64,000 bases of DNA from Bactericera cockerelli (lineage: Eukaryota > Arthropoda > Insecta > Hemiptera > Triozidae). Of the stretch, positions 1-64,000 are shown one piece after another. The notes beneath the pieces were generated by a model, which was given only the letters and a program-made list of their open reading frames with translations, had not been told where the DNA came from and made no database searches. Every line of letters begins with the position of its first letter. Within the stretch, counting starts at the first letter, position 1. The stretch is taken from contig CM044961.1 of assembly GCA_024516035.1 (NCBI GenBank), forward strand, positions 16,233,756 to 16,297,755, given 5' to 3'. A program made the translations under genes and the position numbers.

Positions 1-220
1 TGATTTTTCGTCCCTAGCGCCAAATTTCCGCTAAGGCAGTGCAACGCAAGAAACTTCATCTGAACTCTAAAATTCTCATATTCTTACAACTTTTCAAGCA
101 AAACTGAACGTAATCTATTGAATTCAGTCGAATAGGTAATTTAAAATTTTGAGAAACTTGCACTGAATTTTACTAAGATCTTCACTGAACATGTTGTGAT
201 TTCAAGACAGCTGGCACACT

Positions 221-829
221 ATGGAGGATGTAACTTGTTTTATATGCGGGAACATTGTGCAAGAAGGAATATTAATAATAATATAATAATAAAAATGCAT
301 TTCCTTTGTGTTGTTATGTCACAGTTTTAGTGGGTAGCGCAGAATCATAGAACTTTGCCAGTTTAATTTACAATATCTTGTATTATTTGTGTGCCTATGA
401 TTCAGTATGATTGGACCCCGAATATCCAAGTACAGAGCTACAGAGCAGAAAAAATCCCATCCCGCTGGGAATTGAACCCAGGTCACCATGCGTGCAATGC
501 CTAGCGCGCTAACTCACTTGGCTACAGTGACTACAACATATTAGAGGCAAAGATAGAGGAATTTTAAAGGAAAAGTCACTTCGAATGTTCATTGAGTACA
601 GCAGGAGGAGAAATGATGTGCATCACACGTGGTTACATACTCAAAGATCTGTTATACTTCACGAGAAGTGTCGCAAAGGTGTCTACACGAAGGAGTCAAA
701 CACTGTAAAGGCCGAAAAAGAAGCAAGAAACGGAAGCCGTGTGACCAGAGGCCGTGAGGAAATACCAAAATTCAACTTCAAGGAGCTCTGCTTCTACTGT
801 GGAAAAGATATGGATGTTCTGGGTACTAA
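221..829 (+). pseudogene. Transposon-type Cys-rich protein fragment, left arm
   Basis: An ATG at 221 opens a frame reading MEDVTCFICGNIVQEG, which runs into a SINE after about 17 codons. The frame resumes near 545 with a Cys/Lys-rich stretch including HEKCRKGVYT and FKELCFYCGKDM, ending at the arm boundary. The spaced CxxC, CRK and CxxCG pattern resembles an uncharacterised arthropod family that is often repetitive and found near mobile DNA; that assignment is from memory of the pattern. It is broken by the SINE and lacks the C-terminal segment, so it cannot encode a whole protein. Confidence 0.55.
270..541 (-). repeat. SINE family A (tRNA-derived), left foldback arm
   Basis: The tRNA-like head lies at about 465-538 in reverse orientation, with a B-box-like stretch (TTGAACCCAGG on the plus strand). 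The body is shared with the copies at 2032, 5692, 20590, 25430, 46370 and 48150. It interrupts the Cys-rich protein gene. Confidence 0.8.
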
Positions 830-1545
830 CGACTTCTTAGGAGTGAACCACTTTTCATGGCCATCAATGGTATCCATGTTTATATCGGCGTTGTCATATA
901 CGAATTGAGTTAATGAATTTTTAGTGATGATAAGGCCATGATACGTTCCATGCTATGGGGGGGTATTCAGTGCTTCACTCCTAAGAAGTCGTTAGTACCT
1001 AGAACCTCCATTCTGAAGGTGAAATCAATCCCACTAGTGACCAGTTTGAGCGAACTCTCCCTGTTCACGCCATGTGACTCCAGTTTGAATTGACTCCAAA
1101 CTTACCCCGCGCATATCACTCGATCTCTACGCCCCTAACTGTTAGAGATAACACTTCGATATCAGATGATAGGCATATCATATGATCTTACAAAAAAAGC
1201 CAGAGATTCGGTACGATAGATTGGGAACGACGATGCCTCGTTCAGATTGTAACAACCAGTGGTCAGGGTAGGTACGTCTTCTCTCCTTCCTCGATCTATC
1301 ACCTTTGATCCCCTTTTAAAGGCGTAAGTACTTGGTACAAGTACTCAAGGTAAGATCATCCAATCTCATTTCATAGTAGTAGTTTATTTCTTCCTTTTAT
1401 CTTTCCGTGTAAATTTAATACTCTTTAATACACCTACACCTTTCGTAGTAGCGTTATTGAACCAGCGGCCTTTTCTTCGTTAAACCCCAGTAACTGGGAA
1501 ACTTAGGTCTTTCGGCTTCAAAGCCCCAGTTACTACATTAATTCA

Positions 1546-2351
1546 CTCCCCTCGTCCAGATATACCTTGAGCTGCATCAGGATCCATAGATGGGCGTGAA
1601 TTAAAGAACATACCACGACAAGAATCGTACTTGCCTTCAGCGGCTACGAGGTCTGATTCAGTTGCCATCTTACGCAATACCACCGCCCCCATTTCATCTC
1701 CTCTGGCAATTGCAGAACCTTTAATTTTTTGCATTATTTTAGTTAGTACCCAGAACCTCCATATCTTTTCCACAGTAGAAGCAGAGCTCCTTGAAGTTGA
1801 ATTTTGGTATTTCCTCACGGCCTCTTGTCACACGGCTTCCGTTTCTTGCTTCTTTTTCGGCCTTTACAGTGTTTGACTCCTTCGTGTAGACACCTTTGCG
1901 ACACTTCTCGTGAAGTATAACAGATCTTTGAGTATGTAACCACGTGTGATGCACATCATTTCTCCTCCTGCTGTCCTCAATGAACATTCGAAGTGACTTT
2001 TCCTTTAATATTCCTCTATCTTTGCCTTTAATATGTTGTAGTTACTGTAGCCGAGTGAGTTAGCGCGCTAGGCATTGCACGCATGGTGACCTGGGTTCAA
2101 TTCCCAGCGGGATGGGATTTTTTCTGCTCTGTAGCTCTGTACTTGGATATTCGGGGTCCACTCATACTGAATCATAGGCACACAAATAATACAAGATATT
2201 GTAAATTAAACTGGCAAAGTTCTATGATTCTGCGCTACCCACTAAAACTGTGACATAACAACACAAAGGAAATGCATTTTTTATATTATATTATTATTAA
2301 TATTCCTTCTTGCACAATGTTCCCGCATATAAAACAAGTTACATCCTCCAT
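1546..2351 (-). pseudogene. Transposon-type Cys-rich protein fragment, right arm
   Basis: This is the mirror copy of the left-arm gene, starting at the ATG at 2351 and interrupted by the same SINE. It continues further than the left copy: past the arm boundary (near 1740) a frameshifted segment reads ATESDLVAAEGKYDSCRGMF, which looks like the third conserved block of the same family. The right copy is therefore the more complete of the two, and part of the spacer is also derived from this gene. The frameshift and the SINE both break it. Confidence 0.55.
2032..2300 (+). repeat. SINE family A, right foldback arm
   Basis: The head reads as a tRNA-like GTAGCCGAGTGAGTTAGCGC followed by a GGTTCAATTCCC B box at about 2094. 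It is the inverted twin of 270-541 and was carried along by the foldback, not inserted independently. Confidence 0.8.
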
Positions 2352-2571
2352 AGTGTGCCAGCTGTCTTGAAATCACAACATGTTCAGTGAAGATCTTAGT
2401 AAAATTCAGTGCAAGTTTCTCAAAATTTTAAATTACCTATTCGACTGAATTCAATAGATTACGTTCAGTTTTGCTTGAAAAGTTGTAAGAATATGAGAAT
2501 TTTAGAGTTCAGATGAAGTTTCTTGCGTTGCACTGCCTTAGCGGAAATTTGGCGCTAGGGACGAAAAATCA

Positions 2572-3139
2572 TATCTCAGCACTGGAGTGAGCAAATTTCA
2601 AATATCAAACAGTATTTTACTTAAAATTACATTTTCTACAAGTTCGATTCTATTAAATTTTTCAATTGGTGCAGTCCTTTTTGACTTACAGGCGTTAAAA
2701 GTTGAAAATTTTCAAAATTTGAGCTATGTTTGAAAAAACCACCCATCTTTGAGGAGCGATTGTGGCTGAACGGCTTAACCTTTTTTAATGATTCAAACGT
2801 CATTAGACGCATAATTTTATGTTCCTTAGATAAGAACTGAGTAAAATTTTCTGTAGAATAAATACATTTTGAGTTATAAGCGCAATTTTAAAAAAAGTGC
2901 AAAAAATTTGCACCATTTAGGCCCTAAACTCGGAAGCACAACCTAAAATCCGTCGCAAACTCATATACCCATTATTCAGGACCCCTTTAAGGGTTTAAAA
3001 CGATTTCCAGCTATTGAGCAATTTTTTGACGCTAGAGCACTAATTTGCCTGGGCTATAAGTACTAATCAAGGTAATCGATTGGCTAAATTTCGTCATTTG
3101 TACCCATTTGGTTCCAGAGATATTGTATATTTTCTCTGA
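2572..3139. other. Gap without recognisable gene
   Basis: AT-rich sequence between the foldback and the tandem repeats. I see no coding exon, RNA gene or clear element. Confidence 0.5.
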
Positions 3140-3845
3140 TGTACCGCAAAAACTAAAGTCCTCGTAAATGGGTAACCACGTGGGTACAAACGATGAAAAT
3201 TTTATGGAAGGTAATTCTTAATCGAAGTATTCGATTGGCCAAATTTCGTTGTTTGTACCCATTTAGTTCCAGAGATATTGCGGGTTTACTTTTAAAAACC
3301 GCATCAACTAGAGTCTTCATTAATAGGTAACCGTGAGAGTACAAACGATGAAATTTATGTGGAAGATGTGTATTAATATATTCAATCGATTGACCAAATT
3401 TTGTCGTTTGTACCCATTTAGTTCCAGAGATATTGCGGGTTTACTTTTAAAAATCGCATCAATCAGAGTCTTCATTAATAGGTAACCGTGAGGGTACAAA
3501 GGATGAAATTTATATGGAAGTTGTGTATTGATATATTCAATCGACTGGGCAAATTTCGTTGTTTGTACCCTTTTAGTTCCAGAGATATTGCGGGTTTACT
3601 TTTAAAAACCGCATCAACTAGAGTCTTCATTCATAGGTAACCGTGAGGGTACAAACGATGAAATTTATATGGAAGATGTGTATTAATATATTAAAACGAT
3701 TGGCCAAATTTCGTCGTTTGTACCCATTTAGTTCCAGAGATATTGCGGGTTTACTTTGATTTTCCCCAAGCACTAAAGTCCTCATAAATGGGTAACCGCG
3801 AGGGTACACACGATAAAAAATGTATGGAAGATAAGTATTTATATA
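3140..3845. repeat. About 156-bp tandem repeat, five degenerate units
   Basis: The word TACAAACGATGA or a one-base variant recurs near 3185, 3339, 3495, 3652 and 3805. Each unit also holds AGTTCCAGAGATATTGCGGG and GTTTGTACCCATTTAG. The short ORFs inside are by-products of the repeat. Confidence 0.8.
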
Positions 3846-3999
3846 TTCAATCTATTAAAAGTATTACATAAGGAAAACAAAATCGAATACTTGGATTTGA
3901 ACGCACCCCTCATGACATAGCGATGTTCCTTTATGAGAAATTGTCGCAGGTGCTTTCAGAACGCACAATGCTTACTTGCGTTTTTTCACATCTATTTTT

Positions 4000-4830
4000 C
4001 TCAATATCTCGAGAACGGTTGGTCACAGACAAAAAATATAAATGGTACAAAGGAGTACAAACCGAGTACAAATTTATGAGCCATAAACCGTTCATATTGG
4101 TTTTAGGGGCGAGTCAACTTCACGTGAAGCTGGCTCGCCCATCTAGCAACCTGAATATCTCGAGAACGGTTGGTCACAGACAAAAAATATAAACGGTACA
4201 AAGGAGTACAAACCGAGTACAATCGAATCGAAGAAAAAAATGAGTGACCTTGAAAATTTGCCAGTTTTGTTTTTGCAATATCTCGATAACGGTAGGTCGT
4301 AGAGAAAAAAGAAAGTTGGTACAAAGGAGTACAAACCGAGTACAAACTTATGAGACATAAACCGTTCATATCGGTTTTAGGGGCGAGCCAACTTCACGTG
4401 AAGCTGGCTCGCCCATCTAGCAACCTGAATATCTCGAGAACGGTTGGTCACAGACAAAAAATATAAACGGTACAAAGGAGTACAAACCGAGTACAATCGA
4501 ATCGAAGAAAAAAATGAGTGACCTTGAAAATTTGCCAGTTTTATTTTTGCAATATCTCGAGAACGGTAGGTCGTAGAGAAAAAAGAAAGTTGGTACAAAG
4601 GAGTACAAACCGAGTACAAACTTATGAGATATAAACCGTTCATATCGGTTTTAGGGGCGAGCCAACTTCACGTGAAGCTGGCTCGCCCATTTTGCAACCC
4701 TTATAACTCGCAAACGGTAGGGGTACAAGCGAAATAATTTTTGGTACAAAGGAGTACAAAGTGAGTACAAACTTTTGACTAATAAAGTTTTCATATTGGT
4801 TTTAGGGGCGAGCCAACTTCACGGAGCTTG
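4000..4830. repeat. About 275-bp tandem repeat carrying a strong hairpin
   Basis: Three units plus a partial fourth. Each contains CTCGAGAACGG, paired GGAGTACAAA words and a 34-base inverted repeat (GGGCGAGCC, an AACTTCACGTGAAGCT core, GGCTCGCCC) at 4106-4139, 4381-4413 and 4656-4688. A truncated hairpin half lies at 4806-4828. Confidence 0.8.
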
Positions 4831-5220
4831 TGGAAATCTATGTCCGCAGGCAGTTCAGTTCTCAAAGGATCATTGGAATTTTAAGGAAGATATTAATAGA
4901 CCAATCGAGATCACAAGTTTAGACTAAGTATTAGTTTCCCAATTTAAAACAATAAGCAAAATCTAGACTTAAGTCCACGGAGGTGTTACTTAATTCCGCC
5001 TTAAGTTTTGATATTGTTAGCTTTTGCCGTTTTATTTTGTTTTTTTGAGAAGGAGGAATTTGCATGAAATCACGATTGGGATTAACACGGCGAATTTGAT
5101 AAATATAGTTGATTAGGTACATAGTAATATCACAATTACTCATTCTGGCTTTACTAAATTTATGCTAACTTGGGATCAAGTTAGCATGAACCACCGCCTT
5201 ATCAAGCTACTGAGGTTGGT

Positions 5221-6443
5221 CTGTGAAAAGATGGCTAAACATGGTAACCCGCAATTTTCAAATTTTTCAGGACGGTGTTTTTTCGTTTTTTTTTTGCAAA
5301 AATAATTTTATATTTTTTGTATTAAAACTTTAAAGCTTCATTTTTGGAACATAAGGCAGAATGTTCTCGAGCTTTATAGTGATAGATCTATTTTAAAAAA
5401 AATATTGAGTAGGAATCAAAATATTTAACTTTTTCTTCCTGCTAACATGTTTTGCCATCTTACAGATACTGTGAAAAAGACGTTTTCGAAAGTGTAAATT
5501 ATGATAAGTCCCTTGCTTTTTCTGCCATCTTTCATATCAAATGAAAGCAGTCATTACAAACTAGACAAACAAGGATAATTACATGTCTTATTTTGCCATC
5601 GTGTACAATGAGTGAAAGAGTCGTTTTTATTAGGGCAATTTATGTTAAACGTACTAATTAGGTATTACGTTTACTTTACTTTATTAGTCTGAGTAGTCAC
5701 GGTTGCCGAGTGTTATCATGCTCGGCTTTGCACGCAGGTGATCCGGGTTCGAATCCCGGCGGGGTCGGAATTTTTCCGCTCTGTACTTTAGTTGTCGGGG
5801 TTGACTCATACCTCGTGAGGACAAATGAGGAGCTACTTTGATAGGAGTAGCGACCAGTGGCGGCATTACAAGTACCAATTTAATTTAGTATAAGTTCAAA
5901 CTCGGCACCTCATCATGTTGTACGGATGGCGCCAAAGCATGTCTAGAGCATTTATCATCATATGCCGCTTTCAAAGTTTACAAATGTAGCAATTATTACA
6001 AAAGATGGTAGAACTTGATAAATGATTTTCCTATTCTGCCATCTTGTAATTCTTGAGAAAGTAAATTTTTTGTGCGATACCAAATTCTGATAACGTCCTT
6101 TATCATATTTTGCCCAGTTCATCATACTGCAATAATACGATTTCGTCAGACGGCAAAATATGACACTGGACTTGATCAAGTTTATCCATCTTATGAAAGA
6201 TAGAATTTGTTGAAAAGTAAAAGATTTTTTCTTGTTAAGATACTTGAACATGCTTTACCACCTTTTGAACTTTCGAAAATGTCACTTATCACGTTTTTTT
6301 CAAAATTATTATCCAAGAAACTATACATCGTAGCGAAATTATGATGCTACCAGTAGATAGAGCTCGTCGAGTACATTAGGAATCTGTTAATAACTCAATT
6401 TCGAAAAAAATGCGGGTTACCATGTTTAGCCATCTTTTCACAG
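5221..6443. mobile_element. DNA transposon derivative with 33-bp perfect TIRs
   Basis: CTGTGAAAAGATGGCTAAAC at 5221 begins a 33-base sequence that recurs exactly inverted at 6411-6443. GGT adjoins both ends and could be a 3-bp target duplication. Inside, the terminal word (T)GCCATCTT recurs many times in both orientations. There is no transposase frame, so it is non-autonomous. A family A SINE is nested at 5692-5885. Confidence 0.75.
5692..5885 (+). repeat. SINE family A, nested in the TIR element
   Basis: tRNA-like head with a clear B box (GGTTCGAATCCC at about 5747), followed by the family body: CTCTGTACTT, ACTCATACCTCGTGAGG and the GCGACCAGTGGCGGCAT tail. Confidence 0.8.
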
Positions 6444-6493
6444 GGTTAATCTAGTAAATATGTATGCATGTCGAGCATTGCTTATTCTTGCAG

Positions 6494-8777
6494 ATAGATC
6501 CTATTGAAGAGTACATTCAAACACATATTGAGCATTCTCTGGGCGCTCGCCTGGAAGATATCACCGGTGACCAAGATAACCGTCGTCAGAAAGTGCACAA
6601 TAAGGAATTCGCCTTCCGGCAAGAAATTTATAGCGCTACTCTAGAGGACAATAGAGACGCCTATTATCTGGAGATGCAGCGAAGAGATGATCGCCAGTTG
6701 AAGGTTATCCGGGAGCATTATGATCGCTTGAGAGAGGTGGATGAGAGGTTGCAGTCGCTGAGGGAAGTTTTAGAGAGAAGGACTGACGCGGATAGCTCGG
6801 ACGCATGGGCGCTGGTTTTGAAACAATTGTTGGAGAGGTTAGAGACTCATCTTGGTGATGTGGCTGAGTGTCAGGTAAGTGAAGTCAATGTATTCTTCAT
6901 TTTTTTTCAGATTTCATAAGCTTTCAGGTTGTCGTATATTAGAAAAAACCTTAAAATAGAAATTGTGTTTATGTAGACGAGGTAAAACTAAAAAGTCCCT
7001 CTAATTTTGCAATGTAAACAAGGTATTATGTAAGACAAATATATTACTGTTCTGAATTCCTAATCAATTACCGTTGGAATAAAGGTACTCTTTTTAGGAA
7101 TAATTTATTAGTAATTTACTATGAAAAGATTCATTGACACCTATGCCTATCCTAGAGGAAGGTACACTAGAATTTAACATGGACTTGTTTTCACAGGAAG
7201 ATAAAACAAAAGAAGAAGAACCATCTGAAGAAAAAAAGAATCTCCTGGAAGAATTCCGAAGACATATAAATCCTTACATAGTTGACAATGTTAAAAATAT
7301 CTTGAACTTAGTAGATTGTATTCTAGGTAAGTTGAACAGGAGATATAGGATTTTTGAATCCAGTAGTCCCGAAGATCTCCATGACCAAGAACACCTCGTC
7401 CAGAGACTGACTCTTCTCATAAAGGGAACAGGCTTCTGGACATAGGTTCAGTATTGGTAACCACTAGGCAAGGTTTTCTATACCAAGTAACCCTCAGTTT
7501 TTTTACTATGTGGTCACAATTTAAACTGAAATAAATAAGGAAAAAATCCAAACTTTGAGTGAAATCCGATTCACGGGTTTTGAGGTAGATATAAAGTCTA
7601 GCCCCTTTACCACATGAACTACCAATTCATATTTTAACTTAAAAAAAAAAAAAAAAGTCGTCTAAAGTGGTAACAATTTATAGTGTTTATTAAAATGAAT
7701 GCCGTTGACATTAGCACCGCCCTTGATCAAGTTTTGTTTTCTTAATTTTAATATCTATGTATGTATATATTCTATGTCATTATTTTGTAAATAAAACTTG
7801 ATCCAACTTGTTTAATAAAATTAATGAAAAATGGAAATTTGACTTTTGAGGTTCTCTCGTTAGTTGCGGCCAAATAATCCTCTTATTAGGATACAATATG
7901 CAGCTCACAATAAATTAAAAGTATGTCCCTCTTCTTAGGTATTCCACTTGGACAAGACTGTACACATACCCAACCACTGCAGGACGCTAAAGAAGCTCTG
8001 AGTCAGGTTGTGAACTTTATACTGGGCTGCGAGACTTGTGGAACACCCAGTATTGAGGAACCGCCCCCTGAGCCACCCGGGGAGTGTCGGGTGAAATTAG
8101 GTAGGTAATCAAGGGGTTGAATTTAAACCCTTTTTGACCTCTCTGTTTCCCAAATTAATTTTGCATCTAATTATTTAACCAGGTATAATTAACCGGGGAT
8201 CAGTACGGTTCGGTTTTGCAACGTATCTAGTACACGGTAACGTATACGGTTGTGAGAGAAATCTCACAATCGTACAGATTGCGGGTTAAGAACTCATTTC
8301 GCCGTAGGTATATCCAGTGAACCTGTGCATATCTTTTAAAATTAAATGTAAAAAAGAGAAATGTACATAATAATTATCCGCTGTTACAGACATAGCTTCT
8401 TAGTTAGTCTTAAATTCGGTACCGTAGAAAGCACAGGGAAATGATTGGTGTTATATTTGCACCAAATTATGGATTTTTTACAAGAGATCTAGATCCCAAA
8501 AAATATCATTACTCATTACTTTCTGCTTCGACATACAGGGTGTTCAAACAAAATGGACTTTACAGAGGTACCCAACATGGAAGCTGACAGCTACGACCTA
8601 TCTCCTCAGCTAGCCTTGAGTAGCGGCAGTCGCTACTGTGTGCCGGGTATAGGAAGCCGGGTGGGCGCTACAGCCATGGCGGTAGCTAGGTGCTACTTTG
8701 TTAGTGTGAGCAGTGACCAGTGTGGCATGGTGCGAGTGGGAAATGTGATTGATGTGATGTGTCCCCCGCTACAGTGA
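6494..8777 (+). CDS. Unrecognised charged, helical protein; last four exons
   Basis: Four exons join with consistent phases and consensus sites: 6494-6874, 7197-7326, 7939-8100 and 8537-8777 (TGA). The first has an acceptor (TTCTTGCAG), so earlier exons lie upstream, beyond or among the repeats at 1-6443. The visible part is about 304 residues. Exon 1 is strongly charged and probably helical or coiled coil (for example RREHYDRL-like runs of E, R, L and D over about 100 residues). Exon 2 begins with a Glu/Lys stretch. Exon 3 contains a CETC pair and a proline/glutamate stretch. The C-terminus is Cys- and Gly-containing (GIGSRVGATAMAVARCYF) and not obviously membrane-spanning. I do not recognise a family and assign no function. 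Intron 2 contains SINE and retrotransposon-tail debris. Confidence 0.65.
7450..7640 (-). repeat. Degenerate SINE family D
   Basis: Shares TAACCCTCAG, TATGTGGTCACAA and the AATAAGGAAAAAATCC stretch with the better copies at 41510-41706 and 61915-62110. It lies in intron 2 of the preceding gene. Confidence 0.55.
7690..7815. repeat. Retroelement 3'-tail repeat
   Basis: AATGCCGTTGACATTAGCAC, then CGCCCTTGATCAAG and AAATAAAACTTGATCCAAC. Near-identical tails occur at 45828-45895 and 59705-59822, which suggests the 3' end of one retroelement family. Confidence 0.6.
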
Positions 8778-9674
8778 ACATTACAATAGGATACCATGGA
8801 TTGATTAATGAGTTGTGGCAGTATTGTTTGTTTTTTTTACAGCGTGTTTGAAGTTTACGAGTTGTTTCTAAAGAACACAATGAAACTTGGTTTTATTGAA
8901 AAGCACATGCCCCGCGATCTACTTGCATGAATTTTTTATGGAACATTTTTCAGCAAATTAGGTCAATATCTGTTACTCAAGAGAAGAAAATGTTTTTCTT
9001 GTTCTTGTGTGTTAACGTGTATAAATTTTATCTTAATTAAATGTATATCAATATCATGACTTAATTATTGAATAGATACAACTAATTGAATGCATACAAA
9101 CTACATAAGTCATTCAGAAATATGAAAATGTATTTCATAACAAAATATATTTAAAAATTGATAAGACACCGGGAAACAGTTTTACATTCTATTTTCTTCA
9201 GTCATAAAATTATGGCAACGAAGACCAGAGTGGTAAAAACTTGGTGGATGACCTGTAACTATTCCTGGAGGTTAAATGGGTAGCAGGTTTTTAAGTTTAC
9301 TTCAAATGAAGGGTAAAATTTCCTTGATATTAAATAGACACTAAGCAACAACAACAAAAACAACTCTAATATGATCACCTAAATTCTGAAATGTAATAAT
9401 TGAAATAATAATTTTTTCCTTGAGATAAGATAATAAAAATCTTTGATTTTAAGAATTTTCTAATCACCAAGGATTTTTAAAATAATATATACTGAAAAGT
9501 GCTTGCCTTTGATAAATTAAAAAAAAGTTCTCTCTTAAAATAAAATATTCATTAAAAAAATAAAATAATAGTTCTGGATGATAGATATTGCAGATATCTA
9601 CGAGATAGGAAATACTGTGCTTTTAATTAATAATTCTCCATGATTTATGGATTTTGCTTTCAAATCAATGAATT
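8778..9674. other. Intergenic, AT-rich, nothing recognised
   Basis: It lies between the stop of the plus-strand gene and the degraded NIFK tail. No exon, RNA gene or repeat boundary is evident. Confidence 0.5.
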
Positions 9675-10386
9675 TTAATTTCTTTTATTCAAGTCACAGA
9701 AACAATACATAGAACAATATTTTGTGGTCCCTGATCTTTTTTTAATGATCATTACTTTCCTTTCTATTAGGATAAGGGAAAGTAAAAAAAATTTTCTAAT
9801 ACCCACTTCATTTAGGCAAAGATTTCTCTTCTTCTCAACATTGAGCAGTGTGCTTTTTTTCACATCTGACATTGATTTGCGCTTCAACAGCAATTTTTCA
9901 CTGCTTTTCTTTAACATTTTTCTTGGCTGATTTAGGGCTGAAAGGTGCTGCTGGCTTCTTCGATTTAATGATGGTGTGACAGCTGGTTTCATGGGTCGTT
10001 TCTGCTTCTTCAAAGATTTTCGGGGTTTTCACAGTGATAGTCTTGTTTTTAGGGGTTTCAAATTTCACAGGCGTTTTGACATTTTTCCCGATTTGGCTGC
10101 TGATAATGGTGTAGAGGGAATGGATAATTGTTTCAGTGACTTCCTATTTTTGGCTGGAGTCAAAATACTTTCCTTGTCGACTTTTCCAGCGTTTTCTTCA
10201 TGACTGATGTCTTTACTCAGAGATTTTTTCTTGGACTTCGGCGTTTTCTGAATAGAAAGAGCTGGACTGTCCTGTTTACCTGGCTTAGAGGGCTTTTGGG
10301 TGTGATATTTTTCACAACTGGTGATGATACTTTTCTTGTCTGGTTTAGTAGATTTTTAGGTGTTTTATTGCTATTTCTCTGTTAGA
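9675..10386 (-). pseudogene. Lys-rich, coding-like extension past the NIFK stop
   Basis: Beyond the in-frame stop at 10387 the minus strand still reads like a Lys/Ser/Thr-Pro-rich disordered tail (KTPKSKKKSLSK, VKFETPKNK, KTPKIFEE, KRKSMSDVKK), but the good frame changes several times, some of them at runs of A. Either this is the true NIFK C-terminus disrupted by assembly indels, or a tail that has decayed since the earlier stop arose. The repeated TPK words would be proline-directed kinase sites. Confidence 0.5.
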
Positions 10387-13300
10387 TTATAATGCTGTTG
10401 TTTGTTTAGCAGATTTTGTTGCTGAATTTTTCGGGCTTTTCTTTGACTGGGATCTGTTTTGGTGTTTCTGGTTTGGGTGTTGTGGGTTTTTTGCCTGTTG
10501 GTTTGCTCTGTTTGGACTTTTTTGCCGGACTCTGATGTCACTGTCAGAGTCAGCACTGTCGTATTCCTCATCATGAGGGTCCATGCTGATGTCAGAGGAG
10601 AAGAAACTGCTTTCTCCAGCAGTTTCGAAGTCGTCATCACTTTCATTGTCATCTCCTTCCTCACTATCATCATCCTTTTCTTCTTCTGGATCTGGTTTCT
10701 TCTTGTTCTAAAGAAAAAAAAAAATATATATATATATTTATATATAATATTAATATATTATAGTTCTTATTTGAAAAAAAAGTTTAACACGACGCTGAAA
10801 AACTAAAATAGAAAAAAAGAAAAGGAGAATTCTCTAATATAGACTTTGGTGTTTCACAAAAATAAATCCCCAGGGAAGGAGCTACACTGACCAAAAATCA
10901 TTAAGCCATTGAGATCTCACCTTCATCAAGGAAAAACTTTAATTTAGCTATACTTTTACATAATATAATTATATTATTTTAAAAGTAAATTTCTTGTACA
11001 AATAAATAAAAGTAAAAAAGAAAAGAAAAATGTTTCTCTACTTAATGAACCAGTATGACAATGGAGAAAGATGCATAAACAGCTACTACCAATATTGACA
11101 TGATTTAAAGATCAAAAGGATCTTATGCAATTGAATACCAAGTCCAGGGGATGATTTCCCTAAGATTGAACAATAGTTAATAATACTTGCAGTTTAAATA
11201 TTATTTATTTAACATTTAGCCCACCTTAGCATGACCAAGAGGTTTAGATACTTGCTGTGATGTTCTTCTGAATCTGCTTGGCAAGTTTACTATTCAGTGG
11301 ATTCTCGAGTCTCCACTGGTTTCTTTGTTGCTCACTTTGATTTGAGACTTTTTACTCTTTTTCAGTTCAGCAGCTATCTGCTTCAGCTTTTTCTTGGTGG
11401 CACTTTTCTCCTCGTTGGGTTCTGTAGAGGGGAGTGGGAGTGGAGCTTCACCAGAAACCTACATTTCACAAAAGGGAAGCAATAAAATGTATTACAAAAT
11501 AGCAACCAAATAATTTGGTTGGTTGTGTTTGTATGTTGTAACGATGCAGAGAAACAGGTCATTTTTTTAAAAAAGCTTTTGTTCTCCGTGTTAACTGAGT
11601 AATGGCGCTTTTACAACAAGAGTAGGTAAAACGTAACATGATTCCCAAAGAAAGTAAATAAACTTCAAACTTGTTTTATCAGTTTATTTATTCTCTTTTT
11701 GGATATACATTAGGGCCCCATATGCAACTTTAATATAACATAGTTGTAAGACTTTTACCATATGAGTAAGCAAAAGAGTTTTCATAAAGAACATGCTTAT
11801 TGTACAAATAGTTTCTACTGGTTAACTCTAATAATTGAATTTTAGAGTTTATCCAAATGAAGTAGTATGTTAATAATTTTGTATGGTCAGGTTGGATAAA
11901 TTTATATGCACTGCTCTGCTAAGGGAGGCATACCTGTAACTATTAAACAATAACAATCAAAGTTAATAAACTATTGAAAAAAAAAATCATTCCTACATTA
12001 TGGAATTTTTATTAAAATTTCCAGTTTATTTTTTTTTGAGCCACCTGGACTAAACACACCTGAATGCTATACTCAGTCCCAAGAGCTGCCATCTTCTTCT
12101 GCATGTCTTCATCTTCTGCTCACTTTCCGTTTGTAAGCCTCTACTTCTGCATCACTGCTCAATGGCTGCTCTCTCCTTTTCTGTTCAGCCTCTATGCGTA
12201 AAGACTTCTTCCTCTTGTCACCAAATGGGAATACAAACATGTATGGCTTTTGCTGCTCTGGGGGAATGAACTTGGCTGAAAATCAAAATGAGATTTTTTC
12301 AATTTTCTCTTAGTATAAAAATATAGTACTGTTCTTCTTTTTTACTAAGTTTGGATATAAAATGAGCATACCAAGTAGTTCCATAGTACAAAATTTATGT
12401 AATGTATTGAAAATGCTTATTGCTGTTGGTGCTTTATTTTATTATTTCCAAATAGACATCAATTTTAAATTGCTTCAGCATTTTTGTAGTTCTAAAAAGT
12501 GAAAATTTAACTTATGACATAACTACGTAAACATAAGATCTGCTATCAAAACTAAGAACAATATGTTTTGTAATTTCTGAAGAAATAATGGTGAAAAAAA
12601 TACATGTTAACTACCTTTTAGAATTCTTTGATAGAAGAGATAATTGTTCATAGTCTCAGCCACAATTTTTGCAATAACGTCCAGTTGAAACTCTATGAAT
12701 GCATATCCTCTGATTTTGCCACTCTGTTAAACATAAAGTTGAGAAGATAAGTAAGTAGTTAATTTGTATATCTATTACTTTTTATTCAATATGGTCTACA
12801 ATGTTTCATAATAAAAATACACTATACAGATCAAAAGATATACTGCAAATTTACATGTTTGAAACATGATCAAGGGAGGAAGCATCACCTGTTGTAAATT
12901 ACAAAAATAAGTAAATAATTTGAATTATACAATCTACTCTATTTTTTAAGCTATTACAATGTTGTATTTAAAGTTTTATTATAGAATCATAAAAACAAGG
13001 AAAAATGGTAAAAAATTGCTTTCAATAAATCATTTCTTTGATGTACTGTAAATTTTGAGGGTTAGTTGGTAGAAAATGTTTTTAGCACTAACCTCACTAA
13101 GTGGTTACCTTCCACTAAAGGGTCTATTATCATAACTACGTACTATTGTTAATTTTGAATGAGGTAGTTAGTATTATGAGACAAAAATCTTGTTGGTATT
13201 TTTCTTATAATCATTTAATGGCAATCATAACTTCTAGAACACAATCTGAACAATATGACCTTACCGGTGCACGGGGCATGTAAATACCAGTCACTTTTCC

Positions 13301-16198
13301 AAACTGACTGAAGTATGATGCCATTTGTTCTTCAAAGAATCCATGAGGTATAGATGAGAGGTAAACCACACCTCTTGGCCAGTTATAGTAATTTTTCTCC
13401 TCCTCTCCTTGAACACTTTCCACATGTGCTTCTTTCCAGTGGCTGATAGTTTCCATTTCTGAGAGCTGGTAAATTTCATCAACTTCCTTCTCTGATTTAT
13501 TGACTCTAATTTTTCTTCCTGCAAATGTTTGGAATAGAGTAAAATTTCAACTTAAAATACTTAGATCTAGATAGACTTACATACTATTAAAAACTATTGT
13601 GAGAAAAATTTAAACCCCTCTTTTCAATCTTTACTACAAGCTGGATGATCTAGAAATCTAGACTATTTGTCTACTCCCTGCTTGTAGTAGTCCCCATTTA
13701 ATTTCCTCTCAGTCTGCCAAAAGCTAGAATACATGTGTATACTCCTATCATGTCTGTATTTGTTTTTAAATTCTGTTCCTCGAAAATTTTCACAATTATT
13801 CAGTTTTGTGATAACAACTAGGCAAGATAGTATTGATGGTGCTTGTACTAAAATTATTGGGATGGAGAAGACATAATATTACCCTATAGTGCAGTGGCGG
13901 CTCGTCGGGTGAAGACACTGAAGACATTTTCACCTAATTTTGAACAGTGAAAACACTACTCATAATCCCTTGAACATGGCACAATTGATCCAACTCAAAG
14001 AAAAAAAAAAGAGTAAGCTTTGTGTAAAATAGATCAATGCTGCTTAACATTTCATGTTACTTTCCAAGGAGAACACCAAATGTGAAGACAATTCGAAATT
14101 GTCTTCAGTTGTCCTTGAATCAACCAATCAGAGTTGAGTATTTCCAAGTAGGTATCATGAAATATTAGGCAAGAACTATATCTATGTAATATGCTACTGA
14201 GGACAGTCTTCAGTTGTATTCAGTTTACATTATCTACACGACCTCATACGAAATGTCACGAAGCCACATACCATGTGCGATGTCATGTGTTTTTGATATT
14301 AACATTGTTGCCAGTAGCATTATGCCAGACCTAGGAAACCAGTCAATGATTTAGCCTCCCATATCTAGCACAATCTTGTAATATTAAAAAAAAATAATAA
14401 TAATAACGTAGGCGCTAGGAAAGCAGGATTTTGTGTCAGGAATTTTGGATATTATTTCTCATTTTTTGGGTTCTAGTTTTGTACATAGTTCCTAAACGAT
14501 AGCCGATACCAATAAATTTTAACTATATTTTATGTATCTTGTCAACTATATGTAGTATTAAAAAGGACATCTTGATTGAAGTCAAATCTCGGAAATAATT
14601 ATTTAATGTAGGTACCGAAATTGAGCCAAATAAGATAATCTGGTATCTAGTTGTTCCAAGAAGTTTTTAAATAGGGACAATGGTGGTCCTGTTTAAGATC
14701 CTGACTATGGAACCACTTTTAAAAAAAAAAAATCATGAAATTAGACGTGTTGAAATGAAATTCTCAAGAGAAAATTCTGTTCAGGCGGTGTAGTATTATT
14801 TTTTTAAATAAATAAATACGTCTTACATGATTTGAGGGATTTCTTTAAATTTAAAATATAGCTCTTGAAGTTTGTAGAAATTTAGCAATGAAATTAACTT
14901 GGCAACATTGTATCTCTTATCTTTAGAATGTAAACAAAACTTGTCGCGCACTTTTTAAATTTTATTAGACCATTTTCAAATCTTTTCAACGGTAATCAAG
15001 TGACTTTTAATTGGTGTAACTAGTTAATAAAGTTATTTCCCAGTATTTGATACAGGATAGAAACATTATTCCTACCTGATCTGACCTGTGCTTTTCATAA
15101 TAAGTTGAATATGAAGTAGCTATGTACTTCTTTCAGTGTCAGAAATAACATTATAATTATGCAGGTTGCAGGTAGCTAAGCACACAGCTTCCAGTGAAGT
15201 ACTTAAAATTATAAGGCAATATCTGTGTTTTTCTTAAATACCTAGTCATTTAAACATCAATGGTAACACAAATTTAAGCTGATTTTATATTTGTAGTAAG
15301 TATGTTTTCTTAGATTTATTTTGTAATCTGGTGGTGGATTTTCTTCCAGTTTTGGATTGTAATTTTTAGTCTTCAACTAACTTTCTTTCCTTCCTAGTTC
15401 TACCTACTGAGATATAATCCTAATATTTTTATTTTAATTCCTTTTTACCAACTTTTAGTTAATATTTTTTATTAAGATGAATAAATATTTTTTATTAAGA
15501 TGAATAATTAATAACAATATTTCAAAGAAACAATGAGATCCCCACAAAATCATGGGGTTCAAACATTAAAAGTAACCCCATTCAGATTAAGAAGTAATGA
15601 GGATAAGAAAGATATTATGATTACTGGATCTCCAATTTCTCCAATTACTATAACCACCACTAAAAAAGTAAAGCAAATGCCTGCCCCACAGCCATACATT
15701 TCAATCCTGAATGGCTTATGAAAAATGAATGGCTGTGTACCATCTCAAGTGTTGACAAATTGTTCTGCTGGCCTTGTTTATTTATTAAGTACCAAGTGTT
15801 CTCCAAAAAAAGTACCTATAAAAACTTATATGATGCAAAACTGGTATGAGAGAAAATCATGCTCTGCAGGGAAACAGCCATAACTTACAATGGGCTGTGT
15901 TTATGAGACCATAAGAACTAAGATCTGATAAATTAATAATTTTATTTTTTCAATACTTCTGGGTATAATTTGTCTTCACCTAGTCTTGAAGTCAGGAGCC
16001 GCCACTGCTATAGTGTACCTGTAACACTATACCTATAGGTACATGAGTCTCAGTGAGTCTAGTAGTGCATTATTTGACTGTTTGTAGGGAGTCCCATTAC
16101 GCTAATCGTGTAAGACTGACCTTTTCTTTTTTCTTGCGCTCCTTCTTCTCGGTTTTCTTCTGTTTCTGAAGCTTTTCGACATAGTCTTCCAACTCCAT
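10387..16198 (-). CDS. NIFK: NIFK, nucleolar RNA-binding protein (MKI67 FHA-interacting)
   Basis: Six exons: 16121-16198, 13265-13518, 12615-12723, 12060-12275, 11336-11458 and 10387-10707. Exons 2 and 3 form one RRM: RNP2-like GVVYLSSIP, then GFFEEQMASYFSQFGKVTGI, then RNP1-like KIRGYAFIEF. The family hallmark AKIVAETMNNYLF follows. This matches NIFK, which in known animals binds pre-rRNA, supports large-subunit rRNA processing in the nucleolus, and binds the Ki-67 FHA domain through its phosphorylated tail. Exons 5 and 6 encode a Lys-rich then Asp/Glu/Ser-rich disordered tail. Two single-base problems exist: exons 1 and 2 join out of phase unless an A is missing in the A-run near 13513, and exon 4 shifts frame near 12118. 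I read these as assembly indels; pseudogenisation is less likely because the RRM is intact. Confidence 0.88.
13892..16007 (+). mobile_element. hAT element remnant in NIFK intron 1
   Basis: The ends are CAGTGGCGGCTC and its inverse, flanked by a perfect 8-bp duplication CTATAGTG (13884-13891 and 16008-16015), which is diagnostic of hAT. At 15690-15800 a plus-strand segment reads EWLMKNEWLC, then DKLFCWPCLF, the TTF-type zinc-finger block found at the N-terminus of ZMYM-like hAT transposases. A shorter upstream frame (15533-15721) is probably the preceding N-terminal part, one frameshift away. The dimerisation domain is missing, so the element is internally deleted. Confidence 0.88.
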
Positions 16199-18089
16199 CT
16201 TTGTCACTAGAATGAATAATTTGCAAAAAGTCCAAGAGATGACAAGTATCACAGCACCTACAATTACTTTAAAAAGCTAAATAACTAAAAACTGATCAAT
16301 ACCTATATTAGGTAAGTAATTTGAATTATTAATTCTAATTTCCAGTTTACAACTCTACACTACACAACTGTCAACAGCAGCAACGCAGCATTGCACGTTT
16401 TCAAAAATAATAATCTTTTTGAAATTTCGTGCTCTAGTTTTTTCAACAGATTTTCCTAATAACAACAAAGAAAATCTGTGATATTTCGAAAAGTTTAATA
16501 TACGGTTTGCAAACGAAAAATGAATTTCGGCAGCACTGTTCAGTGATAATATTTTGAGCGCCTTTATTCAAAAAAATTATATTTCGATCCTCCTCGAATA
16601 TTATTGGGCTGTATTTCAGAATTTAATCTGAAAATCAATTTCTTGTGCGTTCATAAACTTTTTTTTCAAGTTTCTGGGTTATCTACTGTCACATAAACAT
16701 AAACTATTGAACATTGAGAGCTCATACCTACCATACTATAAAATGGCTTAGATTTCGTTTAAACTCAGTTCAATAATTATGTAATTACTCTTGGCCTACA
16801 CAAGGTTGTAGATTATAAAAATCTTATCATAATATACATACTTATGATAATTTATGATTCTACTTTGTGAAAACCTACCTCCAATGATTCTACGGGAAGA
16901 ATTCAACTACCCTACTCATTAAAAGGACCACTGATTTGGAAATGGCACTACCCATAAGGTTTGAATACATATAATTATATCTGGCCTTGAATTTTCAAAA
17001 TCACATCCATCTCCTAATTTGCTATTATTTCCTTGCATCATCATCCTTGTGCCTATTCTACTATACTAACTTGTAAGTAACAACAAGCTGAAGTTTTTCT
17101 AGAAACTTGGTTTTGAATTTATTTCAGAGACATAATATAATTTGAGATGCAGGTCAGGGTCTGGGAAGAATCACAAACTTTGAAAACGGGTTCATTGAAC
17201 AATACTTCTCATGGAAATACCAAGGAAGTTGAAAGTATCTACAAAGGTTCATCATGGTGTCTAGATATATACAATTAATAAAGCATCAACTTAGGCTTAA
17301 TTATACAACAAGATTAGACTCAAGTTAAGCTAGACCCTTCCTTAGATCAGAGATTGAACCAATCACAGTGTATATTATTTATTTTAACAAAGATGAGTGT
17401 TTCTTAGCCTTTTATTTTTTGTAGCTATGAAACAAAAGCTACTGTAGACACTTGTGGTCTGTGTTGTAGCTTGCCCATCCCCTAGTATGTCTCCCCTCTG
17501 ATGAGCGAGAAGTGACACAATACTTCCTATTTGGCTGTTGGGTAAACACAAGTGGACTTTAAAGTTACAAGGTATCCTTTCAAAAAACTGTTACCAAATT
17601 TAGAATACATTTTTTTTGGCTTGGGGGATCAAATCTGGGACCTTCTGCATAGCAAGTGAGTGTTTAACCACTGAGCCAATTGCATGCTGTTGCCTAACTT
17701 GAGGGACAGTCTGGCTTATTAAATACTGTATAAATCTAATCGTTTTGTATGATGTGGCCCTTAAAATTACAAACAGGATGTCAGCAAAAACCTCTGTGGT
17801 AATGTAGTGATAGGATAGAGCCAGTTTCATTTAATATAATCTTTATCAAATTTGTGAAATACATTTAAGTGTGAAACTTAAGTCACCTTTTAGGCTCATA
17901 GGTACTTATTCTTGCCAAGCTTTTGGTTGTAGTTATTAGAACACTGATACAACACATGGTCTAAATAAACATGACACTAAAATCACTTAATTTTAGGTAG
18001 TCCATAGAACTACAAGCCCTCTGTATCATTTATGGTTCTTACATTTCTGTGTGATTTACTTTTAATCCCTCAGATATTGGACTTTATTC
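16199..18089. other. Head-to-head intergenic region, NIFK / SLC25A39-40
   Basis: It separates two divergent genes and must contain both promoters. An acceptor-like TTTAATCCCTCAG ends at 18073, just before the SLC25 start codon, so a non-coding first exon probably lies upstream. A dispersed repeat sits at 17390-17590 (related to 48398-48530 and 56560-56650). A reverse tRNA-like SINE head is at 17612-17690. Confidence 0.5.
17612..17690 (-). repeat. tRNA-like SINE head, family E
   Basis: The reverse strand reads GGCTCAGTGGTTAAACACTC, then AGGTCCCAGATTTGATCCCC; it is the same family as 19760-19830. It is degenerate and not a functional tRNA. Confidence 0.6.
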
Positions 18090-21000
18090 ATGACGGAACC
18101 TCCCAAGATATCAATAGATAACCCAGAGACAAGAATAAGACCTGTGCAACAGATAGCAGCATCATGCACTGGAGCTTTAATGACCTCATTCATAGTAACT
18201 CCATTAGACGTAGTCAAGATCCGTTTACAGGCACAACATCAGCAGATTCCTGTGGCAAACAAGTGTTACATTTATTGTAATGGATTGATGGACCACCTGT
18301 GTAACACATGTCCTGCAGAATGGTACAAGAAAAAGCAGTTTAATGGAACTTTGGTGAGTACTTCCAGAACTAGAAAGAACTTGATGTTAGTACACTGAGA
18401 TAAAACATTATGTCACAATGTTGGTTAGCTCCTATAAACAAGAAATGGAGATAAATTTAAAAAGTATTGATTTAGAAGAACATCTCAACATTATTATTGC
18501 ATACAGCTGTTAAGCCAGGGTCAAATAAATGCCAGACCTATTTAAAATAATTGTCTTATAATAAAAATATTTATATTTGATGAAACAGGCTTCTGTTTTG
18601 CTAAATGTCTCATTAACATTCAAGCCATGAAAAATGGTGGTTTTAACCATCATTTGCTAGAAATTCTAAAACAAGGTACTCAGAGTAACCTCATCCAGCA
18701 GGGTTAGTCCTAACCTTGTAGGACATTGCTTAACTTCAGTAATAGAATAAAAACTGGTGAATTCAACATGCCATCAATTAGGTAGGAAACCATGTTTCAT
18801 ACCTCATTGATCCATCAAACCATTTGAATCAACAGAAGGTTGTTTTGTTTCAATTTAATTTCATTTACAGGATGCCTTCATGAAAATAGCACAGCGAGAA
18901 GGAATCACATCACTATGGAGTGGTCTTGCCCCAACACTTCTCCTGGCATTACCTGCTACCATTGCTTACTTTGTTACTTATGAACAGCTAGAGTGAAACT
19001 CAAAGACCTGTTTAGTCCCAGTCTCCATGAGCAACCAATTTGGATTCCACTCATATCGGGTAGTGTAGCCCGGATAGGGGCAGTGACTCTAGTGAGCCCT
19101 CTAGAGCTGATTCGCACAAAGATGCAGTCTGAGAAGATGTCATACTTTGGTAAGTTGAAGTTTTGAATAGAAATGATATTTTTTTTCTTTTTCATTGTAT
19201 TTTGGTCTTCTTATTACAACCTATTCTGTTGATGTTGGTTTCTAGTCAGTTTTGTCAGCCAGCCAGACGACAAAAGTTTAACTGAAGAACACATCAATTT
19301 ATACCTTGTTCGAAAACTCTCGATAAAAAGAGTTAACAACAAAAACAATTAGAACTTTTAAGAAGTAATATCACTGAACATTAGCTATCTTGTGATTTAC
19401 ACAAATATGATAACCTTGAATATCTGTGTTTCAGAAATGAACCAAGCTCTAAAGAGCCTAGTGCAGTACCATGGAGTGTCAGGACTGTGGAAGGGCCTAA
19501 TGCCCACACTCCTAAGAGATGTGCCTTTCTCAGGTAAGTAACCATTCTCTTGCTATTATCTGAAATACCTATAATTTATACTTAACTATTTTCTATTTCA
19601 TAAATAAAATCTGTATGCTCGAAATTCAAAAACAAAAAATATGCGAGGAAAACAAACTGATGTATACTTGGTACCAACATTATTGTAAAATACCACTTCC
19701 CATCATACATTATACACAGAAATTTTTGTATGTACGTTCAGATATCACTTGTTGAACAGATCGGCTAAGGGGATCGAACTCGAGACCTTCCGCATGGCAA
19801 GCGAGTGCCTTACCACTGAGCTAATCGTTCGCTTAACACATTCAGCGCCACGTGTACAGTATAGTGTACACGAGTGTTTTCTACAGTGGACCGCGTGTAC
19901 ACTATGCTGTACAAGTGTACACCTCACCCTCTCACTTTTAGAAACCGATGCTCTTTATAGTGTACACGCTAGTGTGTATTTCTTATGGGGATTCGATTGT
20001 CGTGGTCCGTGGAAATTTTTGGTTTTTTTGGACCAGAAAAATATATAACTGGTGACTTTTTATGGCTGTTTAAGTCTACCTACCTCTTTTTCACACAAAA
20101 TAATTGGTCCACTGAACCATAATACCAAACAACCTTGGCGCTGAATGTGTTAAATATGTATTGTATACTCTGCATCCACCCCCAGGCATCTACTGGGTGA
20201 GCTACGAGCAACTGAAGGCCTCCTACATCCGCCGCCACCACTACACGCGGCAGCCCTCTCTCCTCCACAACTTCCTCTTCGGTTCCCTGGCGGGCGGACT
20301 GGCGGCTCTGGTCACCACGCCCTTCGACATCGTGAAGACCCTGCGGCAGATCAACGTGGCGGAAACGGAGATACTGAAGAGTCCGCCGGGACAGGCCCGG
20401 AGCACGCGGGCTGTACTGCGGGATCTGCTGTCTACGCGCGGCTACAGGGCTCTGTTCACAGGTCAGTGTGAAAGTCTAGTCCGGCTTGTTATCCCGAAGG
20501 GTTGGGTGGAACAGATTGTCCGGGGTTAAGTGGCAGCGACGGGGTTAAGTGGCAGAGAATGCCTAAGGCATTAACTTCGCCCCGGATTAATAATAATAAT
20601 GCTTTTTCTTTGTGTTATTATGTCACAATTTTAGTGGGTAGCGCAGAATCATAGGACTTTACCACTTTAATTTACAATATCTTGTATTATTTATTTGCCT
20701 ATGATTCTGCCACTGGTCGCTGCTTCACATCAAAGCAGCTACTCATTTTTCCTCACGAGGTATGAGTGGACCCCGAACACCCAAGTACAGAGCAGAAAAA
20801 ATCCTGCCCCGCCGGGGATCGAACCCAGGTCACCGTGCGTGCAATGCCTAGCGCGCTAACTCGCTCTACCACAGTGACTAATTGTCGAAGGCAATAACAC
20901 CGCCCTTTAGTTAGGACATCTGTATATATTTTATTTTATCCTTTTATTTTCTGTTTTTCTTCTATATTGTTTCGAATGTTGTTTATTAATTTGTAATTAT

Positions 21001-21551
21001 CTGTTTGTATATATGTCTTTATTAAAAAAAAAAAAAAAAAGTATTTATAATAAATCATTGTGTCAATTAGGTGCGACCGATTCGAAAAATTGATGGTATA
21101 ATTGAACCTGAATGTAAGAGAACTCCAGGAACTGGATTTTTTTTATCTTCACTCATCTTTTTTTTTTACATACCTTTACTAGCTACCAAATATTTTTCTA
21201 TCATCTAACTCGGCCATGCCTCGGTGAACGCACCTACCTCGCCGAAGCCCTAACCGCAACGTGTAATATTATTTACTAACGTGGTTAGTAAATAATATTT
21301 CTATAACTAATGCGCCCACATTCCCCTCAGGTCTGGCGCCCCGACTTATCAAGGTGGCGCCCTCCTGTGCCATCATGATCACCTCCTTCGAGCTGGGCAA
21401 ACAATACTTTGTGAGCAAGAACGCACAGAAACGGGACACTAGACTTGAAGAGGCCATTTTACTGAACCAGAGGAATGAAGGGCTTGAGGTAATAGAGAGG
21501 GACGCGAGGAGTGGAATGCCACAAAGTCATGAACAGGTTGATCCGTTGTAA
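18090..21551 (+). CDS. SLC25A39/40: Mitochondrial carrier, SLC25A39/40 type
   Basis: Five exons: 18090-18353, 18871-19149, 19435-19533, 20186-20461 and 21331-21551, about 379 residues, close to family length. All three carrier signatures are present: PLDVVKIRL (exon 1), PLELIRTKM (exon 2) and [10 protein letters not shown] (exon 4), each at the end of the first helix of a repeat. The matrix-loop words [13 protein letters not shown] and W(K/S)G(L) identify the SLC25A39/40 branch, reported to import glutathione across the mitochondrial inner membrane. Exon 2 is interrupted by a one-base frameshift at GAACAGCTAGAGTGA (about 18990); both sides are well conserved, so a missing base in the assembly is likely. 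Exons 4 and 5 are much more GC-rich than exons 1-3. Confidence 0.93.
18690..18790 (-). repeat. Degenerate 5S-rRNA-derived SINE head
   Basis: The words GACATTGCTTAACTTCAGTA and AACTGGTGAATTCAAC are the antisense of the 5S head seen more clearly at 41237-41325. It lies in SLC25 intron 1. Confidence 0.55.
19760..19830 (-). repeat. tRNA-like SINE head, family E
   Basis: The reverse strand carries TTAGCTCAGTGGTAAGGCAC and the B-box-like GAGTTCGATCCCC. It directly abuts the TTAA element at 19833. No acceptor stem is visible, so I do not call a tRNA gene. Confidence 0.65.
19833..20153. mobile_element. TTAA MITE A in SLC25 intron 3
   Basis: TTAA-flanked with TIRs TTAACACATTCAGCGCCA and GGCGCTGAATGTGTTAA. 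The interior has about four copies of the palindromic octamer GTGTACAC. The TTAA target suggests a piggyBac-mobilised MITE. Confidence 0.8.
20540..21040. repeat. Retroelement tail split by a SINE
   Basis: AGAGAATGCCTAAGGCATTA ... TCGCCCC, then after the SINE GGCAATAACACCGCCCTTTA, ending in a poly(A) run at about 21025-21040. Similar tails lie at 35765-35850 and 58735-58870. Confidence 0.6.
20590..20882 (-). repeat. SINE family A, good full-length copy
   Basis: Reverse orientation: tRNA-like head at about 20805-20880 (GGGATCGAACCCAGG on the plus strand), body with CTCACGAGGTATGAGTGGAC, and tail with AGTGGGTAGCGCAGAATCAT. It sits in SLC25 intron 4. Confidence 0.85.
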
Positions 21552-23539
21552 AAAAAAGGTGTGAAGAGAGAAAGAGGATTCTATGAGTGAATTGAACTAG
21601 AACAACAGATCGATAGGAGATAGAGAGAAAATGATATAAAGGATAATATATAAAAAAGAGAATAAGTCAATAAAAAAGGAAGATAAATAGTAGAAGATCG
21701 ATAAGTAATACATAGAAAATTATAAGTATTTCTTTTTACTCTTAAATCGTGCATCAATAGATTTTTTTTACTAAAAGTTTTACTTTTCTTTTAAATAATA
21801 AGTATTACTGTAATTTGTATGCCTTTTTATTACTATAATTTTAATTTGTCTCGCTGGGGCACGTTAAACAGATTAACAGCCATATCAGGCAAAATACATG
21901 AACACAGTTCATTGATGCCCTTAACAGGGTGAGCTTTAGGAAGGGCAGCCAGCTGTAAAATATGGAAGTAGGAGTGCCAGAACCTGACCTCAAACATGAG
22001 GAAGAGTTTGACCAATGACTACTCCAAGTAGGTTTGACAAAAAAAAAACAAAGTGAAAGAATTAGAAAACTAGAATTTTTATGCCTCGAATTATTAAGAT
22101 TTTAGTAATTATTCTGCTCTCCGGTCTGAGTTTTACCACAAGATTGTGAAAACAATGACCCTTATTAAAGTGGAAATAAGTTGAAAATTCCGAAGTACCG
22201 AGCCGAAAAAATCTTGCTGTGATTTGAACTCAGGTCACCTTGTGTGCAAGTCTAGCCGATCAAAATTAATTGAAATTTGAGTAACTAATCAAAAATGTGC
22301 CACAACCAACCAACCTCAACCATGAGGTTGGACAATGCCGACCCCATGTAAGATTGGGAAAAGGCAAAGTGAAAGAAGAAGAAGATAGATAATAGTTTAC
22401 TCAGCTCAGGGCATCTGTAAGTTGATCGATAAGGCAGCGGACTTGTAACCTGGAGGTCGGTAGTTCAAGTCCCATTTTCAGCAAAAAATTAGTAAAGATA
22501 GTTTGAATAGTTGTGCTAACACGAAAGTGATTCACACAAAATATGATAGCTTTTAACTTTAACTTACTAGTCATTACCAGCTGTTCAGATCTTAGAGAAA
22601 CAATGAGATGTTCTGAGCTATGGAGAAGATTAATTTTCAAACAAAATTTGAGGCGTGCATCTCAAATGGAAAGAATTTGCAACTTTTTTGTTTCCCTAGA
22701 GAGAATATTGAAAGAAAGACTCATCCCTTCTATAATCCCTGCCTCCTCGAAGTGTTCCCAAAATAATTAAGTTCACGGCCAAATTAATAATCGGATTCAC
22801 AAATTTGAGTTACCTACTTAAATAGGTATATGAATTTAAAACATTACGTAGAACCAGGGCTACAGGCAGAATGTATCTACAAATCTCTGTCAAATTAATT
22901 CTAGATCATGTGTTTTATCTTTTGTTTAAATAAATTGTTTCTTGTCGTTATTCTATTCTGTTTTGTAAATATAATATTAACGCCTGTTAAGTCTTGGGAT
23001 TTTTCGAGTGGTGATAGCCCATTTGTTACTTTTTCTCTTTTTGTTTTGATGAATTTTATATAATATAGATATTTGTACGGGCATAGCTTACGAGTTGAAT
23101 AAATAAAAACGCACTTTTAAGTTATTTAGACATTGTTGAGTGTTCTTTTTTTTTCGGGTTTAGGTTTTTTTATGACATTTAAAAAAAATACAAAATAGAT
23201 GCAAGAATGTCTGAACCAGGAAAAGTGATTTATCATTATCAACAATGGCATTTCAGAAAAAGACATGTCTAGAGCTTTCACAATAATCTTTCATTTTTAA
23301 TCATAATATTTAATGAGTCAATAAACTATAAGACGACAGTTTGTAATTATAAAAAAAAAAACTATCATTGGGTCAGCATGAAAAAATATCCTGAATAAAT
23401 AATAAGTCATGTCTATAATCCCTTTCAAAAACCTTCATCAGTTTGTGACAAAGAGTCTTGAAAGTTTGGCCGTGATGGTATAAATGTTTGAGAGATAGAT
23501 AGTTTATGATTATGGAATCAATGTAGGTACTAATATCAT
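21552..23539. other. Convergent intergenic region with retroelement debris
   Basis: Contains two 3'-end fragments of an RTE-like LINE (21850-22045 and 22290-22390: AGGAAGGGCAGCCAGCTGTA, CAACCTCAACCATGAGGTTG) and a family C SINE. The remainder is AT-rich with no exon seen. Confidence 0.55.
22415..22560 (+). repeat. SINE family C (tRNA-derived)
   Basis: Head GATCGATAAGGCAGCGGACT, then TTGTAACCTGGAGGTCGGTA and GTTCAAGTCCC (B box), then a body ending in GTGATTCACACAAAATATGA. Other copies are at 31248, 31738, 33794, 34870 and 61600. Confidence 0.75.
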
Positions 23540-26500
23540 TTATTTGAAAAGGTAGGAATAGAACTGATGCTTGTTCTGGAGCTTGACAGCGTACTTCTGA
23601 TATTTGTTGTAGATGGAATTCAAAACAAATATGGAATCACTGCTTGACTTCTCCTTGAAGAATTCACTCACGTAGGGAAACACCTAAAACAAAACACCAG
23701 ATAATTCATTATTATGTCGTATTGGTTTGGGAAAGGGCAAATGAATAATAAAGTCCCTCACTGATAAAGGCGGCTCTGTGAATCCAAAGATTCCAGAAGT
23801 CGTGGGTTCGAAACCCAGCCGGGACATGACCAGTTATCCTCCCATTTGGGAATTTACCCCGTAATAATACGTCTTCGGCTTACTGCTAGACCAATGGGAC
23901 TTTAATAAGTCCTATTCGGTCAGTATAATCCCCCCAAAAACACCACTTCGTGGTTAAAAAAAGAAGAACGCCTCACTCAAAGAATGATTATAATTAGCTA
24001 AAAATAAATGATATCAAATTGAGAACACCTTACCCCCTCTCTTTCTATATCTCTGTACTCCTCTCTGAATTTATTCCTCTTATGTTTATCTTTCTTTATC
24101 CTTTCTAGGGGTCATCCAAAACTTGATTTATCTTTAAATTTACTTGTTGCACGGCAATAAAAAATGGCGGTCGGAGTATGATTTTTCTGAACTTATTTGA
24201 TTTGAATCGAGAAAATTACACCGCGACCGCCATTTTTTATTGCCGTGCAACAAGTAAATTTAAAGAGAAATCAAGTTTTGGATGACCCCTAGAAAGGATA
24301 AAGAAAGATAAACATAAGAGGAATAAATTCAGAGAGGAGTACAGAGATATAGAAAGAGAGGGGGTAAGGTGTTCTCAATTTGATATCATTTATTTTTAGC
24401 TAATTATAATCATTCTTTGAGTGAGGCGTTCTTCTTTTTTTAACCACGAAGTGGTGTTTTTGGGGGGATATCAGTTCTTTTTGTAAGAAAATATAGGTTC
24501 ATACACTACTGAAACATTAGGAATGACAAAAGTAAATAAGCTGGGAAAATGTGAATGTACCAAGTTGTCTTGTTTAAGATATAGTTTTAGCAGTACGTAT
24601 TTTATTTTTCTAAGGTCAATATGTATTTGGATGACAGATTTGGCCCCCTGAGTCCCCAAAGTGAGTAAATAATATATAAATTTGCAATACAAGATCTTTC
24701 GATTCTATTCTCCACATGATTAGGTTTATCTTTCAATGCTAAGTAGACCTCGGAGCCTCCTATGAGGCACACTACAACACCTGGATTTACAAAAGGCAAA
24801 GAAATTAATTTGTAATCACCTCTTCAAGGTGAGGTAATGAGTTCTCTTCCGTTGACCTTTTCTTACCCGAATTCTCTCCGGCTTGTTGCAGGGGTCACCA
24901 CGAGTATCTCTCCCGGAAATAAAAACATGCTTTTTTACATTAGGTATTTAAGAAAATGAAAACTATAACATATTCATTTTTATTTAAGAATCGGCCTTCT
25001 ATAAGGAAATCTTTAAAATCTCTAACTAATGAAAGGCAATGCCTTCAGTGTATAGTAGAATTGAGTAAAATACATAGAAGGTCATGCCTTAGGAATATAG
25101 AAGTGTTAGGGATAATACATAGAAGGCAATGCCTCAGGAATATAGTAGGGTTAGGGATAATACATAGAAGGCAATGCCTCGGGATTATAATAGGGTTAGG
25201 TAAATATATAGAAGGCCATGCCTTGGGTTTATCATAGGGTTAAGAAAAATACATAGAAGGCCATGCCTCAGGTCTATATCAATGATTCCTAGGTGTTTCG
25301 ATTATAATTTTTATGCTAGGCCTAAACTATGTAGGTATAAAATCAGGTAAAAATGCAAGCGACGCGACGGGAGACAATTTGGTGTTGATAAAACCATGAG
25401 CGGGAGAGAACTCGGTTGTGAAGTCCCTTATCAATACCTCACGAGGTATGAGTGTACCCGGACATAATGGACAGAGAAAAAAAAAACTTCCCTCAAGGGG
25501 ATCGAACCCAAGTCATCGTGCGTGCTAGCCTAGTATGCTACCCACTTGGCCAAAGTCACTACTTTGTCACATCTTTTAGTGAGTAGCATCGACATTATGA
25601 GAGCTAATTCATCATATTTTATCTCCATCCAACCATATTTGTCCAAAATCAATCTCGTAATGCCGCCACAGGTCATTGTCCAATTCTGCAATTTCTAAAA
25701 TTTTCCTCGCGAGGGTAATGGGGTCGTCATGAAGATCAAATATAAAGATTGGAAAAACAAAACAACGTTAAGCCCAAATTGAAAACATAGAGCTAAAAAA
25801 TTTCGTCCCCGCCAGGATTCGAACCCATGCTGACTGGGTGGCAGGTCGAGCATGCTACCAATAGACAAAGTTATCTTCTACAGAAACGGACGGAAAATGA
25901 ACTAAATTAATACTTGCAAACTTAAACTTTAAAATTTTGCAGTGAGAGAGCGAGGTCATCTCGAAAAATACATACTGGCCAAGATCTGACCACTAAGCTA
26001 AGAATTCGAAGGTACCTACCCGCCAAAGAAAATGAAAAGGCCACCAGGTGCCACCCAGTGGACCGGATGAAGGAATAAAATCAATAAATTTGGTATCTGC
26101 TCATCAAGATCTTTCATTTGATACCACTTAAGACTAGTATTATCCTTCAATTCCCGATTTGGGCTCCCAAAACCCGAGGCCGCCCAAATGGGCCGCCCGC
26201 TTATAATTTAGAATTTTTTTTTGGACCGGGCTCATCTCCATTATATCTTGATCACTTTAGACACCTCACTTAATCTTCAGTGCCAAGTTAAAGACACGAA
26301 GTCGGGTCTCAAAGGATCCGTATGAAGAAAAAAAAACAGAAAAAAAAAAAAAAAAAACAAAATTATGAATCTTTTCATGTCTTTCACGATTGTTGGGGGG
26401 TCTCGAAAATAGGGTTCCCGGTGGCCTAGGAAGTCAAACAAAGAGTCAAATCAACTTATTTTTCAACGTAGAGCCCATTTCTGCAATAAAAATCGCTATT

Positions 26501-29097
26501 TTTGAAATTCATGTTGCACTTTTCACTGGCTGAAAGTACATGAAATGTATGGGAACTATGTTTTCCGTAACCTTACACTCTGCCGGGCTGTCTCTTTCTT
26601 TGTATAGGCGTTCTTCACACCTCGGCCGAGGTGTTTGATTAATGCGATACATATTATTTTGCTCTGGACTCTGAATGAGCTGCTTTATATCCTGTAATTT
26701 GAATAAAATAATATTAGCCGTATTTTTCTTTCTAACCAAAGTTAACCAAACTGGAATAAAATGAAATAAACTGGAAGCAAGTCATTTTTCTTTTGGAAGA
26801 GGAAAAATTTCCACTTCCAAAGTTAACCAAAGTGGAAGTAGCAAATTCTTGCTGCTTCCAGTTCTATTATAGGTTAAGTCCATTGTTTATCTTTAAAAGT
26901 ACCGAAACGCATTTTTCTTTCACGAATGTGGTGAAGTTGACCTTTGAATAAAATGGAAATATTGAACCTGGAAAAAATATTTATCCATAAGAAAAATACC
27001 CCTATTCTTTTTCATTTGAAGGATCGCTCACATATTTATCTTAAAGTACCTGTTCGGATTGTACTATAACTTGGTGATTCTCCGCGATGAGGGGTTTGGT
27101 AAAGTTCCACCGGACTATAGCGTAGTCCTTGATGAGATAGTAGAGGAGACCATCTGGCTCATCGCAGAATAGACCCGACGAGATGCCCATCTTGTAGCCA
27201 AAGAAGTGACTTTGCAGCGTCATGTTCTGTTGAATAGAAAACGAACAACATGAAAATTTCTCATTAGATCCAAAATCAAGTGAATGAAAAAGAAAAAGTT
27301 TTGTGAGTTCAAATATCGGAGAGAAAAATAATGTCACAAAAGATCTATTTAAGGTCGCAGTGACAAAGAGCTTTCGTAGCCGACAGCCCTACTTATACCA
27401 ATCGGAGAGAAAAAGAAAAACTTGGTCAATAAACTTTTCTATTTTTTGTTTCTCTAATCTATTTCGAAATATAAGATCAAAAACCCTAATAACATAGTCT
27501 GGTAGACTTTTTTCTTACTGAGATCCTGTCTCGGTTGTCCAGAAGTTTGAATGAATCTTGATTACAATTTCCTACTTCATTTTCCCTTTATATGCAATTA
27601 TGCAATTCTAGCTTAGACCTAATTTTAATCTATCCATCTTACTTGTCACTTCTTTCCTTTTCCCTCATTTGTAGTTTGCCAATTTCTGGATAACCGAGAT
27701 TTCTCCTTCCTCTTAGATATTCATTTCTCCCAGACTTCTCGGCTCTATCTCCTTTACCCCGCCATTATTTCCTGCTTAACCTCTCACCGAGCTTGCATGC
27801 AACTCATCCAAGCTGACGGCAAACAGCATGTCACTATCGTATGACGTCATGTAGAGAAGGCCGTGACACACGGCTAGGCTACGTAGCGGCACCGAGTACT
27901 CGTTGTATCTCGGAATCACTCGTGTGAACTCGAGATCACTCGGGTTCATGACGAGAAGACTCGAATCGCCAGCGTCGCTGATGTAGATGGAATCGCTTTT
28001 CACGTCGAATACGAGAGAGTTCAAATGACGGTTATCGATTGAGTCTAAAACTTTCTGCTTCACCTGAAATAACAATGGAGGTTGTCGTGTTTGTGTTTGT
28101 GGAAAAAGTGATACATGAAAACAACACAAACTTATGATGAAAACAGCATAGGTAGCTGAAATGGCTGGAACAAAAAGGGAAATTCTATTCTGGTGTCAAA
28201 ATAATTTCCAGGCAAAGGAATGAAAGCTTCCTGTAGATCCCTGTTCCTTTGAGCTACTGAAGTTTCCTGTAGATCCCTGTTCCTTTGAGCTACTTAAGTT
28301 GGTTTAGTATATCCATAAATTATGGTCTATACATGTAAATTATGGTCTATACTTGTAAATTATGGTCTATACTTGTAAATTCTGGTCTATACTTGTAAAT
28401 TATGGTCTATATACTTACAAAAGTGCTGAACCAAGTGTCGTATTGGATCACTTTGGCGGGACACCTCTTGCTCCCTGTGTCCAGGACGAACAGGAATTTG
28501 TTCTTGGCATCTGTGGCGAGCGACACGGCGGACTGCAGACAATCGCAATGCCCGGGTAACTGTAACGGGTAGAATAATAATAATAATAATAGGAAGGACT
28601 GCTGAAGGACTTTTAGTTAGTGTTTAAGGGTTGAAGTGGTTAGTGTTTATCTTTAAGGGCCGAATTTTAAAACAGGAACAGATTTAATCTAAGTGTACAC
28701 TATCCCTTAAACCTTAAATCGGGCTATAGTGCGCTGGATTGGTTGAAACTCCCGATTAGAGAAGCCTTGTTAGGCTTCTCACAATTCACTTCGAGTACCC
28801 ACCAGTAACACTAGATTAGACTCCTGTTACCTGTGACTCCAGGTTAGGGAAGGGTTTGATGAGCCTGATGGGAGTGAGGGAGCTCGTCAAATTGGACAAC
28901 TCCGGCCATGGGGCCTCGAACAGAGTGACGGCTTGGCCTCGGTTCAGGCGAGGCGATGCCAAGAATGCGCGGCTCTTATGTATGGCCACATCCTTCAAGA
29001 TAGATTGCTCTGGTAGTTGAAGAGGGGCCAAATTCCACGCGAGGCTGGTGGCCAGTGTTGCCAGCGTGAAGAACGAAGATAGCATGAAACGATTCAT
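23540..29097 (-). CDS. yellow-like: Yellow/MRJP-family secreted protein
   Basis: Five phase-0 exons: 28831-29097, 28419-28559, 27788-28063, 27050-27226 and 23540-23683, giving 334 residues, somewhat below the usual 400 or so. A signal peptide (about residues 1-20) precedes the family-type N-terminus (ILKDVAIHKSRAFLASPR). The core words CLQSAVSLATDAKNKFLFVL and DTGSKRCPAKVI match the family's LWVLDTG/CPAK block; HFFGYKMGISSGLF and SDSIFVLNSIYNKYQKY correspond to later propeller blades. Yellow proteins act in cuticle pigmentation and related secreted roles; the exact paralogue is unclear and the sequence is divergent. Exon 3 is taken to end at TCG|GTGAGA, which keeps phase; the later AGAG|GTTAAG would break it. 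The long last intron (23684-27049) is filled with repeats. Confidence 0.85.
23755..23927 (+). repeat. SINE family B, degenerate
   Basis: ATAAAGGCGGCTCTGTGAAT, then GTGGGTTCGAAACCCAGCCG (B box), then the body shared with 42070 and 46685 (AATAATACGTCTTCGGCTTA). Confidence 0.65.
23928..24469. repeat. Near-perfect palindrome, 246-bp arms, 50-bp loop
   Basis: 23928-24173 pairs with 24224-24469; paired positions sum to 48397 at both ends. Arms carry small mismatches only. It lies in the last yellow intron and has no coding content. Confidence 0.9.
25030..25270. repeat. About 46-bp tandem repeat, six units
   Basis: Each unit has ATACATAGAAGGCAATGCCT or a variant, followed by GGGTTAGG. AGGCAATGCCT is nearly palindromic. 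The 93-residue ORF across it is a repeat artefact. Confidence 0.75.
25430..25580 (-). repeat. SINE family A, degenerate
   Basis: CTCACGAGGTATGAGTGTAC and GGGATCGAACCCAAGTCATC in reverse orientation match the family body and head. Confidence 0.7.
25800..25880 (-). repeat. tRNA-like sequence, probable SINE head
   Basis: The plus strand holds CCGCCAGGATTCGAACCCAT, an inverted B box, then CATGCTACCAATAGACAAAG. No paired acceptor stem is evident. Confidence 0.45.
25881..27049. other. Yellow intron sequence, no exon supported
   Basis: Holds a 76-codon open frame at 26509-26739 with an acceptor-like start, but its product does not resemble yellow proteins, and the flanking exons join correctly without it. 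It also has a poly(A) run near 26340 and an 18-base palindrome ACACCTCGGCCGAGGTGT near 26620. Confidence 0.5.
28300..28418. repeat. 20-bp minisatellite abutting a yellow splice donor
   Basis: Four to five units of AAATTATGGTCTATACTTGT run up to the donor of exon 2 (GTAAGT at 28413-28418). On the gene strand the unit repeats the first intron bases after the donor. Confidence 0.75.
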
Positions 29098-29989
29098 GCC
29101 TATTTATTTGAGTCCCTTGGAGATCTTGTATTTATTTTTCCGTTTTAAAGTACATTGCTAAATATTTTTAGGGGCAAGAACTCTGAATGTTACAGACCTC
29201 TCTTTAAATAAATATCCATTAAAAAAAAAAAATATTTCTTAATACGACTGTATTACAGCACATCTAAGTACGTATTTCTCTACACTATCCACATAACACA
29301 AAAGAAATATCTGGATCCCTTCTTTGAATACATACTGCAGTAAGTAGATTTATCAAATTAATATTAAAAACGTAAACTTCAGTTAAAAAAATAAAAATAA
29401 CTTCACATCAAATATAATTAGGTATATCTTCCTATTAGTAGGTAAAGTCACATTATTACGTAAATGCACCTCCCGAATGTATAGTAAACTTTCAGTTTAA
29501 AGTTATTAGGTATTTATTTCTAGATATTGTCCAAAAAGTTTCACATATTTTTTTGTCTTGATTTATAAAATTTTAACCTTGTATCAAGGAAGATTGATTT
29601 CATATAGATATTTTCAAAAAATCCTACATTTACACGGGTTGGATAGGCTAATTTTCCAACTAGTCACTACAACGAACTATCGTAACTACTATTAGTTTAC
29701 ATTCAACAATAATTGAATAATTCCACACTCACTATTACCTACCTACAGTAGTGTAATCCCCATGCAGCTAGGTATCAGGTAGGAGGCTAGTTGTGCAGAA
29801 TGGAAAGCAAATAATTGTAAAACAAAAAAGCAGGGCCTGTACTAAGTGGTATTCAGGAGGTCATCGGGTTGTAGTATAAGATAGAATAACCTAGATACAG
29901 TGCGCCCGGCGCCCGTCATAGGCCTTAGTAGGCGGCCACAACGAGGAGTACGAGGACCCTGGCTTACACCCTAGACCTAGACCCCAGAC
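29098..29989. other. Upstream of yellow, no gene recognised
   Basis: AT-rich. It should contain the yellow promoter, but I cannot single out a convincing core element. Confidence 0.4.
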
Positions 29990-30699
29990 CCTGGTACCTA
30001 CAGCTTGATATAGACGATTTTCTAACTCTCTGGATACGATCCTGACGTACGGAGTTTCATGGATCAGCACTTCTGACTTGAGAATAAATAGAGGCAAATC
30101 AGCTAATCAAAAAATGAATTCTATAGAAAAACACATCGTCACCAGAATTTCTGCCTTTATTTGCAAAACGAATAGAATTTTATTTTCAAACCAATATGAC
30201 GATTTGACGATCATCATCGGTATACATAGAATTTATTATGCTTCACCAACAGAATAAGTTGACAGTTCATGAGTATCTGAGTGCGTGCCTAAATTTTAAC
30301 AAGACCTTTGCAAAAAAATTGCAGAAAAATGGAGAATCCTTTTTTCTGCAAAAAAAAATCCTTAATGTCTCAGAAAGATAGAACAAATGAAGTATTTTTA
30401 ATTTGATTTATTTAGACCTTTGCAAAAAAATTGCAGAAAAATGCAAAACAAATGCAGAAAAAATTTGCGTATCTTGTGTCTCAGAGAAGATAAAAAAATT
30501 AAATATTTTTAGTCTGATTTAATTGTCAATTAAATTTCAATACATATTTGAATTAGGTTTTCCCAGTAGGGATGGATCTAGGGAGGTGAGCGGGGGCAGA
30601 TAGCCCAGGTGGCAGGCAAATAACAGCGAGACAATGAGAGGTTTTTCAGCTTTTGACCAGCGCACTAGTAAGTGTAGATCCGTTCCTGTTTCCTTAGAT

Positions 30700-30975
30700 C
30701 TATTTAGGCTTAACCGGTTCCGATTGGCAGCCGAGACACCCGCCGAAGCCAAGAGAGTTGCTCTGGACCAGGACTACATCACTGCGGCCCACCACTGGCT
30801 TTGGCGGGCCGTGCTTGCCGACCAGTAAGTCCCGCGTCTCATGATCTTCTGGGGAGGCTTTTGCCACACCGTCCCATTCATTTTTAGAATCAGTCTCGGT
30901 CACATTGTCTTGACAGAACATCATCTGACAGAGCAGGGCCACGCCCAACACAACACTCAGCACTTTGGGCGCCAT
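30700..30975 (-). CDS. Small secreted protein 1 (GFGGCLGC-box family)
   Basis: One exon, 91 residues. The signal peptide (about residues 1-21, MAPKVLSVVLGVALLCQM...) ends at FC|QD. A sequon NVT follows at once. The middle is acidic and hydrophilic (residues 25-60), then VVGRSDVVLVQSNSLGFGG and CLGC, then a short tail ending PVKPK. The two Cys of CLGC are the only ones in the mature chain, so they may form a tight intrachain or an intermolecular disulfide. I know no family with this box and infer secretion only. The core promoter is conserved with copy 2. Its coding part is nearly identical to gene 6, on the other strand 12 kb away. Confidence 0.82.
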   Translation of the reverse strand: MAPKVLSVVLGVALLCQMMFCQDNVTETDSKNEWDGVAKASPEDHETRDLLVGKHGPPKPVVGRSDVVLVQSNSLGFGGCLGCQSEPVKPK

Positions 30976-31049
30976 TGATTATTTAGGGTTTACTAACAGT
31001 AGGTAGGAGCTAACACTGATCAAACTTGAACTATCAACTTGTCGCTTTG

Positions 31050-31153
31050 AACTGACATAAGTTAGATCTGCGCGGGTTTTTTATATGATTTTTAAATTAA
31101 TTTACTTACTCACAGAACCTATTCAAACGTTCGAAATTCTTGGAAACTAAGAT
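31050..31153 (-). promoter_or_regulatory. Promoter of secreted gene 1
   Basis: TATAAAAAA (first T at 31085) lies 32 bases upstream of the A of a TCAGTT initiator (31053), the canonical spacing. A conserved upstream word, AATTCTTGGAAACTAAGAT on the plus strand, is at 31135-31153. The leader shares GTTCAAGTTTGATCAGTG with genes 2 and 4. Confidence 0.75.
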
Positions 31154-31247
31154 GTACATAAAAAATTAGCGTTTTAATAATCACTCGAATTTTTATTATC
31201 GGAAACAGAACAATAATTGACGTATGTATCACCTAATTCATTATTAC

Positions 31248-31310
31248 ACCGACCTCAGTAGCTCGATCGATAATGCGGCGGATTTGTCCGTGGATGGTAA
31301 TTCTACAAAA
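31248..31310 (+). repeat. SINE family C fragment
   Basis: CGACCTCAGTAGCTCGATCG, then ATAATGCGGCGGATTTGTCC, truncated before the B box. Confidence 0.65.
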
Positions 31311-31495
31311 TAAGGCAGGTTTGCCTTATGTTTAAATGGCTGGTGCTCCATTTGCGGTCAATAAATATCATTTTTCTTTTTATAAGAGAAACCTTTGTAA
31401 AAAAAAATGAACTTTCTAGGTATTTCTAATAAAGAAATACAGAGATCAATGAATAAGTAATTTATACAGGGCATGAATTTTGCTTCCATAGAATA

Positions 31496-31729
31496 CTAGC
31501 GGGCTGTCGCCCGCTTTGCGGCCGAGGCATGGCCGTGAAAGCAAAAACTCCTTTTTCGCCAATGGCAGGTGTTGTAGTGGGAATTTTGAAAAATCCCGTC
31601 TTATTGCACATCTAGACTATAAGACAAAGCTACCTACCAAATTTCAGCTTCCTAGGACTTACCAGTTCGGAGAAACAGTGATGATCAGTCAGTCAGTGAC
31701 TTTGACATTTATATGTATATTAAGATAGA
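31496..31729 (-). mobile_element. Helitron-like non-autonomous element
   Basis: Reverse orientation: ends in CTAG at 31496 next to a GC hairpin (GCGGGC/GCCCGC). It is the inverted relative of 36510-36757, sharing GAAATTTGGTAGGTAGCTTT. The 5' boundary is less certain. Confidence 0.5.
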
Positions 31730-31737
31730 CTAGTAAA

Positions 31738-31882
31738 CCGACCTCAGTACCTTGATCGATAAGGCGGCGGACTTGTAAACTGGAGGTCGCTGGTTCAAGT
31801 CCCGATTTCAGAGTAGATTTAGTAAAGCGAGTTTGAGTGGTTGATGTGATATCACAAAAGTGATCAACCCAAATATGATAAC
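31738..31882 (+). repeat. SINE family C
   Basis: Good copy: CGACCTCAGTACCTTGATCG, AAGGCGGCGGACTTGTAAAC and GGTTCAAGTCCC, with a body ending in GTGATCAACCCAAATATGA. Confidence 0.75.
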
Positions 31883-31960
31883 TAGATAGACTAGCGGGTT
31901 ACACCCGCCGTTGGCGCCCCAGTAAAAATATACTAAAATCCTTTCTTAGTTTGCATCTAA

Positions 31961-32546
31961 TGCTGGGTCCACACAGGTGAAACATGCAACATGAATTCAC
32001 TCTGTGTGGACGGCTTCTGAACACGAACATACTTTACTTTATTGTGACGACGGCCTTAACGACCATATGTCTGCTCAATAGCAGCCCTCCAACGAATTCT
32101 ATCTTGTGCTGCAATCTTCCATTCACTAGGTAAAACTCCCATCTCTTGACTATCTTCACTGATATTGTCCTCCCAACGCATTCTTGGTCTGCCTCTTGTT
32201 CTTAATCCACCAGGATTGTGCAGCAGTACTAAATGGGGTATTCTAGAGTCATCCATTCTTGCCAGATGACCTGCCCATTGAAGTTTTCTCAATAATTTTT
32301 GAACACGAACATGAATGTTCAAAAATTATCCATGAGGATGTCGGTTTTCTACCGAACAGCTTTGATCTTTGTTGCGACTATGTTGCACGTGTGTGGACGG
32401 TATAACTGAGTTACTACTGAATTAAAACAGAATGGATCACTGACGAACACGAACTGGAACACGTTGCTGCAACAGTGATCCAATTACCACACACATGATG
32501 CAGCAACGTGTTGTATGTTGCATGTTGCACCTGTGTGGACCCAGCA
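31961..32546. mobile_element. PIF/Harbinger-like MITE that captured a LINE piece
   Basis: TIRs TGCTGGGTCCACACAGGTG and the inverse, with the 3-bp duplication TAA on both sides (31958-31960 and 32547-32549). That target length and base composition fit PIF/Harbinger. Subterminal words (CTGTGTGGACGG, GTGTGTGGACGG) repeat inside. Confidence 0.7.
32056..32322 (-). pseudogene. LINE reverse-transcriptase C-terminal fragment
   Basis: 88 residues with LRKLQWAGHLARMDDSRIP and GRPRMRWEDNI, the recurrent C-terminal segment of many non-LTR retrotransposon polyproteins. It is contained within the Harbinger-like MITE and has no upstream polymerase domain. Confidence 0.7.
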
Positions 32547-33312
32547 TAAGAGCTAAGAGTAACCTACAAGTCAAAATTCTGCTTCCTAGGACATACCAGT
32601 GCTGAGAAATCGAGTTGAATGAGTGAGTGTTATCTTTTGCATTTATATAATTATGTATAGATTATTATTATTGCTACATACATCACTTACAGTTTAAACT
32701 GGACGATTCATAGCCGTAAAAAAAGAGTATGTTGGGAATTGTGAATCATTATACTTTGACACCTTTGTTGATGTCTAATGCCCTAGTAGGTATCGTCCTC
32801 AGATCAGTACCCATCCTTGACAAACTTTCCAACTCTCTGGATAGGTACGACCCTGAGGTAGGATACGTAGTTTCATGGATCAGCACTTCTGACTTGAGAA
32901 TAAATAGAGGCAAATCAGCTTATCAAAAAATGAATTCTATAGAAAAACACATCGCCACCAGAATTTCTGCCTTTCTGTGCAAAACGAATAGAATTTAATT
33001 TTCAAACCAAAATGACGATCTGATGATCATCATCGGTATACATAGAATCTATTATGCTTCACCAACGGAATAATTTGACCGTTCGTGAGTATCTGAGTGC
33101 ATGCCTAAATTTTAACAAGACCTTTGCAAAAAATTGCAGAAAAATGGAGAATTTTTTTTGCGTCTGTAATCCTTAATGTCTCAGAGAAGATAGAACAAAT
33201 GAAGTATTTTTAATTTGATTTATTTATCAATTGAATTTTAATAAATATTTGAATTAGGTTTTCCAAATAGGGATGGATCTAGGAAGGTGAGCGGAGACAG
33301 CTACCCCAGGTG

Positions 33313-33540
33313 TCAGGCAATAGTAATTGCAGGAGGAGGCTTAACCGGTTCCGATTGGCAGCCGAGACACCCGCCGAAGCCAAGAGAGTTGCTCTGAACC
33401 AGGACTACATCACTGCGGCCCACCACTGTCTTCTTGCCGTCAGGACTTGCTGTCTTATTGGTGTTGTTAGCAGGAGCACAGAAAACCATCTGACAGAGCA
33501 GAGCCACGCCCAACACAACACTCAGCACTTTGGTCGCCAT
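33313..33540 (-). CDS. Small secreted protein 2 (GFGGCLGC-box family)
   Basis: One exon, 75 residues. The signal peptide is almost identical to gene 1 (MATKVLSVVLGVALLCQM...). The acidic middle of gene 1 is replaced by a short Asn/Thr/Lys stretch (APANNTNKTAS) with two sequons, then the conserved VVGRSDVVLVQSNSLGFGG-CLGC box and a different tail (SEPVKPPPAITIA). The flanks and promoter match gene 1 closely, so the middle has changed much faster than its surroundings. Function unknown; inferred to be a secreted glycopeptide. Confidence 0.8.
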   Translation of the reverse strand: MATKVLSVVLGVALLCQMVFCAPANNTNKTASPDGKKTVVGRSDVVLVQSNSLGFGGCLGCQSEPVKPPPAITIA

Positions 33541-33614
33541 TGATTATTTATGCTTTACTAACACTAGGTATTAACTAACACTGATCAAACTTGAACAATC
33601 AACTTGTCGCTTTA

Positions 33615-33718
33615 AACTGACATAAGTTAGATCTGCGCGGGTTTTTTATATGTTTTTTTAATTAATTTACTTACTCACAGAACCTATTCAAACGTTCGAA
33701 ATTCTTGGAAACTAAGAT
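33615..33718 (-). promoter_or_regulatory. Promoter of secreted gene 2
   Basis: TATAAAAAA (first T at 33650) lies 32 bases from the initiator A (33618). The same AATTCTTGGAAACTAAGAT word is at 33700-33718. Confidence 0.75.
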
Positions 33719-33793
33719 ACATAAAAAATTATCGTTTTAATAATCACTCGAATTAATCACCTTTGTTTTAATCGTTTTAATCACCTTTGTTTC

Positions 33794-33860
33794 ACCGACC
33801 TCAGTAGCTCGATCGATAAGGCGGCGGATTTGTAACCTGGAGGTCGGTGGATGGTAATTC
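33794..33860 (+). repeat. SINE family C fragment
   Basis: CGACCTCAGTAGCTCGATCG, then ATAAGGCGGCGGATTTGTAA and CCTGGAGGTCGGTGG. Confidence 0.7.
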
Positions 33861-34236
33861 TACCAAATAAGGCAGGTTTACCTTATGTTTACCTGGCTGT
33901 CGATAGGAGTAAATTTGTTATTTAGGATTTTAATCTGGTTGTCTTAATAAATAAATAAATAATAATACCTGAAACTCCTGTTGTCATTTGGGTATTTATA
34001 ATGCCTAATTAAGACAAAGTCCCATTTTTCCAGCAGATAATTTGGTACCTACTATTGTTTTGTGCTCAAAATTTTGAAGAAATGAGGAAAATTCCATGCA
34101 TTTTGGGTGGGATAATGGGATTTGAAACAACGGATCCTTACGCCATCTGGATTACCTTAACCAAAATTGACCAAAAAATATGTATATGTAAAAATAGTTT
34201 ATACCACTTCACCACCTGGTTTTATGCTTGAGTCTC

Positions 34237-34500
34237 GCGGGTCCTCAGATCAGTTCCCGCCCTTGACAAAATTTCTGGATACGACCCTGACGCAAAGCTC
34301 TTGATACGTAGTTATATAGATCAGCAGTTCAGACTTGAAGATAAAAATAGGCAAATCAGCTTAGCAAATTATGAATTCTAAAGAAAAATAGAGTCAGCAG
34401 AATTCTTGCCTGTCTAAGCTAGAAGTATAGCGCTTTATTTTCAGAACTAAATGATCATCATCAGCAGAGGCACCTAGAATTATTTATTATGCTTCTTCAC
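34237..34500. repeat. Segmental duplication flank, older copy 3
   Basis: CCTCAGATCAGTTCCCGCCC, TGGATACGACCCTGACG and AGGCAAATCAGCTTAGCAAA correspond to the 3' flanks of genes 1 and 2. About 1.3 kb of later insertions separate it from gene 3. Confidence 0.65.
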
Positions 34501-34869
34501 CTACGGAAATCACATAATAATATTGTTATTTTACCTATCGAATATAACACGTCTACTAATCATTTACCTACATAGCTTCTCAATTTTGTTCTCATAAAAC
34601 AGTTTTTTTTTTTGAACGTCGCTTTCAACGGCATGGTCATATCCATTCGCAGGAAACTCACAAACCTGCTACCCGAATTAATAAAACTTCATTTTTATTA
34701 CTATTGTGCTGCCTTATTTACCGCCCGCAGTACAAAGATTCTCAGATTGATCCCGGGTTGGGCAGAATTTTTGTTCCCTATTAAGTAAAGAACATGCCCT
34801 CAAGGCTAGGGTTTCCGGTTCAACCCAGGCTGGGTGAGGTTAACGTGGGTAGGTAGTATAACGAATCCC

Positions 34870-35010
34870 AGACTGACCTCAGTAAATTAATCGAAGAGGC
34901 GGCGTGCTTGTAATCTGGCAGTTGGTGGTTCGCGTCCTAAATTAAGCAAATATAATTAATAAAACTAGTTTAAATAATTGTGATATCACGATAGTGATTC
35001 ACACAAATTT
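34870..35010 (+). repeat. SINE family C, degenerate
   Basis: GACCTCAGTAAATTAATCG, GGCGGCGTGCTTGTAATCTG and the tail GTGATTCACACAAATTTGAT. Confidence 0.6.
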
Positions 35011-35880
35011 GATAACGTTCAACATTAGGAGGTACGATTCCCAGCAAGTGGAGGGTAAAACCCCAGTCATAAATGTTATTCAGGACTTCTCAATGAATGT
35101 AGAATAATAACATATACTGTTCACAGTTTAGACTAGGAGGCTAGGGGCCAAATTATGAATCAGGATTAAAGTTAATCTAAGCCTGACACGCTCTCAAGTA
35201 GCAGTTTAGAACCAATCTCAGTGCACTATATCTAATTCTGTGTTCTAATTCGGCCCTATTAGGAGTAACATTGTCACGATGATATGATAATAGAATCCAT
35301 ATTATTATTGTTGTATTGGCGGGCGTCCCTTATTATTATTATACTTGACATCTTGACACCGGGAATCGGACTGTTGGTATTTCCGAACGTCTGGACTCTG
35401 GAGTAGTACTGCCAGAATAACTCTTCAACCAATACAAAAAAAAAACATGAACTAGAGGGAAGCAGAAGAAAGAAAAAATCATCATATTTTAGGTCAGTTT
35501 AAACAGTTTTTTTTTTTTTTTTTTCATTTGAGCCCTGAATGCCCAATGTCTCAAAGAAAATCAGAATAATAATATAGGAGGATTAAATTTATTTATTTAT
35601 TCATACAGTTGAACATGGATATAGATAACTTTTTTTTCATATAGATAACTGAATACAAGACAACGATTGGATATAACAGGTCAACTCTCTATAAGGGAAA
35701 ATAACCTCTTTAAAAGAGAAACTTGGATACCAGAGAAAATAATTCCGATCCATTGGGTTCTCTGGGTTTGATGGCAGAGATTGCCTCAGGCAATAATCAC
35801 GCCCTTTGTCAATATTATTCTTGTCAATAAAGAGTTATTATTATTATTATATTCTCTTGCATTCGGGATCGACAGCAATT
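35010..35880. other. Repeat-rich spacer before secreted gene 3
   Basis: Holds a 5S-SINE tail fragment (about 35035-35080), a poly(T) run near 35510, a dispersed repeat at 35640-35765 (TCTATAAGGGAAAATAACCT, also at 60780) and a retroelement tail at 35765-35850. No gene is seen. Confidence 0.5.
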
Positions 35881-35900
35881 TCCTGGAGTCTAGGCGCGGT

Positions 35901-36119
35901 CTAGCCGCAGCCGAGACAACCACCAAAGCCGAGGGAGTTGCTCTGAACCAGGACTGTGTCGCTGCGGCCCACCATCACTGGCTTTGAGCCATTCCTGCCG
36001 GCCGTCTGGTTTACTGCTGACGACGGGACAGCAGCACCTTCAGTCACATTGTCTTGACAGAAAACCATCTGACAGAGCAGGGCCACGCCCAACACAACAC
36101 CCAGCACTTTGGTCGCCAT
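35901..36119 (-). CDS. Small secreted protein 3 (GFGGCLGC-box family)
   Basis: One exon, 72 residues from the ATG at 36119. An in-frame upstream ATG (36197) lies 5' of the likely initiator (TTCAGTTC, 36175-36180), so I reject it. Signal peptide MATKVLGVVLGVALLCQM..., QDNVTE sequon, a short middle (GAAVPSSAVNQTAGRNGSKP) with two more sequons, then VGRSDTVLVQSNSLGFGG and CLGCG, where the chain stops. It is the shortest member and shows that the box alone can be the C-terminus. The 3' flank shares ATTTCCTGGAGTC with gene 4. Confidence 0.82.
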   Translation of the reverse strand: MATKVLGVVLGVALLCQMVFCQDNVTEGAAVPSSAVNQTAGRNGSKPVMVGRSDTVLVQSNSLGFGGCLGCG

Positions 36120-36174
36120 TATTATTGGATTATTGGAACACTGATGAAACTTGAACGTTCGACTTGTCGCCTTG

Positions 36175-36284
36175 AACTGAAATAAGTTAAATTCCATTTT
36201 CGCTGATTTTTTTATATTTTCACTAGAATTTTCCTGGTTAACCTTTATCAGATTTGACCATTTGTAATTCTTGGAAACTAAGAT
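36175..36284 (-). promoter_or_regulatory. Promoter of secreted gene 3
   Basis: TATAAAAAAA (first T at 36216), initiator TCAGTT (36175-36180; spacing about 38, longer than in genes 1 and 2) and the shared AATTCTTGGAAACTAAGAT at 36266-36284. A further block (TCAGATTTGACCATTTG) is shared with the gene 5 promoter. Confidence 0.6.
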
Positions 36285-36509
36285 AAGTGCTGGAATTTTA
36301 ATTACCTTTCGTCGGACAGAATATTTAATTACTTACCCATTTAATGCAATGACATCATCAGATAGGTTTAGTATAAAGTTTACTTTCGGCGTAAAACCCT
36401 AACTTAATTTTAATACCTAAACATAAACCAAGTGAAACTGCTTTTTGATTAACTTCAAGTCATTATTGTGGCACATGCAATTACGAAACAAATTTTATCT
36501 TACTCATAA

Positions 36510-36757
36510 TCTATACTTATATAAGAGAGTTTCACTTACTGACTGACTGACTGACTCACTCACTGATTCATCACTGTTTCTCCGAACTGGTAAGTCCTAG
36601 GAAGCTGAAATTTGGTAGGTAGCTTTTTCTTATAGTCTAAATGTGCAATAAGACGGGATTTTTCGAAATTCCCACTACAACACCTGCCATTGGCGAAAAA
36701 GGATTTTTTGCTTTCACGGCCATGCCTCGGCCCGCAAAGCGGGCGACAGCCCGCTAG
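36510..36757 (+). mobile_element. Helitron-like non-autonomous element
   Basis: Starts TCTATACTTATATAAG and ends CCCGCTAG, with A immediately 5' and T immediately 3', the Helitron A^T insertion pattern. It contains a (GACT)n run. Confidence 0.55.
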
Positions 36758-37029
36758 TCTTTTATATTTATGACTAGCTGGTTAAACCCGCCGCTTCGCC
36801 AGCCCATCAAACACCCACCCACATATACACACACACCCACACACAGACACACCACACACACCGAAATTCGCTCTCATGCGTTGGAGCTTGGAGTAGGCAC
36901 CTACTCTCTCGCCGTTGTGTTGTGGGCGTGTCATATGAACAGCTTCGGTGACGGCACGCTTTCGCTAATGAATCATTATTGGACCGAGAAATTCCGATAA
37001 CTGGAAAATGGTAGTAGAAAATTTACTTT

Positions 37030-37745
37030 TTATTAATTTTCTAGCTAGTTTGACTCTGGTTTAGGGGGGGTCAACTCTCATGAAAAATTTTCTATCTCTT
37101 ACCGTTTGGGCTGTAGTATTGTAAACAGACTAAGTCAAGGGGTCATAGTCAGAGACAGCCAGACACTCACAGATTTGAGTTTTATATACAGGGTGATCCC
37201 TAAACATGGGGACAACGGCCTACTGATGATTCATTGAACCATTTCCAACAAAAAATATGCCCATACAAAGAGGTCGATCTCCCTTAGTTTCGAAGATAAC
37301 CGCCATTTTGTAGTTTTTTTTTGAAGAAAACAGACTTGCCCTCAGTTCTAGTGCAATAACTTATATTTCACTACATCTTGAAAAGAAATTAATTTTATTT
37401 TTGTAATTTGCACAAAATTTCACACCTAAAATCATCATCGCAACATGCTAGAAATAAACCCTTACCTGTTTCTAAGAGACAAACTGATCCAGAGTTTGGT
37501 GGTTGCAGTTTTTCCGTCACACTTTGTAGTTGATTTTCTAGAAAATTTTCCCGGGTGGAAATCTGGAACTCTTTTGTAAAAACATGTCTGTTTTGTTTCC
37601 TAACATTAGACACCTCGATCATTGAAATCGGACAAGTGAAACCGGAGAAAAGACGCAGGATTGGGTGGAGGGTAACACCCCCGTCGTGATATGACCATGC
37701 TATCGAAAGTAACGTTAAATCAAAAATGAAGATCAAAATGCTGAG
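37030..37745. other. Spacer, no supported gene
   Basis: A 113-codon minus frame (37395-37736) begins with a SINE-tail word (SYHDGGVTLHP, also at 41300-41470) and has no recognisable domain; I do not call it. Confidence 0.45.
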
Positions 37746-37839
37746 TTACGTATATGGATCAGCAGTTCTGAGTTTCTGAATCAAGAATTTATTGATGAGG
37801 CAATCGAGGCACATTAGCTTTGAATATTTCACTGGAAAC

Positions 37840-37985
37840 TCACAAACCAGCTACCCCAATTAACCTCACCGAGCGTGGGTTGAACGGGATCACCCCATGC
37901 AAGTCCTAACCTCACTTGGCGTTGCTCAACATCAGTAACAAAACGATAACTGGTACCATCTTCGTACAGTAGCCAACGTACTATT
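37840..37985 (-). repeat. 5S-derived SINE, degenerate, antisense
   Basis: Body words AACTCACAAACCAGCTACCC and TAACCTCACC, followed by CGTTGCTCAACATCAGTAAC and AACTGGTACC, antisense to the 5S head. Confidence 0.55.
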
Positions 37986-38079
37986 GGCGCTGACTTACAT
38001 ACCCTTTGAAAAATACAATTATAGGTACAGATAAACTTTTCGATTGATTAAAATCCATGGATTTTTTTTATTTGAGGTA

Positions 38080-38334
38080 TCTCTATATATAATTATAAAA
38101 CAGAAAAAAGGACTACCTACCTACCTACCTATGTTTGTTTGTTTGTCCGGAGTTGTTTAGCCAAAACGGTAAGAGATAGCGAAAAATGTCTCAGAATTGA
38201 CCCCCCCAAAACCATTATCGCTTTGTGCAGAAAAATTATAAAAAGTTCAAAAAGGCATTGCTGTCCAGCAGTACGGCCATGCCTTAGTAAATTTGAAATT
38301 TAGTCCCGTTGCAAAGCACGGGCAAACGGCTAGT
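38080..38334 (+). mobile_element. Helitron-like element, copy 1 of an inverted pair
   Basis: Starts TCTCTATATATAATTAT and ends ACGGCTAG. A 3' hairpin (CCCGTTGCAAAGCACGGG) lies about 7 bases before CTAG. Flanked by A and T, as Helitrons are. Contains a (CTAC)n run. Confidence 0.65.
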
Positions 38335-38407
38335 AAACTATAAAACAACAAAATACCTAATACCTATATGTAGGTATGAATGAAACACGAGTCAATTTTA
38401 TTATTTA

Positions 38408-38659
38408 CTAGCCGTTTGCCCGTGCTTTGCAACGGGACTAAATTTCAAATTCTAAGGCATGGCCGTACTGCTGGACAGCAATGCCTTTTAGAACTTTTTA
38501 TAATTTTTCTGGACAAAGCGATAATGGTTTTGGGGGTCAATTCTGAGACATTTTTCGCTATCTCTTACCGTTTTGGCTAAACAACTCCGGACAAACAAAC
38601 ATAGGTAGGTAGGTAGGTAGGTAGGTAGGTAGTCCTTTTTTCTGTTTTATATATAGAGA
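38408..38659 (-). mobile_element. Helitron-like element, copy 2, inverted
   Basis: Reverse complement of 38080-38334 with a longer (GGTA)n microsatellite; the A/T flanks are again correct. The two copies face each other across 73 bp. Confidence 0.65.
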
Positions 38660-38995
38660 TTATAAAAAAAAACATTGAATAGGTACCTACAATGAGTGTA
38701 AAATAAGAAAAAAATCATAATAATTCTAAAACCACCAGTGTTGAACGTGTTGATAAACAACTTTACCTGCAGTGTGGACGTGTTGAAAATTTAGGTGGGA
38801 ATGGTGCAGTGTTTATCAATGTTGTTAAACAACCGGAGTGAGGATGATTTTAAACAAAGGAGTCGGTAATCCGTATTTTTTTTTTAAATAATATAATATT
38901 AAGTGTATATGTATAAATCGGTTCGTGTAAAGATACACTGCCGTGCTTGCTGGAACATGGCCTGGCGTACTAATTTCCTGGAGTCAAGGTGCGTT

Positions 38996-39950
38996 TTATC
39001 TGCAGCCAAGACATCCTCCGAAGCCCATGGAGTTACTCTGAAGCAGGAGTGTGTCGTTGAGACCCGGAACTGATGACTTTCTTGAGCTGTTCCTGCCTTC
39101 TAGCTCACCCCTTTCATGGATATGTTCTGGCTTGTATTCTTCTTCTGACGAGGATGAGCTATCAGAAGACTCAGTGGTCGTTGTTACCTTTTTCCAAGGG
39201 GGATGGTTTGTCGTGTGTGTGGGGTTCTGTGGCTTGAATCGACCACAAATAATGAATTGGAATCTTATACTTAAACTTGAAACTTGAAAGAAAAATACTT
39301 GTATGTTGAAAATGAAAAGAATTGCATTTTTATTGAGAAAACTTTTTGACTTGAGAAAATTGTAGGAAATTTGGAAGCCTATCAACGTTATTTATCAACA
39401 GTGATGTGGAAACATCGAGCTCGTTGATCTCGCGAGTTTTACTTCGGGAAATGTTACTGACCGCGAGGATAGAAATCAGTTTCCGCGAATATTTAAATCA
39501 CCAGAACCAAACAGTGTGTTCTTCCGAAGAGGATGAGCTATCAGAAGACTCGGTGGTGGTGGTTACGTTTTTTCCAAGGGGGATGGTTTGTCGTATGTTC
39601 TTCTGACGAGGATGAGCTATCAGAAGACTCAGTGGTCGTGGTTACGTTTTTCCAAGGGGATGGTTTGTCGTGTGTTCTTCTGACGATGATGAGCTATCAG
39701 AAGACTCGGTGGTGGTGGTTACGTTTTTCCAAGGGGGATGGTTTGTCGTGTGTTCTTCTGACGAGGATGAGCTATCAGAAGACTCGGTGGTAGTGGTCAC
39801 GTTTTTCCAAGGGGGATGGTTTGTCGTGTGTTCTTCTGACGAGGATGAGCTATCAGAAGACTCAGTGGTCGTGGTCACATTCCCATGACAGAACACCATC
39901 TGACAGATCAGGGCTACGCCCAACCCAACACTCAGCACTTTGGTCGCCAT
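38996..39950 (-). CDS. Small secreted protein 4, mucin-like repeats, frame disrupted
   Basis: Signal peptide MATKVLSVGLGVALICQM... and an NVT sequon, followed by five tandem 78-base units (26 codons; TTTTESSDSSSSSEEHTTN...) at about 39510-39880. A 265-bp stretch (39243-39508), either an intron or an insertion, comes next. A sixth partial unit then leads into an acidic segment with NSS and NDT sequons and the family box (LLLQSNSMGFGG, CLGCR) ending at 38996. In unit 3 a missing C in CCCCC gives an early stop; in unit 4 an extra A would restore the frame. The low-complexity array makes assembly error plausible; a real pseudogene cannot be excluded. The Ser/Thr/acidic repeats suggest a heavily O-glycosylated product. 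Confidence 0.65.
39510..39880 (-). repeat. 78-bp coding tandem repeat of secreted gene 4
   Basis: Five units, each containing GAGTCTTCTGATAGCTCATC and ACAAACCATCCCCCTTGG. The plus-strand frames across it are shadows. Confidence 0.85.
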
Positions 39951-40571
39951 TGATTAACAGTTTTCTAACACTGATCAAACTTGAACGATCAGCTCAGTGC
40001 TCTGAAACTGAAATGAAAATAGTTCGATAGTCAAGTACGCCGGAATTTTATTGATTAATATTTTAAAATTTCTTATCCTATAATGAGGAAAGTATTGTAT
40101 TTAAGACTAATATCAGCTGAAAATTCGACGAAAACCTTTTTTTAATGTCTGTAACTGTAACTCTACCCAATCATTATAATTAACTTTATAGAAAAAGTAC
40201 TTTTTTATGTATTCAAAATATTATCTATTAGTTAAATAATGTATTACGCAGTTGTAGGTGCGACGAATTTTAATTTGAATATTATAAAAGTTTCGATTGT
40301 TGTAGGTACTTAGGTTTAATGTTTATTGTACCTACTTTTCCATCAGGAAATCCCCTTCAAATGTTTGATGATTACGAATTAGATATGTATAAAATAGAAT
40401 TTTGTACCTACCGATCTAAAAATTTTGTTGCATTTTTAAAATTCGTATCTACGAGTAGGTATTATTGTTGCATTTATAAAATTGGGATTAACGAGTAGGT
40501 AATATTAATTTATTATTCTCCTTAGAACGAAATTAAAGGTAATTAAAATTCGAGCAATTACGAATAATAAC

Positions 40572-40720
40572 ACTTATCTCAGTTTCCAATAAGGCCAAAT
40601 GGTCAAATCTGATGAAGGTTTGCCAGTAAAATTCTAGTAATAATAATAATAAAATACCGCGAAAATCTAATTTAGCTTGTTTTAGTTCAAAGCGACAAGT
40701 GTTCAGTACTGAAGGTTATT
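40572..40720 (+). promoter_or_regulatory. Upstream region of secreted gene 5
   Basis: Shares ordered blocks with the gene 3 promoter: ATCTCAGTTTCCAAT (40576-40590), AAATGGTCAAATCTGAT, AAATTCTAGT and TTAGTTCAAAGCGACAAG. The region between genes 4 and 5 (39951-40851) is a divergent promoter region. Confidence 0.6.
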
Positions 40721-41218
40721 TTTACAAGGAAAAATCCATACTTTTTTTATACTTTTTAAACCTTGTGAAGTAAAGGTTATTTTTACAAGGAAAATTCAGA
40801 GTCTATGTATAAAGGTTGTGTAACCTTGTGTGCCGTCTGGGGTGTTAATCAATGGCGACCAAAGTGCTGAGTATTGTGTTGGGCGTGGCCCTGATCCGTC
40901 AGATGGTTTTCTGTCTAGACAATGTGACCACGACCAGTACAACAACTGAGTATTCTGATAGCTACTCCTACTCCTCCTCCTCTTCCTCCTCATCGGAAGA
41001 AGAATACTACTTCGATGCAATGGATGGGCTGGATGTCTGGCTTCGGCAGATGTCCGGGCTGCGGCGCTGATGCGCAGCCAAAAAAAAAAAAAAAAAAAAA
41101 AAACGATACCAAAGAAGTTGCCACCTGTACCTACTACCTGCAGCCTAATATCAGCCGCCTCCCATGGGGGCTGCTATAACCAATATCAATGGATATCATA
41201 AGATCCATAACTTGAGAT

Positions 41219-41470
41219 TTAGAGGTTCAAGTTAGCCAGCGTCGATGGCGCGTTGAATGCACCGGTTCTCGTTGGATCACCGAAGTTAAGCAACGTCCAG
41301 CGAGGTGAAGACTTCGTGATGCTGGCATTCCGGGTTCCGGCCCAACCCAGGCTGGGTGAGGTTAATGTGGGTAGCAGGTTTGTGAGTTTCCTGCGAATGG
41401 AGGGTAACACCCCCGTCGTGATATGACCATGCAGTTGAAAGCGATGTTAAAAACCAAGAAAAAAAATAAG
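41219..41470 (+). repeat. 5S-rRNA-derived SINE inserted in gene 5
   Basis: 41237-41325 matches the 5S rRNA pattern: GCGTTGAATGCACCGGTTCT, then GATCACCGAAGTTAAGCAAC. The SINE body (CCAGGCTGGGTGAGGTTAAT, GGAGGGTAACACCCCCGTCG) follows. Other copies or pieces are at 18690, 34790, 35035, 37840, 42395, 47405 and 56090. Confidence 0.8.
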
Positions 41471-41509
41471 GCAATTTTCTGATTATGTTTAATATGTATA
41501 GTGGAAAGA

Positions 41510-41706
41510 AACCACCAGGTGAGGTTAATGCTCAAAGCATTTTCTACCACCTAACCCTCAGAGTCTTATTATTATGTGGTGACAAACTCAAATTAATGAG
41601 GAAAAATTCGTGCAGTGGGTGGGATTCGAACCAACGGATCCCTACGCTACCTGGATTACCAGACTAGCGCGTTAACCACTTGACTACCAGTGCACCGCTA
41701 TAGACG
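41510..41706 (-). repeat. SINE family D (tRNA-derived)
   Basis: Reverse orientation: head complementary to ACTGGTAGTCAAGTGGTTAA, B box inverse GGGATTCGAACCAACGG, and body TAACCCTCAGAGTCTTATTA. It lies directly behind the 5S SINE and is part of the same insertion. Confidence 0.75.
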
Positions 41707-42069
41707 TGTGACTACCAGCGCTATAGACGATATTAATGCCTTCATTGAAATAAATGATGCTCAATACGTAGATATTTAAAGCTTCCAAGATAACGTCAGA
41801 ATCATGTTCTTCTAGAATAGATATAATATGTACCTATGATATAATATGTGCAGCTGTATAACATGTACCTATGTCCAAATATTGTCAATAAAAAGGCAAC
41901 TTGATGCGATTAAAATTAAAAAAAAAAAAAAAAAAAAATGGATACTATTTTTTTATTTTTTCTAATAATGGGCTAGAAAATAATATTTTTACTATCAATC
42001 GCATGTTATAAATACTCAATCTTGAATTTCTAGCTGCGGCTGAGTAACTTTAGAATTACTTAACCCTAG

Positions 42070-42175
42070 TCTGTCCCGGTAGCTCAGTGGTAAAGGCGGC
42101 TCCTGCTAGTTCAGGCTGTTCCCAGCTACTAAAACTTGTTTTTTTGTAGTTTCCCTTTTGGGACAGAATATAATA
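42070..42175 (+). repeat. SINE family B fragment
   Basis: TGTCCCGGTAGCTCAGTGGT, then AAAGGCGGCTCCTG; truncated before a B box. Confidence 0.6.
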
Positions 42176-42214
42176 TTTTAGAAAGCTAGAAAAACCTAGA
42201 CGTAGATTGATTTC

Positions 42215-42395
42215 GATGTTAGTCAAGAGGTTAAAACTATGGTCTGGTAATCCAAGTAGCGTAGATATCCGTTGGTTCGAATCCCATCCAGTGCATGATT
42301 TTTTCCTCATTAATTTGATTTTGTGACCACATAATAATAAGACCCAGAGGGTTAGGTGGTAGAAAATGCTTTGAGCATTAACGTCGCCTCTTCAT
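42215..42395 (+). repeat. SINE family D
   Basis: GGTCTGGTAATCCAAGTAGC, GTTGGTTCGAATCCCATCC (B box) and the body with GACCCAGAGGGTTAGGTGGT. Confidence 0.7.
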
Positions 42396-42485
42396 CTCGA
42401 TGGACGTTGCTTAACTTCGGTAATCCTACGAGAACCGGTACATTCAACGCACTATCGACGCTGGCGAAGCATTACCTTAATCACG
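42395..42485 (-). repeat. 5S-derived SINE head, antisense
   Basis: GGACGTTGCTTAACTTCGGT, then ACGAGAACCGGTACATTCAA and CGCACTATCGACGC is the reverse complement of the 41237-41325 head. It again adjoins a family D SINE, in the mirror arrangement of 41219-41706. Confidence 0.7.
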
Positions 42486-42673
42486 TACAAACCGGTTAAT
42501 GGTACCCATTACTCTGTTTTAAAAAAAGTTATTCAAATTCGAGCGAATTCAATCTAACTTCTAAGTACCTACCTATAATGTATATTTTATGTTTCAGGGA
42601 ATTTTCAGCAGTTAAAAGTCAAACCTGAAAAACGTGTGTCCATAAAATTTGCGTACTGTCAGATTAGGTAACT

Positions 42674-42737
42674 TATAAAACACACGCGCCAATCGAGAGT
42701 TGCTTCTTTAGATTCGAAGCACTGAAACAAACATTCC
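42674..42737 (+). promoter_or_regulatory. TATA box and short leader of secreted gene 6
   Basis: TATAAAA at 42674-42680 would place transcription start near 42705 and leave a leader of about 33 bases. The surrounding sequence does not match the promoters of genes 1-3 even though the coding sequence of gene 1 does. Confidence 0.6.
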
Positions 42738-43193
42738 ATGGATACCGAACTACTGAGTGTTGTGTTGGGCGTGGCCCTGCTCTGTCAGATGGTGTTCTGT
42801 CAAGACAATGTGACCGAGACTGATTCTAAAAATGAATGGGACGGTGTGGCAAAAGCCTCCCCAGAAGATCATGAGACGCGGGACTTACTGGTCGGCAAGC
42901 ACGGACCGCCAAAGACAGTGGTGGGCCGCAGTGATGTAGTCCTGGTCCAGAGCAACTCTCTTGGCTTCGGCGGGTGTCTCGGCTGCCGTTCTGGTGCCGG
43001 CGACGGCGGCGCTGCAAGTGGCGGCGCTGCAAGTGGTGGCGGTGCAGCGGCGGGGTCACCACCGTCCCCAAGCAACGCTGAGCCACCACAGCCCCTCCTA
43101 CCTGCAGCCAATGAGCCGCCTCCTATGGGGGCCGCTATAGACGAGATCAACGCCTTCGAGGAAACGAATGATGCCGAATACGTGGAAATTTAA
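42738..43193 (+). CDS. Small secreted protein 6, full-length family member
   Basis: One exon, 151 residues, the longest undisrupted member. The signal peptide starts MDTELLSVVLGVALLCQM, then the QDNVTE sequon and an acidic middle identical in nearly all positions to gene 1 (residues 22-62), then the box VVGRSDVVLVQSNSLGFGG and CLGC. Unlike genes 1-4 it continues with a Gly/Ala-rich linker (about residues 82-103), a Pro-rich stretch (PPSPSNAEPPQPLLP) and an acidic tail ending NDAEYVEI. Gene 5 preserves remnants of the same tail, so this may be the ancestral layout. The tail portion is strikingly GC-rich. Secreted by prediction; function unknown. Confidence 0.82.
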   Translation: MDTELLSVVLGVALLCQMVFCQDNVTETDSKNEWDGVAKASPEDHETRDLLVGKHGPPKTVVGRSDVVLVQSNSLGFGGCLGCRSGAGDGGAASGGAASGGGAAAGSPPSPSNAEPPQPLLPAANEPPPMGAAIDEINAFEETNDAEYVEI

Positions 43194-43812
43194 CCTGAAT
43201 CTTCTAAAAAATCTAAGCTTCAGATGGCTAGAACATCATATTTTTAAATTTTTGTTAATCTTTGTTTATTTTGTTTTATTTTGATAATCGCATGTTATTA
43301 AAAAAAAAAAAAAAAATCACCTAGTAAAAATATTAGAAAAAATTATGAATCTAGAACACCTTCATTAAAGGTCGAATTATGAAACAGGATTAATAAATTT
43401 TAGTGGATTATCCTTAACTTTCACCTTGACAACAACTGTAGAGGTCATAATCTAAGCCGGGGATCGAATTATGATTGTAAGAAGAAAATTTGCAAAGTAA
43501 TTTTGTATTACGAAATAAAATTGTACATTTAATAAATGTATTCTTTATTTACATACAGTTTAACATGAAAAAATTACAACAGTGGTTTCATAAAAATAAT
43601 AGTGAAAACTGTGACATAAAATATTCTTTGAATAATGTAAAATAAAAGTTTGCAATTATCATGACATCCTAGAGACTTCCATCATGTTATTCCTATGGAA
43701 TCGATTCAATATCCGCGATATAATTAAATCGGCAAATTCACAACAATGGTTATGGAAAATGAAATTTCAACCAAACATAAGTTCAGTTTTCTAATCTGAG
43801 TGTGCCCTCACA
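43194..43812. other. 3' flank of secreted gene 6
   Basis: Short poly(A) run at about 43299-43315, otherwise AT-rich without recognised content. Confidence 0.45.
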
Positions 43813-44110
43813 CTAACACTTTGAGCCCATGAATACCATATATGACTCTCAGCTGACATTTCACAAAAGACATGAGTACCATATATGACCCTCACCCGAA
43901 ATTTGACTGTGGACATGAGTACTCTATATGGTATTTACGACCTTCATTTATTTGAAGACATGAGCACTCCTCGTGGTATTCGTTTCCATGTGTTTCTCTT
44001 AGGGAATAGGTTCTAGTGGTCCTTGGGAGCAATGTATGAGTGTTGGGTTCTGAAATTTGAGGTCCCTCGGGCTCACTCGCCGATCCCAGCTCTGGGGCTC
44101 AAAGTGTTAA
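43813..44110. mobile_element. TTAA MITE B
   Basis: TIRs (C)TAACACTTTGAGCCC and GGGGCTCAAAGTGTTAA; one flank is CTAA instead of TTAA. The interior repeats ACCATATATGAC-type words. Confidence 0.7.
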
Positions 44111-44487
44111 GGAGTATTCCTAGTCATCTCTCTCTGGTGAGGTAACTTACAACAAAATGTGGGTGAGGAATCAAACGAGACGTTGTGTTGGTTTTGAGGA
44201 AAACGCCCCCCAGAGGAAGTTGGTATTATTTTGTAATACGAAAACAATATTCATATCTTAGATATTTTATCGTTCATTTATAAACACTTGACATCAAGAG
44301 AAGTAGAACAGTTACACCTTTCGCCATTCATTTCAATAAATTTGCTCAGGACTCAGATACAACTTCTGTTGTAGCCAACGACTATTTACTTTCTATGGAA
44401 GAGTTATTGGTATTGCAAAGTAATCACCACAGCTACATGGATAGAGCTCTCGGGTGTGGCTCTGTATTTGAAAAATGAATTGTTTAG

Positions 44488-44526
<39 letters not shown>

Positions 44527-44940
44527 ACCCGAGGGGGACCACCGTAGACAAGAAACAGAGAGATGTTTTATTTTTTAAAAACATCAGGATTTTTCTCAAG
44601 CAATAAATGAGGAAAAATCCTTGCATTAGTTGATACTCGATTTCCAGACATGTCTTCACATTTTACTACCAAAGCCAATTGTGAATTTTAACCATCATTC
44701 TTTTTAGAGTACACAACTAGGTTTTTTTTAGTTTTTAGAAAAAGCACAATATTTTCAAATTATTTAAATTATTTGCCAAAAAATAATGGATTCTTCAGTC
44801 CTCCACGAAACGAATGGAACACTTTAGTGATATTTCTTTTCTTCTTTTGAAGCCATCCACGGAAGAGCAAAATTCTAAACAACTTGACTGAGTTTTCGAT
44901 GTCGAAATCGTGAGTCGAAACCCGGAATCTTCTGGCTTTC
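44111..44940. other. 3' side of the USP gene, no clear exon
   Basis: A long poly(A) run lies at 44488-44523. On the minus strand 44795-44960 is open and coding-looking (KPEDSGFRLTISTSK) and could be a further USP exon beyond the minisatellite; splice evidence is insufficient. Confidence 0.4.
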
Positions 44941-44944
44941 CTCC

Positions 44945-45600
44945 TCTACTTGTGTGATACTGACTCTCTGATATCTCCCCACTTCTCCTGTGTCTCTGGA
45001 GGTGAAGGTCATACTTAACGCTCTGATATCTCCCCACTACTCCTGTGTCTATGGAGGTGAAGATCATACTTGACTCTCTGATATCTCCCCACTACTCCTG
45101 TGTCTATGGAGGTGAAGATCATACTTGACTCTCTGATATCTCCCCACTGCTCCTGTGTCTATGGAGGTGAAGATCATACTTGACTCTCTGATATCTCCCC
45201 ACTGCTCCTGTGTCTATGGGGGTGAAGGTCAAGCTGACCTCCATCATACTTGACTCTCTGATATCTCCCCACTGCTCCTGGGTCTACGGAGGTGAAGGTC
45301 ATACTTGACTCTCTGATATCTCCCCACTACTCCTGTGTCTATGGAGGTGAAGGTCAAGCTGACCTCCATCATACTTGACTCTCTGATATCTCCCCACTAC
45401 TCCTGTGTCTATGGAGGTGAAGATCATACTTGACTCTCTGATATCTCCCCACTACTCCTGTGCCTATGGAGGTGAAGATCATACTTGACTCTCTGATATC
45501 TCCCCACTACTCCTGTGTCTATGGAGGTGAAGATCATACTTGACTCTCTGATATCTCCCCACTACTCCTGTGTCTATGGAGGTGAAGATCATACTTGACT
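44945..45600. repeat. 55/56-bp minisatellite from the last USP exon end
   Basis: About a dozen units of CATACTTGACTCTCTGATAT, CTCCCCACTACTCCTGTG and TCTATGGAGGTGAAGAT. On the gene strand each unit repeats the exon end CACCTCCATAGAC...ATATCAGAGAGTCAA plus the following GTATGA. Confidence 0.9.
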
Positions 45601-48600
45601 CTCTGATATCTCGCCACTGTGGTTGTCCTCCTCCCCACTGCTCCTGTCTATGGAGGTGATGGTTAAGCTGTCCTCGGTGGAGGAGAGGCGGTGTCGGGAG
45701 CGGTCGAGCATGTGCTCTAGTATCCTGTCCACTTTGGGGGAGTTCTGAAATCAGGGAGAAAATAATATATCTTCATCAATCAATACCCATGAAAATTTTC
45801 AGATCACCTTGAGTGAGAGAATTTGGAAGAGAATGCCGTTGGCATTAGCACCGTATATTCTATGTCATTTGCAAATAAAACTTGATCCAACATGTTAAAT
45901 AGTGAGGCATGGATTCAGGTACCCAATGCTTGGAATTTTCCTTATTTATTTGATTTTCTTTATTTATTTGAGGTTAGGAGGTGGAATTGTTTTGAGCATT
46001 AACCTTGCCTGGTTACCTGTTATGTACCTCTGTATGTAGAATCTTGATAACTTGAAATCCCGGTAAATCGAAAATCCCGTCAACTCGGAAATAATTCCTC
46101 GTCCCTTGTCGAACTTGGCTCTTTATTCGAAATCCCGATTTCAATAACTGGAAATTACTGTCCCTTGAATTTCCTGTTAGCGGGATTCTACTGTATTATA
46201 AATAATATCTTATTCTTATTTATACCGCCCGATTAGGACAAAAGTGGGGTACGTTAAACAGGAATAAGACCAATGTCTCGCAAGAGGACTATAAACAGAG
46301 GACTAACTAGCCAAAAGTCCCATTATTCCGGCAGTAAGCCCGAGACGTATTATTATGTGGTCATAATAGAAGTCACCGTGGCCAAGTGAGTTAGCTCGCT
46401 ATTAGGCATTGCACGCACTGTGACCTGGGTTCGATCCCCTGCGGAGCAGGATTTTTTCTGCTCTGTTCTTGGGTGTTCGGGTCCACTCATACCTCGTGAA
46501 AGCATTAAAGCAGCTACTCATAAAATGAGTAGCTGCTTTAATGTGAGCAGCGACCAGTGGCGGAATTATAGGCAAAAATAAGATATTAGGATATTAAAAG
46601 ATATTGAAAAAGTCCTATAATTCTGCGCTACCACTAAACATTGTGATATAATAACACAAAGAAACATTTATTTATAATGTAAAATCCCAAATAGGAGGAT
46701 AACTTATGTCCCGGCTGAGTTTTGAACCCGCGACCTCTGAAATCTCTAGATACACAGAATACCGCCTTTACCACTGAGCTACAGGGACAGACGACAATGT
46801 CTCGTCTCGTCAATATTTTTTTTTTTTTTCAACAAATAACTTTTATTTATTTACATTTTTTGTTATTTACAATGGGTGAAAAGAATATAAATATCAAAAA
46901 ATACAAAGACAAAATTATTCACGTCCTACACGGGATTCGAAGCCACGACTCACCAGGCCGGCGGTGCTGAGAGAGTACTCGTGCTGGGAGCAGGAGTCTG
47001 GGTCCCTGGCCGACACATGCGTGGGTCTCTTGCTCGTGGGTTCCAGGGTGGCGTAGCCTCGCTCGTTACGCGTGAACTTGCTCTCTTTGGTGTCATCTGA
47101 AACACAGTTGGCATTTAAAAAAATGAGTTTTACATCGCTTTTAACTGCATGTTCAAATCACAACGGGGGTTTTACCTACCATTTATCCTATAAAATATAT
47201 AAGACCTGTTTGACTGCTGGAGTAAAGGGACTTTTCAGTCCTACCTCGGCAGTTAAACAAGGTATATTCTATTCTATTCATTGTTGTTGTAGCCAGCTTG
47301 GCTTCAGCTGTAAGTGGGAATGATGGTCTTCAGCCAAATTTATTTCAAATTTGGCTTGTCCTGAACCACATATTTCTAAGTGCGATCAACCATCGTGAGG
47401 ACTTTTACCCACCATTGGCTCGAAACTCACAAACCAGCTACTCAAATTAATCTCACCCAGCTTGAGTGGGGGTAGGAATAGTCAGCATCAGAAGGAACTA
47501 TTTTATAATAAATATGACATAGTTGATATCATTGTACAGTTGAATGAAGCTTGAATGTTCTTCCATGTTGAAGAAAAAGATATAATAATGGAATCTAACA
47601 CAACAAACAATTTCAAGTCCCTATAATCGGCAGTGTCCAGCAGTGTGAATAAGGTCTTTTATTATTACGTAGGCTCATGTTCTGTAGGTTCAAAATCTAT
47701 TGATAAATAATCTGTAACTTTGTATTATGTATTTTTGTAATGTCACTGTACTTTTGATTTTTCATGAGCTGACTCAATATAATATTCATACATTTTGTAG
47801 TTTACTGCAAATAAACGCCCTTGCCCAAATTGTGTGACATTGGGGCATATTATTACTATAATTGGCAGTATCCTGCAGTCTGAATAAGGTCTTTTATTAT
47901 TAATAAGCAAAAAAAAAACTTATATAGAAGATGAAGAAAAAAAAATGCACAAAAAGTAGAAATTTCAAACGGAACATTTTTTATTTATTTCACAAAAAAT
48001 GACACAATAACTTTGACATCTTTGGATTAGATATTACGTAAGCAACTGAAAAGTAATCAAATGATGTACGATGAATTTGGTTCTTTGTGTTATTTTATCT
48101 CAACTTTAGTAAGTAGCTCAGCACTAAGAAACTCCTCAGAACGTCTTTTGCCTAGAAACTAATTGCTTGTTCGCAATGCCGCTACGGTTGTGACCCAGAC
48201 CCATACATGTTATTAATAATTTTTTCTCGCGCGGTATGAGTGGACATCGGACATCCAAGTACAAAGCAGACAAATATCTACCCTGCTGGGGATCGAACCC
48301 AGGTATGTGTAAGTATCGTACGTTGCTCCACTTAGCTACAGTGATTTATATTAAAATATATGTCATCCGAGGTGGTCTTTTTTTTTATTTAAAAAAAAGA
48401 TGAGTGTTTCACAGCCGTTTTTATTTCGTAGCCATGAAACAGGAGCTACTGTAGACGCTTATGGTCTGTGTTGTAGCCTGACCATCCCGTAGTATGCTTC
48501 CCCTCTGATGGGCGTCAGATGAGAATTATTAACACTTAGACGACCGGGTGTACCACCGGTGGTACACGCACGTTCGTACGGAATGGACCGGGTGTACCAC

Positions 48601-51600
48601 CGGTGGTACACAATGTCGGAGAGCCGTATTATCGCCGGTCTAACAAGAGAATTCACGAAAAACCATGCCGGTCGTCTAAGTGTTAAGATTGTGGAGTTAA
48701 GAATTCTCATCACTTCCTCCATCCTACCCTGTCTGCTGAGAATCATACCCAGGTCACTGTCCGTACAAGCCTTGTCCGCTAGAAACCCTTTTAATTTATA
48801 ATGCACCTTTACTCACCGTGTCGACTCTTAGGGACGAATTATGAAACAGGATTAGATTGATGTAAGTGGACACTATTACTGAACTGAGGCTAAAGTGCGC
48901 TGAGATTGGTTATAATAGCCACTAGATGTTGTGTTAAGGGATAGTGTCTACTTCGATTAATCTAAAGCTGTTTCATAATACGGCACTTTATGGGGGGTTA
49001 CATAATGGCCAGTGCGCGCAATTTTGGTTTCATCATATTCTAAATAGCCACATATTCTACATCATCAGATCTCAATAGCCACATATTCCACATCATCAGA
49101 TCTCAGCATGTTATCGGAAGAATACGGGACGAACTCATTGTTACAATTGGAACAAACAGTGCCTGAATTTTCCGCCGCGCTTCTGCCTTTACTCCTTTCG
49201 ACCTCCTCAGCCAGCTGATCCACCGCTGTCTGGTCCACCCCTGTGAGCTTGACCCTGCTGTCGAGTGCTGAGGAGCCTGACAGGCGCCCCTCTGCGTCCT
49301 GATGGATGTGGACGGAGCTGTTGACCAGGACTTGCGCGATGGGCGGGGCCTGGGTGACCTCGTACTTGACAGGGACGTAGATCACTTTCGGCTCGTCGGC
49401 GTCCAGTGACGGCAACCCTTCCACCGAGTAGGACTCATACTCCACCTCTAGGGCGCGCTCATCAATTTCAACTGTAGAATCATTCGGACTCACTGGATGT
49501 GTGCCGCGTTCATCCGTTTCAAGTGTAGAATCATTCGGACTCACTGTGCCATCGCGAGCTTCGACGGAGGAACTGGTCAAGTGAGGTGCAGGTTGCGTCA
49601 ACGAACGAAGAAGATATACAATAGGTGGATCCGATTTTGCTTCGTTGGGTTTGTTGAGGACGACGTCGGGTTTCACTTGGGGGGTGTCCCGGATGGACTT
49701 CAGAGGAAGTGCTACTGTCATGTGCGAAATGAATAACATGCAGGTATAGCTCACGTACATTTTGGAACACGCGAGCTTTTATCGCTTATGAGTCGATGTT
49801 CACTGCACTGTTTCAGGATAGATTTGGATCGGATCAAAATTTAAACTCCAATGACGTCAATCGGACGTTTAGTCTACCTGATAGCACTTTACGAGCAAAA
49901 TATCAGCAAATAAAACACAAGAGTTGATTGTTTTAACAACATGTTAGGTTTTAACTCAGGAGCAAAAGTTTTTATTGTTCTTCTAAGAACATTGGAAACG
50001 CATAAAACGTATGAGAACGGAGATGTCAGGTTGAAGTTGACTATGTTTGAAAACAAACGCATGAAACAAAATTATAGTTCTGTGGTGACATTAGTACGGC
50101 ATGTGATCGTCTATTTCTAGGTTTACGCATAAAGCACATCTCAGATTATGTTTACCCTTAGTACGTGATGAATCGTGTGGATCCAAGGCTTTAATTTGAA
50201 CCCTAAAAAATAACTCTAACCAGCTGCACCAGTAAGGTTTACCTTGGTCCCTTTGTTTTTACCCAGGAATTTCTTAGTGATTTATAGTATGTGAATGTGG
50301 TTTATTTAAAATTATTCATAAACAATATCGTTCAAACTTTATTTACAATTTATATATAGGTACAATGAATAAATGTATAATAATAGTACACAAAGCCTTA
50401 TCAGGGGTATTGATAATACCCTTGGCATTTTCTTCTAAAGACTTTTCTTTTTATGATTTATAATATGTATTGTGTAATCGTTTAGATTTTTTAAAGATAT
50501 ACATTTATGCTTTTGTGTCATGATTTTTTTTGTGTAAAAAAAATACATAAAAATGTTCTCAAGAAACATTACAGGTACTACTCACCACTGGTGGTGATCC
50601 TCATCTCATCAGAACTTGGCGTTTCATTTGATAACTCGCTCGGTAGAATCAGCTTGTTGGCCCAGTGATCAAAGCCAGTTGTAGAACTAGTAGACCCTGT
50701 ATCAGCAATAGAGATTTCATTAATGAATTCATGGTACAATTAACATATTTAATGGTACAATTAAGATAAAAGGATCTATATACAATTATACACACACGCC
50801 TGAGATTAAAGGTCTCTGATTAGTCATCAAGTCAGTCCACTTGCTTGCTAAGACTAGGAAGTCTCAGTACAGCAGTTCTGCAATGTTTCGATTTTTTAGT
50901 ATTTGAGACGAATCGTGTTATGAGACGAATCGTGTTTTGTTTTTCTTGAGACGAATCGTGTTGTGAAAAAGGTCACCTCAGGTAGTTTGAGACGAATCGT
51001 GAAACCCCCATCTGATTAGTCATCAAGTCAGTTCACTTGCTAGCTAAGACTAGGAAGTCCCAGTACAACAGTTCTGCAATGTATATCTGATTAGTCATCA
51101 AGTCAGTCTACTTGCTTGCTAAGACTAGGAAGTCCCAGTACAACAGTTCTGCAATGTACATCTGATTAGTCATCAAGTCAGTTCACTTGCTAGCTAAGAC
51201 TAGGAAGTCCCAGTACAACAGTTCTGCAATGTATATCTGATTAGTCATCAAGTCAGTCCACTTGCTAGCTAAGACTAGGAAGTCCCAGTACAACAGTTCT
51301 GCAATGTACATCTGATTAGTCATCAAGTCAGTTCACTTGCTAGCTAAGACTAGGAAGTCCCAGTACAACAGTTCTGCAATGTATATCTGATTAGTCATCA
51401 AGTCAGTCCACTTGCTAGCTAAGACTAGGAAGTCCCAGTACAACAGTTCTGCAATGTATATCTGATTAGTCATCAAGTCACTCCACTTGCTAGCTAAGAC
51501 TCGGAAGTCCCATTACAACAGTTCTGCAATGTATATCTGATTAGTCATCAAGTCAGTCTACTTGCTTGCTAAGACTAGGAAGTCCCAGTACAACAGTTCT

Positions 51601-54600
51601 GCAATGTATATCTGATTAGTCATCAAGTCAGTCTACTTGCTTGCTAAGACTAGGAAGTCCCAGTACAACAGTTCTGCAATGTACATCTGATTAGTCATCA
51701 AGTCAGTCCACTTGCTAGCTAAGACTAGGAAGTCCCAGTACAACAGTTCTGCAATGTACATCTGATTAGTCATCAAGTCAGTTCACTTGCTTGCTAAGAC
51801 TAGGAAGTCCCAGTACAACAGTTCTGCAATGTACATCTGATTAGTCATCAAGTCAGTTCACTTGCTTGCTAAGACTAGGAAGTCCCAGTACAACAGTTCT
51901 GCAATGTACATCTGATTAGTGTAATAGGTCAGGATTGTGTAATAACTATAAAATTACACAATCCTGACCCTAAAACTAATTACACTCCAAAACCACAAAG
52001 TCAAGTAATTAGGTACAACTTTAATAAAGCTGATTTTATAAATTGCACTAAGGACATTGAAAAAATAAATTGGGATCTAGAAATAGGGCCAAACTCAGGT
52101 AAATCTCCTGATGAGATACTAAACCTTTTTTACCATCACATGAACGAAATAAAAGAAAAACATGTCCCCAAAATAAAAAATAACAATAAAAAATTCAAAT
52201 TCCCCATTTGGTGGACTTTTGAATGCAAAAAAACATTTAAAAGAAAAGAACGTCTACGTAAAATAAAAAATAAATCCCAAAAACAAACTAAAGAATATAA
52301 AACATTAAGAAAACAAATAAAAAAACAAATTAAAACAGACTATCAAAAATATATCAATGATGTGGTTAGCAAAATCAAAGTAGATAGTAAACATTTCTGG
52401 AAATTCTATAAAAACAAGAAAGCCCTATCTAAAAAAGATACATTAACATACAATGGAATAGAAATCACTGACCCTCAAAATATTGCTGACTCGTTTGCCA
52501 CTCATTTCTTCAGTGCTTACAACCATGCCACTCCACCTAACGTCCATACAAACGAAACATCAGACATTACATCATACATACACATCGATGAGATCACAGA
52601 AAAAGATATCGAATCAGAAATAAAAAACATGGACACCAACAAACCAGCAGGAACTGATGAAATACCCCCTATTTTCTTTAAAAAATGTTTAAAATCTATA
52701 ATAATACCACTTACATACATTTTTAACTCAGCCCTAAAAAACTCTCTATTTCCCACCAAACTAAAAGAGGCTATGATAACCCCGGTACCTAAGAAATCTC
52801 CCACTGAAATCTCAACATTCAGACCTGTTTCAAACCTGAATGCAATAGCAAAGATATTGGAAGGTATTCTTTACTCAAAAATCTCCAATCATGTTTTCTC
52901 CATCATATCGAAAAATCAGCATGGTTTTGTTGCCGGTAGATCAACAGTGACAAACCTTGTTGAATTCTGCCACTATACCTCAACAACAATGGCTGAAAAC
53001 AATCAAGTAGATGTTATCTACACAGATATACAAAAATGTTTTGATCAGATCTTTCATACAGCCATCATAAATAAATTAAGGTCCGCAGGATTTTCACCTC
53101 CCCTTGTAACTTTTCTCAATACCTATCTGACCAACAGAATAAACCGCGTCATTTGGACAGACCTGGAGGGACATAATAAGTACTTGTCACGTTCTTTCAG
53201 TCCTCCATCTGGAATTGGTCAGGGGTCGAAGTTGAGCAGCCTCATCTTCATTCTTGCATATGATGACCTAAAACATCACATATCTCACTCAGAATACAAA
53301 CTTTATGCTGATGACATTAAAATTTATAGAATAATCAATAAGACAAGTGACTGTGATTTATTACAAAAAGACCTCGATTCTCTACATCTTTGGCTAAACT
53401 CTATTGGACTCCATTTTCATCCAGACAAGTGTGCCAAAATGACTTTCACATACAAAAAACATAAAATTGAACACACATACAATGTCGACAATACCCCTCT
53501 GCAAGAAAAATCATCAATCAAAGATCTTGGTGTTGTAATAACTAACAATTTATCTTGGAATAAACACATTGAACAAACAACTAAAAAAGCCTATTCTACC
53601 CTAGGCTGCATAATACGCCACTGTGATCCCATAGACGACATGGACGCTATACTCCTTCTATATAAATCCTTAGTGCGTTCCATACTTGAATACGCCTCTG
53701 TTGTATGGTGTCCTCAAACCCAAATAAATAGAAAAAAAATTGAAATCATCCAGAAAAAATTTGTCAGGTACCTTTTCTACAAGCTAAATGGTTTCTACCC
53801 AAAGTACCCTAACTACATACCCTACAATTCATTAATAGAAAACATTCCTATAGACTCAGTCCAATCAAGATTTGACCAAAACCAAATTTCGTTTCTACTA
53901 AAATTACTAAGTAACAAAATAGATAGTCCCTACATTCTCTCCAATCTCAATATTCATGTACCAAAACCTAGATTACGTCCCAACATCTCTACCTTTTTTA
54001 GTATTCCAATATCAAGAAATAACCATCATTTAAAATCTCCCATTAACCATATTATGCACCATTATAATACATTAAACCCTAAACCTGACATATTTTAAGA
54101 TAATGTTAGGAATAATGTACCTAATTATAACTTTCGTTTTTAGTAAAAACATTTCAGTTATTGCTGTGTTTTGAACCATTCACGGTCGAAACACAGTGTT
54201 GAAATTACGATTAAAAAAAAAAAAAAAAAAAACAAATTAGTCATCAAGTCAGTTCACTTGCTTGCTAAGACTAGGAAGTCCCAGTACAACAGTTCTGCAA
54301 TGTACATCTGATTAGTCATCAAGTCAGTTCACTTGCTTGCTAAGACTAGGAAGTCCCAGTACAACAGTTCTGCAATGTACATCTGATTAGTCATCAAGTC
54401 AGTTCACTTGCTTGCTAAGACTAGGAAGTCCCAGTACAACAGTTCTGCAATGTACATCTGATTAGTCATCAAGTCAGTTCACTTGCTTGCTAAGACTAGG
54501 AAGTCCCAGTACAACAGTTCTGCAATGTACATCTGATTAGTCATCAAGTCAGTCCACTTGCTAGCTAAGACTAGGAAGTCCCAGTACAACAGTTCTGCAA

Positions 54601-57600
54601 TGTATATCTGATTAGTCATCAAGTCACTCCACTTGCTAGCTAAGACTCGGAAGTCCCATTACAACAGTTCTGCAATGTATATCTGATTAGTCATCAAGTC
54701 AGTCTACTTGCTTGCTAAGACTAGGAAGTCCCAGTACAACAGTTCTGCAATGTATATCTGATTAGTCATCAAGTCAGTCTACTTGCTTGCTAAGACTAGG
54801 AAGTCCCAGTACAACAGTTCTGCAATGTCTATCTGATTAGTCATCAAGTCAGTCCACTTGCTAGCTAAGACTAGGAAGTCCCAGTACAACAGTTCTGCAA
54901 TGTATATCTGATTAGTCATCAAGTCAGTTCACTTGCTTGCTAAGACTAGGAAGTCCCAGTACAACAGTTCTGCAATATATCTGATTAGTCATCAGGTCAG
55001 TTCACTTGCTTGCTAAGACTAGGAAGTCCCAGTACAACAGATCTGCAATGTATATCTGATTAGTCATCAAGTCAGTTCACTTGCTTGCTAAGACTAGGAA
55101 GTCCCAGTACAACAGTTCTGCAATATATCTGATTAGTCATCAAGTCAGTCCACTTGCTTGCTAAGACTAGGAAGTCCCAGTACAACAGTTCTGCAATATA
55201 TCTGATTAGTCATCAAGTCAGTCCACTTGCTTGCTAAGACTAGGAAGTCCCAGTACAACAGTTCTGCAATATATCTGATTAGTCATCAAGTCAGTTCACT
55301 TGCTTGCTAAGACTAGGAAGTCCCAGTACAACAGTTCTGCAATATATCTGATTAGTCATCAAGTCAGTTCACTTGCTTGCTAAGACTAGGAAGTCCCAGT
55401 ACGACAGTTCGGCAATGTATATCTGACTAGTCATTGAGTCAGTCCACTTGCTAGCTACATGCATGACAAGTTATCCTTCCAATTGGGACTTTCATCACGA
55501 AATAATACGTTTTGAGTATACTGCTGTATTGATGAGACTCATTAGTCCTAATCAGGCAGTACAAATAAGGCGTTATTATTACATTTCTGTTTATACTGAC
55601 TCACTGACGTCGGACTCGTTATTTAAAAATCCATGGTTCAAGTCCCAAGTAAGAAAGAATGGAATATAGTTTGTTTATACTGCCGAGGTAAGACTTTCTT
55701 TTTCCTCGCCAACAGTCCCTTTACTCCAGCAGTCAAAGAAGTCTTATATATTTCATAGGTATGGCAATAAATTTTAAGTATTGTAAATTAATTACAAAGC
55801 TCGTTTTTTGTCCTCTCTTGAAGTACTTTAACAACAAAAAGGGTCTTATCCTTTTTTCGTTTGGTTACGACTTACCTGAGGAGCAGGAGGAAGAGGAGGG
55901 GGGTGAGAGGCCCCGTCGCTGGTAGAAGAGAATGTAGGCTCCGGGCGTGACTAGCTCCGACTCAATCAGGGGCGTCACTTTGGCATCGTCGAAACTGTAC
56001 CACTGACTGTCGTACGGGTTACGACAGTACGCTGTGGAAGCAAGGGATAAGCATTTTAGACGTAGGTAATACGATTTACCATTCCCGGCGAATGGAGGGT
56101 AAAACCCCCGTCCTAATCCAGGACGTTAAATCAAATAGAATCGTTGGCGTTAGGAAGGGCATCCAGCCGTAAAAAATCTGCCAAAACCAACCAACCTTAA
56201 CCATGAGGTTGAACAACGTCGACCCTGCTCAAGCGGGATAAGACAAAGTAAAAGAAGAAGATTACGATTTATAACCAAGGTAATCCAACAATCCAACAAT
56301 TGCATTCAGTTTCTTGAAGAATAATAGTATCGCCTTATTTATACTGCCCGATTATTAAGTCTCGTTATTTTAGCAGTAAGCCCACCGAACTCGCAACCTT
56401 TGGATTAACAGAGTACTGTTTTTAAAAATGAGCTACTGGGACAGACATACTTGAGTTTAGTGACGTTTTCAATTTCAATTGAATAAGAACAGTACTAATG
56501 ATTTTTTTGTTGAAAGTGAGTAGTAAGTAAGTCATTTTCCACTACTATGTAATCATTTACCAGATGGACGAGAAGTGACACAATACTTTCTCATTTGGGT
56601 GCTGTGTCAAGACGAAAGCACCGAAAGGTATCACTTACAAAAAACTGTAACCCAATTATTAATATAATTATAAAAGAAATAGCTCAAATTCTCATGATGG
56701 TTGATCGCACATAGTAATATGTGGTTCAGAACGAGCCGACTTCTCCACGTAAGTTGGCTGGAGACCATCACACCCCCATCTGTAGGCTAGCTGGTTACAA
56801 GTTGTGCAAGTCCAACTCCCATTGATTTTGTAATCACCTGTGTAGTGTCACTCACCTGTGTAGTGTCACTCACCTGTGTAGTGTCCCTCACCTGTGTAGT
56901 GTCCCTCACCTGTGTAGTGTCACTCACCTGTGTAGTGTCACTCACCTGTGTAGTGTCCCTCACCTGTGTAGTGTCACTCACCTGTGTAGTGTCCCTCACC
57001 TGTGTAGTGTCCCTCACCTGTGTAGTGTCCCTCACCTGTGTAGTGTCACTCACCTGTGTAGGGTCACTCACCTGTGTAGTGAGTCACTCACCTGTGTAGG
57101 GTCACTCACCTGTGTAGTGTCCCTCACCTGTGTAGTGTCCCTCACCTGTGTAGTGTCACTCACCTGTGTAGTGTCACTCACCTGTGTAGTGTCACTCACC
57201 TGTGTAGTGTCCCTCACCTGTGTAGTGTCCCTCACCTGTGTAGTGTCACTCACCTGTGTAGGGTCACTCACCTGTGTAGTGAGTCACTCACCTGTGTAGG
57301 GTCACTCACCTGTGTAGTGAGTCACTCACCTGTGTAGGGTCACTCACCTGTGTAGGGTCACTCACCTGCGTGAGTGATTAAAATAGAGAGGTTAGTTGAT
57401 GGCATGGATATTCAGAACTATTACCTGCTGATGAGAGCAAATAAGCTCGAAACAGTTGTCCAGGTATGTTCTGATATTCATGTACATCTAGTACAACTTC
57501 TCACTTTTCTGTTTATACTGATACTGATTATACTGTGTAGGGTCACTCACCTGTGTAGGGTCACTCACCTGTGTAGTGTCACTCACCTGCGTGAGTGATT

Positions 57601-60600
57601 AAAATAGAGAGGTTAGTTGATGGCATGGATATTCAGAACTATTACCTGCTGATGAGAGCAAATAAGCTCGAAACAGCTGTCCAGGTATGTTCTGATATTC
57701 ATGTACTACATCTAGTACAACTTCTCACTTTTCTGTTTATACTGATACTGATTATACTGTGTAGTGTCACTCACCTGTGTGAGTGATTAAAATAGAGAGG
57801 TTAGTTGATGGCATGGATATTCAGAACTATTACCTGCTGATGAGAGCAAATAAGCTCGAAACAGCTGTCCAGGTATGTTCTGATATTCATGTACATCTAG
57901 TACAACTTCTCACTTTTCTGTTTATACTGATACTGATTATACTGTGTAGTGTCACTCACCTGTGTACAACTTCTCACTTTTCTGTTTATACTGATCAAAA
58001 TAGAGAGGTTGGTTGATGGCATGGACATTCAGAACTATTACCTGCGGATGAGAGCAAATAAGCTCGAAACAGCTGACCAGGTATGTTCTGATATTCATGT
58101 ACATCTAGTACAACTTCTCACTTTTCTGTTTATACTGATATACCTGTGTAGGGTCACTGACCTGTGTAGTGTGTAGTGTCCCTCACCTGTGTAGTGTCAC
58201 CACCTGTGTAGTGTGTAGGGTCACTGACCTGTATAGTGTCCGCCCTGCAGATGTTGACCGTGGTGGTTGCAGATGGCGTACAGGTCGTACGTGTAGAGAT
58301 GCAGGTTGGCGTCCATCTGGTGGCGTCGCCATGGCGACCAGGGCGGGGACACGGGACTGTCGCCCGCCCCGCCCCCCGCCCCCACGTACTGACTCATATC
58401 CAGCCCGTACACCGGGAAGTCCACCACGGTGGTGATCTTCACGGGAGATCTGAGAGATAAGATAAGATAAGATAAATTGTTTTATTTAGAATCAATATAC
58501 ATATAGTTTACAAAGCAACACTTTCCCTAAGCTAATACAAAAACTGTGGGCTTCTAAAAACGAGGAACATTTATCACCACTCTTGATCAAGTTCTGTGGG
58601 TTTCTTCTCTTAACACAAGTCTCTTTTGTTAACTCTAATTTTTTTTATTATATGTTTTTTTTCTTCTTTTTTCTAGGTATATCTTACATTATTTTTAGTT
58701 AGGCTTTCAAAAGGGTTGGGAAGAAGAGATTACCACAGGCAATAACCCCGCCCTTGAGGTAGGACATTAACTTCGTTCTCTTTTTTTTTTGTTCTTGTAT
58801 CTTTTTGTTTTTCTTTATAATTTCATTGTATGTTACTGTATATATTTTTTGTTCTACCTAATAAAGCTTTCTATAATAATAATAATAATTATGATTAATA
58901 TTTTTTATAATCATGATTTATTTAACTGTATCTTCATACAACAAACATGTCATCGTTCTTCTCCCGACACATGGTGCCTACCAGGCTCGAGGCATTTCCA
59001 CGCTGGACTGTCAATGACAGTCGTTGGCGTAAGAATGCCCCGACGTAAAAATTACGTTGATCTTAACACATTGATTGCCCAGCATGAAATGGTGCAAAAC
59101 ATCCTTGTACCCGTCTTATAGTTTCCCACTTTTCAGTAACAATGCTAAAAATCATATACTGTCAATGGTAATCATCTGACATGCCCTCAAAGAGAACATC
59201 AACTCCCTGTTAATGATATACTTCTGACGGGGCAACAGACGAAAACAGGCCGTCAGTGGTATACCACTCAGCGGTAGCACTGAACGTGTTAATTAAATAA
59301 TTTTACAACAATGATTCTGCGTCTTTTCAGTATTGTATTGATGACCAGGTATAGTTCCTAGGTTCCTTTAAATAATTCAGTTAACACGTTCGTTACCAAG
59401 CCAATTTTTTCAAGTTTTACGTAGGGACCAGGCGGTAAAGTCGCTGTTGCATCCTGGGTACCAAAATGATTTTTTTTTTTTTGCATATTTGGCATCGTAT
59501 TTGTACAAGAATCGATCCTATATCTGTTCTAATACTAACAACCTACCTCAAAAAGGCCATATATGGATGTCCGGTCCCTCGTTAAAATTTTGATAACGGC
59601 CACATGTGTGTTTCGGTCCCACAGAAAAACACAAAAACATCCACATATGGCTGTTCGGTAACAAACGTGTTAATGAATAAATAAAAATAGAATTTAGAAC
59701 TGATGTCGGCAGAGAATGCCGTTGGCATTAACACCGCCCTTGATCAAGTTTTGTTTTTTTAATTTTAATATCTATGTATGTATACATTCTATGTCATAAT
59801 TTTGTAAATAAAACTTGATCCAGCTTGTTTAATAATGATGTCTCACCGTACAACCTGCTGTTTCAAGGAAGTCTGACGGAAGCGTTTCAAGTGGACAACA
59901 AGAATACCGGGCAATGTCCACAGCCCCAGCTTCTTGATAACCTCCTGCTTGAGATTGCAATGGGGACAATGCCAGGCATCGTCTGCCCCCAGCACTTCCG
60001 CTTTGGTATACAACTGAAACAAAGCAAGCGGGGAAAAGTGGGGGGAGGTGTCTTTCTAGAGGACTATAAACAGATAATAGAGTAGCCAGCAATAACAGAC
60101 AAGGTTAGTATGCAGTTTCCCAAGGGTTTAATGGCTTATAAAGAAAAAGGTTAAGTTTGACTGGATCGCATACAGAAATTTGTGGTTCAGACCAAGCCAA
60201 CTGTTCAAAATTGGATGGAGACCATCTAATTGGATGGAGGCTCACCCGGGTGTAGCCAAGCTGGCTACAACAACATGGAGTCAAACCTGTGTAGATGCCT
60301 AAAAGACCCCTTTAACACTTGGACGACCGGGTGTACCACCGGTGGTACACGCGTGTCTGTACGGAATGGACCGGGTGTACCACCGGCGGTACACGCATGT
60401 ACTACGCCTGTGAATAGCCTAAACATCGCCGGTCCCACGGGAGAACTTACTAAAACATGCCGGTCGTTTATGTGTTAATGGTACTTGTATTTTTTTTTTA
60501 AATGGAATGCTTTATTTTTTTATTTTTTTTTTTTTTTGTAGTCACACCCCTCTGAGGGTACATATTTATTATGAAATACATATTATTCTCACTTGAAAAC

Positions 60601-63600
60601 ACTCCTCCAGGGTAACTGTGCCACCTTGCTGCGTGTTCTGCTTTAGTTGCTTCACACTGGCATGTTCCTCTATTTGATCCGAGTCATCTGCTATCGTGCT
60701 GCAAGAATACAATAGAATGTTTAGTCAAACATAGATTTAAGATTTAAGAGAACAATTTTCAGGGGTCAAATTTAACTATCTATAAGGGAAAATAACCTCT
60801 TTAAAGGAGAAATCATGATATAAGAGGAAAAAATTCCGGTCCCAAGAGTTCTCTTATATTTTAGGTTTAACTGTACAGCTCAGGTGATATTTAACATAAG
60901 ATTGTGTGAGGTTCAGAATGAAGTTTGTCTCACACACACAGCAAAAGTTGAATAGGTTCCGACGCAGAAGTGATTTGCAAAGGTATGATATTGAAGAACA
61001 TTTTTACAAAATATACTCTTACTCAAATCTACCAGATCCAAGTCGGGACAATCAATTGTCCAGACTTGGATCTGGCGAATTCATGAATTTTTCATAAAGC
61101 TGAAATAAAAGATTGCTGAGTATTAAATAGGTTTTTTTTTAAATAAATAAGTAGAAGTACAGACGGCACTCACCTTGCCTTGGCAGTGAGGTCCCACTCG
61201 AGACTAAGCTTGAGGGTGGGAGGGCCTGCCCCCGCATCACACAGGGCCAGTGCCGCCTCTACTATCTCCATGAACAGGGGATGGTCCAGGGTCGGGTCTA
61301 GGTAGGCGGCTTGTGATGAGGGCACACCATCCACCTCATCGCAGTCGTCCACGAAACCTGAATAATTGTAAAAAGAGACAAAATAAATTGTAAAGTAAAT
61401 TGTACAAAGAGACAAAATAAATTGTACAAAGAGACAAAATAAATTGTACAAAGAGACAAAATAAATTGTACAAAGAGACAAAATAAATTGTAAAAAGAGA
61501 CAAAATAAATTGTACAAAGAGACAAAATAAATTGTAAAAAGAGACAAAATAAATAAAAAGCTCAGATACTGAGTTTTTTTTACTTACCAACCAACCTTAG
61601 TGAATTGATCAATATGGCGGCGGGCTTGTAATCGGAGGTCAGTAGGTCAAGTCCCAAGTTAAGCAAATAATTAGTAAATCGAGTTTGAGTAGTTGTAATA
61701 CCACAGTTGTGATCAACACAAATGTGATAACTTTTTATTGACTTACAATGAAATGACTCAAAGGACCCTGCCACCAAAGATCAAAATATTTTAAATGTGT
61801 TTACATTTTTTGAAAGGGAACCTTTAGGTCCCGTAAATGATTCTTGAGTAGTGAATATTTCCAAACAAATGACTTTATTCTATTATAGGTACTTAAATAA
61901 TAATAATACTCTTTAGTGGAAGGCATCTACCAGGCGAAGTTCATGCTTAAAGCATTTTCTACCACCTAACCCTCAGAGCCTTATTATTAGGTGGTCACAA
62001 ACTCAAATGAATGAGGAAAAATTCATGCACTGGGTGGGATTTGAACCAACGGATCCCTATGCTACTTGGATTACCAGACTAGCACGTTAACCACTTGACT
62101 ACCAGTGCAGTTCTACCAGACTTCTACTTTCTTTCAGGATGTCATTAAGTAACTTTAAAAAAAAGGAAAATATTCTGCAGTGCATGGATTCTACTCACCG
62201 GGAGGCAGGTCAGTGACCCTGATTTTAAAGAGAGGAACGTCCTGAGCCGTCGTCAGCACGTCATCGTGCAGAATGAACGCCATCTCCTTGAGAATCAGCT
62301 TCTGCAGGTCAGCATAGCCTGTGTCCCGACACACCTGCATGCTGAACGGACTGCCAAACCTGGAGATGAAAATAATAATAATAAATAAACCTTAATTTGG
62401 ATCAAATTTATGATACCTAGTTTTTCTTTATAAGCAATCATCTGTCTTGCTTATAAAACTGTCGTTTATAATGTGGAAACAACACCTTCCTTGAGATTTA
62501 AACCCAGACTTGGAGCAGTGGTGAGCTTAGAGAACATTGACCCAGGTGAGTAGGTCATAGATGTTCTTGCCTGGAGCAGTGGTCCTCAATTTTCAGAACA
62601 TTGACCCAGGAGAGTAGGACATAGGACGGTGTTCTTACCTGGAGCAGTGGTCCTCAACTTTCAGAATATTGACCCAGGTGAGTAGGACATAGGTGTTCTT
62701 ACCTAGAGCAGTGGTCCTCAACTTTGAGAACATTGACCCAGGTAAGTAGGGCATAGGTGTTCTTACCTAGAGCAGTGGTCCTCAACTTTGAGAATATTGA
62801 CCCAGGTGAGTAGGACATAGGTGTTCTTACCTGGAGCAGTGGTCCTCAACTTTGAGAACATTGACCCAGGTGAGTAGGACATAGGTGTTCTTACCTGGAG
62901 CAGTGGTCCTCAACTTTGAGAACATTGACCCAGGTGAGTAGGACATAGGTGTTCTTACCTGGAGCAGTGGTCCTCAACTTTGAGAACATTGACCCAGGTG
63001 AGTAGGACATAGGTGTTCTTACCTGGAGCAGTGGTCCTCAACTTTGAGAACATTGACCCAGGTGAGTAGGACATAGGTGTTCTTACCTGGAGCAGTGGTC
63101 CTCAACTTTCAGAACATTGACCCAGGTGAGTAGGACATAGGTGTTCTCTTGGGACGAGTCCTTGAGCTGTGGCAACTCTATACAGTATATGGGGTCAGTC
63201 TCTCTCATCACACTAATTGAGGTGCATGCTGAAAATTCACAAATTATGTATAACTATAAGTAGTGCTTTATTTAGACTGTCAGCGCAAGACAGGTAGTCC
63301 CATTATGCCAACAGTTTAACAAAGCACCTCTTTATTTATTTGAGTATAAATACAATGTATGTAGAGTTGGAAAAAGATTTAAATATTAACTTATTTTTTC
63401 AATAGCATGGAAAAATTTCTATATAAAACAAGATTCAAAATGAGATTAGTGAGATGTATATTTAATTGTTTTTTTTCATAATGCGCCTTTACTAACCCCA
63501 TTTTAATTATTAACACTGAACCACTAACCAAGGCAAAGAAGAATAACAGCTGATGTGCAATACTGATTAAATAGATACTAGATAATGCAAACTAAACTTA

Positions 63601-64000
63601 TAAATTGTAAAATATAAATTCAATTTCTTTGAGATGATTACAATTCCCAATGTAGCCCCTCTCTGGTCTATATTTAGAACAATATGTTTTTCAGTCCAAA
63701 CTTGTGCTGTATGGAAAAAAAATCTACCATCACAATGTCTTAGGTAATGTTGTAGCTATACATAAATTTTCTTAAGATACCCATTTGAATATTACCTGTA
63801 AGTTCTGCATTCTATCATTAGTGGACAAAATATTCTGAAAATGCATAATTCATATATTTTATCTTACCAGAGAATGTTCTCTGAAAGCCTAGATCAGTGA
63901 TTTCCGTGATGAGCATGTGATGTTGAGAGACCCCAGCATCTAGAGCCAGGGTCTCACGCAGCTCTTGCACATCTGCATTAAGGGGAAGGGAGATGCCTAG
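45589..64000 (-). CDS. USP31/USP43: Ubiquitin-specific protease, USP31/43 type (C-terminal part)
   Basis: Eleven exons with consistent phases: 63868-64000 (continues off the edge), 63087-63228, 62199-62359, 61174-61357, 60593-60698, 59847-60013, 58229-58449, 55876-56031, 50586-50696, 46954-47096 and 45589-45744; about 558 residues visible. In order: a ubiquitin-like insert (LGISLPLNADVQELRETLAL), TLEECFQLYTKAE, a CPHC zinc-ribbon pair, LWTLPGILVVHLKRFRQ, a variable Gly/Pro insert, and the catalytic His box GGHYTAYCRNPYDSQWYSF-DD split across an exon junction, ending GAYILFYQRR. The tail is Ser-rich and disordered. Such enzymes remove ubiquitin; USP31/43 are the closest human relatives I can name. 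The catalytic Cys lies beyond the window. The stop at 45589 gives a C-terminus ESQV, a possible class I PDZ ligand, unless GTATGA is a donor. Confidence 0.9.
45828..45895. repeat. Retroelement 3'-tail repeat
   Basis: GAATGCCGTTGGCATTAGCA, then AAATAAAACTTGATCCAAC; internally shortened relative to 7690 and 59705. Confidence 0.6.
46370..46670 (+). repeat. SINE family A
   Basis: GTCACCGTGGCCAAGTGAGT head, GGGTTCGATCCCCTGCGG B box, ACTCATACCTCGTGA and GCGACCAGTGGCGGAATTAT body. It lies in the last USP intron. Confidence 0.8.
46685..46800 (-). repeat. SINE family B
   Basis: ATGTCCCGGCTGAGTTTTGA, ACCCGCGACCTCTG and CTTTACCACTGAGCTACAGG, the reverse of the family B head. Confidence 0.7.
47097..48150. 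other. USP intron, 3' half
   Basis: Includes a 5S-SINE body fragment near 47405-47475 and otherwise AT-rich DNA. No exon is seen. Confidence 0.5.
48150..48345 (-). repeat. SINE family A, degenerate
   Basis: CGCGGTATGAGTGGACATCG, GGGGATCGAACCCAGGTATG (inverted B box). Confidence 0.7.
48529..48686. mobile_element. TTAA MITE C
   Basis: TTAACACTTAGACGACCGG and its inverse at the ends. The perfect 20-base palindrome GTGTACCACCGGTGGTACAC occurs at 48548-48567 and 48592-48611. Same subfamily as MITE F. Confidence 0.85.
49065..49760 (-). CDS. Secreted acidic protein 7, nested in a USP intron
   Basis: One exon, up to 231 residues, in the intron between USP exons 9 and 10, on the same strand. A hydrophobic N-terminus is a probable signal peptide. 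A TATA-like GATAAAAG near 49776 would place transcription start near 49746, so translation may begin at the second Met (49739, MLFISHMTVALPL). The chain is hydrophilic and acidic, with an internal duplication (SPNDSTLETDER / SPNDSTVEIDER) and NDS and NSS sequons. It ends with a CSNC pair followed by a tail finishing DDVEYVAIEI. CxxC followed by an acidic D-x-E-Y-V-x-I end recalls protein 6, so I suspect a distant relative. Function unknown. Confidence 0.7.
   Translation of the reverse strand: MYVSYTCMLFISHMTVALPLKSIRDTPQVKPDVVLNKPNEAKSDPPIVYLLRSLTQPAPHLTSSSVEARDGTVSPNDSTLETDERGTHPVSPNDSTVEIDERALEVEYESYSVEGLPSLDADEPKVIYVPVKYEVTQAPPIAQVLVNSSVHIHQDAEGRLSGSSALDSRVKLTGVDQTAVDQLAEEVERSKGRSAAENSGTVCSNCNNEFVPYSSDNMLRSDDVEYVAIEI
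50818..51920. repeat. 76-bp satellite array, left part
   Basis: About 13 units of TCTGATTAGTCATCAAGTCA, CTTGCTAGCTAAGACTAGGA and AGTCCCAGTACAACAGTTCT. The first unit is isolated by the 13-mer block at 50903-51003. Confidence 0.9.
50903..51003. repeat. Four copies of GAGACGAATCGTG
   Basis: An irregularly spaced 13-mer with the near-palindromic core ACGAATCGT, inserted after the first satellite unit. Confidence 0.7.
51921..54235 (+). mobile_element. 5'-truncated Jockey/CR1-group LINE inserted in the satellite
   Basis: It interrupts a satellite unit (ATTAGT on both sides, 51915-51920 and 54236-54241) and ends in a 20-base poly(A). The 5' end is a foldback: GGTCAGGATTGTGTAAT, 9 bases, then its inverse. 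A 3' hairpin (CTGTGTTT/AAACACAG at 54164-54196) may be the reverse-transcriptase recognition structure. Confidence 0.88.
52140..54098 (+). CDS. LINE reverse transcriptase, endonuclease part missing
   Basis: 652 residues from the first ATG; the frame is open upstream to about 51950, so the original polyprotein was longer and the ATG is arbitrary. The basic linker is followed by RT blocks: FRPVSNLNAIAKILE, NQHGFVAGRST, VDVIYTDIQKCFDQ, SGIGQGSKLSS and the catalytic YADD (LYADDIKIY). The thumb and C-terminal part contain LVRSILEYASVVWCPQ, typical of the Jockey/CR1 group. No stop or frameshift in about 2 kb suggests a recent insertion. The usual PQGS block reads GQGS, and the coding strand is A-rich. 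Without the endonuclease it is not autonomous. Confidence 0.9.
   Translation: MNEIKEKHVPKIKNNNKKFKFPIWWTFECKKTFKRKERLRKIKNKSQKQTKEYKTLRKQIKKQIKTDYQKYINDVVSKIKVDSKHFWKFYKNKKALSKKDTLTYNGIEITDPQNIADSFATHFFSAYNHATPPNVHTNETSDITSYIHIDEITEKDIESEIKNMDTNKPAGTDEIPPIFFKKCLKSIIIPLTYIFNSALKNSLFPTKLKEAMITPVPKKSPTEISTFRPVSNLNAIAKILEGILYSKISNHVFSIISKNQHGFVAGRSTVTNLVEFCHYTSTTMAENNQVDVIYTDIQKCFDQIFHTAIINKLRSAGFSPPLVTFLNTYLTNRINRVIWTDLEGHNKYLSRSFSPPSGIGQGSKLSSLIFILAYDDLKHHISHSEYKLYADDIKIYRIINKTSDCDLLQKDLDSLHLWLNSIGLHFHPDKCAKMTFTYKKHKIEHTYNVDNTPLQEKSSIKDLGVVITNNLSWNKHIEQTTKKAYSTLGCIIRHCDPIDDMDAILLLYKSLVRSILEYASVVWCPQTQINRKKIEIIQKKFVRYLFYKLNGFYPKYPNYIPYNSLIENIPIDSVQSRFDQNQISFLLKLLSNKIDSPYILSNLNIHVPKPRLRPNISTFFSIPISRNNHHLKSPINHIMHHYNTLNPKPDIF
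54236..55450. repeat. 76-bp satellite array, right part
   Basis: About 16 units; those from about 54975 on are often 72 bp owing to loss of GTAT (AATATATCTG junction). Confidence 0.9.
55451..55875. other. USP intron 8, 5' end
   Basis: Contains a family B SINE body fragment (CAAGTTATCCTTCCAATTGG, AATAATACGTTTTGAG). No gene. Confidence 0.5.
56085..56275 (+). repeat. 5S-SINE tail and RTE-like LINE 3' end
   Basis: GGCGAATGGAGGGTAAAACC, then TAGGAAGGGCATCCAGCCGT, CAACCTTAACCATGAGGTTG and AAGACAAAGTAAAAGAAGAA; the second part matches 21850-22390. Confidence 0.6.
56838..57370. repeat. 18-bp minisatellite built on a USP splice donor
   Basis: About 28 units of CTCACCTGTGTAGTGTCA or variants. On the gene strand each unit reads GACACTACACAG|GTGAGT, a copy of the end of USP exon 7 (GACACTATACAG|GTCAGT). 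Open frames on both strands are artefacts of the 18-base period. Confidence 0.9.
57370..58228. repeat. About 190-220-bp higher-order repeat with embedded donor units
   Basis: Four copies beginning near 57374, 57595, 57783 and 57993, each with AGAGAGGTTAGTTGATGGCA, TATTCAGAACTATTACCTGC and CATCTAGTACAACTTCTCAC, separated by one to three 18-bp units that run up to the donor of USP exon 7. Confidence 0.85.
58470..59062. other. USP intron 6 with a retroelement tail
   Basis: The tail repeat is at about 58735-58870 (GGCAATAACCCCGCCCTTGA ... CCTAATAAAGCTTT). No exon is seen. Confidence 0.5.
59063..59292. mobile_element. TTAA MITE D
   Basis: TTAACACATTGATTGCC and (inverse) TTAACACGTTCAGTGC ends. 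The palindrome AGTGGTATACCACT is at 59255-59268. Confidence 0.65.
59381..59673. mobile_element. TTAA MITE E
   Basis: TTAACACGTTCGTTACC and (inverse) TTAACACGTTTGTTACCG ends. Inside, CATATATGGATGTCCGGTCC-like words recur about three times. Confidence 0.75.
59705..59822. repeat. Retroelement 3'-tail repeat
   Basis: GAATGCCGTTGGCATTAACA, CCGCCCTTGATCAAG, AAATAAAACTTGATCC. It ends 25 bases from the donor of USP exon 6. Confidence 0.65.
60312..60478. mobile_element. TTAA MITE F
   Basis: TTAACACTTGGACGACCGG and (inverse) TTAACACATAAACGACCGG. GTGTACCACCGGTGGTACAC is at 60331-60350 and a one-mismatch copy at 60374-60393. Confidence 0.85.
61372..61555. repeat. About 22-bp AT-rich tandem repeat at a USP acceptor
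   Basis: Eight to nine units of AAAGAGACAAAATAAATTGT begin 15 bases upstream (gene sense) of USP exon 4. The reverse strand is T-rich and may form part of the polypyrimidine region. Confidence 0.8.
61600..61735 (+). repeat. SINE family C
   Basis: AATATGGCGGCGGGCTTGTA, AGGTCAAGTCCC, and the tail GTGATCAACACAAATGTGAT. Confidence 0.7.
61915..62110 (-). repeat. SINE family D, good copy
   Basis: AAGCATTTTCTACCACCTAA, GGGTGGGATTTGAACCAACG and GTTAACCACTTGACTACCAG. It lies in USP intron 3. Confidence 0.75.
62515..63086. repeat. About 63-bp minisatellite copied from USP exon 2 plus donor
   Basis: Nine units of TCTTACCTGGAGCAGTGGTC, CTCAACTTTGAGAACATTGA and CCCAGGTGAGTAGGACATAG. On the gene strand each is the last 50-60 bases of exon 2 (...YVLLTWVNVLKVEDHCS) followed by GTAAGA, so each unit carries an intact donor. 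Confidence 0.92.
63229..63867. other. USP intron 1, AT-rich
   Basis: No repeat family or exon is recognised. Confidence 0.5.

Follow-up and report, generated by a model that had tools for sequence, protein, structure and literature searches.

The DNA analysed here, a stretch of 64,000 nucleotides from Bactericera cockerelli (the window), raises the question of where the C-terminal box of a cluster of small secreted proteins came from. Gall midges and aphids are known to have secreted families that are hypervariable between conserved ends and, to our knowledge, the origin of the coding ends in such families is seldom visible. Here, one genome offers related DNA in both a coding and an untranslated state, and the difference in constraint between the two could be measured. 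Such a comparison makes the birth of a C-terminus datable and testable.

Integrity of the six copies and divergence of their middles

An earlier note on the window had described six genes that share a near-identical 21-residue signal peptide and a C-terminal QSNSxGFGGCLGC box, separated by a middle segment said to vary completely. All six copies were present at the places claimed, and 54-61 of the 63 nucleotides encoding the signal were the same between pairs of copies.

30700..30975 with stop, 30703-30975 without, minus strand: g1 (copy 1), intact, 91-aa precursor, signal and box joined in one open frame
30727..30765, minus strand: box QSNSLGFGGCLGC of g1
30726..30960 (+16..+250), minus strand: conversion-like tract of g1, common to g6
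33313..33540 with stop, 33316-33540 without, minus strand: g2 (copy 2), intact, 75-aa precursor, box at 33358-33396
35901..36119 with stop, 35904-36119 without, minus strand: g3 (copy 3), intact, 72-aa precursor, box at 35907-35945
38996..39950, minus strand: g4 (copy 4), frame-broken, signal and 78-nt repeats at 39514-39875, insert of ~280 bp, box at 39002-39040 in another frame
40852..41070, plus strand: g5 (copy 5), decayed, degenerate out-of-frame box at ~41021-41062
41719..41779, plus strand: remnant, downstream of g5, of a C-terminal tail like that of g6
42738..43193, plus strand: g6 (copy 6), intact, 151-aa precursor, box at 42948-42986
42753..42987, plus strand: conversion-like tract of g6, common to g1

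Copies 1, 2, 3 and 6 have the box in the frame of the signal. The g3 precursor terminates one residue past the box, and that of g6 continues into a long C-terminal tail rich in Gly/Ala/Pro and acidic residues. Copy 4 could not be upheld as an intact gene: no single reading frame spans it, the signal frame meets a stop within the 78-nt repeats, the repeat region contains ~280 bp of other sequence and the box lies in another frame. The shifted-frame box reported for g5 was confirmed (GFGRCPGC, degenerate and off frame), and this copy also has an A run and a tail that is interrupted. Since g4 and g5 are frame-broken, the cluster has four intact genes, and two of its copies are decayed.

Conserved ends with a divergent middle were found in most copies, the middles of copies 1, 2 and 3 being divergent, but the middle does not vary completely, as copies 1 and 6 have the same one. 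Within their common tract only 3 of 235 positions differ, against 42 of 60 upstream of the ATG and 39 of 50 downstream; the abrupt breakpoints and these counts suggest a conversion-like exchange. Repeats, indels and frame changes were the other kinds of change observed in the family. On the reading drawn from the earlier note, the box would define a family of its own, and an external partner (host, microbe, mate or prey) would have driven the middles apart through positive selection. The divergent middles of copies 1, 2 and 3 between conserved ends fit that reading; the middle common to g1 and g6 speaks against it, as do five close pairs whose mature parts have no excess of pN over pS, so that adaptive point substitution is not shown to underlie the divergence.

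The note had also stated that N-glycosylation sequons are kept where sequence is not. In all six copies a sequon follows the signal within a few residues, but among copies 1, 2, 3 and 6 enrichment over shuffled middles was singly significant for copy 3 only (3 seen, P 0.003; P 0.22, 0.08 and 0.27 for copies 1, 2 and 6). Family-wide, 29 sequons were counted in 10 non-redundant proteins out of 19, against 7.4 expected and a maximum of 15 in 2000 shuffles.

A signal and promoter cassette spread over the genome

The species' own 565-Mb genome carries the same signal peptide at no fewer than 26 places, distributed over seven contigs; some of these places may be assembly duplicates. The census gave 22 matches, six in the window and 16 elsewhere, plus four further ones on contig C8. 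At most loci read, the signal, present in all, is preceded by a 5' cassette with an element TTAGTTTCCAAGAATT or a near form of it, a TATA box and a TCAGT start. Three cassettes in the window are:

30976..31160, minus strand: 5' cassette of g1, element TTCCAAGAA at 31137-31145, TATAAA at 110 nt and TCAGT at 80 nt before the ATG
33541..33720, minus strand: 5' cassette of g2, element at 33702
36120..36290, minus strand: 5' cassette of g3, element at 36268

A promoter 16-mer around the element had 11 exact matches in the 565 Mb, 10 of them upstream of family genes by position and the eleventh with no family gene within 900 nt downstream; the reversed 16-mer, used as a control, had none. The 16-mer offers a simple handle by which the gene set can be found and followed. 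The element was missing from 4 of 15 dispersed loci. Its core TTCCAAGAA fits the STAT consensus; the core alone is non-specific, since TTCNNNGAA was found 23 times in the window. Sites resembling kB were set aside, since they occurred upstream of g4 and g6 only and the window has many matches to a looser kB pattern (0.43 per 450 bp).

Outside the cluster, mature proteins of members differ and have many N-glycosylation sites; some of the products are multi-copy precursors. Judged by sequence, the six copies belong to a genome-wide family whose promoter and signal are common and whose mature protein is not, and of which the cluster would form a local branch. The family is, on the same comparison, not defined by the box, since signal and promoter occur genome-wide without it in frame; this further evidence makes the stand-alone, box-defined family proposed earlier improbable.

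That no described family carries the box held in all searches made (Pfam, PDB, 5.8 billion proteins, viral contigs and text). In Pfam, nothing exceeded the curated cut-offs for the six copies (copy 4 searched as two pieces), the repeat piece of copy 4 having seven matches below cut-off. Neither the cluster alignment nor a ten-member family alignment had a match at E<=1 among the 5.8 billion proteins, a weak negative, as that database may lack arthropods. PDB matches were at chance level (best E 1.3), 174 pattern matches in viral contigs included none confirmed as a relative, and no paper in the open-licence PMC text contained the box or five other family peptides. Among the 15 of 411 papers listed for hypervariable secreted families of Lepidoptera, none was recognised as this family. 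A neighbouring secreted ORF (49068-49760) had no match at E<=1 in the same protein database, and BLASTP gave no support to a resemblance of its tail (DDVEYVAIEI) to that of g6 (NDAEYVEI).

Coding and untranslated states of the box

Searches of the genome with g6 and g3 as queries found the box in frame only in this cluster. Fourteen dispersed genes were read beyond their stops. In six, TAG or, in one case, TAA stands at the position of the cluster's CAG, with box-like codons in frame behind it, the likeness in one of the six being limited to the first three codons. One gene has TAG followed by little similarity, three have box DNA in another frame, and four have no recognisable box. Of the three out-of-frame genes, two carry TAG at the box-frame codon and one, L024 on contig C4, carries CAG, yet reads the box out of frame. 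With the 66-nt box region as BLAST query against all loci analysed, dispersed members at E<1e-3 were L024, L025 and L027 only, the latter two being the only ones among the six genes with homologous untranslated sequence in frame behind the stop to reach this level; L040b (E 0.007), L026 (0.024), L018 (0.08), L040a (0.29) and L034 (1.0) were assigned by position and reading frame. The 3' segment, conserved in several members, extends into another conserved stretch, CTCCAGGAAA, which none of the genes in that alignment includes in its reading frame. RNA structure was set aside as the cause of 3' conservation, as the RNAalifold consensus of eight sequences reached only -0.5 kcal/mol.

Between g1 and g3, the 22 codons ending with the box showed 8 synonymous and 2 non-synonymous changes (dS 0.72, dN 0.04; Fisher P 1.4e-4), and the 12 box codons 5 and 0. 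Pooled pN/pS over these 12 codons was 0.06 in the cluster (g1, g3 and g4) and 0.84 behind the stop (L025, L027, L040a and L040b), a contrast drawn from three genes against four that includes the now broken g4. Counted by site, there were 8 synonymous and 3 non-synonymous changes in the cluster against 6 and 14 behind the stop (P 0.03). From these 12 codons, protein-level constraint looks limited to this cluster. Translation of the box in all members by readthrough of TAG, which the in-frame, box-like codons right behind the stop in six genes might suggest, is very improbable, given that a pN/pS of 0.84 past the stop indicates a near absence of protein constraint and that one of the six stops is TAA.

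A tree of the 5' cassette only, unrooted and from a single species, placed the CAG genes and g5 on one branch with support of 69-86 (83/86 with 19 rows, 69/85 with 16 rows). An ancestral stop state is only moderately supported by this tree. The opposite polarity would make the box ancestrally coding, lost from the other branch by one nonsense change (CAG to TAG), with the sequence past the stops as decaying coding DNA. We consider it unlikely: the box frame is indeed open over 12 codons past the stop in L025, L027, L040a and L040b, and the in-frame terminal stop of L040a sits where the C4 box ends, but stop-bearing genes on contigs C2, C8 and C13 cover most of the sequence diversity, the CAG genes form one branch, and CTCCAGGAAA is conserved outside the reading frames.

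The best explanation of the whole, which we hold to be somewhat probable, is a cassette family in which a conserved 3' segment became a new C-terminus through loss of a stop codon. Each gene would consist of a conserved 5' cassette and a locus-specific mature region, followed in many members by the conserved 3' segment. The ancestral gene probably ended at a TAG directly before the box DNA, and TAG probably became CAG on the branch leading to the cluster and one C4 locus. With the stop codon changed to CAG, translation would have run on through the 3' segment and added a new C-terminus that carries a CxxC pair and that purifying selection would then have kept. The box thereby has a putative, traceable source in the family's 3' segment.

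On C8, the copy at 7530512, as assembled, reads the 3' segment in a different frame after a frame change; its end is then 33 residues long, and its protein exceeds that of its sister by 24 residues. The 3' segment may be a standing source of C-termini, used by stop loss here and by frame change on C8, with recombination varying the middle; we rate this wider proposal as somewhat short of an even chance. If it were true, cassette recombination would vary the middle while changes of frame or stop try new ends.

Possible maturation and likeness to known systems

After signal removal and N-glycosylation, the precursors may be cut at a basic site before (S)DV, one predicted product being SDVVLVQSNSLGFGGCLGC, which would contain a single CxxC disulphide. 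A basic site followed by [DSE][VIT], a motif picked after the sequences had been viewed, occurred in 9 of 11 cases against 2.1 expected; a stricter motif with a following sequon was absent from g1-g3. AlphaFold, given a four-sequence alignment, predicted no confident fold of g1 beyond the signal helix (mean pLDDT 46). The genes might be co-regulated through their common upstream element and the products might act extracellularly as a set of effector peptides, for which a defence role is a first guess that we regard as doubtful. Alternatively, the arrays may encode secretions of a structural or glandular kind (silk, saliva, seminal fluid or venom) rather than defence peptides, a reading with a real though less than even chance; the TATA promoter, small secreted glycoproteins and tandem repeats favour it, as does a layout like that of Hessian-fly salivary proteins (PMC2955719).

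By layout alone, the family resembles the SSSGP-1 genes of the Hessian fly, which encode small secreted salivary gland proteins. Seven of these genes are reported to lie in 15 kb, one inverted and encoding a protein identical to another member's; promoter, UTRs and signal peptide are conserved, the mature region is divergent, and short conversion tracts have been proposed (PMC2955719). Promoter, 5' UTR and signal are likewise conserved here and the mature region divergent, the element being missing at 4 of 15 dispersed loci. A dN/dS>1 in mature regions, which a layout of the SSSGP type would predict, is not seen in the five close pairs, where pN is not above pS. In the SSSGP-1 family, an intron is present in most groups, each group has its members clustered, and the 3' UTR is reported as untranslated (PMC2955719), whereas this family has single open frames, is spread over several contigs and has its 3' segment translated in one branch.

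The KQY/KHI effectors of the pea aphid also combine a common secretory-signal cassette with unrelated coding regions at mostly scattered loci, but have dozens of miniature exons instead of single open frames (PMC7495047). Drosophila Bomanins are similarly clustered small secreted peptides with a short conserved CXXC motif and variable tails and linkers; the Bom motif, 16 residues long and Drosophila-specific according to PMC4411088, is alike with the box in CXXC spacing only. A parallel to the proposed event in kind, recruitment of non-coding sequence as a C-terminus, is found in the stop-loss de novo C-termini of PMC4494051. Those described there are polymorphic and come from yeast and Drosophila, whereas the extension described here is common to paralogues and looks constrained as protein.

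The six-copy cluster and its neighbourhood

One gene was found in six copies at 30700-43193 of the window, which is part of contig C7 in a genome of 565 Mb:

Copies 1, 2 and 3, minus strand: each an unbroken frame from the 21-residue signal through QSNSLGFGGCLGC
Copy 4: signal and 78-nt repeats (4.6 units), with ~280 bp of inserted sequence
Copy 5: signal, Ser/Tyr stretch, degenerate out-of-frame box and an A run
Copy 6, plus strand: an unbroken frame from the 21-residue signal through QSNSLGFGGCLGC

The frame shift in copy 5, reported in the earlier note, was seen again, but the break in copy 4 had been missed: its signal frame stops inside the repeats and its C-terminal box (QSNSxGFGGCLGC) lies in a different frame. 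A tail remnant of copy 5 (41719-41779) corresponds to the terminal part of copy 6.

Copies 1 and 6 are 11.7 kb from each other and in opposite orientation. Between +16 and +250, 3 of 235 sites distinguish them, so that the claim that the middle of the gene "varies completely" does not hold for this pair. Outside this tract, 42 of 60 nt before the ATG, 6 of the first 15 coding nt and 39 of 50 nt after +250 differ. The tract begins at codon 6 and breaks off at the final codon of the box, edges that fit a recent conversion-like exchange. In copies 1 and 2, most of the flanks are 79-98% identical and the middles are unlike.

Within the cluster, pooled pS and pN were 0.108 and 0.080 for the signal (15 pairs) and 0.344 and 0.086 for the last 22 codons up to and including the box (10 pairs). 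Of the differences between copies 1 and 3 in these 22 codons, 8 were synonymous and 2 non-synonymous (P 1.4e-4). Because of these values, the signals look recently shared, and the box appears to be older and kept as protein. In five close pairs, the mature part showed no excess of amino-acid change (pN); an arms-race reading is therefore not demonstrated.

Three further features were observed near the cluster:

27041-29103, minus strand: adjoins the cluster; possible exons of a yellow/major-royal-jelly gene
49065-49761, minus strand: one uninterrupted frame of 231 aa that looks secreted, carries a CSNC motif and terminates in DDVEYVAIEI
51009-55457: 75-bp tandem array (51009-51920, 54236-55457) on both sides of an open frame (739 aa) that encodes a reverse transcriptase domain

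At 27041-29103, one of three frames tested gave a weak Pfam MRJP match (E 0.026), below the curated cut-off. Together with the repeats of the genome, this match would tentatively suggest a moth or butterfly. The 231-aa frame had no Pfam match and no homologue at E<=1, and BLASTP did not support a link to copy 6.

Family members across the genome

With the 21-residue signal as query, 22 genomic places were found (C7 window, 6; C8, 6; C13, 4; C2, 2; C4, 2; C11, 1; C915, 1), and a C8 member as second query added four, all on C8. The family thus occupies at least 26 places, some of which may be assembly duplicates. A four-gene cluster at C8:254546-263445 is present again, with similar spacing, at C8:7527608-7536542; this second occurrence would be either a segmental duplication or a duplicate introduced by the assembly. 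Frame changes occur within the coding regions at C2:46738206 (L033) and C8:7536542; the family therefore contains several broken copies.

An upstream element, TTCNNNGAA, was located 163-188 nt 5' of the ATG in 11 of 15 dispersed loci and at 145-182 nt in five of the six window copies. Its core may fit a STAT site. The exact 16-mer TTAGTTTCCAAGAATT had 11 genome matches (reversed control, 0), ten of them upstream of family genes as judged by position; for the eleventh, on C3, no family gene was found <=900 nt downstream.

The mature parts fall into several unlike classes. Members on C2 and C4 carry tandem units, e.g. DVLAANDDTNATTIV, mostly separated by KR, an arrangement like that of multi-copy peptide precursors; units of this kind on C13 follow a single R. 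Sequons numbered 29 against 7.4 expected (maximum of 15 in 2000 shuffles) in 10 non-redundant proteins of 19, long repeat proteins being excluded. An R followed, directly or one residue on, by [DSE][VIT], a motif picked after inspection of the sequences, occurred in 9 of 11 proteins (2.1 expected). A stricter motif with a sequon behind it occurred in 6 of 11 (0.28 expected) and in none of three C7 copies tested.

Box-like DNA behind stop codons

Box-like DNA was also present at the ends of other family members. In a BLAST search of the family loci with the 66-nt box region, L024, L025 and L027 matched at E < 1e-3. Matches to L040b (0.007), L026 (0.024), L018 (0.08), L040a (0.29) and L034 (1.0) were weak by themselves, and these loci were assigned by position and frame. 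Fourteen dispersed genes were read beyond their stop. Six (L018, L025, L027, L034, L040a, L040b) have TAG or TAA exactly at the position of the cluster's CAG, with box-like codons in frame behind it, limited in L018 to the first three. Box DNA lies outside the gene's own frame in three (L024, with CAG; L026 and L038, with TAG at that codon), L032 has TAG followed by little likeness, and no box DNA was found past the stop in L019, L031, L033 and L035. In several genes, likeness extends past the box to CTCCAGGAAA and AATAAA-like stretches.

Over 12 codons in the box frame, pooled pN/pS was 0.06 for copies 1, 3 and 4 versus 0.84 for L025, L027, L040a and L040b, and counts by site were 8 synonymous/3 non-synonymous versus 6/14 (P 0.03). 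This contrast included copy 4, whose gene is now broken, and excluded copies 2 and 6 (near-copies of copy 1), L024 and genes with gaps or little likeness. Copies 1 and 3 alone gave 5 synonymous and 0 non-synonymous differences. In a tree from the 5' cassette (upstream element to signal peptide) without the box, the CAG genes and copy 5 formed a group with support 83/86 (19 rows), and 69/85 when copy 4, copy 6 and L025 were removed (16 rows).

At C8:7530512, a frame change precedes the stop and the 3' segment, the conserved DNA containing the box and beyond, is read in a different frame, giving a new end of 33 residues; this frame change could also be an assembly indel. In L018 (C8:263445), at about 1727-2650, a stretch that covers the stop codon and extends into the 3' segment is repeated downstream, with a first spacing of 67 nt.

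Possible function and comparison with known systems

The secretion signal, sequons, common promoter, CxxC pair of the box and tandem units in sister genes suggest a co-regulated set of N-glycosylated precursors that would release small extracellular peptides by cleavage at basic sites. A defence role is a tentative guess, and secretion by a gland is no less probable.

The family was unreported in the open-licence literature and collections searched, the arthropod coverage of the latter being uncertain. The Hessian-fly SSSGP-1 cluster (PMC2955719) is closely similar in layout to that in the window and includes an inverted copy coding for a protein identical to another member. Close SSSGP-1 pairs are reported there to have dN/dS > 1, unlike the family studied here. 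Aphid cassette effectors (PMC7495047) and Bomanins (PMC4411088) have single traits in common with this family. The origin of C-termini by stop loss is a known process (PMC4494051).
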